Positions 1-64,000 of a DNA stretch of 64,000 nucleotides are shown here, in pieces; the first letter of the stretch is position 1, and each line of letters starts with the position of its first letter. The stretch comes from Roseobacter weihaiensis. Its GTDB lineage: Bacteria > Pseudomonadota > Alphaproteobacteria > Rhodobacterales > Rhodobacteraceae. The position numbers and the translations under genes are program-made. The notes beneath the pieces were generated by a model that was given only the letters and a program-made list of their open reading frames with translations, was not told the DNA's origin and did not search any database. The stretch lies in NCBI RefSeq assembly GCF_020622345.1, contig NZ_JACNMO010000014.1, positions 1 through 64,000 on the forward strand, read 5' to 3'.

Positions 1-424
1 CAACTCCCCAAATCACAGCGACTTCTTCAATAAAATAAGCTCATATCCGGCATTCGCCGCAGGCGTCCCGAACGGCTGCTGCATGGTCTAGGCCGGAAAT
101 GCTTGACGTTTGGGGTCAGACTTCACACTGGAATCTGGTGGTTTTCTCAGAGTTTTCACGTCGAAAGAGCCAAAGGTCTGTGACGTTCCACACGCACTTG
201 TTGAAAATCAGTACAAGTTGCTTTGTGGCTGCACTTTTTCCCTTTTGTTGGATTATAGTGATCTGCTGGCCGGGCCATGCAGCGGGTTCGTCCCGTCAGA
301 GTACGACAACCGCGGGTGATGGCTGCGTTTATTCGGTCCAAAGCCTGCGTCATCGGGCTGACCCTTATCTGAGGTCGAGCTCCCGTTGGGCTCGAAGAGT
401 ATCTGTGAGCAAGGGAAAGAGAAG
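1..424. other. no supportable gene upstream of the IS110 remnant
   Basis: Open frames here are short, overlap one another on both strands and lack convincing ribosome-binding sites. None resembles a family I recognise. The stretch probably holds degenerate sequence that flanked or belonged to the decayed IS110 element starting near 425. Confidence 0.5.
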
Positions 425-930
425 ATGGAGTATTTGCTGGGCTAGATGTGCTGTTGCGGGCTTTTGCACTTTGCAGTGTTGATGGCAAAGGCACTGCCGT
501 TCTTGAGGGCGAGACAGCTTGCGCTGTTGACGAGATCAGCGCGTTTTTGTCCCGCTTCCCGCATCCAGCCGTTCGGATTGAGTTTGAAGCGGGCATCATG
601 CGCCAGCATCTGTTTTTATGGGTTAACAAACAGCGGATTGGACGTGGTCTGTAGGGGGGCACGACAGGTCAGTGCCGCACCTCCAGGGATGCGCAACAAG
701 ACAGTCAAAAACGATGCCCGAGGGATCGCCTAAATTCTTCGGTCTGCGCTTGCCCAAGACTGTCCAACATGGCAGCTTCGGTGATCCCGCCCGCTTCACA
801 AGCTCCCGTACTGTTGGCGCGCATTTTGGCCTCACGCCAAGACGATACCAGTCTGGCGAGCGGGATGCCCCAGATCGAATATCCCGAGCGGGAGACCGGG
901 ATGTCCGCGCAACGAGAAGCGCGTCCCAGA
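425..930 (+). pseudogene. IS110-family transposase remnant
   Basis: Three collinear pieces of an IS110-family (DEDD) transposase are visible in different frames. An N-terminal piece begins at the ATG at 425 and, after a one-base frame change, reads AGLDVLLRAFALCSVDGKG. A middle piece at about 687-731 reads MRNKTVKNDARGIA, which matches the family's conserved RNKTDKNDARGIAQ segment and its catalytic acidic residue. A C-terminal piece at about 800-900 reads SSRTVGAHFGLTPRRYQSGE and then DRISRAGDRDVRAT, the transposase_20 domain signature. Large parts between the pieces are deleted, so it totals about 500 bases against the roughly 1000 of an intact gene. No terminal element ends or target duplication were identified, as expected because IS110 elements usually lack terminal inverted repeats. 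It is certainly non-functional as read. Confidence 0.85.
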
Positions 931-1489
931 GCGAGGTTCTCCACTGCCAATCCGACAAATGCAGGCGACGTTGTCATCACGGCATCGGTCAGACTGCGAA
1001 GAGAAGCTTTACCCGGATGACGGACAACGACCGCTGTGGCATCGACATCCTCCGCGACGGTCGCTGGTTCGGTGTGTCCGAGCGCTTCATGTGCAAGTTG
1101 ATGAAGAAACAGCAAGAGCAACGAGGTCTTGACGCGGAGTTCGAGATTTTGAGCATCGTCGCCACGCAATATGCCTGCCACCGACCCGCGCGAGTGCAAG
1201 GTGGCATAAGCATCGAACAGCCCAACTTGGCTGGCACACATCATGGCATCGACCGGTGTCAGGTTCCCAAACTCGGGAGGCTTCCGATCAAACGCGGCAA
1301 GTTTTGGGCAGATGGACGAGAGCGCCGTTCGAAAAATGGATCTGATCGAGGCACCCGCGGCAAGCCATGATCGTCTGGTTCATCGGACGTCCATCGATTG
1401 AGCAGTATCTCGCCCACTCGAACAATGATACCTCCAACTTAAACCAATCGGCACTGGAACGAAGAACCTATAGAAAGTAGCATTCGCCG
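931..1489. other. unassigned sequence between IS110 remnant and hydrolase gene
   Basis: Reading frames stay open on both strands across most of this stretch, including a minus-strand frame covering about 705-1370, but I recognise no family in any of them. The bases just before 1490 should hold the hydrolase promoter. The AT-rich stretch at about 1455-1485 is the only visible candidate and no clear -35/-10 pair stands out. Confidence 0.4.
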
Positions 1490-2719
1490 ATGTTGCAATC
1501 TCTGGCTCGTTTGTCTGCGGTTTTGATCTTCTTCGCTGGAGGGGCCAGCGCTCAAGAAGCGATTTTCGTCGGCGACGTCCCACTGCCCGGAGACGCGGGT
1601 ACTTTGGCACCCGGGGAAGCGGCCTTCTCTGGAACCTGGGCCGGACGGTGGGGCAATCGGCGGAACCATATTCTCATTGTTGAAGGTTTGGGTAACGATG
1701 GGTTGGCGAACGTTATATATGCGGTCGGCGGCGACATGAATGGTCCGGGCCGGTGGTTCAGGCGGAAGGCAAGGATTGAGGACAAAACACTCGTTTTTGC
1801 CGATGACGGTTTTCCCGCCCGGTATTCACTTTCTGCCTCTGGCCGCATGCGTGGCGTTTTTGCCGACAACAAAGGTTTTGCGATATTGGAACGCCAAGAG
1901 CTTTCGGAACTGATATCTTCTCCGGCGGAAGATTGGTTTGCTCTTGGCGATGTTGAACGCCTCGAGACCGAGCTTGTGGAAGATGGACGCGACATCGAGC
2001 TTTCTGTCGTTGTCTATCGCCCAGAAGGGGAAGGTCCGTTTCCCCTCGCGATAATTCACCACGGATCAACCGGTCATGGGAAGCACGCGTCAGACTTCGA
2101 TCAGATTTGGGCCAATGACTGGCTCGCCGACCTCTTGAACGAGAGCGGCTGGCTCGTTGCCTTCCCCCAAAGACGGGGTCGTGGCCTGTCGGATGGGCTT
2201 TATGATGAAGGGTTTGCTGAAGTTCGATCGCAAGGATATTCACCAAAGGCTGCGCTGTCCTTGCCTGGAGCCGAGAGAGCGTTGACCGATGCAAATGCCG
2301 CGTTAGCGGCACTGAAAAAACGTCCAGATGTTGCCTCTGGGCCAGTTCTCCTAGGCGGACAGTCACGCGGGGGCGTTGTCGCGATCATGCAAGCTGGGCA
2401 TAATCCGAACGAGGTCTCCGGCGTGATAAACTTTGTCGGAGGTTGGGTCAGTGAGAAATGGGGAGATTCTGCAATCAATCCGACCCTGTTTAGACGGATT
2501 GGATCCTTTGGTGGTCCGGTCCTGTCGATCTACGGCACGCAAGACCCTTTCTACAGCGTTGAACATTCAAAATCGAATCTGGCCGAAATGGAGCCTTTTG
2601 AAGTTAAAAGCCATTTGCATATGGTCAAACTCCCTGGATACGGAAACGGGCACTGGGCAATCGCCATGCCAGTCTTCTGGGAAGACGTCCTCGGTGAATT
2701 TCTTGAATCAATCGACTAA
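1490..2719 (+). CDS. secreted alpha/beta hydrolase (dienelactone hydrolase/peptidase-like)
   Basis: This is a 409-residue protein with an N-terminal signal peptide (hydrophobic residues 4-20, AQEA cleavage region), so it should act in the periplasm or be exported. Residues about 30-150 form a beta-rich N-terminal domain I do not recognise. The C-terminal part is an alpha/beta-hydrolase fold: an oxyanion-side HHGSTGHG segment near residue 190, a nucleophile elbow GGQSRGG near residue 293, an acid candidate in YGTQDPF near 350, and a GHWAIAMP segment holding the likely catalytic His near 385. The arrangement resembles dienelactone hydrolase and prolyl-oligopeptidase-like proteins, but the substrate cannot be read from sequence. 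It stands alone, flanked on both sides by degenerate DNA, so context gives no help. The start is the first ATG and precedes a good signal peptide. Confidence 0.75.
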   Translation: MLQSLARLSAVLIFFAGGASAQEAIFVGDVPLPGDAGTLAPGEAAFSGTWAGRWGNRRNHILIVEGLGNDGLANVIYAVGGDMNGPGRWFRRKARIEDKTLVFADDGFPARYSLSASGRMRGVFADNKGFAILERQELSELISSPAEDWFALGDVERLETELVEDGRDIELSVVVYRPEGEGPFPLAIIHHGSTGHGKHASDFDQIWANDWLADLLNESGWLVAFPQRRGRGLSDGLYDEGFAEVRSQGYSPKAALSLPGAERALTDANAALAALKKRPDVASGPVLLGGQSRGGVVAIMQAGHNPNEVSGVINFVGGWVSEKWGDSAINPTLFRRIGSFGGPVLSIYGTQDPFYSVEHSKSNLAEMEPFEVKSHLHMVKLPGYGNGHWAIAMPVFWEDVLGEFLESID

Positions 2720-3117
2720 TCTATTGGGTCAGCTGACGGACAAAACGCGGGCCAGTTCAAGGCTGCTTTGCGGAGTATGGGTTTACCTCCACGTCAACTG
2801 ACGGCTCTGAATGGATATTGGCCGAATGATTGGTTGCCGCCTCGCAGCTTCCAAACAACGGACATTCATCGGTAGCTCAGTATTCTGAGCATGCAGAAAG
2901 CGGGATGGCACGACAAGATGGCATTGGCCGAGATCGCTGAGAGAAGACATACTGCAGGCACGGTTTCCACCGTTATTCCACATGATCCTGGCAGAGGAGA
3001 AGCGCACCGGCTTGGTCGTCCCGAAGCCATTAATGACGGGAATGAATATGCACCATTAACGCGCCCGGCATCGCAAAAACTGAGGCTCGGGATTGCCCGT
3101 CTGCGACCCGGCTTTTG
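2720..3117. other. intergenic stretch with a coding-like fragment, no recognisable gene
   Basis: A plus-strand frame at about 2731-2875 reads without stops and looks coding (it includes ADGQNAGQFKAALRSMGLPP and ends TTDIHR then stop), but it has no start codon with a ribosome-binding site and no family I know. It is probably a gene or transposase fragment. The rest shows nothing recognisable and no terminator for either convergent neighbour. Confidence 0.4.
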
Positions 3118-4737
3118 TCAGCTTGTCATAGATATAGCCGACAGAGAACCACGCATGGTATGCTCGACCTGTTGCAAAGCCTGAAACGCGTCGAAACGTA
3201 CCTGATGGATCTTGGCAATCGGGCCAGGTGCCGGGGTGAACCGCGTCTTGATCGACGACATCGCCGCCATCGCGTCTTTAGAAGAGGCGTACTCTCCGCC
3301 CGCCACCGCGCCCAGCATCGCAGCGCCCAGTAGGACCGGCTCGGGGGACTGTGTCGCCAGCACCGGAAAGCCACTTGCATCCGCAATCAATTGCTTGATT
3401 GTCGCGCTTTCCCCTGCGCCACCACTCACCACGATGGTCTCGGGGCAAACGCCATACGCGGCCTGCACCTCCATGATCTGACGCAGGCTGTAGCCGATCC
3501 CCAGCACGCCGGCGACATAGGTGGCAATTAAATCATCAAGGTCTTGCGCCAGCGTCAGCCCCGAGATCACGGCGGTTGCGTCGGGATCAGCATAGGGCGC
3601 GCGGTTGCCGTGAAAATCAGGCACGATCACCCGCGGGCCTGCCAGTGTCACTGCCTGGCTGACCTGAGGTATCCGGCGTTCGACCTCTTGCAGCAGGTAG
3701 GCCTGCAAGGAAAGTCCCGCCTTCACAGCTGCCGCGTTTGCCTGTTCGCGTGCGGGGTGAATGGCGCACAGATGTGCAATCGCCTCGCCCGCCGCGGATT
3801 GGCCGCCCTCCGATAGCCACATGCCGGGAACCATCGCAGAAAAGTAAGGGCCCCAGACACCGGGCACTTTATGCGGCTTGGCCGAGGTCGCCATCGTGCA
3901 GGCGGATGTGCCAAACACATAGGCCATCGTCGCGGCAGGGTCTGCCCCCACAGTGGCGATGCCGCCCGCATGCGCGTCGATCAGCCCTGCGCCAACCGGC
4001 GTTCCGGGGTGCAAGCCCATCTGCAAGGCGGCCGCCTCCGTCAACCCGCCAGCGAGGGCTCTTCCGGGGGGCACGATCTGTTGACCGATCCGCGCATAAC
4101 CCTCGGAAGGCAGCTCTGACAGGCCGATCTGGTCGAAATAGCTGTCGTCCCAGCGATCCTCATGTGCAAGGTAGGTCCATTTGCAGGTCACCGTGCAGGC
4201 GGACCGGGTCAGCGCGCCTGTCGCTGCCCATGTCAGGAAATCCGGCAGATCAAAGAACTGACCGGTGGCGACAAACGTATCCGGCCTGTTCTCCTTGATC
4301 CAAAGCAGCTTTGGTGTCTGCATTTCCGGCGAAATCCGACCACCGACATAGTCGAGCACCGGGTGGCCTTGGGCGTTGATCCGCTCTGCCTGTGGCGTTG
4401 CGCGGTGGTCCATCCAGACGATCACATTGCGCTCCGGCTCCTCTGAAGCGCTGATGCAGAGCGGGCGCATCTGCCGGTCCAGCACCACCATGGAACAGGC
4501 CGCATCAAAACCGATCCCACCGATCTCGTTCGGGTCGATATCGGCCTTTGTGATGGCGTCGCGGACGCTGGCGCAGACAGCCTGCCAGATATCGTCCGAT
4601 GATTGCTCGGCGATACCGCCTGCTGTGCGCCACATCTGGATGTCTTGCTTTTGGCTGGCCAGTAGAGCGCCACCGGCATCAAAGACCCCCGCCCGTGCAC
4701 TGCCCGTGCCGACATCGACGCCGATGAAAAAGCTCAC
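3118..4737 (-). CDS. FGGY-family carbohydrate kinase (ribulokinase/YDR109C-like)
   Basis: This 539-residue sugar kinase would phosphorylate a keto-sugar made by the neighbouring dehydrogenases, using ATP in the cytoplasm. The N-terminal phosphate-1 loop reads [15 protein letters not shown] at residues 5-19. [10 protein letters not shown] segment and the [11 protein letters not shown] phosphate-2 region sit mid-protein, and [17 protein letters not shown] is the C-terminal adenosine motif. The length fits the 5-carbon kinase subgroup of the FGGY family (the group containing D-ribulokinase YDR109C/FGGY). The GTG start at 4737 is chosen because it overlaps the stop of the upstream SDR gene (GTGA) and puts the ATP motif at the N-terminus. 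A longer in-frame reading running back to 5229 is an artefact overlapping that SDR gene. Last gene of the polyol operon. The exact substrate (ribulose, a hexulose or another ketose) is inference. Confidence 0.9.
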
Positions 4738-5459
4738 AGATCCACGGCGTTTGGCAACAGCACCAAATCCCGGATTGTGACATTCGGTGGGCGCGTGATC
4801 ATGAAAACGACGCAGTCGGCGACCTCTTTGGGCTGCATCAGACTGCCTTCGGCCAGGGCTTGCTCCATCTTTGCCTTGGGCCAGTCGTCCAGAAGGGCGG
4901 TGACCACCGGCCCCGGCAGAACCGCGCCCACACGCACCCCATGCTTGGACATCTGTCGTCGCGCCGTGTGAGTGAAGGCCTGCACGGCATGTTTGGAGGC
5001 TGTGTAGATCGGCTCCCAGACGACCGGAATGACACCCGCGATTGAACTGGTCAGAACCACATCGCCAGAGCCTTGCCTGGCCAGATGCGCCAGCACCGCG
5101 TGGACGGATCGGAACGCGGCATTGATGTTGAGGTTGAGCACGTGATCCCAAGCATCCGGGTCGCCTTCGACGATGTCGCCGCCGATGTAAGCCCCGGCAT
5201 TTGCGTGAAACACATCCAGCCGCCCGCAATGGTCGAGGATCTGGGGTAACATCTCCGCCACGCTGTCCTTGTCGAGCAGATTGGTAACGACAGGCACCGC
5301 GTCGGCACCCAGATCAAAGCAGACTGCTTTCAGCGCGTCCGCATCCCGGTCGATCAGCGCCACTTTGGCACCTGCCTCGAGGCACGCCTGCGCACAAGCC
5401 AGCCCAATGCCAGAGGCGGCACCTGTGATCGCAACGACCTTGCCCGATAAATTGCTCAT
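4734..5459 (-). CDS. SDR-family polyol (ribitol-type) dehydrogenase
   Basis: A 241-residue classical short-chain dehydrogenase/reductase. It has the cofactor loop TGAASGIG at residues 13-20, the structural HANAG segment near 87, a catalytic Ser in VLTSSIAG and the YxxxK pair in YTASK. An Asp at the end of beta-2 (LIDRDAD) favours NAD(H). The sequence pattern is closest to ribitol dehydrogenase-like SDRs, which oxidise a polyol to a ketose. It lies 13 nt after the collapsed isomerase gene and overlaps the kinase start by four bases, so dehydrogenation followed by phosphorylation is the natural reading. The specific polyol is not determinable from sequence. Confidence 0.88.
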
Positions 5460-5472
5460 GCTGACCTCTCCC

Positions 5473-5961
5473 TCAGATCAATCCGTATTGTGCAGCCTTG
5501 CCGCGCAAGAAAGGTAAGCCCGGTCCAAGGGTCTCATCGGCGCTGCCCGCGCCCTTTTGCTCAGTGGTCATGTGGTCGGTATCAAGGTGCGGGAACATGT
5601 CCCCCGCGCTGATCCGTTCGATCACCGCGACGTCTTGGGCGGCGGTTTTCATCAGAGGCGTCTCGTCGTGGTTGATCGGCTCGATCCCGAAGGCAACACC
5701 ATGAGCGGTCTTTTCAAGCGCGACGACCCCGTCGGGACCGCGCGATGCCCGAACAGGCCCCGGTAATCCCAGCGAACATACCGCAAGCGCTGCGTCTTCC
5801 GGCAAGCAACGCCCACGAATCGCATCCGTGGAGGGCGGGTCGAGCAAGGCAATCTCGACAACGCCCATGCCCGAAGCCTTTGCCGCGACGACCGCGTGCC
5901 GGGCCCCGTCTGCATCCCAAGACATGGTGCACATGCCGGTGTGAACGCCCATGCCCTTCAT
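5473..5961 (-). pseudogene. sugar phosphate isomerase/epimerase with two internal in-frame deletions
   Basis: The product reads as 162 residues, about half the usual roughly 300 for AP-endonuclease-family-2 TIM-barrel sugar isomerases (D-tagatose 3-epimerase/L-ribulose 3-epimerase type). The N-terminus (GVHTGMCTMSWD, then VVEIALLDPP and AVCSLGLP) is family-like. The reading then jumps to a mid-protein segment (HGVAFGIEPINHDETP, near HLDTDHM) and again to the family's extreme C-terminus ([15 protein letters not shown]). Two blocks of the barrel, including metal-ligand strands, are therefore missing while the frame is kept. Its start overlaps the stop of the upstream SDR (ATGA), so it is still coupled in the operon. 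A catalytically active barrel seems very unlikely; the alternatives are a decayed gene or a mini-protein retained for translational coupling. Confidence 0.75.
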
Positions 5962-6725
5962 ATGCTCGAATACCCCCCTTCGATCATCAGGATCGCTCCA
6001 TTCACCAGATCCGATGCCGGTGAGGCAAGATAGAGCGCCATATCCGCGATCTCGACCGGCTCGCCGAAACGGCCCAACGGCGTGCGCGCGATGAACGGGT
6101 CTTTCTTTTCGGAGGCTGACCAGAGCTCCTGGCCCATCTCGGTCAGCACGACCGTCGGGCAGATGGCATTGACCTGCACGTTATGGGGTGCGGCCTCGGT
6201 CATCAGCGATTTGGTGAGCGCGTTCAGCCCGCCTTTCGAGGTTGCATAGGCCGCGTGATCCTGCAGCGCGATCACGCCGGTTTGCGATGAGATGTTGATG
6301 ATCTTGCCCTGCTTGCGTTGCATCATTCCGGGCAGAAGCGCTTTTGACAGGATAAACGGAGCGGTCAGGTTCACCGCCAGCGTGCGCTGCCAATCGGCAA
6401 GGTCATAATCCACTGCAGGTCCGGTGAGCGCGACCCCGGCAGAGTTTACCAGAATGTCGATCTGCCCGAATGCCTCCAGCGCTTGTGTTGCGACGGCCTC
6501 CGTTTCGGTGGGACCAGTCAGATCGCCCGTGACCGCGGCAAACCCGCGCCCGGTGCTTTGAATGCGTTCGCCCAAGGCATTCAGCCGATCCGCGTCACGC
6601 CCATGCCCTGCAATATCCGCCCCCGCATCGGCAAACACCTCGGCAATGGCGGTTCCGATGCCGGAAGAGGCGCCTGTCACAAGAGCGGTTTTACCCGCAA
6701 GGCTGAACCGTGTCTGCCACGTCAT
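5958..6725 (-). CDS. SDR-family dehydrogenase (polyol/gluconate 5-dehydrogenase-like)
   Basis: A 255-residue classical SDR. It has TGASSGIG near residue 18, NSAGVA near 93, a catalytic Ser in INISSQTG and the YATSKGG catalytic Tyr/Lys. GHGRDAD after beta-2 suggests NAD or NADP use that I cannot fix. The C-terminus (GAILMIEGGYSSI) is typical of tetrameric family members such as gluconate 5-dehydrogenase and D-threitol dehydrogenase. It lies 3 nt after the PHI-like gene and overlaps the isomerase remnant by four bases. It probably oxidises a polyol or reduces a keto-acid or ketose within the same pathway; the substrate is open. Confidence 0.87.
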   Translation of the reverse strand: MTWQTRFSLAGKTALVTGASSGIGTAIAEVFADAGADIAGHGRDADRLNALGERIQSTGRGFAAVTGDLTGPTETEAVATQALEAFGQIDILVNSAGVALTGPAVDYDLADWQRTLAVNLTAPFILSKALLPGMMQRKQGKIINISSQTGVIALQDHAAYATSKGGLNALTKSLMTEAAPHNVQVNAICPTVVLTEMGQELWSASEKKDPFIARTPLGRFGEPVEIADMALYLASPASDLVNGAILMIEGGYSSI

Positions 6726-6728
6726 CGG

Positions 6729-7295
6729 CTACTCCAGATTGGTGTGATTGACGCGCATGGCGTCTGGAGCCACCCCCAGACGGTCGCGCAGATCAAGGAC
6801 CAGCACTTCGAAAAACAGATACATCAGCGCCTCGTAAAGCGAGCCCATGGGCAGGATCGACGTCGCCGCATCACCCTGATCGGCGGCCATGGTCTGGGCT
6901 GGCAGATGCAGGCACATATCCGCTGCTTGCGGCACCGAGCCATCCGGTTCAGCGGTGATGCAAATCACCCGCGCACCGCTGGTTTTCGCCACATCCGCAA
7001 GGGCCGCGACGGTCGAGAATTGCCCCGGACCCGCGCTGACAAAAAACACATCGCCCGCACCTACGGGTGGTGCTGTCATATCGCCCACCACGTGGGCATC
7101 GAGCCCAAGATGGAAGAGCCGCATGGCAAGTGCCTTCATCATCAGCCCTTCGCGACCCACACCGTAACACAGAATGCGGCCCGCTTTGGCAAGCGTTTCC
7201 GACAGGGGCGCGATCTGTTCCAGCACATCGCCGGAAAGCCCCGGGCGCAGTTCCTCAAGGATCCGATCGGCCACTGTGTCGAGCGGCAACCTCAT
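6729..7295 (-). CDS. 6-phospho-3-hexuloisomerase-like SIS-domain protein
   Basis: A 188-residue single SIS-domain protein aligning over its full length with 6-phospho-3-hexuloisomerase (PHI, HxlB), which converts D-arabino-3-hexulose 6-phosphate to fructose 6-phosphate. Diagnostic segments are [20 protein letters not shown] near residue 45, VVGDMTAPP, the FFVSAGPG phosphosugar loop, [16 protein letters not shown] and the family's NHTNLE C-terminus. PHI normally partners hexulose-phosphate synthase in the ribulose monophosphate pathway, but no synthase is present here. The gene overlaps the MDR dehydrogenase start by four bases (ATGA). The likely job, by inference, is isomerising the phosphorylated ketose produced by the operon's dehydrogenases and FGGY kinase. 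Confidence 0.85.
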
Positions 7296-8335
7296 GCCTT
7301 CCCCAGCCTGATCTGGATTTTCACATCGCTCGGGCGCGCTTCGACCGCGCGGTCAAAGGCGGCGACGCTGTCGTCAAAGGCAAAGGTTTCCGAGATCAGC
7401 GGTTTCAGATCGACCTTGCCGGACCCCAAAAGCGCAATTGCGCGATCATACATGTTGGCATAGCGGAACACGGTCTCCATCTGCAACTCCTTGGATTGCG
7501 CCAGCACGATATCGACCGGCACGGGGTCCACGGGCATGCCCACCCAGACGACGCACCCCGCAGGGGCAGCCGCTTCAAGCGCGCTCTGGATCGATGCTGC
7601 GGCACCGGCGCATTCAAAGACAACGTTCGCCCCCCAGCCTTCTGTCGCGTCGCGCAGAAGCTGACCCGGATCATCGCGCGGGATCAGTACCGGTTCGATA
7701 TTGTCGTATTGCGCGGCAACGGCCAGCTTTTCCGCCATCAGATCCGAGATGTAGACCTTGGCGCAACCGCCTGCCAAAGCGGCAAGCGCGACCATGATCC
7801 CGATGGGGCCTGCGCCGGTCACCAGCGCCACATCGCCCGGCTTGATCCGCGCCTTGGCGGCGGCCTGCAGGCCGATGGCAAAGGGTTCGACCATGGCGCC
7901 TTCGGCAAAGCTGACGTGATCCGGCAGTCTGAAGGTAAAGGCGGCGGGATGCACGACCGAGGGCGTCAGGCACCCGTGGACCGGCGGCGTGGCCCAGAAC
8001 CGCACCGACGGATCGACGTTGTATACCCCGAGCTTGGCCGGTTTGGAGCGCGTATTGGGGATGCCCGGCTCCATGCAGACACGGTCGCCCACCGCCAGGT
8101 CTGTCACCGCCGCGCCGATTTCTGTCACGGTCCCGGCGGCTTCATGGCCCAGAACCATCGGGGCGTTGACGACAAAGGGGCCGATCTTGCCGTGGGTATA
8201 GTAGTGCACATCGCTGCCGCAAACGCCGACCGTATGAATGGCGATGCGCACGTCTTCCGGGCCCAGATCGGCGGGCAGGTCGATTTCGCGCAAGGACAGT
8301 TCGTTTGCCTTTTCCAATACAAGTGCCTTGGCCAT
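7292..8335 (-). CDS. NAD-dependent xylitol/sorbitol-type dehydrogenase (MDR family)
   Basis: A 347-residue medium-chain dehydrogenase. The catalytic zinc site is present: VCGSDVHYY provides Cys, GHEAAG provides His-Glu and VEPFAIG is the following Glu segment. The MEPGIP...VRFWATPP stretch is typical of xylitol dehydrogenases, and the structural-zinc cysteines of alcohol dehydrogenases are absent. The nucleotide-binding loop is TGAGPIGIM near residue 175. The ATG at 8335 is chosen over an upstream in-frame ATG at 8356 because GAGGA sits about 6-10 bases before it. It is the first metabolic gene after the regulator in this strand order and probably oxidises a pentitol or hexitol at C2 to a ketose. 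Confidence 0.88.
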
Positions 8336-8360
8336 ATGTGTCCTCATATCTTCCACGGGA

Positions 8361-9332
8361 TTAGGCCGCCGCGCGCTTCAAGAGCGCTGTTGCGGTGTTT
8401 TCATCGGTGACAAGCGTGTCGACAAAGCCGCGTTTCAACGAGGCCGCGATCACAGGCACCTTGTGCAGGCCGCCGGCTGCGAGAATGACGTTGTCGATAC
8501 TGGCCATATCGTCCAGCGACATGCCGATTACGCGCCGGTTCACGGGATGGTCGATCAGATCACCCTCCGCGTTCAGGATATGGCCGGTGATATCGCCAAC
8601 GCCACCAAGGGCCGCCAGTTCCTGCGGATCAATATCTCCGGGCAGCGCGTCGCGCACCAGAAGCGAGCTTTCCAGATCGCCCGTCGCCAGCGCAATCGCA
8701 CCGCAGGAGCGGATTTTCTCAAGCATCGTCTTGATAACGTCCTGCTCAAGAAACAGCGCCTGACTTTCAGCGCTGCCTGCATAGAGCGGCGCGGTGAAGA
8801 AGCTGTGCTCGGCGTTGCAAAGATCGGCGAGCCGCGTCGTAATCTCGTAGCCGTTCACGTCCGATCCACGCGATACGCCACCCATGATCGACACAACCTC
8901 AAGATCAGAGCGTTCCAGCGGCTGCATATGTCGCGTGGCCAGGTTCAGCGTGTTACCCCAGGACATGCCAAAGCGGGTCAGGGTCTTGCTTTGCAGCAAT
9001 TCGCCAAGATGCGCGCCGAGCCCGGCGCTGACCAAGGGCGTGACCGACACGCCATCGGCGGGGGAGGGGACGACGACCGCCCGCAAAAGGCGGAACCGGC
9101 GCTCCAGCTGCCATTCCAGATCGGCGGCCGCAGCAAAAACGGAATCGACGCTGACGCGCAGGATGCCGCGGCGGCGTGCTTCACTCAGGGACTTGTTGAC
9201 CCGCAACCGGGTGACGCCGAACCGCTTGGCGGCATCGGCCTGCGTCATGCCTTCAATCTCGCAAGCCCAGGCCAGCCGCACCAGGAGCTGCTCTTCGGGG
9301 TCGATCTGGTCAAGTTTGATGGTGCGCGACAC
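8361..9332 (-). CDS. SorC/DeoR-family sugar-binding transcriptional regulator
   Basis: A 323-residue regulator. Residues about 12-50 form a helix-turn-helix ([20 protein letters not shown]), and the remainder is the SorC sugar-phosphate-binding domain, with [28 protein letters not shown] and the C-terminal [13 protein letters not shown] segment. Such proteins usually respond to a phosphorylated sugar made by the pathway kinase. It lies between the second permease and the xylitol-type dehydrogenase, all on the same strand, so it is probably co-transcribed. The inverted repeat upstream of the binding-protein gene at 12534-12549 is the best candidate operator. Confidence 0.9.
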
Positions 9333-9395
9333 GGGGTGGCGGGTCCTTTCAGAGGGGCACGCAGAGATGCGGCATGGAGTGTTCCGGCAGCAGGA

Positions 9396-10214
9396 TCATT
9401 TCACAGCCCCCATCGTCAAGCCGCGCACCAGTTGTTTTGACGCGATCAGCGCAAAGATCAGGACCGGGATCACGATCAGCGTCGAGGTCGCCATGATCTT
9501 GCCGTAGGGCAGGTTGTAGCCCTCCATGAAGGATACCGCCATTGCGGGCGCGGTCTTGGCCTCGCTGCGGGTCAGAACAAGGCCGAACATCAGCTCGTTC
9601 CAAGAGAAGATGAACGAAAAGATCGCCGAGACCGCCACACCGGGCATCGCCAGCGGCAGGCAGATCTTGCGCATGATCGTGAATTGCGACGCCCCTTCCA
9701 GACGGGCGGCTTCGTCCAGATCGTAAGGAATGCCCCGGAACTGGTCGGTCACGATCCAGATCACGATGGGCAGGTTGAACGTCAGGTAGATCAGGATCAG
9801 CGTGATATGCTTGTCCAGCACACCAAGATTCCGCGCGATCAGGAAGAACGGCAGCGCGAGCACGATGGGCGACACCATGCGGTTAGTGATGAACCAGAAC
9901 CACAGGTCTTTCTTACCACGAAACTCGAACCGGGCCAGCGCAAAGGCCGCAGGAACCCCCAGCACAAGCGCCAGCGCCGTGGTGCAGACTGCGATAATCA
10001 ACGAGTTGATGAGCGTACGCAGCACACCGTCTTCGAAGAGCGCGGCGCGGTAATTGTCCAGCGTCGGCTCAAACAGCCAGACGGGTGGCGCCTCAAGGGC
10101 GACGACCTGCGTTTTCAACGATGTGGTCACCATCCAGTAGAACGGAAACACACAAAGCGAGATAATAACGACCAGCAGTGCGATCTGCGACCAGAGGGAG
10201 CGGGTGGATGTCAT
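9396..10214 (-). CDS. ABC sugar/polyol permease, MalG type (CUT1)
   Basis: A 272-residue inner-membrane permease with about six transmembrane segments. The CUT1 EAA loop reads DEAARLEGASQFTIMRKICLP, ending in a cytoplasmic coupling helix for the ATPase. The length is normal for MalG-type partners. It begins 3 nt after the stop of the preceding permease gene. Together with the binding protein and the divergently encoded ATPase at 12681 it should form the polyol importer of the locus. The 63-nt gap after it leads to the regulator gene and shows no strong hairpin. Confidence 0.93.
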   Translation of the reverse strand: MTSTRSLWSQIALLVVIISLCVFPFYWMVTTSLKTQVVALEAPPVWLFEPTLDNYRAALFEDGVLRTLINSLIIAVCTTALALVLGVPAAFALARFEFRGKKDLWFWFITNRMVSPIVLALPFFLIARNLGVLDKHITLILIYLTFNLPIVIWIVTDQFRGIPYDLDEAARLEGASQFTIMRKICLPLAMPGVAVSAIFSFIFSWNELMFGLVLTRSEAKTAPAMAVSFMEGYNLPYGKIMATSTLIVIPVLIFALIASKQLVRGLTMGAVK

Positions 10215-10217
10215 CGC

Positions 10218-11084
10218 TCAGACCTCCTTATAGAAGACGCGGATGTAGATCTGCGCCAAGACGATGGTGATGATGAGCAAGATGATCGCCTGTGCCGAGG
10301 CCAGACCCTGATCGAAGGCGCGAAAGCCCACGCGCTGGATCAGGAGCGATATGAACTCGGTCGAGGCCCCCGGCCCGCCGCGTGTCAGTGTAAAGACCAT
10401 GTCAAACAGTTTGAGTGTATCGGCGGTCCGCAAGATCAGAACCGCAACAAGCCCCGGCAACAGGAACGGCAATTGCACATAGCGCAAGATCGTCCATTTC
10501 GACTTCGTCTCGAGGCGGGCCGCTTCCTCGATCTCACCGGGAACCATCGTGAGGCCGGCCAGCAACACCAGCGCCACGAAAGGTGTCCACTGCCAGACGT
10601 CCCAGAAGATAATCATGATGAACGCGTTTTGCGGATCACCGATCCAATTGATATCCGCGCCGCCCAGCAGTTGGTTCACCACACCGAATTTCTGGTTGAA
10701 CATGACCTGTCCCAGCAGACCGACCACCGCATAGGTCGTGGCCATCGGCAGCACGAGGCTCAACCGCGCCAGCGTCTTGAGAAGGGTCAGACCGGGTTGG
10801 TGCAGTACAAGGGCGATGCCAAGACCGAGGGCGATTTGCAGCGGCAACGCCGTGCCCAGCAGGAATAACGTGCGCCACATCGCCTGCCAGAACGATTCGT
10901 CCGTCAGCACGTTCCAGTAGTTCTGAAGGCCGATAAACTCGACCCGCCGCAACTGCGTCAGATTATAGAAATGCAGTGACGTCCAGATCGCGTAAAGCAG
11001 TGGCGCGATGCCAACGATGGCAAGCCCAAGGACCGCCGGGCCGATAAAGGAAAAGATGGTTTTACGGGGAACCTGACCGCGCAT
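10218..11084 (-). CDS. ABC sugar/polyol permease, MalF type (CUT1)
   Basis: A 288-residue inner-membrane permease with six predicted transmembrane segments and the EAA loop EEAARLETKSKWTILRYVQLP near residue 195. It lacks the large periplasmic P2 loop of enterobacterial MalF, as is usual for the short UgpA/SmoF-like members. It sits downstream of the binding-protein gene after an 81-nt gap holding an inverted repeat, and is followed at once by the MalG-type partner. The likely substrate is a polyol, inferred from the dehydrogenase genes in the operon. Confidence 0.93.
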   Translation of the reverse strand: MRGQVPRKTIFSFIGPAVLGLAIVGIAPLLYAIWTSLHFYNLTQLRRVEFIGLQNYWNVLTDESFWQAMWRTLFLLGTALPLQIALGLGIALVLHQPGLTLLKTLARLSLVLPMATTYAVVGLLGQVMFNQKFGVVNQLLGGADINWIGDPQNAFIMIIFWDVWQWTPFVALVLLAGLTMVPGEIEEAARLETKSKWTILRYVQLPFLLPGLVAVLILRTADTLKLFDMVFTLTRGGPGASTEFISLLIQRVGFRAFDQGLASAQAIILLIITIVLAQIYIRVFYKEV

Positions 11085-11117
11085 GTTGTCCTCCGGACTT
11101 TGCGTCTTCTTGTGGAA

Positions 11118-11146
11118 ACCGGAGACGCCTTTACAGCATCTCCGGT
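11118..11146 (-). promoter_or_regulatory. intercistronic stem-loop after the binding-protein gene
   Basis: An 11-bp inverted repeat (ACCGGAGACGC / GCATCTCCGGT, one mismatched pair) with a 7-nt loop lies between the binding-protein stop and the permease start. On the minus strand it is followed by a short, weak T-rich stretch. It is probably a transcript-stabilising or partially terminating hairpin that keeps receptor mRNA in excess over permease mRNA. Confidence 0.6.
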
Positions 11147-11165
11147 CAGGTTTTTCGGCGCCCGC

Positions 11166-12509
11166 TTATTGCGCCAGAGGCTTGTCGCCCGAATAATACC
11201 CGGCAGCCTCAAGCACCTCTTCCATGCGCGTGCCGATCTCGGTCGCACCTTCTTCGGTGGTAACCTCGCCCAGCATCATCTTGGTGCCCCATTCCTGCAC
11301 GATCTCTGTAATCTCGGGCCATTCCGCGAAACGGGGGCGGAATTCAGGCACACCGTCCTGCCAGCTTTCGACCAGTGCGGGCACGAACTTGAACTCTTCC
11401 AGACCGTCCTGCTGATAGACGGACTGGCGGGCGGGCACGCCGCCACGCTCAAGATACTCGCGCGCGTTGGCCTTTGACGTGGCCCACTGGATGAACAGGT
11501 AAGCCGCGGCCTGCTCGGCCTCATCTGCCTGCGAGGCCACGGCCATCGAGAACCCGCCAAGTGCGGGTTTGCGGCCTGCGGGGCCTTTCGGTTCGGGCGC
11601 GATCTCGACGCAATCGGCCACTTTCGATGTCTCGGGCGAGACGACCGACGAGTAGAAGGCCGACCATTCGGTAATCATCGCAACATCGCCTTGGGCGAAC
11701 GCGTTGACCGTCTCGGCGTGGTCATAGGCGACGATGCCATCGGGCATGTACTGCATCAGGTCCTGACGGAATTGCAGACCGGCCTGGCTTTCGGCGCTGC
11801 TCAGGTTGGAGCGGAAGTTCTCGTCCAGGAACGATCCGCCAAACGGCCAGAGCACGCGCGCAAAGCTGTCGGCTGACTGCGTCTCGTTGCGCTTGGATTG
11901 CAGCGCAAAGGCGTATTTACCGTCCTTGGTCAGCGCGGGACCGTATTCGTCCTTCAACTGCATCCATGTCTCGGGTGGGCCGTCAAAGCCGGCCTCTTCC
12001 AACATGCAGCGGTTATAGAACATCAGGCCGGAATAGTTGTCGACCGGCAGGCCGTAGATCGTGTCGTTCCAGCCGCCAAAAGCGTTCAGAACCAAAGGGA
12101 AAAAGTCATCGATATCCAGATCGGGATCAACGGTTTCGGGGAATTTCGCCTGCACGTCCGCCAAGGGCAGCACCCATTCGTTCTCGGCAAAGTTACCCAT
12201 CCAGACCAGATCGATCAGCGCCACATCCAGATCCCCACCGGCCACGAAATCGCGAACCTGTTCACCAAGAGCGTTCTCGTAGGGGTGCTTGATGATGTTG
12301 ACCTTGATACCGGTCTCTTCCTCGAAAGCGGGTAGCATCGCCTCGATCGCCTCATAGCCAGGGCGCAGCAGGAACACGACATCCACGGTCGTGCCGGCAT
12401 AAGGTTCAGCCGCTTTTTTCAGGCTCCACCCGTGCCCATCGGCCACCGCACCGGTGGCGACAATACTTGCCAACGCGGCGGTGCCGTAAAGATTACGCAG
12501 TTTTCTCAT
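11166..12509 (-). CDS. ABC extracellular solute-binding protein (family 1)
   Basis: A 447-residue periplasmic binding protein of the CUT1 class. Residues 1-23 form a signal peptide ending near VADGHG. The body shows family-1 features such as ENALGEQVRDFVAGGDLDV near residue 80, LPVDNYSGLMFYNRCMLEEA in the hinge region and ALGGFSMAVASQ. It should deliver a sugar alcohol to the two permeases downstream. The ATG at 12509 is chosen because a GGGAGGA ribosome-binding site lies just upstream; an earlier in-frame ATG at 12560 lies inside the candidate operator. It is the first gene of the long minus-strand polyol operon, divergent from the ATPase gene. Confidence 0.92.
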   Translation of the reverse strand: MRKLRNLYGTAALASIVATGAVADGHGWSLKKAAEPYAGTTVDVVFLLRPGYEAIEAMLPAFEEETGIKVNIIKHPYENALGEQVRDFVAGGDLDVALIDLVWMGNFAENEWVLPLADVQAKFPETVDPDLDIDDFFPLVLNAFGGWNDTIYGLPVDNYSGLMFYNRCMLEEAGFDGPPETWMQLKDEYGPALTKDGKYAFALQSKRNETQSADSFARVLWPFGGSFLDENFRSNLSSAESQAGLQFRQDLMQYMPDGIVAYDHAETVNAFAQGDVAMITEWSAFYSSVVSPETSKVADCVEIAPEPKGPAGRKPALGGFSMAVASQADEAEQAAAYLFIQWATSKANAREYLERGGVPARQSVYQQDGLEEFKFVPALVESWQDGVPEFRPRFAEWPEITEIVQEWGTKMMLGEVTTEEGATEIGTRMEEVLEAAGYYSGDKPLAQ

Positions 12510-12527
12510 GACAAAAAGTCCTCCCTC

Positions 12528-12576
12528 TTTTGTTTGGATCAAAATCCAATACAAATGCATGATGAATAATACAAAA
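12528..12576. promoter_or_regulatory. candidate SorC/DeoR-family operator region
   Basis: A perfect inverted repeat TTGGAT-CAAA-ATCCAA at 12534-12549 extends outward imperfectly to TTTTGTTTGGAT and ATCCAATACAAA. The octamer AATACAAA recurs at 12549-12556 and 12569-12576. The region lies between the divergent binding-protein and ATPase genes, just upstream of the binding-protein ribosome-binding site. A TTGACT hexamer on the minus strand near 12594-12599 could be a -35 element, without a well-spaced -10. The pattern fits a multi-site operator for the SorC-family regulator of this locus. Confidence 0.55.
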
Positions 12577-12680
12577 GTTATAAATCACTTGAAAGTCAAC
12601 ACATATGTTTCTAACAAATAACATAAGTACGAAGGGCGGGCGCAGCTACAGGCGCGGCCCGAAACGCAGGGAGGCACGGC

Positions 12681-13700
12681 TTGGCTGGCATCAGGATCAA
12701 CGGATTGAACAAGTTTTATGGCGATACGCAGGCGCTCTTTGATGTCAGTCTGGATATCGCTGATGGTGAATTCGTCGTCTTTGTCGGCCCTTCGGGCTGC
12801 GGGAAGTCAACGCTCCTGCGCTGTCTGGCGGGGCTCGAGGCTGCGGATGCAGGCGCCATTAGTATTGACGGGCGCGATGTGACCCATGCCGAACCGGTGG
12901 ACCGCGATCTGGCCATGGTGTTTCAGTCCTACGCGCTTTATCCGCACATGAGCGTGCGCGCCAACATGGATTTCGGCATGAAGGTGAACGGCCTCGCCGC
13001 CGATGCGCGCGAAAAGCGTATCGTTGAAGCGGCCCGCATTCTCCAGCTGGAAGACTACCTCGACCGCAAACCCTCGCAGTTGTCCGGCGGTCAGCGCCAG
13101 CGCGTCGCCATTGGCCGCGCCATCGTCAAGGACCCCAAGGTGTTCCTGTTTGACGAGCCGTTGTCGAACCTTGACGCCAAGCTCCGCGTGCAGATGCGGG
13201 TTGAGCTTGAGGGCCTGCATAAACAGCTTGCCGCCACCATGATCTACGTCACCCACGACCAGGTCGAAGCGATGACCATGGCCGACAAGATCGTCGTGCT
13301 GAACGGGGGGCGCGTGGAACAGGTCGGCACCCCGATGGAGCTCTATCACACCCCTAACTCCCGTTTTGTGGCCGAGTTCATCGGCTCGCCCGCAATGAAC
13401 GTCTTTGTTCCTGGCGCGGGGCTTGGCGATCTGGTCCTTGATCCCGCAGCCGCCTTCATCGGCTGCCGTCCCGAGCATTTTGAACTGGTCGCGCGGGGGA
13501 CGGGTCACGCGGATGCCACCGTAAAGGTCAAGGAACAACTGGGCGGTGAAAGCCTGCTTTATCTGGGCATGGATGGCGGTACTGATGTGGTCGCCCGTGT
13601 GGATGGAGACGACGTGACAGACGTCGGTCAGAACATCGGCCTGCGCATTCCCGAAAACCGCCTGCACCAGTTCGATACGTCAGGCCGTGCGCTGCAATGA
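12681..13700 (+). CDS. ABC transporter ATPase, CUT1/MalK-UgpC type
   Basis: A 339-residue ATPase. It has Walker [10 protein letters not shown] near residue 37, Q-loop [13 protein letters not shown], signature [15 protein letters not shown] near 134, Walker [17 protein letters not shown], and switch His in [12 protein letters not shown]-terminal TOBE regulatory domain includes GCRPEHFE. The start is TTG at 12681, supported by GGGAGG about 7 bases upstream and by the N-terminal alignment. It is encoded divergently from the binding protein and permeases and should energise that polyol importer. The HAD phosphatase gene follows immediately. Confidence 0.92.
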   Translation: MAGIRINGLNKFYGDTQALFDVSLDIADGEFVVFVGPSGCGKSTLLRCLAGLEAADAGAISIDGRDVTHAEPVDRDLAMVFQSYALYPHMSVRANMDFGMKVNGLAADAREKRIVEAARILQLEDYLDRKPSQLSGGQRQRVAIGRAIVKDPKVFLFDEPLSNLDAKLRVQMRVELEGLHKQLAATMIYVTHDQVEAMTMADKIVVLNGGRVEQVGTPMELYHTPNSRFVAEFIGSPAMNVFVPGAGLGDLVLDPAAAFIGCRPEHFELVARGTGHADATVKVKEQLGGESLLYLGMDGGTDVVARVDGDDVTDVGQNIGLRIPENRLHQFDTSGRALQ

Positions 13701-13707
13701 GCCTGCG

Positions 13708-14481
13708 ATGACGTCACCCCCTACCTCCAAGGACACCGCGCCGGGCCTGCTTGACAGCATAGATCTTGTCATCTTCGACTTTGACGGGGTGATTGCCGAC
13801 AGTGAGGTGATCTCCCTATCCACGCTGCATCGCGCGCTGGCCGATTTCGGGATCTACATGAGCCTGAGCGCGGTGCGCGAGAGGTTTCTGGGCACCTCGA
13901 TGAGGACGATCCTCAGGCAGGTCAGAATCCTGAATCCGGCCTGCTCCACAGCGGAGTTCGCTGATCGTTGGCAAAACATGCTGTTTGAGCAGTTTCGGCG
14001 CGATCTTGCACCGGTCCCGGGGATCGTGCCTCTTATCGACAGGCTGCAGGACGCGCAAATCCGCTATTGCATCGGCTCCAGCAGTTCGTTCGAACGCCTC
14101 GGCATTGCCCTTGATGCGATGGCGCTGACCAGCCGCTTCCGCCATGTCTTCAACGCCGAACAGGTCGTTCGGGGCAAGCCCGCCCCCGATCTTTTTCTGC
14201 ATGCCGCCCAGCAGTTGGGCACCGCCCCAACGCGCTGCCTGGTGATCGAGGATTCCCCCTTTGGCGTGCGGGCCGCAAAAGCCGCAGGGATGCGCTGCGC
14301 CGGGTTTGTCGGCGGTGTCCATATGGCTGGGATCCGCGATGATCATGCGGCCAGACTCAGGGCCGCAGGCGCTGATCTGATCCTCGACAGCTTTGCGCCC
14401 GTCGCGCCAGAAACCCTTGCACATGGGCAGGTGCTGGGAAATCCTGTTTCCGGCGAGACTGAGGAACGTGCCACCCGATGA
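13708..14481 (+). CDS. HAD-family phosphatase (beta-phosphoglucomutase-like)
   Basis: A 257-residue haloacid-dehalogenase-fold hydrolase. Motif I reads DFDGVIADSE near residue 22, motif II lies in IGSSSS, motif III is the Lys of RGKPAPDLF, and motif IV is VIEDSPFGVRAA. A helical cap follows motif I, as in phosphosugar phosphatases and beta-phosphoglucomutase. It probably removes phosphate from, or interconverts, sugar phosphates of the polyol pathway, perhaps to relieve sugar-phosphate stress. The ATG at 13708 gives a compact start just after the ATPase stop; a GTG at 13687 that overlaps the ATPase end is an alternative. Its stop overlaps the start of the truncated kinase gene (ATGA). Confidence 0.85.
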   Translation: MTSPPTSKDTAPGLLDSIDLVIFDFDGVIADSEVISLSTLHRALADFGIYMSLSAVRERFLGTSMRTILRQVRILNPACSTAEFADRWQNMLFEQFRRDLAPVPGIVPLIDRLQDAQIRYCIGSSSSFERLGIALDAMALTSRFRHVFNAEQVVRGKPAPDLFLHAAQQLGTAPTRCLVIEDSPFGVRAAKAAGMRCAGFVGGVHMAGIRDDHAARLRAAGADLILDSFAPVAPETLAHGQVLGNPVSGETEERATR

Positions 14482-14680
14482 GCTACCTTGGAATTGATCC
14501 CGGCACAGCCGGTTCGCGGGTCTTTCTTGCTGTCGAAACGGGCAAAGTGATCGGTTTGATCGAGTAGAGTTTTGCCACGCCCAGGCAGGGGAGGCTGACT
14601 TCACCGCCACCCGCCAGGCCCTCGCCGCAGCAATTGAAGGTCGCTGACCTGATGCTTTCCGGAACCGGCAGCGAGACGAT
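14478..14680 (+). pseudogene. FGGY kinase (xylulokinase-like) remnant
   Basis: An ATG at 14478 overlaps the HAD stop by four bases and opens a 29-residue reading that begins MSYLGIDPGTAGSRVF, the ATP-binding start of an FGGY kinase, then stops at 14567. Shortly downstream, in another frame, AGEADFTATRQALAAAIEGR resembles the next conserved part of xylulokinase before similarity ends. The gene has lost almost all of its roughly 500 codons through frameshift and truncation. Its position shows that the plus-strand arm once ended in a translationally coupled kinase. The intact FGGY kinase at 3118-4737 may now carry the pathway alone. Confidence 0.7.
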
Positions 14681-14927
14681 CATAGTCGATGGACCGGGTC
14701 AATGACGCTCCAGGGTGTTTGGCTGGCGATACTGTTCAGGAGGGTTTCGCTCGCGCACCGGCGGCGGACAGAGGTTACACGGATCAAGGCTTGAGCTATC
14801 GGGTCCGCCGGTTCCACAAGTTCGACCAAAGCCGACCGTCAACGCATGTCTTTCAGGTGTCGGTCATGCGGGGTCGAAACAGACCATCTGCGCGTGCAAT
14901 TACATTTCCGCTTGTTGCAAAGGGCGG

Positions 14928-15707
14928 TCATCGGAGTGCCTCTTTCACGGACCGGCGATACGTTCGACCGATGGGAAGTTCACGTCCGTCCAGCAAGACA
15001 ACAACAGGCGCCCCGTTGCGGTACCGAAAAGCCGCTACGGCAGCCCGAGCCACCCACCATGAGCGGTGAATCCGAACCCCGTAGTCGCCAAGATCATCCG
15101 CCGCGTCATGAAGCGTTGTTCTCAGCAGTGTTTGGCCGAGTTCTGTTTCGGCCCTGACATAGTGATCCTGCGCGTGCAGCAAGATCAGGTCTCTGCCCAG
15201 GTGACCCGGCAGCTGATCGAGCCAGGCAGGCTCCGGGATCGGCGTGGCGCGCGACACCGGCCCCACTTCGCGTGTGGCGACGGCCTCGGACAGGGCGGCA
15301 ACAGCGAAACAGATCACCGCCACATAAGGCAGAAGTTCCAGCGCATCCGTCCAGAACGGTGTCGCGAAAACGGCCACATGAAAGCCTGCGAGCCAAGCCG
15401 TCACCGGAAGACTCGCGGCTGCGGCGCCGATCCCCAGGCTCACGGGCGCGCTGATGCCGTAGCCTTCCGCACCTGTGGTGACTGTAAAGGAAACCAGATA
15501 GCCAAGCCAGAAAGTCGTGCCGACGGCGAACATCCAGTAGGCGGTGCGCGCCAACATCGGCAGCGTGTCATAGGTGCCGAATGGACCTGTCAGGCCGATC
15601 ACGAAACCCGCGCCCAAGAGCCCTGCCCAGAACCGTCTGTGCCGTGCCAGAACCTGCGCTTCGGCTATGGTTTCTGCGACAACCGTGTCGTTCGCGACCT
15701 TTCCCAT
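14928..15707 (-). CDS. membrane-bound LytTR-domain transcriptional regulator
   Basis: A protein of about 259 residues. Residues roughly 25-150 hold four hydrophobic membrane segments (AGLLGAGFVIGLTG, YWMFAVGTTFWLGYLVSF, a glycine/alanine-rich segment, LLPYVAVICFAVAAL). The C-terminal 95 residues form a LytTR DNA-binding domain, with the characteristic LHAQDHYVRAETELG and RIHRSWWVARAAV segments and PIGRTYRRSVKEAL at the end. It would sense something at the membrane and bind DNA directly. The ATG at 15707 is preferred because upstream in-frame residues look non-coding. It is divergent from the SMR efflux gene, which is the obvious target. Confidence 0.85.
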   Translation of the reverse strand: MGKVANDTVVAETIAEAQVLARHRRFWAGLLGAGFVIGLTGPFGTYDTLPMLARTAYWMFAVGTTFWLGYLVSFTVTTGAEGYGISAPVSLGIGAAAASLPVTAWLAGFHVAVFATPFWTDALELLPYVAVICFAVAALSEAVATREVGPVSRATPIPEPAWLDQLPGHLGRDLILLHAQDHYVRAETELGQTLLRTTLHDAADDLGDYGVRIHRSWWVARAAVAAFRYRNGAPVVVLLDGRELPIGRTYRRSVKEALR

Positions 15708-15943
15708 GTCGTTGACGCCAGACCCATTTCCTTCGCTCTCTCCGAAAGCTAGCAGGTCGACAGACCACCAGCAACGCGAGGAGCCAAAAATGCCGCTTAC
15801 CCTCAAAGACAAAACAGGAACCGTTCACCATCGTGCATCGCGCCACTAGGCCTTTCAGCATCGCCGATCCCCGTATGGGGCCATCTCACCACAATTTCAG
15901 ATGACACCTCGTTGCGGCTAAATCACCAATCAAGGAGACCATC

Positions 15944-16279
15944 TTGCCCGCTCATTACCTTTACCTCATCGCTTCTGTCATCGCCGAAGCCATCGGGTAT
16001 TCCGCGTTGAATGCCAGCGCGCAGTTCACGAAGTTCTGGCCCTCACTGCTGGTGATCGCGGGGCTTGGGGGCTCTTTCTACTTCCTGACACTGGCGCTGA
16101 AATACATGCCGCTTGGCATCACATACGCGCTGGCGTCCGGCCTTGGCATCATTGTGGTCGCCCTGGCGGGCATCGTCATCTTCGGACAGCGGCTGGACTT
16201 GGCTGCGGGCATCGGACTTGGGCTCATCATCGCTGGAATAGTCGTCATAAATGCCTTGTCGGATTTTGCTGTGCACTAG
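15944..16279 (+). CDS. small multidrug resistance (SMR) family efflux protein
   Basis: A 111-residue, four-helix membrane protein of the EmrE/SugE superfamily. The essential membrane Glu is in VIAEAIG near residue 14. KYMPLGITYALASGLGI matches the second and third helices, and FGQRLDLAAGIGLGLIIAGIVVIN the fourth. Such proteins are proton-driven dimeric exporters of cationic compounds or guanidinium-type metabolites. The TTG start follows AAGGAG with good spacing. It is single in this locus, so it would be a homodimer. It is divergent from the LytTR regulator. Confidence 0.9.
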   Translation: MPAHYLYLIASVIAEAIGYSALNASAQFTKFWPSLLVIAGLGGSFYFLTLALKYMPLGITYALASGLGIIVVALAGIVIFGQRLDLAAGIGLGLIIAGIVVINALSDFAVH

Positions 16280-16501
16280 GAATGATCTCCATGCGCAGTG
16301 TCGGGGCACAGAGCCTTGATCGGTGGCGGTGCGGAAAACCCTTTCCTTTTTGATCGTTCATAGCGCTCCGCCTGTGCGATTGGTCCTGAACCTTGGTCCG
16401 CAAACCGGCCACTTGGCGAAGGCGGGGAGGGATGCAATTCGACAGGGGCGGCGGCCTGCAGGCGCAACCTGACGCACGACCGGGTCCAATTGGATTGCTC
16501 T

Positions 16502-17149
16502 CTAATTCTTCAGACCGGCTATCAACTGCTGGAATTTTTCGCCCTGCACTGTGACGTGACCGCGAAGAGCACTCGCCGCAAGCTCGGCATCGCCGACTCG
16601 GAGTGCCTGAATGATCGTTTCGTGTTCAGCGAGCGATTGTGCCATACGCCCTCGAAAGCGCAACTGAACGCGGCGATAGGGCTTCAGCCGATTCTGGAGG
16701 CGCAAGGCTTCGTTCTGCAAGTAGGAGTTGGTTGCACCGCGATAAATCTCCCGGTGGAAAGTTTCGTTTTCCACGTAGTATTCTCCCGCGTCTTCGTTTT
16801 GGATCGCGATTTTACACCGTTCGTTTGCGGCCGCGAGCCGTTCCAGACCGGCGTCAGTCATCCGTGCGGCTGCAAAGCGACCACACGCAGCCTCCAGTTC
16901 CGCCATGGTTTCGAACATTTCAAGCAATTCCACCGGTCCAGGTTGTCGCACGAAAACGCCGCGGCGCGGTATCTGTTTGGCCATTCCAGACAAGACAAGC
17001 CTTTGTAGAGCCTCTCGAATTGGGGTTCGAGAAACGTTGAAATGCTCTGCCAGCTTGATCTCATCAAGTCGCTGGCCGTCCACATATTCCCCTTGGAATA
17101 CAAGTTGCTCCAGCGTGTCGGCGATTTGTTCTGCGCGCTTCAGTTCCAT
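16502..17149 (-). CDS. matR: GntR-family (FCD domain) regulator of malonate utilisation
   Basis: A 215-residue regulator. Residues about 5-65 are a GntR winged helix with the signature KLAEHFNVSRTPIREALQRL. The rest is an FCD ligand-binding domain, with metal-site residues in ENETFHREIY near 115 and SLAEHETIIQAL near 180. The ATG at 17149 is chosen because upstream in-frame codons run into the operator region. It is divergent from the malonate TRAP operon, matching the matR-matPQMAB arrangement known in Sinorhizobium. It is predicted to repress that operon and itself, with malonate or malonyl-CoA as inducer. Confidence 0.85.
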   Translation of the reverse strand: MELKRAEQIADTLEQLVFQGEYVDGQRLDEIKLAEHFNVSRTPIREALQRLVLSGMAKQIPRRGVFVRQPGPVELLEMFETMAELEAACGRFAAARMTDAGLERLAAANERCKIAIQNEDAGEYYVENETFHREIYRGATNSYLQNEALRLQNRLKPYRRVQLRFRGRMAQSLAEHETIIQALRVGDAELAASALRGHVTVQGEKFQQLIAGLKN

Positions 17150-17183
17150 GCAAGTATGGATACTATGGAGCTTTATAAAAACG

Positions 17184-17207
17184 CAAGATTTAATATCTTG
17201 TATACAA
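17184..17207. promoter_or_regulatory. overlapping palindromes, candidate MatR operator
   Basis: A perfect 10-bp palindrome TTGTATACAA at 17198-17207 overlaps a second inverted repeat CAAGAT-TTAAT-ATCTTG at 17184-17200. The core TCTTGTATACA agrees with the MatR site I recall for Rhizobium leguminosarum. It lies in the 141-bp gap between matR and matP, within 50 bases of the matR start and about 85 bases upstream of matP, and a TTGACT hexamer follows at 17213. Confidence 0.75.
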
Positions 17208-17290
17208 AAATATTGACTATGGATGCAGTGAAGGTAAGTATGGCGTATTGCCGCACCAGAGAAGAGGCGGCGCACAAATGGGAGGAAACC

Positions 17291-18280
17291 ATGAAAACAA
17301 AGTTTCTAACGACCGTCGCAATGGTCGCGACACTGGGCCTGGCATCTGCCGCAACCGCCACAGAGCTTCGCCTGTCGCATCAGTGGTCGAACCAGGACAT
17401 CCGCCATCAGGTCGCTCAAATCGTGGCAGATGGTGTTGCCGAAGCAGACGTTGATCTGGAGATCAAGATTTTTGCCTCGAAATCTCTCTTTAAACCGCGC
17501 GAGCAGTACCGCCCGCTCAGCCGTGGTCAGTTGGATATGACCGTTCTGCCGCTCAGCTATGCAGGTGGCCAGCAACCAGCATTCAACCTCACCCTGATGC
17601 CGGGCCTGGTAAAGAACCATGACCACGCAGCGCGGCTGAGCAACTCACCCTACATGCAAGCGCTTGAAGAGAAGATGGCCGAAGACGACGTGATGGTGCT
17701 TGTTCATGGCTATCTGGCCGGCGGATTTGTCGGCAAAGACAAATGTATCACAAAGCCCGAAGATGTTGCGGGCTTGCAGACCCGCGCTGCCGGTAAAGCG
17801 TTCGAGCAGATGTTGGCCGGCGCTGATGCGTCCATCACATCGATGGCGTCGTCAGAAATCTACAACGCGATGCAAACCGGGATTCTGAACGCTGCGAACA
17901 CGTCCTCGTCTTCCTTCGTATCATATCGCATCTACGAACAGGTGTCTTGCTACACACCTGCGACCGAAGACGTGGCGCTGTGGTTCATGTACCAGCCGCT
18001 ACTCATGAACAAGTCGACGTTCGAAGGGCTGACAGCCGAGCAGCAAGAGGCACTCCTGGCCGCATCTGAAAAGGCCGAGGCATATTACCTTGCAGAAGCA
18101 AAGAAGCAGGACGCCGCTTCCGTTGCCGTGTTCGAAGAAGCGGGTGTCGAGATTGCGCAAATGTCTCCTGAAGACTTTGCAAAGTGGCGCGCGCTGGCCC
18201 AAGACACGTCCTACAAATTGTTCGTGGAGGACGTGCCGGACGGCCAGGCATTGCTGGATATGGCGCTGGCAGTCGAATAA
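17291..18280 (+). CDS. matP: TRAP transporter substrate-binding protein for malonate (DctP family)
   Basis: A 329-residue periplasmic receptor of a tripartite ATP-independent transporter. Residues 1-22 form a signal peptide (ending SAATATEL). DctP features include a LFKPREQYRPLSRGQLDM helix-strand near residue 70 and GLQTRAAGKAFEQML near 160, whose Arg is the usual carboxylate ligand. It would bind malonate, as inferred from the malonyl-CoA genes in the operon. GGGAGG lies just before the ATG at 17291; longer in-frame readings cross the operator. A strong hairpin follows the gene before matQ. Confidence 0.92.
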   Translation: MKTKFLTTVAMVATLGLASAATATELRLSHQWSNQDIRHQVAQIVADGVAEADVDLEIKIFASKSLFKPREQYRPLSRGQLDMTVLPLSYAGGQQPAFNLTLMPGLVKNHDHAARLSNSPYMQALEEKMAEDDVMVLVHGYLAGGFVGKDKCITKPEDVAGLQTRAAGKAFEQMLAGADASITSMASSEIYNAMQTGILNAANTSSSSFVSYRIYEQVSCYTPATEDVALWFMYQPLLMNKSTFEGLTAEQQEALLAASEKAEAYYLAEAKKQDAASVAVFEEAGVEIAQMSPEDFAKWRALAQDTSYKLFVEDVPDGQALLDMALAVE

Positions 18281-18288
18281 TCGCTGCG

Positions 18289-18315
18289 GGGCGGCTGCCG
18301 AAGGTGCAGCCGCCC
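18289..18315 (+). promoter_or_regulatory. intercistronic stem-loop between matP and matQ
   Basis: A perfect 10-bp stem GGGCGGCTGC / GCAGCCGCCC with a 7-nt loop starts 8 nt after the matP stop. No T-run follows it, so RNA protection or partial attenuation is likelier than full termination. It probably raises the amount of receptor relative to the membrane subunits. Confidence 0.7.
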
Positions 18316-18356
18316 ACCTCTCCCAAATGAATCAAGACCTTGGAAGGAAAGCTGAC

Positions 18357-18905
18357 ATGGCTGGCCAAAGCTCAGCTGTTGCGTCGCGCACGGGAAACAA
18401 TCTCTTTTTGCGCGGTGTTGCGGCACTCTCAACGCTCGCCGGATGGTGCTCCGCGGCCATGATCGTCGCTGCCGTTGCAATCACCTGCCAAATGATCTTT
18501 GTGCGGTTTGTTCTGAATCAATCCACAATCTGGCAGACCGAAGCGGTGGTCTATCTTGCGATCGCGGCAACCCTGGTCGGACTGCCTTATGTGCAAAGGC
18601 TGCGGGGGCATGTCAATGTGGATCTTATCCCGCTGTCCCTGCCCAAAAAGGCGCGATATTACATGTGCCTTCTGACGCTTTCGCTGTCGATTGCGATGGT
18701 CGCGGTGCTGCTTTTCTACGGCTATGAGCATTGGCATCTGACATATGAGCGCAACTGGAAATCTGACACGGTCTGGGGCGTTCGGCTGTGGATCCCCTAT
18801 CTCGCACTCCCGGTTGGGTTTGGGCTTTTTCTGTTGCAACTGGTTGCTGACCTGGTCGCCGTTATCCTGAAAGTCGACGCCCCCTTTGGCCTGGAGGATG
18901 TGTAA
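18357..18905 (+). CDS. matQ: TRAP transporter small permease (DctQ family)
   Basis: A 182-residue inner-membrane protein with four transmembrane segments and the DctQ-family pattern: a long helix 2 with QTEAVVYLAIAATLVGLPYV, then RLRGHVNVDLIPL, then a final pair of helices. It forms the small membrane subunit of the malonate TRAP transporter. The start at 18357 follows GGAAGGAAA. Its stop overlaps the matM start (TAATG), indicating tight translational coupling. Confidence 0.92.
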   Translation: MAGQSSAVASRTGNNLFLRGVAALSTLAGWCSAAMIVAAVAITCQMIFVRFVLNQSTIWQTEAVVYLAIAATLVGLPYVQRLRGHVNVDLIPLSLPKKARYYMCLLTLSLSIAMVAVLLFYGYEHWHLTYERNWKSDTVWGVRLWIPYLALPVGFGLFLLQLVADLVAVILKVDAPFGLEDV

Positions 18906-20221
18906 TGGATCCGTTGCTGCTAGGCGCAATCGTCGCTGTTGCCACCATACTTGTTCTGTTTTCGGGCGTGTCAGTTGCGTTAGGGCTGATGATCGTCTCG
19001 ACGGGGTTCCTGCTGATCTTTGACGGCATGCGTTCGCTTGAGCTGTTGCCTGAAATTCTTTTCGGCAAGCTCGACAACTTCGCGCTGCTTTCGATCCCCA
19101 TGTTCATCATCATGGGCGCGTCCATCGCGTCGACCCGGGCGGGCGCTGACCTTTACGAGGCGTTGGAGCGGTGGTTGACGCGGGTGCCTGGGGGCCTGGT
19201 GATCTCCAATCTGGGGGCCTGTGCGCTGTTCTCGGCCATGTCCGGGTCAAGTCCCGCAACCTGTGCAGCCATCGGCAAGATGGGTATTCCCGAAATGCGC
19301 AAACGCGGATACCCCGATGGGGTTGCAGCAGGCTCCATCGCCGCGGGCGGCACATTGGGCATTCTCATCCCGCCGTCGGTGACGATGATCGTTTACGGCA
19401 TCGCGACAGAGACCTCGATCGGTCGGCTGTTCCTGGCGGGTGTGATCCCGGGCCTGCTCTTGGTCGGGCTGTTTATGGTTTGGTCGCTCTATTCCACCTG
19501 GAAATCCGGCGATCAGAACTTGCTGTCATCGCGGGTCTATAGCTGGAAGGAAAAATTCGAAATCCTGCCCCGCGTCCTGCCGTTCATCGCCATTATCATC
19601 GGTGTGCTTTACGCCATGTATGGCGGTATCGCGACACCGTCCGAGACAGCCGCTGTCGGTGCGCTTTTGTGTCTGTTGATCGCGGTCATCATCTACAGGC
19701 TCTGGAACCCGAAAGATCTCTGGATGGTGCTGCGCGACAGCACAAAAGAGAGCGTGATGATCCTGTTCATCATTGGCGCTGCAGGTGTGTTCTCCTACAT
19801 GCTGTCGAGCCTTTTCATCACGCAGGCCATTGCCGAATGGATCGGCACGCTGGATGTGAACCGCTGGGTGCTCATGGGCTTTGTCATGTTGTTCCTGCTG
19901 GTTGCCGGTTTCTTTCTGCCCCCTGTTGCGGTGATCCTGATGGCCGCGCCGATCCTGCTGCCGATCATAACGACGGCCGGGTTTGATCCGATCTGGTTTG
20001 CCGTCGTCCTGACGATCAACATGGAAATTGGTTTGATTTCACCGCCCGTGGGTTTGAACCTCTACGTGATCAATGGTATTGCGCCGGACATATCGCTCAA
20101 GACGATCCTCAAGGGCTCACTGCCATTTGTCGCCTGTATGGTCATTGCAATCATCCTGCTTTGCTTCTTTCCTGGTCTGGCGACCTGGTTGCCGGACGCT
20201 GTCATGGGGGAGGCGATATGA
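18905..20221 (+). CDS. matM: TRAP transporter large permease (DctM family)
   Basis: A 438-residue membrane protein with about 12 transmembrane segments. Conserved DctM stretches include NFALLSIPMFIIMGASIAST near residue 60, AMSGSSPATCAAIGKMGIPEM near 110, AAGGTLGILIPPSVTMIVYG near 150 and a C-terminal NMEIGLISPPVGLNLYVI. It is the sodium-driven transport subunit that takes malonate from MatP. It overlaps matQ by one base and the malonyl-CoA decarboxylase gene by four. Confidence 0.94.
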   Translation: MDPLLLGAIVAVATILVLFSGVSVALGLMIVSTGFLLIFDGMRSLELLPEILFGKLDNFALLSIPMFIIMGASIASTRAGADLYEALERWLTRVPGGLVISNLGACALFSAMSGSSPATCAAIGKMGIPEMRKRGYPDGVAAGSIAAGGTLGILIPPSVTMIVYGIATETSIGRLFLAGVIPGLLLVGLFMVWSLYSTWKSGDQNLLSSRVYSWKEKFEILPRVLPFIAIIIGVLYAMYGGIATPSETAAVGALLCLLIAVIIYRLWNPKDLWMVLRDSTKESVMILFIIGAAGVFSYMLSSLFITQAIAEWIGTLDVNRWVLMGFVMLFLLVAGFFLPPVAVILMAAPILLPIITTAGFDPIWFAVVLTINMEIGLISPPVGLNLYVINGIAPDISLKTILKGSLPFVACMVIAIILLCFFPGLATWLPDAVMGEAI

Positions 20222-21456
20222 GCTACTTCGGTGAACTGATCTCGACCGTATTCGAGCGCCGCTATCGCAAGGCGTTGTCGGATGAAGTCGACGGCAGAAC
20301 AACGTCGGACCTGTGCGAAGCTCTCTTGAGCAGCCACGGCGAAGTGTCCGGGGGCACCCTGGCACGCAACATCCTGGATCGCTATGCCGGCATGGATGCG
20401 GAGGAGAAGACGGCGTTCTTCGAATTTATGACGCACGAGCTGGAAATCGATCCGGATGTCGTCCTTACAACACTCCAGGCCTACCGGGACAACCCCGGCA
20501 AAGCTTCGTACCGCGCATTCGCCGCTGCCTGTGAGCCGCGACGCCAGGAGCTCGCCCGACGTCTGAACCAAGTGCCCGGTGCGACCGGACAGCTTGTATC
20601 GATGCGCAAGGATCTCTTGGGCAAAATGAAAGAACGACCGGACCTTGAACCGCTGGATGTGGATTTTAAACACCTGTTCTCATCCTGGTTCAATCGTGGC
20701 TTTTTGGTCTTGCGTCCCATCAACTGGGAAAGCCCTGCAGATATCCTCGAAAAGATCATTGCCTATGAGGCGGTGCACGCCATCGACAGCTGGGATGACC
20801 TCAGGCGGCGTCTGAAGCCAGGTGACCGGCGGTGCTTTGGCTTTTTTCATCCGGCAATGGCTGACGAGCCGCTGATCTTCGTTGAAGTCGCCTTGACCCA
20901 AGGCATCCCGACTTCGGTACAAGGCCTGCTGGCAGATGATCGCAGGGCCATCGAGGCCGAAGAGGCCGACACTGCCGTGTTCTATTCGATCTCCAACTGC
21001 CAAGCCGGGTTGGCCGGGATGTCATTCGGTAATTCGCTTATAAAGCAAGTTGTGTCAGATCTGTCGAAAGATCTGCCGGGGCTCGAGACCTTCGTGACAT
21101 TGTCGCCGATCCCGGGTCTCAACCGCTGGCTTGATGGAACCGGGCCCGAGGCTTTGAAATCCGCGGACGATCAGGCCTTAGCGGCGCATTACCTTTTGGA
21201 GGCAAAGCGGTCAGATGGTATGCCCTATGATCCCGTTGCGCGGTTTCATCTTGGCAACGGGGCCCTGGTTCACGCGGTCCACACGGACGCGGATGTATCG
21301 GAGAACGGGCGCAGGCAATCCAACGGAACGATGGTCAACTATCTCTATGACCTGACCCAGATTTCGCAAAATCACGAACGTTTTGTGGGCGAAAAGACGG
21401 TCGTCGCATCAGACGCGGTTAAGGCTCTCAGCGCGTCGGTGCTGCAAAACGCCTAG
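20218..21456 (+). CDS. matA: malonyl-CoA decarboxylase
   Basis: A 412-residue protein matching bacterial MatA/MLYCD, which decarboxylates malonyl-CoA to acetyl-CoA. The N-terminal half is the helical oligomerisation domain. The C-terminal half is a GNAT-like catalytic domain, with FHPAMADEPLIFVEVAL near residue 215, VFYSISNCQAGLAGMSFGN near 255 (containing the catalytic Ser region), ETFVTLSPIPGLNRWL near 290 and FHLGNGALVHAVHTDAD near 345 with the catalytic His. The start at 20218 overlaps the matM stop (ATGA). Together with MatB it feeds imported malonate into acetyl-CoA. Confidence 0.93.
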   Translation: MSYFGELISTVFERRYRKALSDEVDGRTTSDLCEALLSSHGEVSGGTLARNILDRYAGMDAEEKTAFFEFMTHELEIDPDVVLTTLQAYRDNPGKASYRAFAAACEPRRQELARRLNQVPGATGQLVSMRKDLLGKMKERPDLEPLDVDFKHLFSSWFNRGFLVLRPINWESPADILEKIIAYEAVHAIDSWDDLRRRLKPGDRRCFGFFHPAMADEPLIFVEVALTQGIPTSVQGLLADDRRAIEAEEADTAVFYSISNCQAGLAGMSFGNSLIKQVVSDLSKDLPGLETFVTLSPIPGLNRWLDGTGPEALKSADDQALAAHYLLEAKRSDGMPYDPVARFHLGNGALVHAVHTDADVSENGRRQSNGTMVNYLYDLTQISQNHERFVGEKTVVASDAVKALSASVLQNA

Positions 21457-21466
21457 GAGTTTGAAG

Positions 21467-22984
21467 ATGCCAAATCCTCTTTACGATACCCTCTTTGGTC
21501 AACATAAAGGCAAGACGACGCCGTTCCTGCAAATGGCAGATGGTTCGGTTGTGACCCATGACACCTATCTTCAAATGTCAGCGCAATATGCGCATCTGTT
21601 CACCGAATGGGGTGTGAGACCCGGAGATCGCGTTGCGGTCCAAATCGAAAAGTCGCCCCAGGCCCTGGCGGTCTATGCCGCATGCGTGCAGGCGGGCTTT
21701 GTTTTTTTGCCATTGAACACGGCCTACACCGCGGACGAAGTTTCATATTTCGCTGAAAACAGCGGGGCCCGCGTGATCCTGTGCGATGCCAAGCGTTCTG
21801 ATGCGCTGGCCCCGGTTGCCGCCGCCTGTGGCGCGAGGCTTGAGACCTTAAACGCAGATGGTAGTGGCAGTTTTGCCATGCAGGCCGATAAAATGCCCGC
21901 TGCGTTTCCCACGGTTGACCGCAGCGTAGATGATCTGGCCGCCTTTCTTTACACGTCTGGAACAACAGGGCGCTCCAAGGGGGCGATGCTGACCCAGGGC
22001 AATCTTCTGTCAAACTGCCTGACCTTGACAGAGGAATGGCGGTTCACGGCCGACGATGCGCTTTTGCACGCGCTGCCCATCTTCCATACACACGGTCTGT
22101 TCGTTGCGACAAACATCGCGCTTCTGGCAGGCAGCAAGATCTTGTTCCTACCCCGGTTTGATCTGGATGTGATGCTGGAACTCATGGCGCAGGCCACCAC
22201 GATGATGGGCGTGCCCACGTTCTACACGCGGCTTCTGGGGGACGCGCGCTTTACGAAACAATTGACCCGGCACATGCGTCTGTTTGTGTCCGGCAGCGCG
22301 CCGCTGCTTGCTGAAACGCATCTCCAGTTCGAAGAGCGTACCGGCCACCGCATCCTTGAACGTTACGGCATGACAGAAACCAACATGAACACCTCGAACC
22401 CCTATGACGGAGAACGCCGTGCCGGCACGGTGGGCTTTCCGTTGCCGGGCGTCGAAATCAAGATCACCGACAGCCGAACCGGAGAAAGCCTGCCTCAGGG
22501 CGAGATTGGTGAGATCGAGGTCAGGGGTCCCAATGTCTTCAAGGGCTACTGGCAGATGCCGGAAAAGACGGCCGAGGAATTGCGGGAGAACGGGTTCTTC
22601 ATCACCGGAGATCTTGGGCAGATTGACGAAGATGGCTACCTCAGTATCGTCGGGCGGAACAAGGATCTTATCATTTCAGGGGGCTACAACATCTACCCCA
22701 AGGAAATCGAGCTGCTGCTTGATGCGCAGCCGGGCGTTTTGGAAAGCGCGGTCATTGGCGTGCCACATCCGGACTTTGGCGAAACCGTTCTCGGCATATT
22801 AGTCGCGGAGCGGCAGGCCATCCTCGATCTGGATGCGATCAAGGCAAATATCGGTGGGTCACTGGCAAAGTTCAAGCATCCCCAAAGGCTCGTTGTTCTG
22901 CCTGAACTGCCGCGAAACACGATGGGCAAGGTTCAAAAGAAGGAACTTCGTGAACACTACAAAGACATGTTTCTGCACGCTTAG
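21467..22984 (+). CDS. matB: malonyl-CoA synthetase (malonate--CoA ligase)
   Basis: A 505-residue acyl-adenylating enzyme of the ANL superfamily that activates malonate with ATP and CoA. Motifs in order are the P-loop FLYTSGTTGRSKGAML near residue 165, ALPIFHTHGLF near 205, the adenine motif ERYGMTETNMN near 305 whose MTETNM form is typical of MatB, FFITGDLGQIDEDGYL near 385, the hinge GRNKDLIISGGYNIYP near 400 and the catalytic Lys in PRNTMGKVQKKEL near 490. It starts 10 nt after the decarboxylase stop with AGGAG upstream and ends the mat operon. No clear terminator follows. Confidence 0.93.
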   Translation: MPNPLYDTLFGQHKGKTTPFLQMADGSVVTHDTYLQMSAQYAHLFTEWGVRPGDRVAVQIEKSPQALAVYAACVQAGFVFLPLNTAYTADEVSYFAENSGARVILCDAKRSDALAPVAAACGARLETLNADGSGSFAMQADKMPAAFPTVDRSVDDLAAFLYTSGTTGRSKGAMLTQGNLLSNCLTLTEEWRFTADDALLHALPIFHTHGLFVATNIALLAGSKILFLPRFDLDVMLELMAQATTMMGVPTFYTRLLGDARFTKQLTRHMRLFVSGSAPLLAETHLQFEERTGHRILERYGMTETNMNTSNPYDGERRAGTVGFPLPGVEIKITDSRTGESLPQGEIGEIEVRGPNVFKGYWQMPEKTAEELRENGFFITGDLGQIDEDGYLSIVGRNKDLIISGGYNIYPKEIELLLDAQPGVLESAVIGVPHPDFGETVLGILVAERQAILDLDAIKANIGGSLAKFKHPQRLVVLPELPRNTMGKVQKKELREHYKDMFLHA

Positions 22985-23399
22985 CGTGCGATCCTTGCCA
23001 CGTTGCCGGTGATAGATGGTGTGGAGCAAATCCCAAGCTGACCCTGACCGAAAAGGGTCACGCTTTCCTGTCAAACGAGATCACGCACGATCCCAGTTCC
23101 CAACCCGAAGACCAGCCCGCTTTGCGCAATGAACACGACCAACCCATCGAGTTCTGGTCGTTCAGCAACGATAAAGACGACGCAGGCCATGACAATGCTG
23201 CGACGTCAGACAGGGAGGAAGACAAATGATGAAAACCGCAAAATAGTTCAGGATCTTCGCTCACTATACCTACCAAGGCCTGAAAAACGAAAGGAACTGT
23301 TGCATCACCCCTCGTGAACACGAGATGTGGTATGGCACTCTGGCAATTCCATTCCGGAGAGGGCAGCTGGAAAACGCAACGCAACAGTCCCTGCTAACC
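22985..23399. other. 415-bp stretch without a recognisable gene
   Basis: A plus-strand frame from about 23041 stays open for 63 codons (acidic, rich in D/E/N and ending REEDK) but has no start codon. It may be the tail of a lost gene. Nothing else is recognisable, and no strong terminator for the mat operon is seen. Confidence 0.4.
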
Positions 23400-23690
23400 T
23401 CACGGCTTGTGCCGAGCATCGAGAGTTCTGCGTAGATCGAGGCCCTTTTCGCGACGATTGGCGACTGCCGCGATGATCCCTTTGGTAATTGCTATTGTTG
23501 ATGTTGCTGTAGTTGGAACAGATTTCCTCGTGGCATTTGCGTAGAACACTACATTGGAAAACGTCGTCAGCGAACCGGTAGGTCGATCCGTGATGCAACG
23601 GATCTGAGGCCCTCTTTGATGGGCAAGTTCCGCTACTTCGAGCGTGGCTTCAGAGTCGTTGGGCATCGAGCAAGAGATCAGAAACGTCGT
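23400..23690 (-). pseudogene. RpiR-family regulator SIS-domain remnant
   Basis: About 95 codons encode the C-terminal SIS domain typical of RpiR/MurR regulators: FLISCSMPNDSEATLEVAEL, ITDRPTGSLTTFSNVVFYA and RKSVPTTATSTIAITKGIIA, then AVANRREKGLD. The usual SGxTxE phosphosugar loop is corrupted to SMPNDSE, and the N-terminal helix-turn-helix half is missing. Upstream sequence dissolves into other frames, so this is a fragment rather than a short gene. Confidence 0.7.
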
Positions 23691-23927
23691 TCTCGTTGCC
23701 GCGCACGATTGTCCTTATCGCGGCATCTTGTTTCCCCAGCAGTCGGGCCCAGGGCCGTAAAGCAGTACGCCGATGACATTCACTCTGCAGCGAAGGTCAA
23801 CTCGTGCCAGACCAGACCTTCGCAAAAAGCGCGGCGCATGCTGAGAAAGAGCCCATTTTTACCGATCCTAAGTTTTGTGCGGGTGTTCGCTTCGACTGTC
23901 GAACGAACCCTCCTGGGAGCGCATACT

Positions 23928-24869
23928 TCAGGAGGTCGCGTCTTTCAGGTATTCCTCAGCATAATCGCCAAGCCTGTCCAAGAACTGCGATCCCCCGATC
24001 CCGGTAAGCGACCTTTCCATTGATGCTTTCCGTGCTTCACTGAACTCCCAGGCTTTATCAAAAGTAACGGCATTCTGAGCATTCACGCTGGTATCTCCGG
24101 TGCCTAGATCAAGAGTTTTATAGATCTTGTCATAATTGAAAGCGTGCACGCTGGCGAAAACCTGAAGGTTCAGCTCGATTTCTCCGCGATTATACGCATC
24201 CGTCCACTTGGCCAGCAGATCGCTGCGCATGGTTTCCACCTCTTCATCGGTCATTTTCGCGACAGGACCCGTGGGCTTTTTCGTGCCATCAGATAGCTTT
24301 GCAAACTCATCACTCTGCGACATTTCGATTGCCCGTTGTGTCGACTTCACCTGACCCTCGACTAGGTTGTTGATGGCGTATTCCGCAAGCTCCGCATCCG
24401 TCATCTCAAGGAACTTCTCACCGATCAGGAACGAACTGCCTTTCAGGTTGGACGGGTCCAGGGTGGCAAACTCTGACCGAACAGCAAAGCTGGTTTTAAA
24501 ATTTTCAGCGCTCCGTGTTTCCTTGGAAAGGCTCATCCTTTCCCCGATCGTGAAATCGCTGTGCTTGACGCTCTGCGGCAGCGGGCGCCCGATGTCCTCT
24601 TCGGCCATCTGACGGTAGGTTGTGTTGATGGTTTTCAACTCATTGCCGATAAGAGATCGGATATTGTCGAGAATTCTCTGAGTGGACTCCGACAACGCCA
24701 CTGGAGCGGCCTGCGCCATGCGCGGGTCAGAATAGGTGCCGATCATATCCGTCTGTGTCGCAGGTGTAAAATAGCTGGCGGGCCTGGCGGGAAAAGCAGA
24801 TTGGTGAGCTTTGGCCGCCCCTTGGAAAAGCGACACCGCATAAGAATTTACTGACTGATTAACCTGCAT
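23928..24869 (-). CDS. hypothetical protein, 313 residues
   Basis: I do not recognise this family. The protein is soluble and probably mostly helical, with no signal peptide or membrane segment. Residues 1-45 are Gln/Ser/Ala-rich and look disordered. Residues 60-110 look helical. The middle holds several charged helices with EMTDAELAEYAINN and AKMTDEEVETMRSDLLAKW. The C-terminus is acidic and charged (GDYAEEYLKDATS). AGAGGTG lies about 8 bases before the ATG and codon use resembles its neighbours, so it is very likely a real gene. It stands alone, with gene-free DNA upstream and an RpiR remnant downstream, so no function can be proposed from context. Confidence 0.7.
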   Translation of the reverse strand: MQVNQSVNSYAVSLFQGAAKAHQSAFPARPASYFTPATQTDMIGTYSDPRMAQAAPVALSESTQRILDNIRSLIGNELKTINTTYRQMAEEDIGRPLPQSVKHSDFTIGERMSLSKETRSAENFKTSFAVRSEFATLDPSNLKGSSFLIGEKFLEMTDAELAEYAINNLVEGQVKSTQRAIEMSQSDEFAKLSDGTKKPTGPVAKMTDEEVETMRSDLLAKWTDAYNRGEIELNLQVFASVHAFNYDKIYKTLDLGTGDTSVNAQNAVTFDKAWEFSEARKASMERSLTGIGGSQFLDRLGDYAEEYLKDATS

Positions 24870-25490
24870 AACACACCTCTTATGATGGTCGGCTTTTGAA
24901 AACCGGACTGCACCCCTATGGAAGGTAGCCGAGCAAGTACTAAGAATGAATGAACCCCTCTACTTCAAGATCTTTCTGTTGTTCGCTTTTTCAAGAGACA
25001 CGACCAAAGCTGATCGGCATTTTTCGAATTCACGAGGTTGATGCGACGCGGTCGTTGGCATAGCCGCAGCGAAGTAGCGCTTTGCCCTGTTCTGCCGCTT
25101 TTATACATCCCGCGATGATGAGCCGGTCTGGGTCAGAAACGCCTGACGTTTGGGCCAGTATTGACTGACAGACACGCGCGGCTGGATTCAGAAAAAAAAC
25201 CGCTGCGCCGAGGCAAATGTACGCAACGTTCCACAAAGGAGAAGATCAATCCGTTCAAATAGATAAGAGCCGATTTGCCCTCACTTCGCCGCCTAACTTT
25301 GATCCGGTCCCAGAAAACGTCCTTGTTCCCGGTCAGCGTTTTCCGTTAGTTTTTTCGGCTGGAAAGGGGCGGAAACGCATGAAAACATCAAAGTTCACGA
25401 GCACATACAAAGCCTTCATCCTCCAAGCAGGTCGAAGAAGGGGCGACAGGGTCGGGAGCATCGGAATCTAAAGTCCGACGAGATCACGGT
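24870..25490. other. 620-bp stretch without a supportable gene
   Basis: A minus-strand frame at 25030-25236 (TTG start, 68 codons, hydrophobic N-terminus, two Cys) and a plus-strand frame at 25217-25471 are open. Neither has a good ribosome-binding site or a known family. The minus-strand promoter of the 313-residue gene must lie in 24870-25000, but no consensus pair stands out. Confidence 0.4.
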
Positions 25491-26135
25491 TCAGCTTCCG
25501 CGCAGCAGTCTCGTGTAAATCCGCCATGCGCGGCGAAAAACGGTAAGAATTTCGCCGAGGATAACGACCCAAAGCGTCAAATGCAGGATCAACATCGCGT
25601 CAACCCACACCGATAGAACCGCACCGGTGACAGCAGCGAAGGTGACGGCTGCCATGCGATGCTGCTTGGCCATGGGTCCTGCATAGTCGGCGTTCTGGCC
25701 GAGTGACACCCCAAAGGCCCGCAGATAGGCGATAAATACCGCCAGAACAGCAGCAGCCCAGCCCACCGTGGGCGCACCCGCTCCAATGCCAACGCCGACC
25801 AAAATCAGAATATCAGCCGGCCGATCCGGCACTTCGTTCCAGAACGGGCCAGTGGCGGTTGCCTGACCTGCTTCCACTGCGACCATGCCGTCGAAAAGAT
25901 TGCACAACAACCGCAGCTGGACGAAGAGACCGGCAGCAACAAGAAAGGCGATGCGCAGCGCCCCCTCCGACCAGGCGACACCGGCAAAACACAGTCCCGA
26001 TAGTGCAGCGAAGACGACGCTCGCCGCCGAGATCTGGTTGGGTGTGACATTCGCGTCTGCCAGCCGACGTGTGATGACCTGCGCCCACCCTGTACTGCGA
26101 CTGTTGAGGGGGCGGCGGTTTTTGAGCTCAACCAT
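25491..26135 (-). CDS. CDP-alcohol phosphatidyltransferase family membrane protein (non-canonical motif)
   Basis: A 214-residue inner-membrane protein with about six transmembrane segments. The family motif is D-G-x2-A-R-x8-G-x3-D-x3-D. Here residues 82-108 read FDGMVAV, then EAGQATATG, PFWNEVP and DRPAD. The first Asp (82), the Gly pair and the final two Asp (104, 108) are present, but the Arg after Ala is replaced by Val, and Asn100 stands where the canonical third Asp would be, with extra residues before the last DxxxD. This fits a divergent subgroup. It would condense a CDP-activated lipid with an unknown alcohol. It ends the plsC-cdsA cluster and overlaps the frameshifted gene by eight bases. 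The ATG at 26135 is chosen over an upstream in-frame ATG inside that gene. Confidence 0.8.
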   Translation of the reverse strand: MVELKNRRPLNSRSTGWAQVITRRLADANVTPNQISAASVVFAALSGLCFAGVAWSEGALRIAFLVAAGLFVQLRLLCNLFDGMVAVEAGQATATGPFWNEVPDRPADILILVGVGIGAGAPTVGWAAAVLAVFIAYLRAFGVSLGQNADYAGPMAKQHRMAAVTFAAVTGAVLSVWVDAMLILHLTLWVVILGEILTVFRRAWRIYTRLLRGS

Positions 26136-26498
26136 CAGAAGACCTCTGTCTGAGATAGCAGTAGGTGAAGATGTAGACCCTCGACACCAGAAGGGGAACG
26201 GCCACCGTTGCGGTGCGCTCCGGCGTACCAGCCGCTGCATGTATCACAACCAAGACCGTGGCGGAAAACAAAAGCGACGCGCCGGCTGCCAGCGCCCAGT
26301 GTGGCAGGCTTCTGCGCAGGCGGTCTGCGATCGTCTTGAGCAGGCTGTCAGAATGCCCGACAGCAGCCCTTGCAGCACGCCGGCCTGCAAGCTTTCCGCC
26401 ATCGGGTGTGCACGGTTCGCGAAGATGGCCCAACTGCCCATCAGTGCCGCTCCCATGGCAACATGAGGCCAGGTCTGCGCGGCCAGAAGGCGGATCAT
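26128..26498 (-). pseudogene. small membrane protein gene with a one-base frameshift
   Basis: The ATG at 26498 overlaps the cdsA stop (ATGA) and reads MIRLLAAQTWPHVAMGAALM, continuing to GVLQGLLSGILT near 26345. The sense then continues one frame over as SLLKTIADRLRRSLPHWALA and runs, with a clear membrane segment, to a stop at 26128. Joined, the product would have about 123 residues and two or more membrane helices. A single base lost near 26340-26350 explains the break. This could be a true mutation or a sequencing error. The family is unknown to me. Its position inside the phospholipid operon suggests a helper or phosphatase-like role, which is only a guess. Confidence 0.65.
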
Positions 26499-27430
26499 GT
26501 CCACCAGTATCGCGTCAGGTGAAAGAAGATCGGCGCGGAGAACACGACGGAATCGAGCCGGTCGATAAAGCCTCCATGCCCGGCAATCGCATGCCCCCAA
26601 TCCTTCACCCCCCGGTCGCGCTTGATTGCTGACATCACAAGGCCACCGAGAAAACCCATAAGCGCGATCACAAGGGCCATGATCCCCGCCTGCACCGGCG
26701 TAAAGGGGGTGATCCAGTAGAGCGACGCCCCGATCAGCGTGGCCGATGCCACGCCACCGACAAACCCTTCAACCGTTTTAGACGGCGACAGGCGCGGCGC
26801 GATCTTGTGTCGCCCGATCAGTTTGCCCCAGACGTATTGCAACACATCCGAAAGCTGCACAACGACGATCAGGAAGGCGATCAGCAGCACACCGCGGCCT
26901 TCAAAGCCATCAATTTCCAGGGTCAGGAGTGCCGGGACGTGGCTGGCGCAGAAGACGCAGATCATGAGGGCCCATTGCACCTCGGCCACCCGTATCAGGA
27001 AATCCTCGGCCTCACCGCGCAAGGCGGAGATGATTGGCGCCAGTAGGAAACAGTAAACCGGTATGAAGATCGAGTAGATCCCGTATTCCCCGGCCCAAAC
27101 CAGCCAGTACTGGAACGGGATCGCGACGAAAAAGCTGAGGACGAGGGTCCAGTGATCCGCCCGGCGCGCATTAGTCAGGGTGACGAATTCCCGCAGGGCG
27201 GCAAAGCTGCACAGCGCAAAAAGGATCACGACACCGGTGCGGCCCGCCAGAAACGCGATGCTGATCAGGATCACCATGCCCCACCATGCGCGGATGCGGG
27301 CCGTCAGGTTCTCGATCGCCGCGTTTTCGCCGTTCGGGGAATACGCCCTCTCCAGAAGGCTACCAATCAGGCTCGCCGCAACCAGCAATGCCACGATCCC
27401 GAGGAGAAGAGTGACCAGATCCGGGATCAT
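26495..27430 (-). CDS. cdsA: phosphatidate cytidylyltransferase
   Basis: A 311-residue integral membrane enzyme with about eight transmembrane segments that makes CDP-diacylglycerol from phosphatidate and CTP. The CdsA signature is complete near the C-terminus: SAIKRDRGVKDWGHAIAGHG, followed by GFIDRLDS, with the metal-binding KD, HGG and DRxD elements. An earlier SDVLQYVWGKLIGRHK segment is also typical. It overlaps plsC upstream and the frameshifted small gene downstream by four bases each. The organism should also have a housekeeping copy elsewhere with the fatty-acid/lipid genes, so this one probably serves a specialised lipid made with the adjacent CDP-alcohol transferase. Confidence 0.92.
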   Translation of the reverse strand: MIPDLVTLLLGIVALLVAASLIGSLLERAYSPNGENAAIENLTARIRAWWGMVILISIAFLAGRTGVVILFALCSFAALREFVTLTNARRADHWTLVLSFFVAIPFQYWLVWAGEYGIYSIFIPVYCFLLAPIISALRGEAEDFLIRVAEVQWALMICVFCASHVPALLTLEIDGFEGRGVLLIAFLIVVVQLSDVLQYVWGKLIGRHKIAPRLSPSKTVEGFVGGVASATLIGASLYWITPFTPVQAGIMALVIALMGFLGGLVMSAIKRDRGVKDWGHAIAGHGGFIDRLDSVVFSAPIFFHLTRYWWT

Positions 27431-28077
27431 ACATCGTCTCGCGACAATTCGAGAAGCGCGTTGCGTGTCCGATCCAGAAAGGCGTCTTTGGCATCCCCGT
27501 CAAGCCGCTGTGGCGCCCCGAAGGTCACCTTGCACAGAAGCGGCACAGGTACCACTTCGCCCTTGGGCATCACACGATTGAGGTTCTCGATCCAGACAGG
27601 CACAAAATCGACCTCGGGACGCGCGCGTGCCAAATGGTAGAGCCCCGTCTTGAAGGGCAAAAGCCTCTCATCGGTCAGGTTGCGCGTACCTTCCGGAAAG
27701 ATGATAAGCGACGATCCCTCGTCGAGCGCCTCGGCCATCTGTGCCACCGGAGCTTCCTTCGGGCTACTACCAGTGCGGTCGATCAGTACAGCGTTGAAGA
27801 CATGTCGACCGATGAAGCTCTTGAGCTTGGTTGCCAGCCAGTAATCAGCCCCTGCCACAGGTCGCACACGATCCCGCAGGCGGCGTGGCAAAACGGCCCA
27901 GATCAGGACAAAATCGCCGTTGCTGGCATGATTGGCATAGTAGACCCGCTGCCCGGGCACCGGTTCCACACCTTGCCACTCGGCGCGGACAGCGGTGATG
28001 AGACGCGCGAATAGTTCGATTGAGCTGGCCAGAAAGCGCGCCGCAACGCGGGTCGGAAAGGGAGTGCCAGACGTCAT
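27427..28077 (-). CDS. plsC: 1-acylglycerol-3-phosphate acyltransferase (PlsC-like)
   Basis: A 216-residue LPLAT-family acyltransferase. The catalytic HX4D box is NHASNGDFV near residue 51. Block III, IIFPEGTRN, lies near 138, and block IV is in VPVWIENLN. It would make phosphatidate from lysophosphatidate, feeding cdsA. The ATG at 28077 is chosen; the longer in-frame reading upstream is arginine-rich and overlaps DNA with no coding look. It is the first gene of the phospholipid cluster and overlaps cdsA by four bases. Confidence 0.88.
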   Translation of the reverse strand: MTSGTPFPTRVAARFLASSIELFARLITAVRAEWQGVEPVPGQRVYYANHASNGDFVLIWAVLPRRLRDRVRPVAGADYWLATKLKSFIGRHVFNAVLIDRTGSSPKEAPVAQMAEALDEGSSLIIFPEGTRNLTDERLLPFKTGLYHLARARPEVDFVPVWIENLNRVMPKGEVVPVPLLCKVTFGAPQRLDGDAKDAFLDRTRNALLELSRDDV

Positions 28078-28867
28078 GGTGCCTATGCTAACTACGTGGT
28101 GCGGCGAAGAAAAGGCTTCCACCAAACAAACCTCGGCGGATGGCAAAGAGCGCATCGGGCGCACATCGAAGATGGGCCAGCGTGACCTGCGACGCCTTCT
28201 TATCATTGGTGCAGCGTCTGTCGCACGCTGGGCTATTCGGCAGGGCACGGATCAGGACGGTTGGCTCGGGCAGATGCTGGCCCGCAAACCAAGGATGCTC
28301 GTAGCCGTAGCTTTGGCCAACAAGATGGCTCGAACCGCCTGGGCTTTGATGACGAAGAACGAGAACTACAAGAATCCGGCACTTGTCTGACCCCTCGGGG
28401 TGGCTTTTGCCGGTCATGTGAGAAGGACAGAGGTAAAGTAGGGACAAACGGTCAACGAGACGGGATCGGGAAAACCAGGCTGCAGGCCGTGCGCCTTTGA
28501 GCGCGCGTATCCGAGTTGGACCTGATCCGCGCATCTCCATACGGGCCCGTGGCGTGTTTGAGCCACATTCAGAGGCCCAACACACGACAGCACCTGACCA
28601 CATGCTCATACACGCCAAAAACTTCTTGCATTCACCGGGGCGTCCACACACGGCCTGTTGGCTGACCGCGGGTCGTGGCCTTGCTGGGGTTACGCTCGCG
28701 GTGCGTAAATCAGCGGCAAGGTCAAGGAGGACCGAATGGGCCGTGCAGGCCAAGTCAAACCCGTTGGAACCGGCATCAGCAACAACTTCTGTTGTGCTGG
28801 AACAGCACAGGCACTTGGCAAGTGCCCGATACCAACTGGAAGACTGCAGTGAAATTAGGTCTTGCCA
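28078..28867. other. 790-bp stretch between divergent plsC and lacI-type genes
   Basis: The stretch must hold the promoters of two divergent operons, yet it is longer than needed. Frames on both strands are open in places without starts, ribosome-binding sites or known families. It may contain debris of a lost gene. I see nothing specific until the palindrome at 28868. Confidence 0.4.
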
Positions 28868-28877
28868 AAACCGGTTT
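28868..28877. promoter_or_regulatory. candidate LacI-family operator
   Basis: AAACCGGTTT is a perfect 10-bp palindrome with the central CG typical of LacI-family sites. It extends to CCAAAACCGGTTTCGG with only one mismatched pair. It lies 33 bases before the regulator's TTG start, placing it to control the regulator and the co-directional transport operon. Confidence 0.65.
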
Positions 28878-28909
28878 CGGTCATCAGCGTAAGGCTTAGG
28901 GAGAGACTC

Positions 28910-29977
28910 TTGACTGCAAATGCTGAACCATTATCGAATGATCGGGTCGCGATGCGGGTTACGATTTGCGACATGGCTGACGCGTTGGGATTAACCAAAT
29001 CCACAGTTTCGCGCGCGCTGAACGGCTATCCGGACATCTCTGCGGCGACGCGGCTTCGCGTCAAACGGATGGCAGAGAAACTCAACTACCAACCGCTCAG
29101 TCATGCCCAGGCAATCAAGACGGGGCGCACGCGGTCGCTTGGACTTGTCCTGCAACTTTCAGACCATGATGCGCAACGACCTTTTCTGGCGGAATTTCTT
29201 GCAGGTCTGTCTGCAGGCGCCAGCATGGAGAACCACACGCTAACAGTTGCCTCGGCGGATAACGACACACACCTGATTGAAACGTTCCGGAATCTGTTGC
29301 GGGACGGGAAAGCTGACGGTTTCGTACTGCCAAGGGTGATGGTGGACGATCTGCGGGTTAACATGTTCCGCGACGCCAACGTCCCCTTCGTTTTGTATGG
29401 GCGACAGGACAACGCTGCCGGATGTGCCTGGTTTGATGTCCGCGGTGAAGATGCAATGCGTGACGCTGTGCTGCACCTTGCAGGCCTTGGGCATCGTCGT
29501 ATCGGGTTTATCAATGGCGGGCTGATCTACAGTTATGCCGGATTGCGGCGCAAAGGTTTTATGCGGGGCATGGCAAAGGCAGGCTTAGCTGTCGCACCGG
29601 AGCTGGTTCTCGAAAATGCCGTGACCTTTGATTATGGGGTCTTTAAGGGCGCACAGCTTCTTGATTTGGCAAATCCGCCCACGGCAATTGTTTGTGCCGT
29701 CGACCGGGTCGCCTTGGGCGTTTACCGGGTTGCGGCTGACCGGGGCCTGCAAATCGGGTCCGATCTTTCTGTGATCGCCTATGACGGCAGTCAGGAGGGG
29801 GCGCATGCCCGACCGCCTCTGACGACTTTTTCAGTGGATAACCGTGAGGCGGGTGTCAGGCTCGCCACTCTGCTTATCCGCCGTGTTCGCGGCGAACCGG
29901 CAGAGGCGCTCCGAGAAACCGCTGCAGCGACCTTCTCGGAGCGTGGGTCAACGGGGCCCGCAAGACACACGCAATGA
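28910..29977 (+). CDS. LacI-family transcriptional regulator
   Basis: A regulator of about 355 residues. The helix-turn-helix and hinge read ICDMADALGLTKSTVSRALN and then PDISAATRLRVKRMAEKLNY, standard LacI-family features. The remainder is a periplasmic-binding-protein-like effector domain, with LHLAGLGHRRIGFINGG and AIVCAVDRVALGVYRVAADRG. The TTG at 28910 is preferred because AGGGAGAG lies just upstream; an ATG at 28952 directly before the HTH is the alternative. It is followed after 34 bases by the binding-protein gene, so it probably controls its own operon through the palindrome at 28868, with a sugar-type inducer. Confidence 0.88.
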   Translation: MTANAEPLSNDRVAMRVTICDMADALGLTKSTVSRALNGYPDISAATRLRVKRMAEKLNYQPLSHAQAIKTGRTRSLGLVLQLSDHDAQRPFLAEFLAGLSAGASMENHTLTVASADNDTHLIETFRNLLRDGKADGFVLPRVMVDDLRVNMFRDANVPFVLYGRQDNAAGCAWFDVRGEDAMRDAVLHLAGLGHRRIGFINGGLIYSYAGLRRKGFMRGMAKAGLAVAPELVLENAVTFDYGVFKGAQLLDLANPPTAIVCAVDRVALGVYRVAADRGLQIGSDLSVIAYDGSQEGAHARPPLTTFSVDNREAGVRLATLLIRRVRGEPAEALRETAAATFSERGSTGPARHTQ

Positions 29978-30011
29978 ACGCAGGATCACAAGTTAAAGTG
30001 GGAGTAAGACA

Positions 30012-31364
30012 ATGAAAGTAAATGTAAAAAAACTCATGCGGACAAGCGTGGCTATGGCGCTTGCCCTGTCAGCATCGGTGGTTTCAGCGGAAGAGCTGCG
30101 GTTCTGGACAACGGAAGAGCAGCCCGAGCGCCTTGCGCGCCAAGAAGCCATGGCGGCTGATTTCGCGGCTGCGACGGGTCACACGGTGGAGGTGATCCCG
30201 GTCTCTGAGAACGATCTTGGCACCCGTGCCACGGCCGCTTTCGCTGCGGGCGATTTGCCGGATGTCATCTATCATACGCTTCAGTATGCAGCGCCTTGGG
30301 CCGAAGCAGGTATTCTTGATACCGACGCCGCCACAGACGTTGTTGAGGCGCTGGGCGCTGACACCTTCGCGCCGGGCGCCCTTGCCATGGCGGCCACGGC
30401 AGACGGCTATGCGTCGGTGCCCGTGGATGGCTGGACCCAGATGCTTGTCTACCGCGCCGATCTCTTTGCGGAGAAAGGGTTGGAGCCCCCCAATTCCTAC
30501 GCGAATGTTCTTGCCGCTGTGGAAGCGCTGCACAACCCGCCTGAAATGTATGGGTTCGTTGCAGCGACCAAGATTGACGAGAATTTCATGAGCCAGGTTC
30601 TGGAGCATGTGTTCCTCGCGAACGGTGTCTCGCCCGTTGGGCCTGATGGCGTGCAAGAACTGGATGAAGCGGCAACCGTCGAAGTGCTTGAATTCTACAA
30701 AGCGATTGCGGAGGCCTCGCCACCGGGTGATTTGTACTGGGATCAGTCTCGCACGCTTTACTTCAGCGGTAATGCGGCGATGATCATCTGGTCGCCTTTC
30801 ATCCTCGATGAATTGGCTGGTCTGCGGGACAGCGCCCCGCCCACAATCAACGATGATCCGACCTCAACAGATTTGGCGGCTGCGACAGGTATCGTGACCA
30901 ATTTCGCAGGCCCATCCAACCCGGATGGGGCGGCATGGGGAGACGTCCGCTACTTCGGGATCACGTCTGACGCGGCGACAGATGCGGCGATGGAGTTTGT
31001 CGAGTACTCGCTGAACGAAGGCTATGCATCCACACTGGCGATTGCGCCCGAAGGCAAGTTTCCCGTGCGGCGCGGAACGGCGGATAACCCGACAGAGTTT
31101 GCAGATCTATGGGCCACGCTGGACGTGGGCGTCGACCGCAAAGCGCCGCTGGGCGATTTGTATGACGCTGCCATGATCGATGAAATCGTGGGCGGGCTCG
31201 ATGTGGCGAAACGCTGGGGCGTCGCCGAAGGTCAGCTGTCGGCCGCTTCCGCAATCATCAACAGCCAGGTGATCAACCGTCTGGTCCGCGAGTTTATTGA
31301 CGGGGAGCGGGATGCCTCTGCAACCGTCGCGGAACTCAACAGTGCCATCGCTGCTGTCCAGTAG
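30012..31364 (+). CDS. ABC extracellular solute-binding protein (family 1, sugar type)
   Basis: A 450-residue periplasmic receptor. Residues 1-28 form a signal peptide (ending SAEELRFWT). RFWTTEEQPER opens the mature binding fold, ARATAAFAAGDLPDVIYHT-like ligand-loop sequence lies near residue 80, and VPVDGWTQMLVYRADLFAEK near 135 is typical of family 1. It should bind the solute hydrolysed by the glycosidase later in the operon, plausibly a glycosylglycerate. GGGAG precedes the ATG. A 9-bp hairpin follows the gene. Confidence 0.9.
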   Translation: MKVNVKKLMRTSVAMALALSASVVSAEELRFWTTEEQPERLARQEAMAADFAAATGHTVEVIPVSENDLGTRATAAFAAGDLPDVIYHTLQYAAPWAEAGILDTDAATDVVEALGADTFAPGALAMAATADGYASVPVDGWTQMLVYRADLFAEKGLEPPNSYANVLAAVEALHNPPEMYGFVAATKIDENFMSQVLEHVFLANGVSPVGPDGVQELDEAATVEVLEFYKAIAEASPPGDLYWDQSRTLYFSGNAAMIIWSPFILDELAGLRDSAPPTINDDPTSTDLAAATGIVTNFAGPSNPDGAAWGDVRYFGITSDAATDAAMEFVEYSLNEGYASTLAIAPEGKFPVRRGTADNPTEFADLWATLDVGVDRKAPLGDLYDAAMIDEIVGGLDVAKRWGVAEGQLSAASAIINSQVINRLVREFIDGERDASATVAELNSAIAAVQ

Positions 31365-31376
31365 GTCCTGATAACC

Positions 31377-31405
31377 AAAGGGGTGTCTGACGCGGGCACC
31401 CCTTT
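31377..31405 (+). promoter_or_regulatory. intercistronic stem-loop after the binding-protein gene
   Basis: A perfect 9-bp stem AAAGGGGTG / CACCCCTTT with an 11-nt loop lies 13 nt after the stop codon. The right arm ends in TTT without a longer T-run, so it would act as a weak terminator or an mRNA-stabilising hairpin favouring the receptor gene over the permeases. Confidence 0.65.
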
Positions 31406-31450
31406 CTGCGCAACAACGCCAGTAGAAACCACCATTGCAGGAGGGGCCCC

Positions 31451-32695
31451 ATGGCAGAGCTTCGGCCACCTGTCGGAACCGGACCTTTGGCCAAACGCGA
31501 AGCGCGACTGGCCTGGGGTTTGCTGTTTCCCACCCTTGCAGCGGTTGCAATGGTCGTGATCCTGCCATTGCTCGCGATCTTCTGGATCTCTTTCAAACCT
31601 GTAGAACTTGGCGATTTGCGCGCGCCCGAGGTCGTGCTGCGCGAGGACATTCGCGGCGATGCCGCAGCCGTGGGGGACATTCCGACGATCCGCTACCGCC
31701 TGCGCAATTCCTCTCAGGAACAACCGATCACAGGCGTTACAATGTCAGACATCATCCCCGAGGGGCTTGTCGTTCTGGAACTTGATGAACGCTGTGTGCA
31801 ATCGGGCCGGGCCCTGGACTGCGATCTGGGGGATTGGGCGCCCGGAACGCGAGAGACATTGACCATCCCTGTCGAGGTCGAGAAAGCCTATCTCGACAAC
31901 GGTTTGCGCCCTCAAGACAGCCCGGCCACGACGACTGGAACTTCGTCAAATGTGCTGACCAACAGCACCTTCACGCTGGACAACTTTGCCCGGATCTTCA
32001 ACGGTGACGAATTCATGGAGGTGCTCTGGGTTACGCTGTTCTACACGGTTTTTGGCACCATCGGCGCGCTGCTTGTCGGTCTCTTCGCGGCCCTGCTGCT
32101 CAATAAATCCTTCAAGGGGCAGGGCATCCTGCGTGGCCTCTACCTCTTCCCCTATGTCGCCCCGGTAATTGCGGTGGCCTTTGCCTGGCTGATCCTTTTT
32201 GATCCGTTCTCCGGATCTGCCAATGCGCTGCTCATCCAGATGGGCGTCACCCAGCAAGCCATCAACTTTTTCGGTGAACGGCCACTGGCCCTTATTATGG
32301 TCACCGTCTTTGAGATCTGGCGTTACTTCCCGCTGTCCTTCCTCTTTATCCTCGCGCGCATGCAAAGCATTGATGGCGACATGTATGAGGCGGCGGATAT
32401 GGATGGGGCCTCCCCATTTCAGCAATTCTGGTATCTCAGTGTGCCGCAACTGTTGGGCATCCTCAGCGTCCTGTTCCTGCTGCGCTTCATTTGGACGTTC
32501 AACAAATTCGACGACATCTTCCTGCTGACAGGCGGCAATGCGGGCACGCGGACACTGACAGTCAATGTCTATGAACAGGCCTTTGCAATCTCGAACATCG
32601 GCGCAGGTGCCGCTGTTGCGGTTGTCATCTTCGGATGTCTCCTGACGTTTTCTATCTTCTTCCTGAAATACATCAGCCAGGAGGAAGGTTTATGA
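31451..32695 (+). CDS. ABC permease, MalF type, with an Ig-like (DUF11-like) periplasmic insertion
   Basis: A 414-residue permease. Residues 20-48 form the first membrane helix. Residues about 80-145 then form a non-membrane insertion that reads like a DUF11/Ig-like repeat: RYRLRNSSQEQPITGVTMSD, IIPEGLVVLEL and CDLGDWAPGTRETLTIPVEV, with a Cys pair at about 115 and 124. From about residue 185 a normal CUT1 permease follows, with the EAA loop EAADMDGASPFQQFWYLSVP. By topology the insertion occupies the periplasmic loop that corresponds to MalF P2, where it could contact the binding protein. GGAGGGG precedes the ATG. The stop overlaps the next permease (ATGA). Confidence 0.85.
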   Translation: MAELRPPVGTGPLAKREARLAWGLLFPTLAAVAMVVILPLLAIFWISFKPVELGDLRAPEVVLREDIRGDAAAVGDIPTIRYRLRNSSQEQPITGVTMSDIIPEGLVVLELDERCVQSGRALDCDLGDWAPGTRETLTIPVEVEKAYLDNGLRPQDSPATTTGTSSNVLTNSTFTLDNFARIFNGDEFMEVLWVTLFYTVFGTIGALLVGLFAALLLNKSFKGQGILRGLYLFPYVAPVIAVAFAWLILFDPFSGSANALLIQMGVTQQAINFFGERPLALIMVTVFEIWRYFPLSFLFILARMQSIDGDMYEAADMDGASPFQQFWYLSVPQLLGILSVLFLLRFIWTFNKFDDIFLLTGGNAGTRTLTVNVYEQAFAISNIGAGAAVAVVIFGCLLTFSIFFLKYISQEEGL

Positions 32696-33900
32696 TCCGA
32701 CGGGGATATCTCACCGGCCCGGTTCTCGGGGCCTTGTGGATGGTCGTTCTGTCCGTGACAGTTGCGGTGTGCATGTCGTTTGCCACCGGTGATCCGTTTC
32801 GCCCCGGTATTCTTTTGTCGCTTGCCTGGGGAGCACTGGCCGGAGGGGCGATGGTGTTCGCCGGCGGCGTCAAGCTGGTGCAAATCGGCATCGCTGTGCT
32901 GGTCGCTGTCTTGGGGCTTGCAGGTATCGGACCGATGCTGTCGGGCAGCGACGCAGGCTTGGCAGCGCGTCTTTTCGGGGCGGTTGCACTTGCCGCCGCG
33001 TTTGCGATGTCGCTTGCACCCATTCTGGATGAGGTCGTACCCGGTGTGCTGACGCGCCATGAATTTGAAGGCGCTGTGATCCGGTTCCTGACCGGGTTTG
33101 GCTATATCTTCTTCACTGCGATCGTGCTGATCCCGTTTTATGTGATGGTGATGACCAGCTTGAAGAACCAGTCAGAATTGATGCAGAACCCGCTCGACTT
33201 CTCCGTCGATGTCGGGCGTGGGGCAGAGCTCTTCCGATCCTACAATGAGTTGTTCACCCAGTTTAATTTCGGCACTTACCTGCTCAACTCGTTCTTCATA
33301 TCAGTGCTGACCGTCTTTATCACACTCGTCTTCGCGATCCCGGGGGCCTATGCCATCGCGCGCCTGCGTTTCCGGGGGCAAGCGGCATTCTCCCGGTCGA
33401 TCCTGTTGATTTACATGGTGCCGATGATCGTGCTGGCCCTGCCGATCTACATCGCGTTTTCGATGACCGGATTGCGGAATTCGTTCTGGGGCATCGTGAT
33501 GATCTATCCGGTCACGACAATCCCGGTGGCGCTCTACATGCTGCAAGGCTATTTTCGCGGCTTACCTGGCGAAGTCGAAGAGGCCGGATTGATGGACGGG
33601 CTGTCTCGGCTGGCGGTGATCTGGAAGATCACTTTGCCCTTGTCGCTTCCAGCGTTGGCCTCGGTCTCGCTCTATGTCTTTATGATCGCGTGGAACGAGT
33701 TCCTCCTGGCCTTCATGCTGCTCGACGACCCGGCGAAATTCACACTCACGCGCGGCATTGCCGCGCTCAACTCCTCAGAAATCCCCAGACAACACCTGAT
33801 GGCAGGTTCTGTGATCGCGACGGTGCCGATCATGGCGTTGTTCCTGGGACTGGAACGTTTCATGACAAAGGGCCTGACCGCCGGATCAGTGAAGGGATGA
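32692..33900 (+). CDS. ABC permease, MalG type, with N-terminal membrane extension
   Basis: A 402-residue permease, about 120 longer than ordinary MalG proteins. Residues 1-120 add three or four hydrophobic segments (GPVLGALWMVVLSVTVAV, ALAGGAMVFAGGVKLV, IGIAVLVAVLGLAGIG, LFGAVALAAAFAMSLAP) before the standard permease domain, which starts near GYIFFTAIVLIPFYVMVMTS. The EAA loop is EVEEAGLMDGLSRLAVIWKI. The ATG at 32692 overlaps the preceding stop and GGAGGAAGG precedes it. It pairs with the Ig-containing permease and overlaps the hydrolase gene by four bases. Confidence 0.88.
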   Translation: MIRRGYLTGPVLGALWMVVLSVTVAVCMSFATGDPFRPGILLSLAWGALAGGAMVFAGGVKLVQIGIAVLVAVLGLAGIGPMLSGSDAGLAARLFGAVALAAAFAMSLAPILDEVVPGVLTRHEFEGAVIRFLTGFGYIFFTAIVLIPFYVMVMTSLKNQSELMQNPLDFSVDVGRGAELFRSYNELFTQFNFGTYLLNSFFISVLTVFITLVFAIPGAYAIARLRFRGQAAFSRSILLIYMVPMIVLALPIYIAFSMTGLRNSFWGIVMIYPVTTIPVALYMLQGYFRGLPGEVEEAGLMDGLSRLAVIWKITLPLSLPALASVSLYVFMIAWNEFLLAFMLLDDPAKFTLTRGIAALNSSEIPRQHLMAGSVIATVPIMALFLGLERFMTKGLTAGSVKG

Positions 33901-35159
33901 AGATGGATCTGAACGAAAGGGCGCGCCAGATCCTGCGCCAGAATGACAAGGGTGGCTATACGCTGCCGACACACGGGCTTTATCCCTATCAATGGAATTG
34001 GGACAGCGCTTTTGCGGCATGGGGCTTCGCGACGTTCGATATCCCGCGGGCGTGGGACGAGTTTGATACCCTGCTGGCCAGCCAATGGGAGACCGGCATG
34101 GTGCCTCACATCATCTTTCACGAACCCGACCCAAGTTACTTTCCGGGCCCCGACGTCTGGTCGACCGGGCAAAGCCCCGCAACCTCGGGCATTTCGCAAC
34201 CTCCCGTGGCTGCGACCATGGCACGGTTGGTCTGGGAGTTGGACAAGGAGGCGGGCCGCGAAAGGCTGGCTGCGATCTATCCCAAGCTCGTTGCATGGCA
34301 CAGGTGGTGGCATGAGGTAAGATGTGTGTACGGGCCCGCGGCGATTATCCATCCATGGGAAAGCGGCCGCGACAACTGCCCGGACTGGGATATCGGCATG
34401 CAGGGGGTCGATGGGTCCAAGGTCGGATCTTATACGCGGCGGGATACCGGCCATGTCGATCCCGCGATGCGGCCCCGAAAGGAGCAATACGATCGCTACA
34501 TTGCGATGGTCCAGTTTGGCGTAAGCGTCGGCTGGGATCAAAAGCGGATCGTCTCGGAGGGCCCCTTCCTGATGGCGGATCCGGGGATCACCTTTATCCT
34601 GTTGCGGGCACATGAAGACCTGATCGTTCTGGGTCGGGCCCTCGGTGAAGACACCGGCGAGATTGTGGCTTGGGCGGAAACCCTGCGCGCTGCCTTGCCG
34701 GAGATATGGAACCCCGCCCTCGGCGCTTATGATGCACGCAACCTGCGCGACGGAGCCTTCGCGGGGGTTTTGGGGTCCGGCGCGCTCCTGGCATATCTGG
34801 CCGATGCCGGGACGCCGGCGTTGGACGCGCACCTGATGCGTGTGTGGGATGCTGTGACGTACGGGATACCCTCTGCGGATCCGCAAGCCGATATCTTTGA
34901 CGCCCGCCGCTATTGGCGCGGTCCATCGTGGCCGTTCCTGAACGCGCTGATCGCGGTCGGATTTCGCGACATGGGCCGCCACGACCTTGATGCGCGTTTG
35001 CGCCGCGAAACGGCTGAGGCCATCGCCAAAGGCGGGTTTGCAGAATACTTCGACCCGCATGATGCAACACCCTGCGGCGGCAGCGATTTCACCTGGACAG
35101 CCGCCATCTGGCTGACCTGGGCGGGTCGTGATGCAAGAGAAGTCCGGGGGGCCGCCTGA
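33897..35159 (+). CDS. mannosyl/glucosylglycerate hydrolase-like glycoside hydrolase (GH63-related)
   Basis: A 420-residue cytoplasmic (alpha/alpha)6-barrel-type hydrolase. The N-terminus [20 protein letters not shown] at residues 27-46, [12 protein letters not shown] near 157, [14 protein letters not shown] near 339 and [15 protein letters not shown] near 381 match the MGH1-like family containing mannosylglycerate and glucosylglycerate hydrolases. General acid/base Asp and Glu candidates lie in WNWDS and FAEYFDP. There is no signal peptide, so it acts after uptake. The ATG at 33897 overlaps the permease stop (ATGA), and its own stop overlaps the ATPase start (TGATG). It suggests the operon imports and cleaves a compatible solute such as glucosyl- or mannosylglycerate; other glycosides remain possible. 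Confidence 0.8.
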
Positions 35160-36187
35160 TGCCGTCAATTACGCTCAAGGCCGTCGAAAAATGGTTTGGC
35201 GACGCTCAGGTCATCAAGGGCGTGGATCTTGCCATTGAAGAGGGCGAATTCGTCATTTTTGTCGGCCCGTCCGGCTGCGGCAAATCCACATTGTTGCGGA
35301 TGATTGCAGGTCTGGAGGAGACCTCTCGTGGGCAGATCCTCATCGGAGACCGCGATGCAACTGCGGAACCGCCCAGCAAACGTGGGCTTGCGATGGTGTT
35401 CCAGTCCTACGCGCTCTACCCGCATATGTCTGTCCGCGACAATGTCGGCTTTCCTCTGAAGTCGGCCGGACTTCCGAAGACGGAGATTGACGCCAAGGTC
35501 GGCGAAGCCGCACGTGTGCTGAAACTCGATGCCTATATGGATCGTCGCCCCAAGGACCTCTCCGGCGGCCAGCGCCAGCGTGTCGCCATCGGGCGGTCGA
35601 TTGTGCGTGATCCAACGGCGTTCCTTTTTGATGAACCGCTCTCGAACCTGGACGCGGCATTGCGGGTAGAAATGCGTTATGAAATCGCCAAGCTGCATCA
35701 AACCCTCAAATCGACGATGATCTATGTGACCCACGATCAGGTCGAGGCCATGACGCTTGCGGACCGCATCGTCGTGTTGGAATTCGGCAAGGTCGCGCAG
35801 GTTGGCAGCCCGAGGCAGCTTTATGAGAAGCCTGCAAACCTATTTGTCGCCCAGTTCATCGGGTCGCCTCGTATGAATGTCGTTGACGCCGCAGCCGCGC
35901 CGCAGGTTGATTTGCCGCCAAGGGCATCAGCCTTCGGGGTCCGCCCGGAACATATCACCTTGGTCGATGCCGGTACGGGCAGGATTGATGGTATTGTCGA
36001 TGTCTTGGAATACCTCGGCGCCGATACCTTTGTCATCGTGTCTTGTGGCGCGATAGGACAGTTAACGGTACGCGTCAGCGGAAGCACGTCCCTGAGACCC
36101 GGCGATGCGGTTGGTCTCCGCTTTGAAGACGAGCACATGCATGTTTTTGATGCCAAGGGGCTTTCCCTCAGCGTTCACTCCAGTTGA
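35159..36187 (+). CDS. ABC transporter ATPase, CUT1/MalK-UgpC type
   Basis: A 342-residue ATPase. It has Walker [10 protein letters not shown] near residue 37, Q-loop [13 protein letters not shown], signature [15 protein letters not shown] near 134, Walker [17 protein letters not shown], switch His in [10 protein letters not shown] and a C-terminal TOBE domain with GVRPEHITL. It completes the importer encoded just upstream and is the last gene of the operon; a hairpin with a T-run follows 65 nt downstream. Confidence 0.93.
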
Positions 36188-36251
36188 CCGGTTGAGCTGC
36201 GTAGGGACAGTCATTCCCGGTTGCACGAGGGGTGCCCTGAAAGCAATGATT

Positions 36252-36276
36252 GCGCCCGGGCGAAAGGCGCTTTTTT
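36252..36276 (+). terminator. candidate rho-independent terminator of the glycoside ABC operon
   Basis: A short GC stem GCGCC / GGCGC (36252-36256 and 36266-36270) is followed directly by six T residues. It lies 65 nt beyond the ATPase stop on the same strand. The stem is short, so it may be only partly efficient. Confidence 0.55.
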
Positions 36277-36711
36277 GGCGCTACCATTTCGATGGCACTT
36301 CTGTTCGTTTGGCAAAAAAAGGCGTATGGAAAAGCTGCATCATGGCAACCCGATGCGACGCCAAAGTGAACTATGGGCGGCAAGCCTCATATCACTCCGT
36401 TTTTGTTGAACGCGCCCTTTGTGGGAATGGCGCGATTCTACCCTACCGGATATCTCCTCTTCGGGTACGCAAGCGTAGTTTTCCGCCCGCAGTCGTAAGC
36501 GACACCTAGATGTCTGGACCGCCCCAAATTCTGTTGTGGAAATCCCGCCGCAGCACAGTCATTGCACAGCAAATTCGAAGCTATGATGCCTGCACGTTGC
36601 AGGCCCTGTTCCGCTATCGGTTGCCTGACAGCTCCTGGTCTCCCTACAACTCGATTAAAACAGTGCTCTCGGCTCAATGCGACAGCCTGGGCTAAGCTGA
36701 GCAGAACAGCA
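36277..36711. other. intergenic stretch between convergent operon ends
   Basis: I see no gene here. Frames are short or lack starts. Both flanking genes end toward it, so no promoter is required. Confidence 0.5.
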
Positions 36712-38946
36712 TCACGCAGCCTGTGCTTTCTGAGTGGCCTCGCCGGAGTGGTTCGGGATTTGGAAACTGCCTATGTCTGAATTGAGGCTGATTGCTGCTT
36801 GTGCAAGTACAGTGCTCGCCGCGAACATCTCTTCGAACATGGCCGCGTTCTGTTGGGTCGCCTGATCGATCTGTGAGATTGCCGTATTTATCTCACTAAT
36901 GCCGCTGGACTGTTCATTCGCGGATAGTGCTATTTCACTCATTTGCGAAGATATCTCACTGATCTGCGTTAAAATCGAAGTCAGTGCTTCTCCGGTATCA
37001 CCAACAAGGCTTACGCCACGTTTTACATGATCTCCGGACGCGGATATCAGTGTATTGATTTCAGACGCAGCTTCTGAAGATCTTTGCGCCAAAGCGCGTA
37101 CTTCTGATGCGACAACAGAAAAGCCCTGACCTGCTGCGCCCGCTCTTGCCGCCTCCACACCGGCATTAAGCGCCAGAAGGTTTGTTTGAAAAGCAATGTC
37201 CTCAATCACTTTCGTGATGCTTGAAATCTTGGAGGAAAATTCATCAATCAAATCCATGGCTGCGACAGTTTCTTCAACAACTTTGGAACTCGCTTCGGCG
37301 TTTGATTTTGTAGTGCGAGCAATGTCATCGACTTTTCGTGCACCCTCAGCCGCTGACGTGACTGAAACCGTCAGCTCATTTAGCGCCGCAGCAGTTTCCT
37401 CAAGGGTTGCTGCAGTCTTTTCCGTCCGGCTGGAGAGGCTGTTTGCCGAATTCGCAATCTCTTCTGACCCACCTGCAATGGTTTCACTTGTCCCCGCAAT
37501 GGAGCGCATCGAGGCAGCAAGCTTCCGGGCCGTCTCATTGAAGTCCTTCCGAAGCTGTTCATATCCCTCGCTAAAGGTTTCGTCTATGGTGGTACGCAGA
37601 TCGCCTGAAGCCAGCAATTTGAGGCCATTCGCCAGAGAGCTAACAACGCGGTTTTGATCTTCTTCACGTGCCGCACTTTCTTCATCGGCTTTGCGGCGCA
37701 TCTCTTCACGCTCGGCGATCTCAGCACGTTCACGATCCCGTTCTTTTTTCTCGCGCTCTTCGGCCTCAACTCTACGACGCTCTTCAGCTTTTCTCTGCTC
37801 CCGCTCTTGCTCTTCTGCGGCCAAACGCGCCGCGGCTTCCTCCTCTTCCAAACGTTTCTTGTCGATCAGGCCCTCCCGAAAGACCTCCAAAGCCTGCGCC
37901 ATCTCACCGATTTCACCTTTTGAAGCTCCTGCAGTGATGAAATCGACATCAACATCACCATTGGCCATGTTGCGCATCTTTTTCACCAGATCCTCCAGCG
38001 CCCGTGAGATACGTCCACCAAACAGCCAGGCTGCGACCGCGCCCAGTAGAAGCGCCACCGCTCCTGCAAGCATCGCCATGGTATTCATGCGGGTCGACAA
38101 CTGATTGTATCCGATAAGAGGAACCATGATATGCGCGACACCGACCTGATTTCCCGCAAAGTCGTTGATGACTGCGATGGATGTCCTGTAAGTCGCGCCG
38201 CCAATTTCCACATCTGTCGGGCGATACGCCTTCTGAGCAGCCTGAACGACGTTCTCCGCTGACAACAGCGGGTCGCTTTCAAATGTTGACGCGACACGCT
38301 GAATGCTGTCGTCATCTGCTGAAAATGCTCCAATTCCAAGATCAGGCAGCGTGTAAAACTCTACCTGCCTGTCAGAGCCTTCAACGAGGGACTGGAATAC
38401 CGGCTCGTCCAACCGCAACCCGATCTCCACCGTCCCGACATGCGCACCATCATGGGAAACGGCACTTATTCCCCGGATGCCCAAGCCGGCCCTGCCGCGT
38501 TCGATGCCAGCAACAGACGTTTGCGTGCGATTTGCTTCAACCACGGTGTTTCGGAAATCGGAAAGATCGTCCCCGAACTTCTCTGGCCTGTGGACGCGGA
38601 ACGCGGAGAGCGCCTCCGGGGTGTGAAATTGAAACTGCGCAATGCCATGCTTGGCTTTCATGTTCGCAAAACCGGGAACGAACAAGCTGTCCAAAGTCGC
38701 ACGATCGTTTGCGGCCAGTGCTGCGGCCGCTTCCGGGATACCGGCAATCATTGCGGCCAAGCTGCTTGCCCGGTCAATTCTGGCTTCGATGACCCGACTA
38801 AGCTCGTTTTCGAATTGTGCCAGCTCTCTATCGCTGCCTTCAGAGACGAGATCTCTACTCCCGATCAGCATTGGTGCGACAGCAACAATGGCCGCAAATC
38901 CGGAAGCCATCACGATGGCCAAGATGATCTTCAATTTCAGGGACAT
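36712..38946 (-). CDS. methyl-accepting chemotaxis protein with periplasmic cache-type sensor
   Basis: A 744-residue transmembrane chemoreceptor. TM1 covers residues 7-28. A periplasmic double-cache-like sensor spans about 35-285, with [23 protein letters not shown] typical of receptors of this class. TM2 is near 290-313, followed by a HAMP domain. Residues about 365-425 are an unusually long, almost purely charged and Ala/Glu/Arg-rich helical stretch ([20 protein letters not shown] and onward), then a second HAMP-like segment and the MCP signalling domain with hairpin tip [21 protein letters not shown] near 620. It would signal to CheA/CheW. There are no che genes nearby. It lies just downstream of the truncated metallo-hydrolase gene, and the ligand is unknown. 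Confidence 0.92.
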
Positions 38947-39019
38947 TTCACTTAAACCTCAAGCTTCTTTGGCAGCATAACCCAGGCTATCTTATAGTTC
39001 CCTGTCTTAATTTACTGTT

Positions 39020-39559
39020 AGAGCCGCCATCGGGCATGAAGAGCGTATCGCCGACGAAAGCCGCGTCGCCCATCACATGGACCATGCAGGCTGGCGTGTA
39101 ACCGGGCGTGTAGATGGCAAAGGCTGAAATATTCCCGATCTGATAGATGTCACCATCCTAAAACAGCGCATCGAACTGGCTGCCGTCACGCTGGAATTCG
39201 GTGCCTTCGTTGAAGACCTTTCCGAAGGTATCCTGCACCACCATGATCCTGGACCCGATGCCGATCCTGCCCCCCAGCTTTTGCTGGATATAGGGCGCGG
39301 CACTGAGGTGGTCGGCGTGGACGTGGGTCTCGATAATCCACTCCAGTGTCAGATCCTGCGTCTCGATCTGGCGGATCAGTTCATCCGCATGGTCATAGGT
39401 GATACGGCCTGCGGCATAGTCGATATCCATAACGCTATCGACAATGGCACAGGCGTCGGAGGCCGGATCTTTCACAAGATAGCTGATCGTGTTTGTCACC
39501 TCATCGAAGAAGGCCTGCACATCCGGTTTGATGTCCATGTTCACGGGATAGGCTGTCAT
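39020..39559 (-). pseudogene. MBL-fold hydrolase (persulfide dioxygenase/Blh-like), nonsense and 3' truncation
   Basis: The N-terminal 133 residues match a metallo-beta-lactamase-fold protein of the ETHE1/Blh type, with the metal-binding ETHVHADHLSAAPYIQ motif near residue 80. An in-frame TAG at 39158-39160 replaces what should be Glu in FEDGDIYQIG. Reading on in the same frame recovers family sequence to GYTPACMVHVMGDAAFVGDT and LFMPDGGS near 39020, where similarity ends abruptly, short of the C-terminal metal ligands and about 100 residues. The gene would have oxidised glutathione persulfide or a related sulfur compound. It lies 30 nt after the YedE-like gene as the last gene of that sulfur operon. 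Both defects make activity very unlikely. Confidence 0.85.
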
Positions 39560-39589
39560 GTTTTACTCCATTTCCTGGGTCCGCATGTA

Positions 39590-40021
39590 TCAGGCTGCGG
39601 CACCTGCGCGACTGATTTTGGCCAAAAGGCGGCGCAGAACGAAACCGACAACGACAGCGACGATGAACAACACCACCTCCCACCGGCCGGTCCCCAAGGC
39701 CGGCAAGGCCGCACCGGGGCAGAACCCCGCGATGCCCCATCCAATGCCAAACAGGGCGGAACCGCCAATGAGGCTTCCGTCGATCTTTGTTGAGGTCGGG
39801 ACTTGGAACCGGTCACCGAACAGCGGTGCATTCCTGCGCCAGACAAGCCGATAACCGACGAAGGTGATGACCAAGGCACCCCCCATCACAAAGGCAAGGC
39901 TTGGATCCCAGGTCCCTGCGACGTCAAAGAAGTTCAGCACCTTGGCCGGGTTCATCATGCCAGACAGGGCGATACCGATGCCAAAGATCAGTCCGGTGAA
40001 AAGCGCATAGACAAGTTTCAT
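39590..40021 (-). CDS. YedE/DUF6691-type sulfur transport half-protein
   Basis: A 143-residue membrane protein with about four transmembrane segments, one of two adjacent short genes that together resemble the larger YeeE/YedE (thiosulfate/sulfur) transporters. Conserved stretches are GIGIALSGMMNPAKVLNFFD near residue 15 and GIGWGIAGFCPGAALPAL near 95, where the Cys probably handles sulfane sulfur. It starts 3 nt after the YeeE-like partner's stop. It is predicted to move thiosulfate or another sulfur species across the inner membrane; direction and species are inference. Confidence 0.87.
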   Translation of the reverse strand: MKLVYALFTGLIFGIGIALSGMMNPAKVLNFFDVAGTWDPSLAFVMGGALVITFVGYRLVWRRNAPLFGDRFQVPTSTKIDGSLIGGSALFGIGWGIAGFCPGAALPALGTGRWEVVLFIVAVVVGFVLRRLLAKISRAGAAA

Positions 40022-40024
40022 AGG

Positions 40025-40456
40025 CTACCCTCCGAAGACATGACGGATCAGGAAAACGGTGAGTGCGGCCGTGACCATAAACGTCGGCACAGCGGCCAGC
40101 GACCGAACCGACAGGCGCGACAAACCGCATACCCCATGGCCGGAGGTACAACCTGATCCGAGGCTGGCACCAAAGCCCACGATCACGCCGCCGATGACGA
40201 TCATCGTGGGGCTGACCGGCACATCTACCGCGGGCATCGTGCCGGTGAGACCAAAGATCAGGCCCGGAGCCATGACCATGCCAACCACCATCGCCAGACG
40301 CCAAGCCGCTTCTTCCTTGTTGTCCGCGAAAACAAGGCCGGACATGATGCCTGTCGCGCCGAGGATGCGGCCAAGGCCCAGCATCAGAAAGACGGCCCCC
40401 AGTCCGATCACCAAGCCACCGCCGAAAGAGGCAAAGGGTGTGAAATCTGTTTCCAT
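40025..40456 (-). CDS. YeeE/YedE-family sulfur transport half-protein
   Basis: A 143-residue membrane protein and partner of the downstream YedE-like gene. It has about four transmembrane segments and the hallmark Cys motif GSGCTSGHGVCGLSRLSVRS near residue 100, whose cysteines are thought to relay sulfur during transport. It follows the DUF2892 gene by three bases. This two-gene form is common next to Blh-type persulfide dioxygenases, matching the truncated gene downstream. Confidence 0.9.
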   Translation of the reverse strand: METDFTPFASFGGGLVIGLGAVFLMLGLGRILGATGIMSGLVFADNKEEAAWRLAMVVGMVMAPGLIFGLTGTMPAVDVPVSPTMIVIGGVIVGFGASLGSGCTSGHGVCGLSRLSVRSLAAVPTFMVTAALTVFLIRHVFGG

Positions 40457-40459
40457 GGA

Positions 40460-40672
40460 TCAGGTCCGGCAGGTCTTGAAACCAAGGATCGCATAGATCG
40501 GACAGACGCGGGTGGCGGCAACGACCAGCATCACGACCCCAACGAGGGCCGCACCGTATTTCAGCATCGCGCCCTCGAACGCAGGCAGGCCGCTGAGAAA
40601 GGCAAGATATAGGAGACCCAGCCCAAGGGCCGCACGCAAGACCCGGTCAAGTGTTCCAACATTGGTCGACAT
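40460..40672 (-). CDS. DUF2892-family small membrane protein
   Basis: A 70-residue protein matching the DUF2892 (YgaP-like transmembrane) family: NVGTLDRVLRAALGLGLLYL at the start, two membrane helices and a conserved Cys pair near the C-terminus (RVCPIYAILGFKTCRT). In YgaP this domain follows a rhodanese and participates in sulfur handling; here it stands alone. It is the first gene of the sulfur operon, preceded by a 97-nt gap carrying the GTGACATTGTCAC palindrome. Confidence 0.85.
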   Translation of the reverse strand: MSTNVGTLDRVLRAALGLGLLYLAFLSGLPAFEGAMLKYGAALVGVVMLVVAATRVCPIYAILGFKTCRT

Positions 40673-40728
40673 GATACCCTCCAGTCATTAAAGCTAGAGG
40701 TTAGATATAAGTTTGACTTGGCGCTTTC

Positions 40729-40741
40729 AGTGACATTGTCA
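40729..40741. promoter_or_regulatory. 13-bp palindrome upstream of the sulfur operon (copy 1)
   Basis: GTGACATTGTCAC is a perfect odd-length palindrome (GTGACA-T-TGTCAC). It lies about 57 bases upstream of the DUF2892 start and just beyond the end of the Crp-family gene. The identical sequence recurs at 41955-41967. It is a candidate operator for the Crp/Fnr-family protein encoded next to it. Confidence 0.65.
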
Positions 40742-40769
40742 CCGAAGTCGAAAAATCCGAATAGATTTG

Positions 40770-41435
40770 TCAGTCGCTGGTTGCGAGATCCATCAATGCG
40801 GGCTTGTTCAGCAGCGCAATACGACCGCGCGACTGCGCAATCATCTCGCGCTTCTGGAAATCCTGCAAAACCCGCGAAATGACTTCACGGGCCGTGCCCA
40901 GCTCGCAGGCCAATTGCTGATGCGTCGCTGAGATCTCCTGGTCGTCTCCCGCCAGAGCCAAAAGCCGCTCTGTCAGGCGCACGTCAATCCGGCCAAACGC
41001 GACATCATCAACAACACGCAGCAGGTCGATCAAACGGCGTGAATAGGCCGCAAAGACAAAGTTGCGGAAAGCATCTTCTTCTGCGGCAAGCTGATCAAAA
41101 GCAGGCTTGGGCAGAACAACTACCTTGATGTCGGTTTCCGCAATGCCTTCGGCGTTGTAAGCTTCTTCGGCCAGCATGCAGGCTGTTGTGAGCACACAGC
41201 TTTCCCCGGCATCGACGCGGTAAAGCACGATTTCACGACCGTTGTCTGATGTTTGCGACACGCGTATCCGGCCATCGTAAAGAAAGAAGAGGCTATCGGG
41301 GATATTCGTCGGGCCGAAGACCTGCGCTCCCTTCTTCAGATGGATCACGCGGGCGACCTGGATCAGCCGGTCACGCACTGCGCGTGGCAGCGCGCGTGTG
41401 CCCTCGAACCGCTCTGTCCAGTCGAAGGTCTTCAT
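40770..41435 (-). CDS. Crp/Fnr-family transcriptional regulator
   Basis: A 221-residue regulator. Residues 1-140 form a cyclic-nucleotide-binding-like beta-roll (LYDGRIRVSQTSDNGREIVL). The C-terminal helix-turn-helix reads ISATHQQLACELGTAREVIS, with recognition helix GTAREVISRVLQDF. It lacks the N-terminal cysteine cluster of oxygen-sensing FNR, though GESCVLTTACML carries two Cys that might be redox-active. It overlaps the Rrf2 gene by four bases. Position suggests it controls the sulfur operon and the peroxiredoxin/cyd operon through the shared palindromes. Confidence 0.88.
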   Translation of the reverse strand: MKTFDWTERFEGTRALPRAVRDRLIQVARVIHLKKGAQVFGPTNIPDSLFFLYDGRIRVSQTSDNGREIVLYRVDAGESCVLTTACMLAEEAYNAEGIAETDIKVVVLPKPAFDQLAAEEDAFRNFVFAAYSRRLIDLLRVVDDVAFGRIDVRLTERLLALAGDDQEISATHQQLACELGTAREVISRVLQDFQKREMIAQSRGRIALLNKPALMDLATSD

Positions 41436-41902
41436 CGCGCCTTGCGCATCGGTGCGACAATGCCCTCCTCCAGTGGCGTGATCCGCGCCAGAAGCTCACC
41501 CCTGTTCGCTGCAATATCTGCGAGCGTCAGATCATCCAGAACCGCCATGAAAGCACGCGCCGCCTTCTGCAACGCGCGCGACAACTTGCAGATCCCGATC
41601 AAGGGACAGGTGTTCACCTTGGGGTTGAAGCACTCAACCAGGTCAAGCGGCCCTTCGGTCAGCCTGACCACGTCCCCGACCACGATATCAGCGGCTGGTC
41701 TTGCCAGTCGAAATCCACCGCCACGCCCGCGCTGCGTTTCCAGATAACCCGCGCGCCCAAGCTCATGCACGATCTTCACGATATGCGGTCGTGCGACGCC
41801 ATGTACCTGTACGACGTCGTCCACGCGGATCAGATCGGGAGCCTTCAGGGCGGCCAATTGCAGCGATCTGAGCGCATAATTCGAATACGATGTCAGCTTC
41901 AT
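41432..41902 (-). CDS. Rrf2-family, NsrR-like [Fe-S] transcriptional regulator
   Basis: A 156-residue Rrf2 protein. The N-terminal winged helix (SYSNYALRSLQLAALK, VARPHIVKIVHELGRAGYL) is followed by the three-Cys cluster motif ECFNPKVNTCPLIGICKL near residue 90, with NsrR-like spacing. NsrR proteins bind a [4Fe-4S] or [2Fe-2S] cluster and lose DNA binding on reaction with nitric oxide. It is the first gene of a two-gene unit with the Crp regulator and is divergent from the peroxiredoxin/cyd operon, a common NO- and redox-controlled target. The AT-rich stretch upstream at about 41915-41938 is an imperfect palindrome that may be its site. Confidence 0.87.
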   Translation of the reverse strand: MKLTSYSNYALRSLQLAALKAPDLIRVDDVVQVHGVARPHIVKIVHELGRAGYLETQRGRGGGFRLARPAADIVVGDVVRLTEGPLDLVECFNPKVNTCPLIGICKLSRALQKAARAFMAVLDDLTLADIAANRGELLARITPLEEGIVAPMRKAR

Positions 41903-41954
41903 AGATCACCTCTTCCTTAAATATCTATCAAATTTATAACTTTTGACAAGTTAA

Positions 41955-41967
41955 GTGACATTGTCAC
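41955..41967. promoter_or_regulatory. 13-bp palindrome upstream of the peroxiredoxin/cyd operon (copy 2)
   Basis: GTGACATTGTCAC, identical to 40729-40741, lies 60 bases upstream of the peroxiredoxin ATG and follows a TTGACA hexamer at 41943-41948. Any protein bound here would overlap the spacer of a promoter using that -35. Confidence 0.65.
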
Positions 41968-42026
41968 TGAATGTGCAAATTTCCCGTCATAGGTCTTCCG
42001 TGAAAGACCAGACAGAGGAGATTGCG

Positions 42027-42662
42027 ATGACTTTGCTTCTTGGAGATACGGTTCCCGACTTTTCTGCTGACACAACGCTTGGCCCAATCACGTTCCACGA
42101 CTGGATCGGCGAGAAATGGGCTTTCTTTTTCAGCCATCCGGTTGATTTCACGCCCGTCTGCACCACCGAAATGGGCCGTACAGCGCAGCTGGCTGAAGAA
42201 TTCGCCGAACGCTGTGTAAAGCCGATTGGGTTGTCGACCGATGACGTGGGCGAGCACCTCAAGTGGGGTGAGGATGTGAACGACACCCGGAGCACAACGC
42301 TGCGTTTTCCCATTGTCGCTGATCCGGATTGCCGGATCGCGAAACTCTACGAGATGATCCACCCCGGCGAATCCGTGACTGCCGCAGTGCGCGCGGTCTT
42401 CATCATAGACAGCGACAAGAAGCTGCGCCTGTCGATGACCTATCCGATGACTGTCGGTCGCAACTTTGACGAGATCCTGCGGGTCATCGATGCGCTTCAG
42501 ATCAGCGCCCGAAAGAGGGTCGCGCTGCCCGCGGACTGGCGGCCCGGAGACCGCGCAATCATTCCGCCATCGGTGTCGGACGCCGATGCGGCCGCGCAGT
42601 TCCCGAAAGGGTTCGAGACGACCCGCCCTTACCTGCGCACCGTCGATATCGACGCCGCCTGA
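42027..42662 (+). CDS. 1-Cys peroxiredoxin (Prx6 family)
   Basis: A 211-residue cytoplasmic thiol peroxidase. The peroxidatic Cys45 lies in SHPVDFTPVCTTEMG, and the long C-terminal arm (about residues 165-211) is the Prx6-type dimerisation region, with TYPMTVGRNFDEILRVIDAL conserved. It would reduce hydrogen peroxide, alkyl peroxides or peroxynitrite. The ATG at 42027 follows GAGGAG; the in-frame ATG at 41955 is rejected because it lies inside the palindrome. It leads the cydAB genes after a 69-nt gap, so it is likely to be co-regulated with the oxidase. Confidence 0.92.
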   Translation: MTLLLGDTVPDFSADTTLGPITFHDWIGEKWAFFFSHPVDFTPVCTTEMGRTAQLAEEFAERCVKPIGLSTDDVGEHLKWGEDVNDTRSTTLRFPIVADPDCRIAKLYEMIHPGESVTAAVRAVFIIDSDKKLRLSMTYPMTVGRNFDEILRVIDALQISARKRVALPADWRPGDRAIIPPSVSDADAAAQFPKGFETTRPYLRTVDIDAA

Positions 42663-42731
42663 ATCATCAGACCCGCCCCGGCCACTGCCGGTGTCCGGGG
42701 CGTCTTGCCGACCGACAGAGGGACCAAGAGC

Positions 42732-44141
42732 ATGTTAGAAAGCTTTTCCGCCGAGACGCTGGCCCGCATCCAGTTTGCGTTTACGGTGTCATTTCACATC
42801 ATCTTTCCGGCGTTCTCCATCGGGCTGGCCAGTTATCTGGCCGTACTCAACGGTTTGTGGATGAAGACGCGCGACGAAACCTATCTGACACTGTTCAGGT
42901 ATTGGAAGAAGATCTTCGCCGTCGCCTTCGGCATGGGTGTCGTCTCGGGCATCGTGATGTCCTACCAGTTCGGGACGAACTGGTCGGTGTTCTCCGATAA
43001 GGCAGGGCCGGTGGTGGGTCCTTTGATGGCCTATGAGGTCCTGTCCGCATTCTTCCTCGAGGCTGGTTTTCTTGGGATCATGTTGTTCGGGCGCGAACGC
43101 GTCGGAGAGAAGCTGCACATGTTTGCCACGGTCATGGTGGCCTTTGGCACCTTGATGTCGGCAACCTGGATCCTCAGTGTGAACAGTTGGATGCAGACGC
43201 CGGCGGGCTACAGCCTCAACGCGGTTGGCCAATTCGTCCCCGAGAATTGGTGGGAGATCGTTTTCAACCCATCATTCCCTTATCGCCTGGTGCACATGGT
43301 GCTTGCGGCCTACCTGACCACGTCGCTTGTCGTGGGCGCCGTTGGTGCGATCCATCTGCTGCGCGACAGGACCGACAAGGAAGCCCGCCGCATGTTCTCC
43401 ATGGCGATGTGGATGGCCGTGATCGTGACGCCGATACAGATTTATGCCGGTGACGTGCACGGGTTGAACACTCTGGAACATCAGCCTGTCAAAGTCATGG
43501 CCATGGAAGGGCACTATGACAGCCACCCGCAGGGCGCGCCCCTCATTCTGTTCGGCATCCCGAACGAAGAGGAAAAGCGCATCGATTATGCGATTGAAAT
43601 CCCCTATCTCAGCTCGCTGATCCTGAAACACAAATGGGATGCACCGCTGGAAGGGCTCGATACCATCCCGGATGACGAAGAGCCGCCCGTGGCAATCGTC
43701 TTCTACAGCTTCCGCATCATGGTGGGTTTGGGATTTGCAATGCTCGGCTTGGGGCTGTGGTCGCTATGGTCGCGCTGGCGCGGGACCATATATGAGGCAC
43801 CTTGGTTGCACCGCGCGGCCGTCCTGATGGGCCCCACCGGCTTTGTTGCCGTGCTGGCGGGCTGGATCACGACCGAAGTTGGGCGCCAGCCCTATACCGT
43901 CTATGGCGCTCTGCGCACCAGCGACAGCCTGGCCCCTGTGGATGCACCTGCCGTGGCAACCTCGCTTGTGGCTTTCATCGTGGTGTACTTCTTCGTGTTT
44001 GGCGCGGGCACGTTCTACATCCTTCGGATGATGAACAAACGCCCCGCAACGCCCAAGCTGGGACTGCGAGATGGGCCAATCCGGACAGCGGGCATTACGC
44101 CCGCCCCGCAAGTCGACCCAGACTTCATCCCCGGCGAATAA
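42732..44141 (+). CDS. cydA: cytochrome bd-type ubiquinol oxidase subunit I (CIO type)
   Basis: A 469-residue membrane subunit with about nine helices. Heme-ligand segments are SFHIIFPAFSIG near residue 20 (heme b595 His), FPYRLVHMVLAAYLTT near 185 (heme b558 His) and the Met-bearing FRIMVGLGFAML region near 335. GRQPYTVYGALRTSDS near 390 is a family signature. The Q-loop is short, as in cyanide-insensitive (CIO) oxidases. It would couple ubiquinol oxidation to oxygen reduction with high affinity and resistance to sulfide, cyanide and NO. The ATG at 42732 follows a GAGGGA site; subunit II follows 12 nt later. Confidence 0.94.
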   Translation: MLESFSAETLARIQFAFTVSFHIIFPAFSIGLASYLAVLNGLWMKTRDETYLTLFRYWKKIFAVAFGMGVVSGIVMSYQFGTNWSVFSDKAGPVVGPLMAYEVLSAFFLEAGFLGIMLFGRERVGEKLHMFATVMVAFGTLMSATWILSVNSWMQTPAGYSLNAVGQFVPENWWEIVFNPSFPYRLVHMVLAAYLTTSLVVGAVGAIHLLRDRTDKEARRMFSMAMWMAVIVTPIQIYAGDVHGLNTLEHQPVKVMAMEGHYDSHPQGAPLILFGIPNEEEKRIDYAIEIPYLSSLILKHKWDAPLEGLDTIPDDEEPPVAIVFYSFRIMVGLGFAMLGLGLWSLWSRWRGTIYEAPWLHRAAVLMGPTGFVAVLAGWITTEVGRQPYTVYGALRTSDSLAPVDAPAVATSLVAFIVVYFFVFGAGTFYILRMMNKRPATPKLGLRDGPIRTAGITPAPQVDPDFIPGE

Positions 44142-44153
44142 GGAGAGCCCGAC

Positions 44154-45158
44154 ATGGTTTTTGATCTTGCGTTCATCTGGGCTGGGCTGATTGCCTTTGC
44201 CGTACTCACCTATGTGGTCCTTGATGGGTTCGATCTGGGGATCGGGATCCTTTTCCCCTTCGGCAAATCCGAGCAGGATCGGGATTTGATGATGAACTCA
44301 GTGGCGCCCGTTTGGGATGGGAACGAAACATGGCTCGTCTTGGGCGGTGGCGGTCTCTTTGCGGTCTTCCCTCTGGCCTATGCGATTGTCATGCCTGCGC
44401 TTTACATGCCCATAACGCTCATGCTGCTGGCGCTGGTCTTTCGGGGCGTATCATTCGAGTATCGCTGGCGCACGACCCGCTGGAAGGGCATATGGGATGC
44501 GGCCTTCTTCGGCGGTTCCTTTATCGCAGCACTCTGCCAAGGCCTTGCGCTGGGAGCCCTGGTGCAGGGGATCGAGGTGGACGGCCGCGCCTATGCCGGT
44601 GGTTGGTTTGACTGGCTGACGCCTTTTTCCGTGCTGACAGGGTTCGGTGTCGTGATTGGCTATGCCCTTCTGGGTGCCACGTGGCTGGTCCTGAAAACCG
44701 AAGATGACATCCAGGTCCAGATGCGGGGCTACGCATGGTGGCTTGGTGCTGCGACCCTGTGTGTCATCGGGCTCATCAGCATTGTGACCCCGTTCCAGGA
44801 TCCGGTGTATTTCGACCGTTGGTTCAACCTTCCCGGCAGCCTCTGGTCCATGAGTGTGCCGCTGGTGATGGTGGGGCTGGTCTGGTCGTTCTTCACGGGG
44901 TTGAATGACCAAAGCGATCTGCGCCCCTTCCTGTCGGCGCTCGGTTTTTTCGTGGTGAGTTTTGTCGGGATCGGCATCAGCTTTTACCCGATGATGGTCC
45001 CACCGTCTCTGACGATCTGGGAAGCAGCCGCGCCCGACAGCAGTTTGGCGTTTGCCCTGGTCGGTGCGGTGGTGCTGATCCCGATCATCCTTGGCTACAC
45101 GGGTTATGCCTATTGGGTCTTCCGCGGAAAAGTGGATCCAGCCGGGGGGTATCACTGA
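44154..45158 (+). CDS. cydB: cytochrome bd-type ubiquinol oxidase subunit II
   Basis: A 334-residue membrane subunit with about eight to nine helices. The N-terminus FAVLTYVVLDGFDLGIGILF and the segment VAPVWDGNETWLVLGGGGLF near residue 50 are diagnostic for CydB/CioB. VFRGVSFEYRWR near 97 and LGYTGYAYWVFRGKV near the end also match. It completes the oxidase with subunit I. Its stop overlaps the start of the small DUF2474-like gene (TGATG), showing translational coupling. Confidence 0.95.
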   Translation: MVFDLAFIWAGLIAFAVLTYVVLDGFDLGIGILFPFGKSEQDRDLMMNSVAPVWDGNETWLVLGGGGLFAVFPLAYAIVMPALYMPITLMLLALVFRGVSFEYRWRTTRWKGIWDAAFFGGSFIAALCQGLALGALVQGIEVDGRAYAGGWFDWLTPFSVLTGFGVVIGYALLGATWLVLKTEDDIQVQMRGYAWWLGAATLCVIGLISIVTPFQDPVYFDRWFNLPGSLWSMSVPLVMVGLVWSFFTGLNDQSDLRPFLSALGFFVVSFVGIGISFYPMMVPPSLTIWEAAAPDSSLAFALVGAVVLIPIILGYTGYAYWVFRGKVDPAGGYH

Positions 45159-45268
45159 TGACCCAGGACCGCAGCACCGCAAAGAGATGGCTTTGGTTCA
45201 TCGGTCTCTGGCTGGCCAGCGTCACCACACTCGCCCTCGTCGCATTTCTAATCAAGCTTACTCTCTAG
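45158..45268 (+). CDS. small DUF2474-like bd-oxidase-associated membrane protein
   Basis: A 36-residue single-helix protein (MTQDRSTAKRWLWFIGLWLA then a hydrophobic stretch to IKLTL). Its size, position directly after cydB, start overlapping the cydB stop, and the RWLWFIGLW motif match the DUF2474 proteins encoded with CIO-type oxidases, thought to act as CydX-like third subunits. Too small to be picked up by usual length cutoffs. Confidence 0.8.
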   Translation: MTQDRSTAKRWLWFIGLWLASVTTLALVAFLIKLTL

Positions 45269-45281
45269 AAAGGAAAACACC

Positions 45282-45713
45282 ATGAAACGTGCTCTACCTG
45301 GCCTTTGTGCCGCCCTCACGCTTGCAACCACCGCCGCAGCAGAGGAGACGCCGGATCTCGTGACGGTCCTCACCTCAGCCGAGCCGCAAACCCAACTGAT
45401 GAGCATGGTTCTGACCATGCAGTCCATCCAGCAGGGGGCCAGCGCGCATATTCTGCTATGTGGTCCAGCCGGCGATCTGGCGCTGAAGGACGCGCCGGCG
45501 TCGGCGACCGCACCCCAGAAGCCTCGCGACATGAGTCCGCAAGGCTTGATGCAAAGCATCATGGAGACCGGCGCGTCCGTCGAAGTCTGCGCTATCTATC
45601 TTCCGAATAAGGGGGTGGGTGCTGACGCTTTGCTCGACGGTGTGACGCCCGCGCAACCTCCGGCAATGGCCGCGCGCCTGCTCGCTCCGAACGCGCGCAT
45701 TATGTCTTTCTGA
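45282..45713 (+). CDS. exported DsrE/DsrF-like protein
   Basis: A 143-residue protein with a signal peptide (residues 1-20, TAAAEE cleavage region). The mature part has the DsrE-like alpha/beta fold: TVLTSAEPQTQLMSMVL, then ILLCGPAGDLALKD with Cys60, and SVEVCAIYLPNKG with a second Cys. DsrE-type proteins carry sulfane sulfur on a conserved Cys; an exported version next to sulfur transport and bd-oxidase genes suggests periplasmic sulfur transfer. It starts 13 nt after the small subunit gene, last in the cyd operon. Confidence 0.8.
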   Translation: MKRALPGLCAALTLATTAAAEETPDLVTVLTSAEPQTQLMSMVLTMQSIQQGASAHILLCGPAGDLALKDAPASATAPQKPRDMSPQGLMQSIMETGASVEVCAIYLPNKGVGADALLDGVTPAQPPAMAARLLAPNARIMSF

Positions 45714-45931
45714 GATGGCACCGCACGCGATCTTGAACCTCCTGATAAAGATATTTTTTGCCTTGACGCAGGACGCTTGTAGATTCATCGAGGCACGGAC
45801 CTTGTCGGTTACCACCGGTCGTCGGGCCTCTCGCTCGACGACCGGAACACGCTTCAGAAAAAGGTATTTTGCCGCTTGTCCGTCAGATCTCTCAGGCTTT
45901 GCGCTGGAAGAGAATTCAAGACAGGGCCGCT

Positions 45932-46432
45932 CTAAATCGGGGCGAAGACGACCCCAAACCCGCACGCGCAAAGGGCCAGTGTACTCAGCGGGGCCCGTGC
46001 GGCAATCAATCCGTATGAGATGAGGCTCGACCCCACAGCCATACGCACAAACGCAATCAGCGCCATCTCCGGCGCCTGAAGCAGACGGATCAAATCAGGG
46101 TTGGCGATCATCCCAAGGGGGATCACGTAAAGCCCCACCCCCAGCGCCATTGCCGTGATCGCGACGCGGAGCCAATTCTCTTGCATCATCCCTGAGGAGA
46201 TGAAAACGGCACCGCAGACAGGCGGGGTGATTGTCGACAAAAGCGCGTACCAAAACACGAACAAATGCGCCTGCAAAGGCTCTAGCCCCAACTTAATGAG
46301 CGCAGGACCAGCCACCGAGACGCAAATGACATAGGCCACCGTTGCGGGCATCTCCATCCCCAGCACCAGACATGCCAGTGCGGTCGGCAGCCGCGCAGGC
46401 CAAAGCATGCCGCCCGCACCGGACAAGATCAA
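45932..46432 (-). pseudogene. TRAP transporter (TAXI-type fused permease) C-terminal fragment
   Basis: About 166 residues match the C-terminal part of the large fused TRAP permeases that work with TAXI receptors: GMEMPATVAYVICVSVAGPA, LIKLGLEPLQAHLFVFWYAL and STITPPVCGAVFISSGMMQE, then further membrane helices. An intact protein has about 600-850 residues. The sense frame fades upstream of 46440 where the ureohydrolase gene ends, so the 5' portion is missing. No receptor gene is present. It is a relic. Confidence 0.8.
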
Positions 46433-46491
46433 AGAGGTGATCTTTACCCGAGTGAAAATGGCCGATGTTCTTCAAGCCCGTGGCTTCTTCG

Positions 46492-47520
46492 TCACGACTT
46501 TATGGCTTCAGCGAGAATGCACATCATCTCGAACATCAGCGAGATGCCAAGCCATGCCGTGCCGCCCACTGGGTCAAAGGGCGGTGCCACTTCGACCAGA
46601 TCAGCGCCGACAAGGTTCAGACCCGCCATCGCACGAATGAGCTGCTGTGATTGATAGCTGTTTGGTCCCCCGATTTCCGGCGTTCCTGTACCGGGCGCGA
46701 ACGCCGGATCGACAAAATCAATGTCAAAGCTGCAATAGCTTGGCTGCGTTCCCAGAATATCGCGCGCCTCGGCCATGACGTCCTCGACGCCGCGATCAAA
46801 AAGCTCTTCGATGCGAATGATCCGAACACCTTGTGACAGTCCCCATGCGATGTCGTCGGTATTGTATGCCGTGCCCCTTATGCCAATCTGAACAAAGCGT
46901 TTGGGGTCCACTAGCCCCTCTTCGATGGCACGGCGGAACGGCGTCCCGTGGGTGAACCTGTGCCCGGCGAAGTAAGTGTCAAAAAGATCTGTGTGGCTGT
47001 CGAACTGGAGAAGACCCAAGGGCGCGTCGGCCCCCAGCGCCCTGAGGATCGGCAAGGTGATCAGGTGATCTCCCCCTGCTGTCATGGGCGTGATCGCGCG
47101 CGCCTTGAGGTCCGAATAAAACGCAGTGATCCGATTGAGGTTGTCGTGAATATCCACCGGGTTTGGCGCCACATCGCCCAAATCGGCACAATTGACGGTG
47201 GTGAAGGGGTTGACGCCGGTGACCGGATTGAGCGCCCGGATCATCGTGGAATGGTCACGCAACTGCCGCGGGCCATGGCGCGCACCCGGACGGTTCGTTG
47301 TGCCGCCATCCCAGGGGACGCCGACCAGCCCCAACTGTACCTCGGCGTATCTTGGATGATCCGGCGTCAGAGCCGGCAGACGCATGAATGTCGGAACCCC
47401 CGCGAAGCGGGCCAATTCCATTGCCGATACCGGCTGAAAAAAAGCGTTTTCCCGTGGTGTCATATTGCGAGATGCCCTTTTCGTTTCTTGGCTGGATAGC
47501 TGCGCTGGCGTGGGCCTCAT
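46492..47520 (-). CDS. ureohydrolase (agmatinase/guanidinobutyrase-like)
   Basis: A 342-residue arginase-family enzyme that hydrolyses a guanidino compound to urea and an amine. All manganese ligands are present: H152 in GGDHLITLP, D174, H176 and D178 in FDSHTDLFD, and D266 and D268 in FDIDFVDPAFAPGTGTPEIG. The GVPWDGGTTNRPGARHGPRQ segment near residue 67 is typical of agmatinase/guanidinobutyrase/guanidinopropionase members. The start at 47520 overlaps the permease stop (TGATG). It is the last intact gene of the polyamine-type ABC operon, so its substrate is probably what that transporter imports. Confidence 0.9.
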   Translation of the reverse strand: MRPTPAQLSSQETKRASRNMTPRENAFFQPVSAMELARFAGVPTFMRLPALTPDHPRYAEVQLGLVGVPWDGGTTNRPGARHGPRQLRDHSTMIRALNPVTGVNPFTTVNCADLGDVAPNPVDIHDNLNRITAFYSDLKARAITPMTAGGDHLITLPILRALGADAPLGLLQFDSHTDLFDTYFAGHRFTHGTPFRRAIEEGLVDPKRFVQIGIRGTAYNTDDIAWGLSQGVRIIRIEELFDRGVEDVMAEARDILGTQPSYCSFDIDFVDPAFAPGTGTPEIGGPNSYQSQQLIRAMAGLNLVGADLVEVAPPFDPVGGTAWLGISLMFEMMCILAEAIKS

Positions 47521-48335
47521 CAAGTCTTCTTGCGGCGACGGTTGCCCATTGCCAAGATAAGGGCGCGTGTCAGGATGACCATGACGACGATACAAATCAG
47601 CACGACCGAGACCGCCGCGATGGCCGGATCGATATTGTCGCGCAGCCCCATCCACATCAATCGCGGGAGGGTGACAACATTAACCGAGGTGATGAAGATC
47701 GTGACACCGATCTCCTCCCATGACAGCACGAAGCTGAGAAAAAATGCCGTCAGAACACCAAAACGGATGTTGGGCAGCAGCACGGAGTTGATGCGGCGCG
47801 CGAGCCCAGCCCCCATGGCACGTGCAGCAAGGTCGATGCGTCTGTCCACCTGCGCCAGGGATACACTGATCAGAACGACCGCAAAGGGGACGACCATAAC
47901 TGTGTGCGCCAGAACGACACCGAGCCAGCTGTCATAGCCAATCAGTGCATTGAGCTTTCCGGCGGAGACGAGGAAAAAATAAAGCGTCAAGGCGGACACA
48001 ACGGGTGGGGCCACCATCGGCAAAAGAGCCAGACCGATCAACAGCCCCGCAAATCGCGGGCGCAGCATCCAGATCCCAAGGCTGAACGCCAAGGCCAGCG
48101 CCGTCGCCAGAAGCCCGGAGAACAGGGCAATCTGCACTGAGAGCACTGTGGCCTCCCACCATTGGGGTGTCTCAACCAGTGTCTTGTAATGCCGGAGGGA
48201 CAACGCGCCGTCCGGCAATGACAAAAACCGTTTCGGCGTAAAGGATACCGGGATAACCGCGATCAGCGGCATCAGCAGAAATAGCCCCACAAAGGCCGCG
48301 CCGATAACGGCAATATGGCTCAGACGCTGGGTCAT
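47520..48335 (-). CDS. ABC permease, polyamine type (PotC-like)
   Basis: A 271-residue inner-membrane permease with six helices. The coupling loop RAMGAGLARRINSVLLPNIR near residue 175 and FFLSFVLSWEEIGVTIFITS are typical of PotC-like permeases. The C-terminus is basic (GNRRRKKT). It overlaps the PotB-like permease by four bases and the ureohydrolase by one. The substrate is probably a polyamine, guanidino compound or related cation. Confidence 0.9.
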   Translation of the reverse strand: MTQRLSHIAVIGAAFVGLFLLMPLIAVIPVSFTPKRFLSLPDGALSLRHYKTLVETPQWWEATVLSVQIALFSGLLATALALAFSLGIWMLRPRFAGLLIGLALLPMVAPPVVSALTLYFFLVSAGKLNALIGYDSWLGVVLAHTVMVVPFAVVLISVSLAQVDRRIDLAARAMGAGLARRINSVLLPNIRFGVLTAFFLSFVLSWEEIGVTIFITSVNVVTLPRLMWMGLRDNIDPAIAAVSVVLICIVVMVILTRALILAMGNRRRKKT

Positions 48336-49153
48336 CGATCCGTCCGCGGCGCGATGCTTTTGAGGAGCGCGACGAGAAACATGCCGACGCCTGTCATCAG
48401 CAGGACACTGATCGCGGCAGCCAGCCCCCAGTTCGGACTTTGGAATATCCGCAGGTAGATCAGCTCCGCCAACATGACGCTACGCCCCCCTCCCAGAATG
48501 GCGGGGGTCACGAAAAAGCCCAGCGCAAAGACAAATACGATGAGGGCCGCACCGATGATGCCGGGACCGGTCATAGGCACGAAAACCTGCCAGAACACGC
48601 GGGAGCGCCGCGCGCCCATCCCCCGCGCGGCCAGAAGCGCCCGTTCGTCAACATTGCGCATGGCGGCAGCCAGCGGAAAGACTGCGAAGGGGATCAGGAA
48701 ATGCGCCATGCCGACAATGACGCCGAACTCGTTGCGCACCAGCGTCAGCGGCGCGCTGATAATGCCGATGGCCTGTAGCCACTCGTTGATGAGACCACGG
48801 TTCGACAGGAGGGCAAGCCAGCCAAAGGCGCGGGTGAGCACCGAGATCCAGAAAGGGATCAGGATGCACAGCTCAACGAGCAACCTCTGAATCGGCGTGC
48901 CGCGCACCCAGACCAGCGCTATGACATAGGCCGCCACAACCGACACCAGCGTCACCGCCAGGCAAATCCGCAGCGTACGCAACACCACGGAATGGACCAG
49001 CGGATCGCTGAGCGCGGAGTGATACTGCGTCAGGCCCGGCTCGGGCAATGTGACGCTCCAACCGACAATGCCCAGAAACGGCAGGAAATAGCAGACCCCC
49101 AGAAAAAGGAGCAAGGGCCCGATCAGGAGGCTGGTTCGGAGAGCGTAGGACAT
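48332..49153 (-). CDS. ABC permease, polyamine type (PotB-like)
   Basis: A permease of about 273 residues with six helices. The coupling loop is ARGMGARRSRVFWQVFVPMT near residue 180, and LIGPLLLFLGVCYFLPFLGIVGWSV forms the first helix. The ATG at 49153 is chosen so that it starts after the binding-protein gene; an in-frame ATG at 49195 would overlap that gene by four bases and is possible. The 38-nt gap before it is GC-rich with only short inverted repeats. Confidence 0.9.
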   Translation of the reverse strand: MSYALRTSLLIGPLLLFLGVCYFLPFLGIVGWSVTLPEPGLTQYHSALSDPLVHSVVLRTLRICLAVTLVSVVAAYVIALVWVRGTPIQRLLVELCILIPFWISVLTRAFGWLALLSNRGLINEWLQAIGIISAPLTLVRNEFGVIVGMAHFLIPFAVFPLAAAMRNVDERALLAARGMGARRSRVFWQVFVPMTGPGIIGAALIVFVFALGFFVTPAILGGGRSVMLAELIYLRIFQSPNWGLAAAISVLLMTGVGMFLVALLKSIAPRTDR

Positions 49154-49191
49154 CGGGATTATGCCCCGGGGCCGACCCCAGGGCCGGGTCT

Positions 49192-50307
49192 TCAAGCCGA
49201 CGCGATGCCGAGATAGGCATCAAGGGCGGCACCGTAGTTTTCCTCGTACCAAGCTATATCTAGCGGTATCTGCTTGCCAAAGTTCGCCGGATCGACGGGG
49301 TTGAAGCGTTTGAGCTCGTCGGGCACGAGGGCGTCCGCTGCCGGGTTGCCGGGCCCCTGCGCCATAAGCTCGAACATCACCAGCTGCTTTTCCGGAGCCT
49401 GCGCTTCGGCGATGAATTTCATGGCGGCGTCCTTGCCGCCGGGATTGTCTTTCAGCACGGCCATCGACCCCGGCGAGAGAAGCCCGTCATCCCAGATGAA
49501 TTTGATATCACCCTCGGAATCCTCCTCGAGGATCTTGGCGCGGGTGGACCAGATCAGCGCCATCGAGGCATCTCCGTTCAACAGCAAGGACTGGCTTTCT
49601 GCCCCGCCGCCCCAGAAGGCCACGATGTTTTCCTTGAAGCCGGCAAGTTTCGCGTGCGCGCGCTCCAGATCGAGCGGATAGAGATCGTCGCGCGCAACGC
49701 CGTCCGCCAGCAGCAGCGCTTCCCACATGCCAACACCCCATTTATACATCGCGCGTTTGCCGGGGAATGCCTCGACGTCGAAAAAGTCGGCAATTCCGGA
49801 GGGCGGGGTGTCGCCGAATTGCGTACTGTCATAAGCAAGGACATAGGAGAAGAAATATGTCGATGCGGCATACTCCCATCCGAAGCCCTCGCGGGTTTTC
49901 GCGGGATCGACAACGGTATAGTCAATGGGCTCCATCAGTCCCTGCTTGCCGAGCGCCTGCGCCGAAAACGGGTCGGCGTCTACAATATCCCAACTCGGGC
50001 TGCCGCTTTCGGCCTGCGCCTGGATGGCCCCTTCGGTCGGGCCGGAGCCGTCCTGCTTGACAGTGATACCTGTGGCCGCTTTGAAAGGCGCACCGAACGC
50101 AGTGTCATAGGCGGTCATGGCGTCGCCGCCCCAGTTCACGAAAACCAGTTGCCCATCGGCCGCCAGCACCGGTGTACCCTGCGTTGCCAGCGCCGTGGTG
50201 CCCAGAAAACCAGCGGCCAGCTGGGTGAACTGTCTGCGCGAGATATGGCCCGCGCGTGCCTTGTTCGCCAGAATTTCGATGACGTCTTTTTCAAAAGGTG
50301 TCTTCAT
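49192..50307 (-). CDS. ABC extracellular solute-binding protein, polyamine (PotD-like) type
   Basis: A 371-residue periplasmic receptor. The N-terminus carries a twin-arginine-type signal (SRRQFTQLAAGFLG, residues 23-36), so it is probably exported folded by Tat. The mature start LVFVNWGGDAMTAYDTAFGA and VDADPFSAQALGKQG are PotD-like, and DIVDADP and WGVGMWEALLLADG belong to the ligand cleft. The ATG at 50307 follows GGAGAG. It is followed by two permeases and preceded by the damaged ATPase gene. The ligand is likely a cationic amine or guanidino compound. Confidence 0.9.
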   Translation of the reverse strand: MKTPFEKDVIEILANKARAGHISRRQFTQLAAGFLGTTALATQGTPVLAADGQLVFVNWGGDAMTAYDTAFGAPFKAATGITVKQDGSGPTEGAIQAQAESGSPSWDIVDADPFSAQALGKQGLMEPIDYTVVDPAKTREGFGWEYAASTYFFSYVLAYDSTQFGDTPPSGIADFFDVEAFPGKRAMYKWGVGMWEALLLADGVARDDLYPLDLERAHAKLAGFKENIVAFWGGGAESQSLLLNGDASMALIWSTRAKILEEDSEGDIKFIWDDGLLSPGSMAVLKDNPGGKDAAMKFIAEAQAPEKQLVMFELMAQGPGNPAADALVPDELKRFNPVDPANFGKQIPLDIAWYEENYGAALDAYLGIASA

Positions 50308-50368
50308 GTGATCTCTCCATTGGTTTGTCTGAATGCCGGTTTTCCGGTCTGTTCTTTCTGTTTGTTCT

Positions 50369-51442
50369 TTAAAGAAAAACACCGCGTTCCTCCGGCCATG
50401 TCACCCAGAGCGACGCGTTGTCCGTGATGTGTCCCGAAACCTGCGCCGTCGCCACATTCAGGGTTAATGCCTGCCCTCCGGGGGTTTCGAGCAGCAGTTG
50501 AGTTTCTGCGCCCATGTAGATGTGATCGACAACACGCGCCTGAATGGCGTTTCCCGCAGCGGGCTTTTCTCTCGCGATCCGCATATGTTCGGGCCGGATT
50601 GCCAGTTTTCCTCCGGGCGCGCCCGCCGTTGCCGCCACACGCAGAAGACTCGCCTCGAACCGGGCTGTGACATGGCCGCCGTCTTGCCGTGCGTCCAGCA
50701 CGGGCAGGATGTTGATGTCTCCCAGAAACTCCGCAACGAACTGGTTGCGCGGGTGTTCATAGACATCCCGGGGGGTGGCAACTTGCTGAAGCCGCCCGGA
50801 TTCAAAAATCGCGATCCTGCTGGACAAGGCGAGAGCTTCGGTCTGATCATGGGTGACGAACACAAAGGTCGTGCCGGTTTCGCGGTGCAAACGGCGCATT
50901 TCGTCCTGCATCTGCCCGCGCAGGTTCCGGTCGAGCGCTGAAAAAGGTTCGTCCAAAAGCAGCACCGGCGGCGCGTAGGCAAGCGCCCGTGCCAGGGCCA
51001 CGCGTTGTTGCTGACCGCCCGAGAGCGCTGCTGGACGCTTGTGCCCGTGCCCCTCCAGCCCCACCATTTCGATCATCTGGGCCACGCGCTGCTTGATGTC
51101 TGCGCCTGAGCGGCGCTGCACCTTCAAGGGGAAGGCGATGTTCTGCGCAACAGTCATGTGGGGAAACAGCGCATAGCCCTGAAACATCATGCCAAATCCA
51201 CGCGTCTCCGCGGGTTGGCCGGTGACATCGCGGCCGTCCAGAAACAAGCGCCCTGCGCTCACGGGCTCAAATCCACCGAGGATCATCAACAAAGTGGTTT
51301 TCCCCGATCCTGACGGACCCAGCAGGGTCACGAATTAACCGCGTCCAATTGTCAGCGAAATGTCCGAAAGGGCCACGAAGCTGCCAAAGGATTTGCCAAC
51401 ACCTTCTGCTCGTATTTCCGCAGCGCGGCCACTGCTTGTCAT
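50369..51442 (-). pseudogene. ABC ATPase, PotA-like, with an in-frame nonsense codon
   Basis: The gene should start at the ATG at 51442 and read MTSSGRAAEIRAEGVGKSFG, but codon 36 is TAA (51335-51337), where the family has Glu in the G-E-F-V-T-L-L-G sequence before Walker A. The rest is intact: GPSGSGKTT, signature LSGGQQQRVALARAL, Walker B VLLLDEPFSALDRNLR, switch His in VTHDQTEALAL and a TOBE domain with AIRPEHMRI. A GTG two codons after the stop (51331) could restart translation and give about 320 residues that keep all nucleotide-binding motifs but lose the first strands and the A-loop. It is either a broken gene or one rescued by reinitiation. Confidence 0.85.
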
Positions 51443-51503
51443 CACGTTGTCCCGAGTCAAAGCGTTCATACTCAGGTACGATAGGGTGAGAGGACGGGCC
51501 GCG

Positions 51504-52346
51504 TCACCCATCGCCGCCCAAGTCCGACCATATGCGTTCTGCCATCGCCTTTATTTTCAGCGCTTCTGTCCAGCGGTCGGACAATTCCCGCCCGTCGGCC
51601 CCTGTCATGGCATATTCCGGCGGTCCCAATTCGCAAAGAAATACCAGATCGCCTGCGTCGTTGCGGGCGCGCCAATCTGCGAGCCCCTCTTTCCAGAGGC
51701 TCTGAAACAGGGCCACCCACTTGGCGTGCTGTGGAAAGTCGATCTGCACCTGGATTTGCTGGCGGCTTGCCACGCGGCCCTGAAAACTGTCCGCGCGCGC
51801 GAAACACCGCGCCAGCAATTGCCGTTCCCAAGCGGCCAGGGGGAGCTTGAATTCGCGGTCAACGATGTAATGTGACAGGTCGGCGGCAAGGCGCATCTCC
51901 GGGATGGCGTCCAGCAGAGAGACGGTCGAGAACAGGTCGTTGGTGATGCAGTTGCGGTGGGTTTCGAAATGCACCGGGATGCCAACCTCATCCGACATCT
52001 CGATCCAGCGGCGGATCACCGGGATGGCCCCCGCAACCGTCAGCGGAAAAACCTGCCCCACGACATTGACGTAGGGTGCGCCGAAATCCTGCGCCATCTT
52101 CAGCGTGTCGCGCAAGCTTTCGACAGTGGGGGGGAAGGCCACGATCAGAGGCGTCAACCCTTCCCGTTGCAGATGCGGGCGCACAGCATGGGCCATCTCA
52201 ATATCCGCCGCACCAAGATCGATTGCGAGCCCGGCGTAGCCGGCATCAGCGACCATGCCGGCAATTCTGTCCAGTGCGAGCAGCTCACCCGACGCGTCAT
52301 GCGGCTGCATGGACCATAGCGATTGAAAGACCCTCAGGCGCTTCAC
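51504..52346 (-). CDS. sugar phosphate isomerase/epimerase-like TIM-barrel protein
   Basis: A 280-residue protein of the AP-endonuclease-2/xylose-isomerase-like TIM-barrel superfamily. Metal-ligand candidates follow the barrel strands: FETHRNCITNDL near residue 130, AADLSHYIVDREF near 155, and a QIQVQIDFP segment and CELGPPEYAM later. The family includes epimerases, isomerases and some lyases or dehydratases, so the reaction is unknown. It overlaps the desaturase-like gene by four bases and precedes the ABC genes, which ties it to metabolism of the imported compound. Confidence 0.82.
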   Translation of the reverse strand: MKRLRVFQSLWSMQPHDASGELLALDRIAGMVADAGYAGLAIDLGAADIEMAHAVRPHLQREGLTPLIVAFPPTVESLRDTLKMAQDFGAPYVNVVGQVFPLTVAGAIPVIRRWIEMSDEVGIPVHFETHRNCITNDLFSTVSLLDAIPEMRLAADLSHYIVDREFKLPLAAWERQLLARCFARADSFQGRVASRQQIQVQIDFPQHAKWVALFQSLWKEGLADWRARNDAGDLVFLCELGPPEYAMTGADGRELSDRWTEALKIKAMAERIWSDLGGDG

Positions 52347-53317
52347 GCAGCCTCAATACGTTGTGTACTGCCGTCACCGCGCGGAACAATCCAGACCTCG
52401 TCATAAGGATATTCCGCCTCCGACTTTGAGGACAGTTTGCGAAGCACTTCGATCTGAAATTCGATCCAGCCCATCTGGTGCGGTTTTGCCCCGCTCTGAC
52501 GCATTTCGGCGTCCAGGCTCGACAATTGCCAGAAAGGTACGCTGGGAAAAGTGTGGTGCGCCGTGTGATAAGGCATCTGCCAGCGCATCAGCGCATTCGT
52601 CTTCGTGGAACGGGTGTTCTCAAGAATGTCATCTTTATGACTAAGCCCCAGGTGTTCGATCGTGTTCTGCAATTGGTGCACGGGCTTCATGATCACCATA
52701 GGTGCGAGCCATAGGATCACGGCTGCCCAGGACCCGGTTGCGACCGAGATCAATGCAATCGCGAGGTACAGGGCCGCGTGAATACGCGCCTCGCGGATCA
52801 CTTTGCCATGCTCGGCCTCCCGGATGTAGGGTTCGATCACGATACCGCGGCACAAGCGCAGGATACGTGTAACGCGGCTGTGCCAATAGGTTGGTCCCCA
52901 GAACCACAGCAAGTAGCTGCGCAGCGTGTAAGGCTCGCGTACCAACTCGCCGTCTTTTTCCCAATTCTGCGTGTGTTGATGATGCGCCCAGTGCTGTATC
53001 TTGTCGAAGTCGCGCGGGAAGATCATCAAGAAGCCGATCAGCCTGCCAAGCCATTCGTTAAGCCACTTTGTACTGAAGACCGTGCCGTGGCTCAGCTCGT
53101 GTTGCGCGGCATAGAGAAAATTGATCAGCACACCGTGTACCATAAAGATGGGAACGACCCACCACGTCCCCCAGAGCATCCAAAGCGCTGTTCCGGACAG
53201 GGCAATGGCCCCTGCATGACTTCCGAACTGCAAGGCACCTTGCAGATCAGACCGTTGCATCAGTTCACGCATCCGTTCGGGCGAGACAAGCCGACGGCGA
53301 GAAAAACTTGCATTCAT
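52343..53317 (-). CDS. membrane di-iron fatty-acid-desaturase/hydroxylase-like protein
   Basis: A 324-residue integral membrane protein with three His clusters of the desaturase/hydroxylase superfamily: QHELSHG near residue 74, HWAHHQHTQN near 110 and YHTAHHTFP near 255. These bind a di-iron centre that activates oxygen. Four or more hydrophobic segments surround them. Members act on fatty acids, alkanes, carotenoids or small amines. The ATG at 53317 follows AGGAGGT. It is the first gene of the polyamine-type ABC operon and divergent from a LysR regulator, a context quite unlike lipid desaturation, so hydroxylation of an imported nitrogen compound is an inference worth testing. Confidence 0.87.
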   Translation of the reverse strand: MNASFSRRRLVSPERMRELMQRSDLQGALQFGSHAGAIALSGTALWMLWGTWWVVPIFMVHGVLINFLYAAQHELSHGTVFSTKWLNEWLGRLIGFLMIFPRDFDKIQHWAHHQHTQNWEKDGELVREPYTLRSYLLWFWGPTYWHSRVTRILRLCRGIVIEPYIREAEHGKVIREARIHAALYLAIALISVATGSWAAVILWLAPMVIMKPVHQLQNTIEHLGLSHKDDILENTRSTKTNALMRWQMPYHTAHHTFPSVPFWQLSSLDAEMRQSGAKPHQMGWIEFQIEVLRKLSSKSEAEYPYDEVWIVPRGDGSTQRIEAA

Positions 53318-53393
53318 GGTCAGACCTCCTGAGCGTGTTTGGTCGATGTTGATGGCGAATTCATTTTGTGTAAACTGATATTTTTTTGTATGT

Positions 53394-53406
53394 TCCATGA
53401 AATGGA
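53394..53406. promoter_or_regulatory. inverted repeat in the LysR/desaturase divergent region
   Basis: TCCAT-GAA-ATGGA is a perfect 5-bp inverted repeat 10 bases before the LysR start, within the 98-bp gap between the divergent genes. It could be part of a LysR autoregulatory site. Short arms make chance occurrence possible. Confidence 0.35.
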
Positions 53407-53415
53407 TTTGTTGAA

Positions 53416-54324
53416 ATGCGCATCGGATCGAAACATCTGCCGCTAAAATCATTGCAAGGATTTGAAGCGACGGGGCGCCTTCTGAACATGAGGCATGCTG
53501 CAGAAGAGTTGAACCTCACCCAAAGTGCTATCAGCCACCAGGTTCGGTCCCTGGAAAGGGCTTTGGGGCGGCCCCTCTTTGCAGAGAACAGGCGGCGGCT
53601 TGTGTTAACCCCTGACGGTGAACGCCTGTTAGGTGCTGTCCAACAAGGTCTTGAACTCATCGCGGCGGCTGCCGCACAGGTCCGCGAGGACACTTTTTCT
53701 TCCAGCCTTTCGGTTTCGGCTCCGCCGGCCTTTGCGTCACAATGGCTCGTGCCAAGGTTGCCACGTTTTCTTGATCTCTTTCCTGATTTGACCTATTCGC
53801 TGATCCCGACGTCAGGCAATTCTCTGAAAGACTTGCCGCGCGTGGATGCATCTATCGTTTTCAATAGCGCACAGTTTCCGGGCATGCGGGTAGAGGCACT
53901 GACGCAGCTCGATATGTTTCCCGTCTGTGCTCCGAACAGTGTTCTGGGCACCGCGCCGATGGCCCCCGAAGATCTGCGCAGGGTCACGCTGATCCACGAG
54001 GACCAGGGGGAGATCTGGGCAAGATGGTTCGCAGCTGTCGGCGCGGACCAGACAGAGCCGCGGCGAAACATTTTCGTTTCGGGAACGCAGGCAGCACTTG
54101 CGCTTGCTGTTGCCGGTGTCGGGTATGCCATTGACGATGGCATTATGGGGGCAAAAGCGCTGGCGGACCGTTCACTTGTCAGACCCTTTGGCCAGAGGAC
54201 ATTTGCGTTCGGATCGTATTCGATCGTAACCCCGCCTTTGGAGCGCGTCACGCCTGCGGCACTCGCGTTCACCGACTGGGTGCGTCAAGAAATATCCGAA
54301 ACAATTCGGGTGCGTTCGTCCTGA
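53416..54324 (+). CDS. LysR-family (GcvA-like) transcriptional regulator
   Basis: A 302-residue LysR-type regulator. The N-terminal winged helix reads FEATGRLLNMRHAAEELNLT then QSAISHQVRSLERALGRPLF, close to GcvA/AmpR members. The effector domain starts near residue 95 (SLSVSAPPAFASQWLVPRLP). It is divergent from the desaturase/ABC/ureohydrolase operon, its likely target, with an imported compound or product as inducer. Confidence 0.92.
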   Translation: MRIGSKHLPLKSLQGFEATGRLLNMRHAAEELNLTQSAISHQVRSLERALGRPLFAENRRRLVLTPDGERLLGAVQQGLELIAAAAAQVREDTFSSSLSVSAPPAFASQWLVPRLPRFLDLFPDLTYSLIPTSGNSLKDLPRVDASIVFNSAQFPGMRVEALTQLDMFPVCAPNSVLGTAPMAPEDLRRVTLIHEDQGEIWARWFAAVGADQTEPRRNIFVSGTQAALALAVAGVGYAIDDGIMGAKALADRSLVRPFGQRTFAFGSYSIVTPPLERVTPAALAFTDWVRQEISETIRVRSS

Positions 54325-54717
54325 TGTCTTCTCGTTCCACGTTCCGAAGCGCGTAGAAATGCGCGCGGCGAGATCATTGGATATCAAGTGCCAACTGTCG
54401 ACGGTAGGCTCCGCGACGTGATCTCTTGCATGAAACATGCGCCACAACAGCGGAACGGGTTGGGTCACGACTTCACACTTGGCGGGGTTCCGGCACCATT
54501 TGCACCGGTAAATGAACGGCTGCTTTGAGTGGCGGACGAGACCAGATCCGAAGCACCAGCGGACACCCATCCATTGATCGTGGATATGGTCGAACAGGTG
54601 AAGAGTGCCTATTCGCGCGCGGCATCAAGTGATCATGGTATAATGGCATATGGGTCAGCCCTGAAGCGTTTCCTTCTGTCTTTCGAGAAGCTGATGTGTA
54701 ACTGGCATCCTTCCAAG
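54325..54717. other. 390-bp stretch between convergent LysR and enoyl-CoA hydratase genes
   Basis: A GTG at 54529 opens a 116-codon plus-strand frame (MADETRSEAPADTHPLIVDM at its start) that runs into the antisense of the hydratase gene. No family is recognised and there is no strong ribosome-binding site, so I do not call it a gene. No terminator is obvious. Confidence 0.4.
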
Positions 54718-55509
54718 CTATGTTCCCGTGTATTCCGGTCTCCGCCGTGCAATCCACGCACTCAAACCTTCATGAACGTCATCGGTCGCCGACATCCGCG
54801 CAAACTGTTCGCGCTCTATCAGCAACCCTTCGTCGATGGTTGTGTTCATCCCTCTGGTGACGGCGGTGATAATCCGTGACGCTGCGAGGGGTGAATGCCG
54901 GATAATGCGCTCTGCCAAATCAAAGGCGGTGGGCAGCAGCTTGTCATGCGGGACAACTTTGTTCACCAGCCCCATCTCATACGCCCTTTTGGGGGAGAAG
55001 GTGTCCCCTGTCAGCAGCAACTCCAGCGCGCGCTTTCGTCCTGCAAGACGCGGCAGCCGCTGGGTTCCGCCAAACGTGGGAGGTATCCCGATGTTGATCT
55101 CTGGTTTCGCAAACAGGGCTTTTTCGCTTGCGACGGCCAGATGAACGGCCTCTGTGATCTCGCATCCACCTCCGAAAGCAATTCCGTTGACGGCAGCGAT
55201 GATTGGTTTTGGAAAGGTTTCCAGCCGGGCGGTCATGGTCTGGCCACGTTTGCAAAAGTCTCTGACGGCAATGTCGATGCCTGCTTTGACACTCTGGGTA
55301 AACTCGTGAATGTCCCCACCCGCCGAAAACGCGCGCTCGCCAGCACCGGTGAGAACGACGGCCCGTATGGACGAATCCGTTTCGATAGAGTCGAGCAACG
55401 CGCGCAAGCGGTCGTTTGTGGCGTAGTTGAGCGCATTCAACTTCTCAGGCCGGTTCAAGGTGAGAAGGGCGATAGCCCCTTTTTTTTCGAATGTTATCAG
55501 GTGTGGCAT
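54718..55509 (-). CDS. enoyl-CoA hydratase/isomerase (crotonase family)
   Basis: A 263-residue crotonase-fold protein. The oxyanion-hole segment GERAFSAGGDIHEF lies near residue 57. Both catalytic Glu positions are kept: IAFGGGCEIT near 115 and KPEINIGIPPTFGGTQRLPR near 137. This supports hydration of a 2-enoyl-CoA rather than a degenerate fold member. It stands alone, divergent from a TetR regulator whose operator-like palindrome sits between them, as in small fatty-acid or aromatic catabolic units. Confidence 0.92.
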   Translation of the reverse strand: MPHLITFEKKGAIALLTLNRPEKLNALNYATNDRLRALLDSIETDSSIRAVVLTGAGERAFSAGGDIHEFTQSVKAGIDIAVRDFCKRGQTMTARLETFPKPIIAAVNGIAFGGGCEITEAVHLAVASEKALFAKPEINIGIPPTFGGTQRLPRLAGRKRALELLLTGDTFSPKRAYEMGLVNKVVPHDKLLPTAFDLAERIIRHSPLAASRIITAVTRGMNTTIDEGLLIEREQFARMSATDDVHEGLSAWIARRRPEYTGT

Positions 55510-55557
55510 GGGGATCTCCGTTTGATTCCAAAGATCATACCGAGACTTGGATTTAAG

Positions 55558-55579
55558 GTATACTCACTGTATAGTATAC
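55558..55579. promoter_or_regulatory. candidate TetR-family operator
   Basis: GTATACT-N8-AGTATAC is a perfect 7-bp inverted repeat. It ends six bases before the TetR ATG and lies about 50 bases from the divergent hydratase start, so one bound dimer could control both genes. Confidence 0.75.
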
Positions 55580-55585
55580 GTTGTC

Positions 55586-56158
55586 ATGACGTCAGAAAAC
55601 CTCTCTGCCAAAGACCGTATCCTGGATGCGGCAAACCGCTTGTTTTATAGCGAGGGCATTCGTGCTGTGAGCGTGGATGCCATTGCTGCAAAAGCCGGCA
55701 TCACAAAGAAGACGCTCTACTACCATTTCAAGAGCAAGGACGATCTGATCGCGGCCTATCTGGCGTCGCGCGACCAGCCTAACCTGGCACTTTTCAGAAA
55801 ATGGTTCGACGAGGCCGATGGGGAGCTTGCCGATAAGGTTGAGGCCATTTTCTCAAAACTGGCGCAATCTGCCCGTCATCCGAATTGGAAAGGCTGCGGC
55901 TTCTTGCGAACGGCAGCGGAATTGGCAAACATGCCGGGCCATCCGGCAATGAGGGTCGGGGCCGCGCACAAGAAGAAGTTCGAAGCATGGCTCTTTCACG
56001 TCTTTGAGGATTGCCAAACGGAAAATCCGCACGAATTAGCCCGACATGTCGTCCTGCTGATGGATGGTGCGTTCTCAACCGTTCTCGTACATCATGACGC
56101 GGAGTATCTCGTGTCCGCCGGACGCGCTGCAAGAGCTCTGGTTGCGAATGCCTCTTGA
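55586..56158 (+). CDS. TetR-family transcriptional regulator
   Basis: A 190-residue regulator. The N-terminal helix-turn-helix reads ILDAANRLFYSEGIRAVSVD then AIAAKAGITKKTLYYHFKSK, the standard TetR form. The C-terminal part is a variable ligand-binding domain with GCGFLRTAAELANMPGHPAM, seen in the YxaF/LmrA-like subgroup. The ATG at 55586 is chosen because the longer reading runs through the palindrome. It is divergent from the enoyl-CoA hydratase gene and probably represses it and itself. Confidence 0.9.
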   Translation: MTSENLSAKDRILDAANRLFYSEGIRAVSVDAIAAKAGITKKTLYYHFKSKDDLIAAYLASRDQPNLALFRKWFDEADGELADKVEAIFSKLAQSARHPNWKGCGFLRTAAELANMPGHPAMRVGAAHKKKFEAWLFHVFEDCQTENPHELARHVVLLMDGAFSTVLVHHDAEYLVSAGRAARALVANAS

Positions 56159-56410
56159 TGGAGGCGTCGCGCGAGACCGCGCGCTGCCGTGAGGCGGTCA
56201 TTCGCACAGGTGCAACGAAAGGGCGTGTTGTCCCGCGGCGCGGGCCCTGCCGGATGGTGTTGCCAACCGCAGCTTTATCTCAGTTGTCGACACGCGCGCC
56301 GCCAAGAAACGGTTTTCAGCCTCGCTCGGAGCGGGCATTTCTGCGGTGCGCGACATTTCTGCCGTTTCAAGCTCTGCAGTGTGGACAGATCCGACCTGAC
56401 CAATTTCAAG
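56159..56410. other. 250-bp gap between TetR gene and histidine kinase gene
   Basis: The flanking genes converge on this gap. Open frames are short and unsupported, and I see no strong hairpin with a T-run. Confidence 0.5.
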
Positions 56411-57772
56411 TTATGTGCAAGGCAAGATCAAAGCCGCCGTGAAGCGCTGGCCGGTGTTTGTCAGTTCGATGTGACCGGAAAAGCTCTCGGCCACGACCTT
56501 TGCGATAGGCAGGCCGAGCCCTGATCCCGCGCTTGGGCCAACCTGGCTGAAACGTCCCAGCGCCCGATCAAAATCCTTTGGCGCAATGCCTTTCCCATCA
56601 TCGGACACAGCGATCTCAAAGGTGTCGCCGATGTCGCGGGCTGTCAAATCAACGCGTGTCAGCGAGGGCCCGGCATGAAGCATCGCGTTGTCGATTAGGT
56701 TCAACACTGCTTGTTCGAACATCACCGGGTCGCCGCAAAGCCCAACTGCCTGATCTGTCACGCTCGCTGCAAATTGGAGCCCTCGGCCTTGAGCGGAGCG
56801 GTCTGCCTTCAGAGCAATTTCTTCCAATATCGGCTTGGGATCAAATGGATGATGCTCGCCATATGGCGGGGCGCCGCGGGCCTTTTCCAGCGTCAAAAGA
56901 TTGTTGGCAAGCTGGCCCGCATCCCGTGCGGCCTCCAGCAAATCTTGTGATCGCTCTTTGGCATCTTCAAGAGATTTCGCGTTTGCCACTGACTCTGCGA
57001 GGCTCAACACCCCCGTGATGGGATTGCGTAACTGGTGTGCCGCATCCGAGATGAAGGCGTTCTTTGCGTCGAAGCTCCGGGACACCTCGTCCAACAGCTT
57101 GTTGAAACGCCCGACAATTCCGCTGACTTCCTGCGGGATGCGCCGCTGGATCGGAGATAGGTCTGATGCTGAACGTCTGGCAATAGCATCCTCAAGGTCG
57201 ATGAGCGGGGCCAACCCGCGCCGGACGCCAAACCAGACAATGACGGCCAAAGCGCCAATCATCGAGGCGATGATCAGGAACACAGGCTGCGCTCGCGACT
57301 GCACGAAGCCATCCCTGACGGAAGTTTTTTGCCAGACGGTGAAGGTGAATAGCCCGGTCAGGCCATCCATCGTCGTGCTTTGAGAAAACCGCAAGGCGCG
57401 CACCGTGGAGCCTTGATAAACAGCATCATAGTAGGTTTGCGTCGCGTCCGGAGCGGTTTTTTCAGGGGGCACCGGAGGTGTGGCATAGCCTGTCACAAAG
57501 ACTCCGTCAGGCGCATAGACGTGATAAAATACTGCACCGCCTGATGTGTCGCGCAGCAGATCGCGGGTCTCTTCGCTGAGCGCATCGCCCCCGGACATCG
57601 CCGTGTCTCGCGAAATGGCAAGCGCCGTGGACAGGAGCGAGCGGTCAAACCGTTCCGCCGCATTCGCTTGCGCATCGAGATAAGCCCAGGCGCCGACCAG
57701 TGCCGCGATCACCATCAGCGGGGCAAGAATGACAATCGTCAAACGCCCACGAAGAGACAGGCTGTTCTTCAT
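56411..57772 (-). CDS. sensor histidine kinase, TctE-like
   Basis: A 453-residue membrane kinase. TM1 (LTIVILAPLMVIAALVGAWA) and TM2 (FLIIASMIGALAVIVWFGVR) flank a periplasmic domain of about 125 residues with the DUF/TctE N-terminal look. A HAMP-like linker and the H-box SDAAHQLRNPITGVL near 245, N-box VLNLIDNAMLHAG near 360 and G-box VSDDGKGIAP near 395 follow. AHQLRNP is typical of TctE kinases that sense tricarboxylates. It overlaps its response regulator by four bases and is divergent from the TTT transporter it probably controls. Confidence 0.9.
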   Translation of the reverse strand: MKNSLSLRGRLTIVILAPLMVIAALVGAWAYLDAQANAAERFDRSLLSTALAISRDTAMSGGDALSEETRDLLRDTSGGAVFYHVYAPDGVFVTGYATPPVPPEKTAPDATQTYYDAVYQGSTVRALRFSQSTTMDGLTGLFTFTVWQKTSVRDGFVQSRAQPVFLIIASMIGALAVIVWFGVRRGLAPLIDLEDAIARRSASDLSPIQRRIPQEVSGIVGRFNKLLDEVSRSFDAKNAFISDAAHQLRNPITGVLSLAESVANAKSLEDAKERSQDLLEAARDAGQLANNLLTLEKARGAPPYGEHHPFDPKPILEEIALKADRSAQGRGLQFAASVTDQAVGLCGDPVMFEQAVLNLIDNAMLHAGPSLTRVDLTARDIGDTFEIAVSDDGKGIAPKDFDRALGRFSQVGPSAGSGLGLPIAKVVAESFSGHIELTNTGQRFTAALILPCT

Positions 57773-58437
57773 CCTATCGCCTGCATCATGTAGCCCAGCC
57801 CGCGTTTCACAATGATCTGAACGCCGTAGGGCTGGAGCCGTTTGCGCAGGCGGGAAACATAGACTTCGACCACGGGCTCATCCACGTCGGCACCGGTGCC
57901 ATAAAGGCTATCCAGCAAGAGTTGCTTTGAGACAATCCGTCCCTCCGCCATCAGCAGCCGCTCGAACAAGGCGACCTCCCGGCGCGGAATGTCGAGCGGA
58001 CCCTCGGGCCCCTCGACCGTTCGGGCAGTTCTGTCGAGCGTCACACGCCCGATGCCGGTGATCGGTCTGGGTTTCTCGGCCACGCGCCGCGACAAGGCCC
58101 GAATGCGCGCGCCGAACTCCTCCATCTCAAAGGGCTTGCTCAGATAGTCGTCCGCGCCTGTATCGAGCCCTTTTACCTTGTCGTCGATCTCTGCCCGGGC
58201 TGTCAGCAAGAGGACCGGTCGCTGATCGTCCCGCGCCCGCATGCGGCGCAGAATCGTCAACCCATCGAGGTCCGGGAGGTTGATGTCCAAAACCACGATA
58301 TCGGCAGCATCATCACGCAAAAAGGCTTCGGCCTCTGCACCATCGTGCAACAGATCAACCGCGTGGCCTGCATCTTGCAGGTAATATCGAAGACCTTTGG
58401 CGACCGAGATGTTGTCTTCAATCACGAGGATGCGCAC
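57769..58437 (-). CDS. OmpR/TctD-like response regulator
   Basis: A 222-residue regulator. The receiver domain has the acidic pair in VIEDNIS, phospho-acceptor Asp in VVLDINLPDLDG near residue 51 and Lys in LSKPFEMEEFG. The C-terminal winged helix (VALFERLLMAEGRIVSKQLL, EVYVSRLRKRLQ) is OmpR type. The GTG start at 58437 puts RILVIEDN at the N-terminus and has AAAGGA upstream; a longer reading from 58476 is less likely. It is divergent from tctC. Confidence 0.9.
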   Translation of the reverse strand: MRILVIEDNISVAKGLRYYLQDAGHAVDLLHDGAEAEAFLRDDAADIVVLDINLPDLDGLTILRRMRARDDQRPVLLLTARAEIDDKVKGLDTGADDYLSKPFEMEEFGARIRALSRRVAEKPRPITGIGRVTLDRTARTVEGPEGPLDIPRREVALFERLLMAEGRIVSKQLLLDSLYGTGADVDEPVVEVYVSRLRKRLQPYGVQIIVKRGLGYMMQAIG

Positions 58438-58573
58438 GACCGTCCTTTCAACAAAAATCCAAGATGCAAGGCTCACGCAAGGATGTCACTGCAAGGTCTT
58501 GGCATCAAGAAGACTTGGGAGGTCTTCTGATTCTATGTCTGGGGCCCTGCTGAGCCCCTTGGGAGGAGTACAA

Positions 58574-59677
58574 ATGCTTAAGAAAACCCTGCGCCCACTG
58601 GCGGGCGCACTCGCGATGTCGTCCGCGCTGGTCGCAACGCAAACCATGGCCGATGGCCACCAAATCGATCTTTCCGGCAAAACTGTCGAATGGATCATTC
58701 CTTTCTCCGAAACCGGTGGCTCCGCCAAATGGGCCAATTTCTATGCCCCACTTCTGTCCGAGGCTCTGCCCGGCAACCCCACCGTGGTCGTGACGTTCAA
58801 CCCCGGTGCCGGGTCCACGAAGGGGGCAAATGCGTTCCAGCAAATGGAATATGAAGATGGCACGACGATCTTTGGCTCGTCCGGTTCCACCCAGTTCCCC
58901 TATCTGCTGAGCGACCCGCGGGTGCGCTATGAATACCGCGACTGGAACGTGGTCTTGGCCTCTGGCACCGGTGGCGTGGCGTATCTGCCAGCCGATCTGC
59001 ACGGCATGCTCGGCGAAGGTGGCGATGCCGCCGGGATCGCGGGTGAAGACTTCATCTATGGCTCCCAGGGCGCAACCCGGCTGGACCTCGTGCCGCTTCT
59101 GGCTTGGGAGATGCTGGGCCTGAACGTGGAGCCTGTCTTTGGTATCGAAGGCCGTGGCGATGGCCGTCTGATGTTCGAACGCGGCGAAGCCAACATCGAC
59201 TATCAGACATCTTCTTCGTTCCTGTCGGGTGTGACGCCACTCGTTGAGGCCGGCACCGCTGTGCCATGGTTCTCATTCGGTGCTCTGGACGCGGATGGCA
59301 ACATCGTGCGTGACCCGACGTTTCCCGATATGCCAACCTTCAAGGAAATCTGTGAGGCCACCGAAGGCTGCGAGACCGAAGGCGAACGGTGGGACGCTTG
59401 GAAAGCATTCTTCACCGCGGGTTTTCCGGCTCAGAAGATGGTCTTCCTGCCCGCAGGCGCACCTGAAGAGGCCATCACGACCTTCACCGAAGCCTTCGCT
59501 GCGATCCAGGAGCGGGATGATTTCGCCGAGATCAGCCAGGCCCGTCTTGGCGCCTATCCGCAGATGACGGGTGAGGCGGCCAAAACGGCGATGGCAAGTG
59601 CCACCGATGTGCCGCAGGAGGCCAAAGACTTTGTGATCAACTGGCTGCGCGAACGCTACGGAGTCGTCCTGCAGTAA
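58574..59677 (+). CDS. tctC: TTT-family substrate-binding protein (TctC)
   Basis: A 367-residue periplasmic receptor of a tripartite tricarboxylate transporter. Residues 1-28 are a signal peptide (ending TMADGHQ). KTVEWIIPFSETGGSAKWAN near residue 38 is the conserved first ligand loop, with VVVTFNPGAGSTKGANAF near 75. It is longer than the usual roughly 320 residues. GGGAGGAG precedes the ATG. A 9-bp hairpin separates it from the permease gene. The ligand is some di- or tricarboxylate, judged from the downstream enzymes. Confidence 0.9.
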   Translation: MLKKTLRPLAGALAMSSALVATQTMADGHQIDLSGKTVEWIIPFSETGGSAKWANFYAPLLSEALPGNPTVVVTFNPGAGSTKGANAFQQMEYEDGTTIFGSSGSTQFPYLLSDPRVRYEYRDWNVVLASGTGGVAYLPADLHGMLGEGGDAAGIAGEDFIYGSQGATRLDLVPLLAWEMLGLNVEPVFGIEGRGDGRLMFERGEANIDYQTSSSFLSGVTPLVEAGTAVPWFSFGALDADGNIVRDPTFPDMPTFKEICEATEGCETEGERWDAWKAFFTAGFPAQKMVFLPAGAPEEAITTFTEAFAAIQERDDFAEISQARLGAYPQMTGEAAKTAMASATDVPQEAKDFVINWLRERYGVVLQ

Positions 59678-59687
59678 TCACACCATT

Positions 59688-59714
59688 CCCCACCCGTTCA
59701 AACCACGGGTGGGG
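59688..59714 (+). promoter_or_regulatory. intercistronic stem-loop between tctC and the tctA-tctB fusion
   Basis: A perfect 9-bp stem CCCCACCCG / CGGGTGGGG with a 9-nt loop, 10 nt after the tctC stop, followed by a T-containing but not T-only stretch. It probably protects or partly terminates the receptor transcript. Confidence 0.7.
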
Positions 59715-59752
59715 GTTCTCTCATTTGAAATTTCACCGAACGGGGGCCGATC

Positions 59753-61780
59753 ATGGAGGTCTTTGCGACAGCGTTGCCTGCGCTCAACGATGCGTTTGCG
59801 ATGATCCTGCAGCCGCATGTGCTGGGTTTTCTGGTCCTCGGTGTTGTGATGGGGCTGTGTATCGGTGTCTTTCCGGGCCTTGGCGGGATCGCGGGCCTGT
59901 CTCTGCTGCTGCCGTTCATGTTCGGGATGGAGCCGGTCACGGGCCTTGCCCTGATGATCGGCATGGTCGCCGTGGTGCCGACCTCCGACACCTTCGCCTC
60001 GGTCCTCATGGGGATACCCGGATCGTCAGCCAGTCAGGCGACGGTGCTGGACGGTTTTCCCATGGCCAAAAAGGGCCTCGCGGCGCGGGCGCTGTCGGCA
60101 GCCTTTGCCGCCTCCCTTTTCGGCGGTCTTGTGGGTGCGGCTTTCCTGACGGTTTTCATTCTGGCCGCGCGCCCCATCGTCTTGCTCTTCCAGACCCCCG
60201 AATTGCTGATGATCACCATTTTCGGCCTGTCGATGGTCGGCATTCTTGCCGGGCGCGTGGCCTTGAAGGGCCTTGTCGCGGCCTGTCTGGGCATCCTTGT
60301 GGGCACCATCGGGGAGGGGGCGAGTTCCGGCGCGTTGCGTATGTCGACCTATGATATGCCCTATCTCGCGGATGGGCTGAAACTGGTGATCGTGGGGTTG
60401 GGCATCTTCGCGATCCCGGAAATCGTGGCCCTGTTGCGCCGTGACAAGGCCATCTCTGACCGCGCGCCGCTCGGGGGGGGATGGCTCGAGGGGGTCAAGG
60501 ATTGGTGGAGCAATAAATGGCTCTCGGTGCGCTGCTCGCTGATCGGCGTCGTCGTGGGCGTGATCCCCGGCCTCGGCGGGTCGGTGGTGGACTGGATTGC
60601 CTATGGTCACGCGGTGCAGACCGCCAGGGACAAGTCAGAATTCGGCTCAGGCGACGTGCGGGGGGTGATCGGGCCAGAAAGCTCGAACAACGCCAAGGAG
60701 GGTGGTGGGCTGGTGCCGACGCTGCTGTTCGGCATCCCCGGTTCCGGCTCCATGGCGATCTTTATCTCCGCCGTTGCACTGCTTGGCACCGGTTCCATCG
60801 AGGTCGGGCCCTCGATGCTCAAGAACAATCTTGATTTCACCTATGCCATCGTCTGGCTGTTGGCGCTGGCCAATGTGGTCGGTACCATCATTTGCATCGC
60901 GGCGTCGGGCGGCATCGCGAGGCTGACCGAAATCCGCTTTGCCCTCTTGGCCCCGTTCCTGTTCATGATCATCGCCTTTGCCGCGTTTCAGTCGCGGCAG
61001 GAGATCTGGGACCTCGTCGCTCTTTTCGGCATCGGTCTGCTGGGCATCATGATGCGCCGTTTTGACTGGTCGCGGCCTGCTTTCCTGATCGGTTTTGTGC
61101 TGGCCGCGCCTGCCGAACGTTACACAAATCAGGCCTACCAGATTGCCGCGTCGCGGTTCCGCCGCGGGTTTGAAGAAGGGATCGACTATATCTTCAGCCC
61201 CATCGTGATCGTGCTGATCATCATCACACTGCTGTCGGTGGTCATCGGTTTGCGCCAGGCCAGAAATATTCAGGCCGAGGGCACCGTGGTCTCTGGCACC
61301 AAGAGGGCGCCGGTGCTCTTCTTGCTGGCGGTCACAGCCTATATCGCGCTGGCTTACTGGAATGCTGCGGTGATCCCGGATTTTGCCCGCATGGACCGGG
61401 TGTTCCCGGTGTTTGTCGCAACTGTCGCGCTCATCGGCTGCGTCTTGCTGCTGATCCAGATGATGCGGTCAGACGAAACCGCCCCCATCTTTGCCGATCG
61501 CGAGGCCGAAGACGCCGAAGACAACGTGCACAGCCTGTGGTCGACGCTGGGATGGTTCGCAGGCTTGCTCGTTGCCTCTGCGCTTGTGGGGTTCATCCTC
61601 GCGCTAGCCGGGTTCCTGCTGCTCTTCATCCGCATCCGGGCCGGCAAGAAATGGGGGTATGCGGTGATCTACACCGCATGCGGCATCGCATTCATCTGCA
61701 CCATGGCCTGGACGCTGAACCGCGATTTCCCCCCGGGGCTCTTGCAGTCTTACGTTGATCTGCCGTGGCCGCTCACATGA
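59753..61780 (+). CDS. TTT transporter permease, TctA-TctB fusion
   Basis: A 675-residue membrane protein. Residues about 1-495 are a TctA large permease with the repeated proline-rich motifs GVFPGLGGIAGLSLLLPFMF, FASVLMGIPGSSASQATVLD, GVIPGLGGSVVDWIAYG and PTLLFGIPGSGSMAIFI. Residues about 510-660 form four hydrophobic segments beginning RAPVLFLLAVTAYIALAYWN, matching the small TctB subunit. The usual separate tctB gene is absent, so both membrane subunits are fused, in the order A-B. The stop overlaps the next gene's ATG (ATGA). Confidence 0.88.
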   Translation: MEVFATALPALNDAFAMILQPHVLGFLVLGVVMGLCIGVFPGLGGIAGLSLLLPFMFGMEPVTGLALMIGMVAVVPTSDTFASVLMGIPGSSASQATVLDGFPMAKKGLAARALSAAFAASLFGGLVGAAFLTVFILAARPIVLLFQTPELLMITIFGLSMVGILAGRVALKGLVAACLGILVGTIGEGASSGALRMSTYDMPYLADGLKLVIVGLGIFAIPEIVALLRRDKAISDRAPLGGGWLEGVKDWWSNKWLSVRCSLIGVVVGVIPGLGGSVVDWIAYGHAVQTARDKSEFGSGDVRGVIGPESSNNAKEGGGLVPTLLFGIPGSGSMAIFISAVALLGTGSIEVGPSMLKNNLDFTYAIVWLLALANVVGTIICIAASGGIARLTEIRFALLAPFLFMIIAFAAFQSRQEIWDLVALFGIGLLGIMMRRFDWSRPAFLIGFVLAAPAERYTNQAYQIAASRFRRGFEEGIDYIFSPIVIVLIIITLLSVVIGLRQARNIQAEGTVVSGTKRAPVLFLLAVTAYIALAYWNAAVIPDFARMDRVFPVFVATVALIGCVLLLIQMMRSDETAPIFADREAEDAEDNVHSLWSTLGWFAGLLVASALVGFILALAGFLLLFIRIRAGKKWGYAVIYTACGIAFICTMAWTLNRDFPPGLLQSYVDLPWPLT

Positions 61781-62868
61781 CCCAGACCGCGATTCCTTTC
61801 CTGTTCATGCGGGGTGGGACCTCGCGGGGGCCCTATCTGAACCGTGCCGACGTGCCCGAAGACCGCGAGGCATTGGCCCGGGTGCTGATCGCCTTGGTGG
61901 GGGCGGGCCATCCGCTGAACATAGACGGTATTGGCGGCGGCAATGCGGTGACAACCAAGGTGGCGATGCTGTCGCGGTCAGAGGACGCGTGGGCAGACAT
62001 CGACTATTTTTTCGCACAGGTGAGCGTGGAGGACCGGGCCGTCGATTTCAAACCGACCTGCGGCAACATCCTGTCGGGCGTTGGACCGGCAGCCATCGAG
62101 ATGGGGTTGATCGCGCTCGGAGGCCGCGAGACCAAGGTGAAGATCCGCGCGGTAAACACCGGGGCGCGGGTCGTGGCGACGGTTCAAACACCCGCAGGGG
62201 CCGTATCCTACGCGGGAGATGCCGCCATTGACGGGGTGCCGGGCACGGCGGCACCCGTGGCCTTGCAATTCATGGATACCATCGGCGGCACCACAGGCGC
62301 CTTTCTGCCCACGGGGCACCTCATCGACACTTTTAACGGGGTCGATGTCACCTGCATGGACGTCGCAATGCCCATGGTCATCGCCAAGGCCTCCGCATTT
62401 GGGCTAACAGGTTATGAGAGCGCCGGGGCACTTGACGAGAACACGGAATTCTTTGGCAGGATGGAAGCTGTTCGTCTCCTGGCGGGAAAGGCGATGGGCA
62501 TGGGAGACGTCGCATCCTCTGTCACGCCGAAATTCGGCCTTCTGGCGCCGGCCCGCGACGGTGGCACCATTGCAACACGCTATTTCATGCCGTGGAAAAC
62601 CCATCCCGCCATGGCCGTCACCGGTGCACAATGTCTTGCCTCCTGCGTGCTGACACCGGGCACTGTGGCCGACGGGATGGCCAGGAGATCGACCGCCCGT
62701 CCTGCGACCGTCACCCTGGAACATGCCTCTGGCCGGATCGATGTGCTGGTGGAGTATGACCTGACCGCCGATGGCATCGACCTGCGGTCTGCCGGTCTTG
62801 TGCGCACAGCGCGTCTTTTGGCCCGTGGAGAGGTCATGATCCCCGACCACATCTGGAGCGCCGCATGA
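61777..62868 (+). CDS. PrpF/GalD-like isomerase (4-oxalomesaconate tautomerase-like)
   Basis: A 363-residue enzyme of the PrpF family (diaminopimelate-epimerase fold). IPFLFMRGGTSRGPYLNRAD at the start, GIGGGNAVTTKVAML near residue 52, and FKPTCGNILSGVGPAAIE near 92 with the catalytic Cys are diagnostic. The C-terminus EVMIPDHIW is like GalD, which interconverts keto and enol forms of 4-oxalomesaconate. PrpF (aconitate isomerase) and 3-methylitaconate isomerase are alternatives. The ATG at 61777 overlaps the permease stop. It likely acts on the imported carboxylate. Confidence 0.85.
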   Translation: MTQTAIPFLFMRGGTSRGPYLNRADVPEDREALARVLIALVGAGHPLNIDGIGGGNAVTTKVAMLSRSEDAWADIDYFFAQVSVEDRAVDFKPTCGNILSGVGPAAIEMGLIALGGRETKVKIRAVNTGARVVATVQTPAGAVSYAGDAAIDGVPGTAAPVALQFMDTIGGTTGAFLPTGHLIDTFNGVDVTCMDVAMPMVIAKASAFGLTGYESAGALDENTEFFGRMEAVRLLAGKAMGMGDVASSVTPKFGLLAPARDGGTIATRYFMPWKTHPAMAVTGAQCLASCVLTPGTVADGMARRSTARPATVTLEHASGRIDVLVEYDLTADGIDLRSAGLVRTARLLARGEVMIPDHIWSAA

Positions 62869-63833
62869 AAGTCCATATCCTCGACGATTGGTTCGATACC
62901 CTGCGCGGCTTGCCTTGTTTCGCAAAGCTCGCCGACCACGATGTGACGGTCTGGACGGACCATGAGCCCGATCCTGCAAAACTCGCCGTTCGCATTCAGG
63001 ACGCCGAAGCGCTTGTGCTGTTCCGGGAGCGTACCAGGATCGGGGCCGATCTGCTGGACCGCGTCCCGACCCTCAAACTGATCAGCCAACGCAGCGTCTA
63101 CCCGCACGTTGATGTAGCGGCCTGCACGTCCAATGGTGTCACGCTCTGTTCCAACATGCACAGTGACACGCCCTCTTATGCGGCGGCGGAAATGACCTTG
63201 GCCCTGATCCTCGCCAGCTATCGCCAGATCCCACAACAGGTTGCGTCGATCCGCAACGGCGATTGGCAGATGGGCGTGGGCCGCACGCTGCGCGGGCGGA
63301 CGCTGGGGCTTTATGGCTATGGGCGTATCGCGCAAGCCGTTGCATTTTATGCAAAAGCCATGGGAATGCGCGTGCAATGGTGGGCGTCCGACGCGGGGCG
63401 CGCGCGGGCGCAGGCGGACAACCAAACCGTCGCGGCTGACCGCACGACGTTCTTTGCGACCTCCGACATCGTAAGCCTGCACGTAAGGCTCAAGCCCGCA
63501 ACGCGTGGCATCATCACGGCAGACGACCTCGCCGCGATGACACCGCGCAGCCTGCTGGTGAACACATCACGTGCCGGTCTCATCGCGCCGGGTGTGCTGG
63601 AATCCGAGATCGCCAGACGCCGCATCGGAGCGGCCCTCGACGTCTTTGACACCGAACCCCTGCGCGACACGGCGAACCCTTTGCTGAACCACCCCAGCGT
63701 CCTGCCGACCCCGCATATCGGCTACGTGACCGAGGATGAATTCGACCTGCAATTCAGCGATATCTTTGATCAGATCAACGCCTTTGCCGCAGGCGCGCCC
63801 ATCAACGTCATCAATCCACAGGTTTCGGGCTAA
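62865..63833 (+). CDS. D-isomer 2-hydroxyacid dehydrogenase
   Basis: A 322-residue NAD(P)-dependent dehydrogenase. The nucleotide loop GLYGYGRIAQAVAFYAKAMG lies near residue 145. The catalytic Arg is in LLVNTSRAGLI near 234, Glu in DVFDTEPLRD near 263 and His in PTPHIGYVTEDEF near 284. The N-terminal substrate domain is typical in length. It overlaps the PrpF-like gene by four bases and probably interconverts a 2-keto and 2-hydroxy acid in the same pathway. Its last 23 bases overlap the convergent AbrB-family gene. Confidence 0.9.
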   Translation: MKVHILDDWFDTLRGLPCFAKLADHDVTVWTDHEPDPAKLAVRIQDAEALVLFRERTRIGADLLDRVPTLKLISQRSVYPHVDVAACTSNGVTLCSNMHSDTPSYAAAEMTLALILASYRQIPQQVASIRNGDWQMGVGRTLRGRTLGLYGYGRIAQAVAFYAKAMGMRVQWWASDAGRARAQADNQTVAADRTTFFATSDIVSLHVRLKPATRGIITADDLAAMTPRSLLVNTSRAGLIAPGVLESEIARRRIGAALDVFDTEPLRDTANPLLNHPSVLPTPHIGYVTEDEFDLQFSDIFDQINAFAAGAPINVINPQVSG

Positions 63834-64000
63834 AGAGCCGTGCCGCGATTGGTGCGCCAAGGATCACCGTTACGATCCTGAGCACATGGTGCGCAATCAC
63901 GAAGGCCATGTCGGCTCCTGCGATCAGCGCAAGCACCGTCATTTCCGCCTGACCACCGGGTGCGAAAGCCAAAAGCGTCTCCATTGGCGGTGCCAAGGCG
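63811..64000 (-). CDS. AbrB-family membrane protein, partial (continues past window end)
   Basis: The last 63 codons of a minus-strand gene whose start lies beyond 64000. The sequence METLLAFAPGGQAEMTVLAL, then ADMAFVIAHHVLRIVTVILG matches the C-terminal repeat of AbrB-family (duplicated membrane domain, formerly ammonia-monooxygenase-like) transporters, which place a conserved APGGxxEM motif in a membrane re-entrant region. Function in this family is poorly defined. It ends tail-to-tail with, and overlapping, the 2-hydroxyacid dehydrogenase gene. Confidence 0.8.
   Translation of the reverse strand, partial: ALAPPMETLLAFAPGGQAEMTVLALIAGADMAFVIAHHVLRIVTVILGAPIAARLFSPKPVD

Follow-up and report, generated by a model that had tools for sequence, protein, structure and literature searches.

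An operon joining a MocD-like His-box protein, a TIM-barrel protein, a PotABCD-type importer and a ureohydrolase: a possible oxygen-dependent route for guanidino acids

Introduction

The 64,000-nt stretch of DNA analysed here (the window) contains an operon in which the genes for a membrane protein with histidine boxes and a TIM-barrel protein precede those of a PotABCD-type importer and a ureohydrolase. The question raised by this locus is whether these genes serve a single compound, and of what kind. A preliminary description of the same DNA had read them as a catabolic route for a guanidino or polyamine compound that includes an oxygen-dependent step. The reading that we tentatively put forward, and which we rate a little short of an even chance, is that the operon serves the uptake and O2-dependent breakdown of a small guanidino compound bearing a carboxylate.

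Organisation of the operon

The seven genes of the operon are located on the minus strand (46492–53317), with a LysR-type regulator gene diverging from them on the plus strand (Table 1); counterparts of the latter, with 60–63% identity, are likewise divergent at loci L071, L073 and L070. Frames and Pfam matches place all of these genes where the preliminary description had them. Its further claims that most genes are joined by overlaps of 1–4 bases and that the receptor carries a Tat-export motif also hold: four of the six junctions are so joined, i.e., by 4 bases for MocD/TIM, PotD/PotB (given a TTG start) and PotB/PotC, and by 1 base for PotC/ureohydrolase, and the twin arginine is present in the receptor (SRRQFTQLA). 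The TIM/PotA junction is an 8-base overlap if PotA starts at the ATG at 51511, and a gap of 61 bases separates PotA from PotD. Directly downstream of the ureohydrolase gene lies a truncated DctM remnant. When the operon was read gene by gene, neither a ferredoxin gene nor partners of the mocE or mocF type were found, and Rfam at the gathering threshold gave no match in the whole window.

Table 1 Features of the operon and its flanks
Feature	Position	Strand	Evidence
LysR-type regulator, GcvA-like	53416..54324	+	Pfam HTH_1 and LysR_substrate, 101.1 bits; GcvA model of NCBIfam at 216.9 bits, cutoff 288
MocD/GntB-like FA_desaturase-fold protein	52343..53317	-	Pfam FA_desaturase (PF00487) 118.9 bits, cutoff 29.7
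Xylose-isomerase-like TIM barrel, GTG start	51504..52346	-	AP_endonuc_2 24.8 bits, below cutoff 31.1
5' part of PotA-like ATPase frame, ending in in-frame TAA	51335..51511	-	Sequence reading
Remainder of PotA-like ATPase, Walker A onward	50369..51331	-	ABC_tran and TOBE_2
PotD/GABA-receptor-like solute-binding protein, twin-Arg signal	49192..50307	-	SBP_bac_8
PotB-like permease	48332..49195	-	BPD_transp_1; PotB 141.7 bits, cutoff 348
PotC-like permease	47520..48335	-	BPD_transp_1; PotC 89.3 bits, cutoff 326
Ureohydrolase	46492..47520	-	Arginase (PF00491) 284.6 bits; PDB nearest GpuA
C-terminal remnant, TRAP DctM permease	45932..46432	-	Matches DctM positions 316–413 of 413 only

The MocD-like protein and its TIM-barrel partner

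The MocD-like protein belongs to the FA_desaturase superfamily, and nine histidines (H73, H77, H109, H112, H113, H222, H251, H254 and H255) are invariant across 31 sequences. Its top curated NCBIfam match is GntB (NF041365), at 37.7 bits against an equivalog cutoff of 380, and the GntB model matches all 31 family members scanned. The DesA and DesB models give 24.6 and 25.3 bits against a cutoff of 500, with weak matches in 30 and 26 of the 31 relatives, respectively. A plasmid relative with 31% identity is annotated as MocD-like (H23). The fold and the weak DesA/DesB matches are what an ordinary membrane-lipid desaturase among unrelated neighbours would share, but GntB ranks first and is hit by 31/31, the TIM partner is nearly constant, and PhyH can apparently take the place of MocD (see below), which makes this reading very improbable. 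A lipid desaturase identity is disfavoured by the NCBIfam scores together with the TIM partner. By these scores the protein does not resemble the known fatty-acid desaturases, so that one outcome named in the preliminary description as grounds for refutation did not arise.

In the AlphaFold2 model (pLDDT 92.2), the TIM protein is a xylose-isomerase-like TIM barrel by fold; Foldseek (E 2.5e-8, TM about 0.6) gave D-allulose 3-epimerase as the best match, and AsbF was also found. Glu128, Asp156, His159 and Glu239 (E128, D156, H159 and E239), which we take to be metal ligands, are invariant in 32 TIM-family sequences. An NCBIfam scan gave no match for the window protein, and for the 32 members its hits were confined to three unrelated families, the best of them at E 0.024. 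A MocC/Hyi identity was rejected, as no NCBIfam match was convincing, and the protein could not be assigned to hydroxypyruvate isomerase or other isomerases named in NCBIfam.

A MocD orthologue is present in 40 of 390 genomes of the order (Rhodobacteraceae sampled). In 37 of these 40 genomes the TIM gene comes next, on the same strand, a count made up of 36 by the adjacency rule and L069, whose called MocD and TIM genes overlap by 49 bases; the same arrangement is seen at 69/80 loci of the genome-contig set and at all 12 class-level TIM loci with a MocD gene. PotABCD genes lie near MocD-TIM in the window and at L071 (the same as L031), L073 (the same as L033), L074, L117, L137, L190, L191 and L192, in 8 lineages and with differing gene order or strand. 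All seven gene types recur at L117, where two LysR genes separate a MocD-TIM arm from a PotABCD-ureohydrolase arm, and at L190, on one strand with one LysR gene between; the unbroken seven-gene operon is seen in the window only. PotD-type receptors occur near MocD at 11/163 target loci (8 lineages) and at none of 20 controls. The gene neighbourhood is thus conserved in relatives, and the lack of conservation that the preliminary description had named as grounds for refutation did not arise: MocD and TIM form a constant core, to which an importer and a ureohydrolase are added differently from one lineage to another. Some neighbours suggest other roles, namely genes read as pca at L035 and genes read as cobalamin synthesis at several loci.

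At 6 of 16 loci with TIM only, a PhyH oxygenase gene is located within 2.7 kb of TIM, compared with 0 of 118 MocD+TIM loci, which suggests that MocD and PhyH swap as oxygenase partner of the TIM protein.

The importer and the ureohydrolase

The part of PotA that follows the in-frame stop scores 350.2 bits for the potA subfamily (TIGR01187), against a cutoff of 355.6. The best PDB matches of the receptor are 9d57 and 6dgv, which are GABA sensors on Pf622, followed by 4i1d and 4eq7 (presumably Atu4243). Of the GABA site it keeps Trp9, Trp202 and Arg205 (W9, W202 and R205), the last of which we assume to bind the carboxylate, and has T13 replaced by Ala, F100 by Tyr and Y264 by Gln. The amine-binding Asp of the site, D228, is Gly in all 11 receptor sequences, so that of the Arg and Asp that characterise a GABA receptor only the Arg is kept. 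The polyamine importer of the preliminary description was rejected, because the nearest relatives of the receptor are GABA receptors and their amine-binding Asp has been lost, which leaves polyamine specificity unsupported.

The ureohydrolase belongs to the PF00491 superfamily and contains GGDH, DSHTD and SFDID, presumably the metal-ligand motifs of these enzymes, in the alignment to 3nip. Its nearest PDB entries are 3-guanidinopropionase GpuA (3nip, 402 bits) and then guanidinobutyrase GbuA (3nio, 303 bits). For the agmatinase equivalog (TIGR01230) the score of 166.8 bits falls just under the cutoff of 174.3, and this identity was not adopted. In the alignment, a Tyr occupies the position of GpuA Y157 and GbuA M161. 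This position belongs to the specificity loop, and according to PMC10833137 a fungal 4-guanidinobutyrase likewise has Tyr there.

Association with guanidino metabolism

Of 43 MocD lineages, 8 carry an arginase-family gene no more than 6.5 kb from MocD, where 0.75 are expected (P about 6e-7), and 5 carry one no more than 2.5 kb away, where 0.32 are expected (P 1.6e-5); the nearby ureohydrolases were detected by our own HMM, built partly from genes of these loci, and the background density was taken from PF00491, so detection is not quite equal on both sides. None of 20 distant FA_desaturase control loci has a ureohydrolase, although this is a small set, all from Rhodobacteraceae, in which at the target rate of 15/147 a count of 0/20 is expected about one time in eight. 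A ureohydrolase gene adjoins MocD or TIM at L126, L147, L181, L187, L189 and L259, being directly downstream of TIM at L187 and L189, and convergent with TIM at L181, where the protein is 74% identical to that of the window. Furthermore, a DDAH/ADI-family gene (Pfam) is located 21 bases from MocD at L093, and at L133 a related gene is 140 bases from MocD. For those ureohydrolases near MocD that were compared with the window copy, identity is 31–74%, so that several subfamilies are represented. Twenty-one other genomes of the order are listed with a ureohydrolase at least 70% identical to that of the window, and a MocD orthologue is present in one of them (G323), at a distance of 0.7 Mb; among the matches listed (8 of 20), such a ureohydrolase is accompanied by another ureohydrolase and by an importer of the ProXVW type at 6 of 8 loci. 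Of the preliminary reading, the guanidino link is thus supported statistically by the lineage count and the polyamine part is not supported. Against the guanidino link, the stretch around 132 of 147 MocD loci, about nine in ten, is without a ureohydrolase.

This absence is consistent with a MocD-TIM pair that degrades a nitrogen compound other than a guanidino compound, for instance a betaine, a D-amino acid or a hydroxy-amino acid, with a ureohydrolase that joined the window operon by chance or serves a separate step. Genes read as DgcN, DgcA and a D-aminotransferase occur 0.9–4 kb from MocD at 13–14 loci in 5 lineages, and at L034 a divergent BhcABC set, all three above curated cutoffs, begins 1.3 kb off. 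L181 has, at a distance of about 6 kb, a gene of the trimethyllysine/butyrobetaine dioxygenase family that scores below cutoffs; relatives of this gene occur at 4/118 MocD+TIM loci and 0/20 controls. The excess of ureohydrolases over chance, their position as direct neighbours at the six loci named above, and the DDAH-like neighbours at L093 and L133 argue against such a pair, and we find it rather unlikely.

In rhizopine catabolism, mocDEF is thought to act as an oxidative demethylase, and MocD in the operon might do the same on an N- or O-methylated substrate, possibly a methylated guanidino acid, with release of formaldehyde. FghA and formaldehyde-dehydrogenase genes adjoin TIM at L201, L202, L203 and L206 (above curated cutoffs at L202, the one checked), Rieske genes like that of L188 (best match GbcA, below cutoff) are found near L188, L200, L207 and L262, and MttB-like genes near L120 and L180. 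However, FghA/AdhC is seen at 0/118 MocD+TIM loci, and the 4 of 16 TIM-only loci that have it belong to a single family; the Rieske type also occurs at 1/20 controls, and the frequency of SoxA does not exceed that of the controls (1/118 MocD+TIM loci and 2/29 without TIM, compared with 2/20). Counts of C1 genes at the 118 MocD+TIM loci (SoxA 1, FolD 2, DMGDH-like 5, MttB-like 2, FghA 0, AdhC 0) show no clear excess over the 20 controls (SoxA 2, all others 0). We consider demethylation improbable.

A proposed route

For the favoured guanidino-acid route, the following order of events can be envisaged. The PotABCD-type importer would take up the compound, its carboxylate held by the receptor Arg, with no Asp for a GABA-type amine; the residues are seen in the alignment and the ligand is deduced from them. 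On account of its fold and nine histidines, of GntB ranking first among the curated matches, and of the suggested oxygenase swap, the MocD-like protein is predicted to be a GntB-type di-iron membrane hydroxylase and not a lipid desaturase, and would hydroxylate the chain. The TIM barrel, probably a metal-dependent isomerase- or lyase-like enzyme, may then rearrange or cleave the hydroxylated product. The GpuA-like ureohydrolase, assigned by family and with its substrate presumed, would free urea either before or after hydroxylation. The hydroxy- or oxo-acid left over might conceivably feed into central metabolism by way of glyoxylate or hydroxypyruvate, as faintly hinted by GhrA-like and BhcABC genes near MocD-TIM elsewhere.

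State of the locus in this strain

The PotA-like frame from the ATG at 51511 is closed by a TAA (51335–51337) just before the Walker A segment, and the listed reading frame begins after the stop, at a GTG at 51331. In the relatives L033 and L071, the called PotA genes (356 and 369 aa) read through this position. The MocD-like protein of the window lacks three residues just before H251 in the third box (HxxHH), alone among 31 aligned sequences. The preliminary description had noted neither of these two changes, nor the truncated DctM. Judged from the sequence, the stop and the deletion may impair the route in this strain. Compared with L071, L073 and L117, third-position changes exceed those at first and second positions for MocD, TIM, PotA, PotD and PotC, as expected for genes kept by selection.

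Decay of the locus, with loss of function in this strain, would be compatible with any of the other readings and is indicated by the PotA stop, the MocD deletion (in 0/30 relatives) and the adjoining truncated DctM. On the other hand, the remaining six frames of the operon are uninterrupted, that of MocD carrying its deletion, the divergence of the five genes from L071 and L073 is mostly third-position, the stop could be a sequencing error in a draft assembly, and translation could restart at the GTG at 51331. Decay is therefore somewhat doubtful, if a real possibility.

Comparison with known systems

A literature search limited to open-licence papers yielded no description of this gene set that we recognised. 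It is possible, though we would not count on it, that the operon represents an undescribed O2-dependent catabolic route for guanidino acids in marine Alphaproteobacteria, with a catabolic counterpart of GntB and a new family of xylose-isomerase-like TIM barrels that act on oxygenase products, and for which the membrane di-iron MocD and the soluble 2-oxoglutarate-dependent PhyH are interchangeable. In one form, a long shot, a 3-guanidinopropionate-like acid would be hydroxylated, urea removed, and the carbon released as hydroxypyruvate or glyoxylate. If so, a widespread marine order would gain access to guanidino nitrogen by means of an oxygenase, the FA_desaturase fold would have, next to GntB, a further small-molecule role, in this case a catabolic one, and a new TIM-barrel family with a swappable partner oxygenase would be defined. 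Since about one in ten of the sampled Rhodobacteraceae genomes carries a MocD orthologue, identification of the substrate would annotate many genomes.

The receptor has W9, W202 and R205 in common with the GABA receptors of Pf622 (9d57) and 4eq7, and differs at D228, T13, F100 and Y264. The ureohydrolase resembles Pseudomonas GpuA and GbuA, as its best matches are 3nip and then 3nio and it has Tyr at the GpuA position; we know of no oxygenase in the GpuA/GbuA routes. With the rhizopine system, in which mocE and mocF are ferredoxin/reductase partners and MocC is TIM-barrel-like, the operon shares a MocD-type oxygenase in the catabolism of an imported small nitrogen compound. Unlike the moc system, it is without ferredoxin partners, and its TIM barrel falls in no NCBIfam family. 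The title of a reference cited in PMC10107442 presents mocDEF as modelled as a ferredoxin oxygenase complex. GntB, according to its NCBIfam description and PMC10367076, is the transmembrane L-arginine gamma-hydroxylase of guanitoxin biosynthesis, with a small guanidino amino acid as substrate. It is the best curated match of the MocD-like protein, but at a score far under the equivalog cutoff, and whereas GntB is biosynthetic, the operon looks catabolic.

A conserved MocD–TIM pair within the window operon

Of 390 genomes from the order, 40, among them that of the window, carry a MocD orthologue (57–80% identity); the next matches among those listed are at most 40% identical. A TIM gene, encoding the xylose-isomerase-like barrel protein, lies 3′ of MocD on the same strand in 37 of these 40 genomes (36 by the counting rule, plus L069, where the called MocD and TIM genes overlap by 49 bases); in the other three, no TIM gene was found in the stretch examined around MocD. 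Among GTDB loci, which partly come from the same genomes, TIM follows MocD at 69 of 80. Across 385 genomes sampled at class level, 27 contain a TIM homologue with an E value no higher than 1e-30, and MocD stands beside it, always upstream and on the same strand, at 12 of the 28 class-level places outside the window's genome (G000) and G003.

In the window, which lies on contig C5 of a 5.35-Mb genome whose named relatives are Rhodobacterales, the minus-strand order is MocD, TIM, homologues of PotA, PotD, PotB and PotC, and ureohydrolase, with a divergent LysR gene. The seven-gene operon and its divergent regulator, set out in the preliminary description, are confirmed and extended here, overlaps of 1–4 bases being found at four of the six junctions. 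Two lesions missing from that description, a stop in PotA and a three-residue deletion in MocD, were found in the window (Table). The PotA genes called at L033 and L071 by the simple purpose-made caller used for all relatives continue past the point of the stop, and the MocD deletion occurs in none of the 30 relatives, close or distant, that are aligned with the window sequence. Albibacillus kandeliae (L071) and Heliomarina baculiformis (L073) are relatives in which the PotA frame is open and MocD has its full length. The permease remnant downstream of the ureohydrolase gene is a possible recombination edge.

Table. Features of the window and gene arrangements at compared loci
Locus	Position	Feature
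Window	52343–53317	MocD gene; in-frame loss of three residues directly ahead of the third His box
Window	51511; 51335–51337	PotA-like frame opening at ATG (51511), closed by in-frame TAA (51335–51337) directly ahead of Walker A
Window	45932–46432	DctM permease gene reduced to its C-terminal part, directly downstream of ureohydrolase
Window	17042–22984	Presumed TRAP receptor/permease genes, then malonyl-CoA decarboxylase-like and malonyl-CoA synthetase-like genes
Window	58397–62868	Presumed TctC/TctA-like tricarboxylate transporter genes, then PrpF-like isomerase
L034	4021–7565	BhcA, BhcB and BhcC (beta-hydroxyaspartate cycle), above curated cutoffs, near MocD–TIM; TPP enzyme, Asp/Glu racemase and Pot-like importer on the other side
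L190		MocD, TIM, LysR gene on the other strand, PotDBCA, two ureohydrolases
L117		PotABCD and ureohydrolase (43% identical to the window's) on an arm divergent from MocD–TIM
L181		Ureohydrolase 74% identical to the window's, convergent with TIM
L187, L189		Ureohydrolase directly after TIM
L126, L147		Ureohydrolase convergent with TIM
L259		Ureohydrolase 154 bases before MocD; TIM not found in the stretch examined
L093		Dimethylargininase/arginine-deiminase-family gene adjoining MocD
L133		Relative of the L093 gene near MocD
L239, L240, L243		Rhodobacteraceae; two ureohydrolases, ProXVW-type importer, M20 carbamoylase-like and DDAH-like genes
L196, L198, L199, L202, L203, L206		TIM without MocD; PhyH-type gene nearby
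L271, L272		Second MocD-type gene, then, as read by eye, a receptor of another kind with an ATPase and two permeases; no TIM in the stretch

Ureohydrolases near MocD

With an HMM built from eight ureohydrolases, a ureohydrolase was found at 15 of 147 MocD loci and at none of 20 control loci of distant FA_desaturase homologues, a small set, all from Rhodobacteraceae, for which a zero count is expected about one time in eight at the 15/147 rate. Stronger than this comparison is a positional test, in which MocD was clustered at 80% identity into 43 lineages, the first member of each was picked, and the background density was that of PF00491 genes (290 genes across 271.4 Mb from 65 genomes). A ureohydrolase lies within 6.5 kb of MocD in eight lineages, the window being one of them, against 0.75 expected (P 6e-7), and within 2.5 kb in five against 0.32 expected (P 1.6e-5), where the nearby enzymes were detected with the purpose-built HMM and the background with Pfam, and where L259–L273 were added after some had been seen close to arginase-family genes (all 27 MocD places at E 2.9e-66 or better in, the 9 weaker of 36 out). 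Taking random lineage members instead of the first gave a mean of 7.8 lineages with a nearby ureohydrolase.

The preliminary description had proposed an oxygen-dependent route for a guanidino compound, and this proposal is upheld in part: the ureohydrolase excess near MocD and the apparent replacement of MocD by another oxygenase (see below) speak for it, but a ureohydrolase was not found in the stretches examined at 132 of the 147 MocD loci, which counts against the guanidino link. The proposed reaction would in all its parts be one read from gene families and neighbourhoods. Alternatively, the substrate of the MocD–TIM pair may not be a guanidino compound, a reading that other neighbours of MocD also support. 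GhrA-like reductases, for which GhrA is the best NCBIfam match, below cutoff, are found in 8 of 163 target loci (six lineages) and in none of the 20 controls; BhcABC lie near the pair at one locus; and genes that we take to be DgcN, DgcA and a D-aminotransferase occur near MocD at 14, 13 and 14 loci, respectively, in five lineages. These neighbours suggest, weakly, that the products enter the pools of glyoxylate, hydroxypyruvate or amino acids.

The window-type ureohydrolase appears to be part of a separate set of guanidino-compound genes, because its relatives of at least 70% identity are mostly found without MocD and, at most of the loci inspected, beside a second ureohydrolase and a ProXVW-type importer. 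Such relatives occur in 21 other genomes among the matches listed (380 order genomes searched), and only one of these, G323, is also among the 40 genomes with a MocD orthologue, the two genes being 0.7 Mb apart there. The neighbourhoods of 8 of 20 loci with such a ureohydrolase were inspected, gene families being checked at L239 and read by eye at the others. The second ureohydrolase (34–36% identity) and ProXVW-type importer genes adjoin in six of the eight; M20 carbamoylase-like and DDAH-like genes are also present in three, where the cluster looks like a guanidino-compound catabolic set in its own right. We infer that the ureohydrolase was recruited to MocD–TIM in the window and in genome G766.

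Apparent replacement of MocD by other oxygenases

TIM occurs without MocD at 16 loci, and at six of these, which come from three families, a PhyH-type 2-oxoglutarate oxygenase gene lies 15 bases to 2.7 kb from TIM. PhyH was found at none of 118 loci with both MocD and TIM; at a lower score limit it also appears at one MocD locus lacking TIM (L264). The presence of PhyH in place of MocD is, although three families are few, the best evidence that MocD acts as an oxygenase in partnership with TIM and not as a lipid desaturase. A GbcA-like Rieske gene is present at a further two of the loci that lack MocD, L200 and L207. Position 189 of TIM is His at L196, L197, L198, L201 and L203, three of them (L196, L198, L203) with PhyH nearby, and Gln in the other 27 aligned rows, MocD-bearing ones included. 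FghA- and AdhC-like formaldehyde genes were observed at the PhyH loci L202, L203 and L206, and the same two at L201.

Comparison with characterized proteins

Nine His residues are invariant across 31 sequences of MocD, a GntB-like protein of the FA_desaturase fold. The best curated match of the window MocD is GntB, an L-arginine hydroxylase model that matches all 31, but since its score of 37.7 bits is far under the cutoff of 380, this is a resemblance and not membership. The predicted MocD structure (pLDDT 91.0) is closest to chain K of the Orf2971–FtsHi motor complex (8xks; TM 0.67), followed by a chain of the similar complex 8xqw (TM 0.64) and AlkB (TM 0.44). That of TIM (pLDDT 92.2) matches D-allulose 3-epimerase (TM 0.59) and AsbF (TM 0.54), and its residues E128, D156, H159 and E239, invariant in a 32-row alignment, presumably resemble the metal site of the xylose-isomerase-like superfamily.

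Among solved enzymes, the window ureohydrolase is nearest to GpuA (402 bits) and GbuA (303 bits), and the alignment places a Tyr at the position of GpuA Y157 and GbuA M161, residues reported to participate in substrate recognition (PMC10833137). Because Tyr occupies this position in a fungal 4-guanidinobutyrase as well, according to the same report, the residue is a weak pointer to the GpuA type.

For the Pf622 sensor, in which residue 102 was changed from Phe to Tyr, the GABA site is reported as W9, T13, F100, Y102, W202, R205, D228 and Y264, the amine being bonded by D228 (PMC12999171). The window receptor retains W9, W202 and R205. All 11 PotD sequences from the vicinity of MocD, that of the window among them, share this Arg and carry Gly in place of D228; two pairs of the 11 represent the same locus twice. 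Since the Arg is retained and the Asp replaced, the receptor ligand would be a carboxylate with a cationic end unlike that of GABA.
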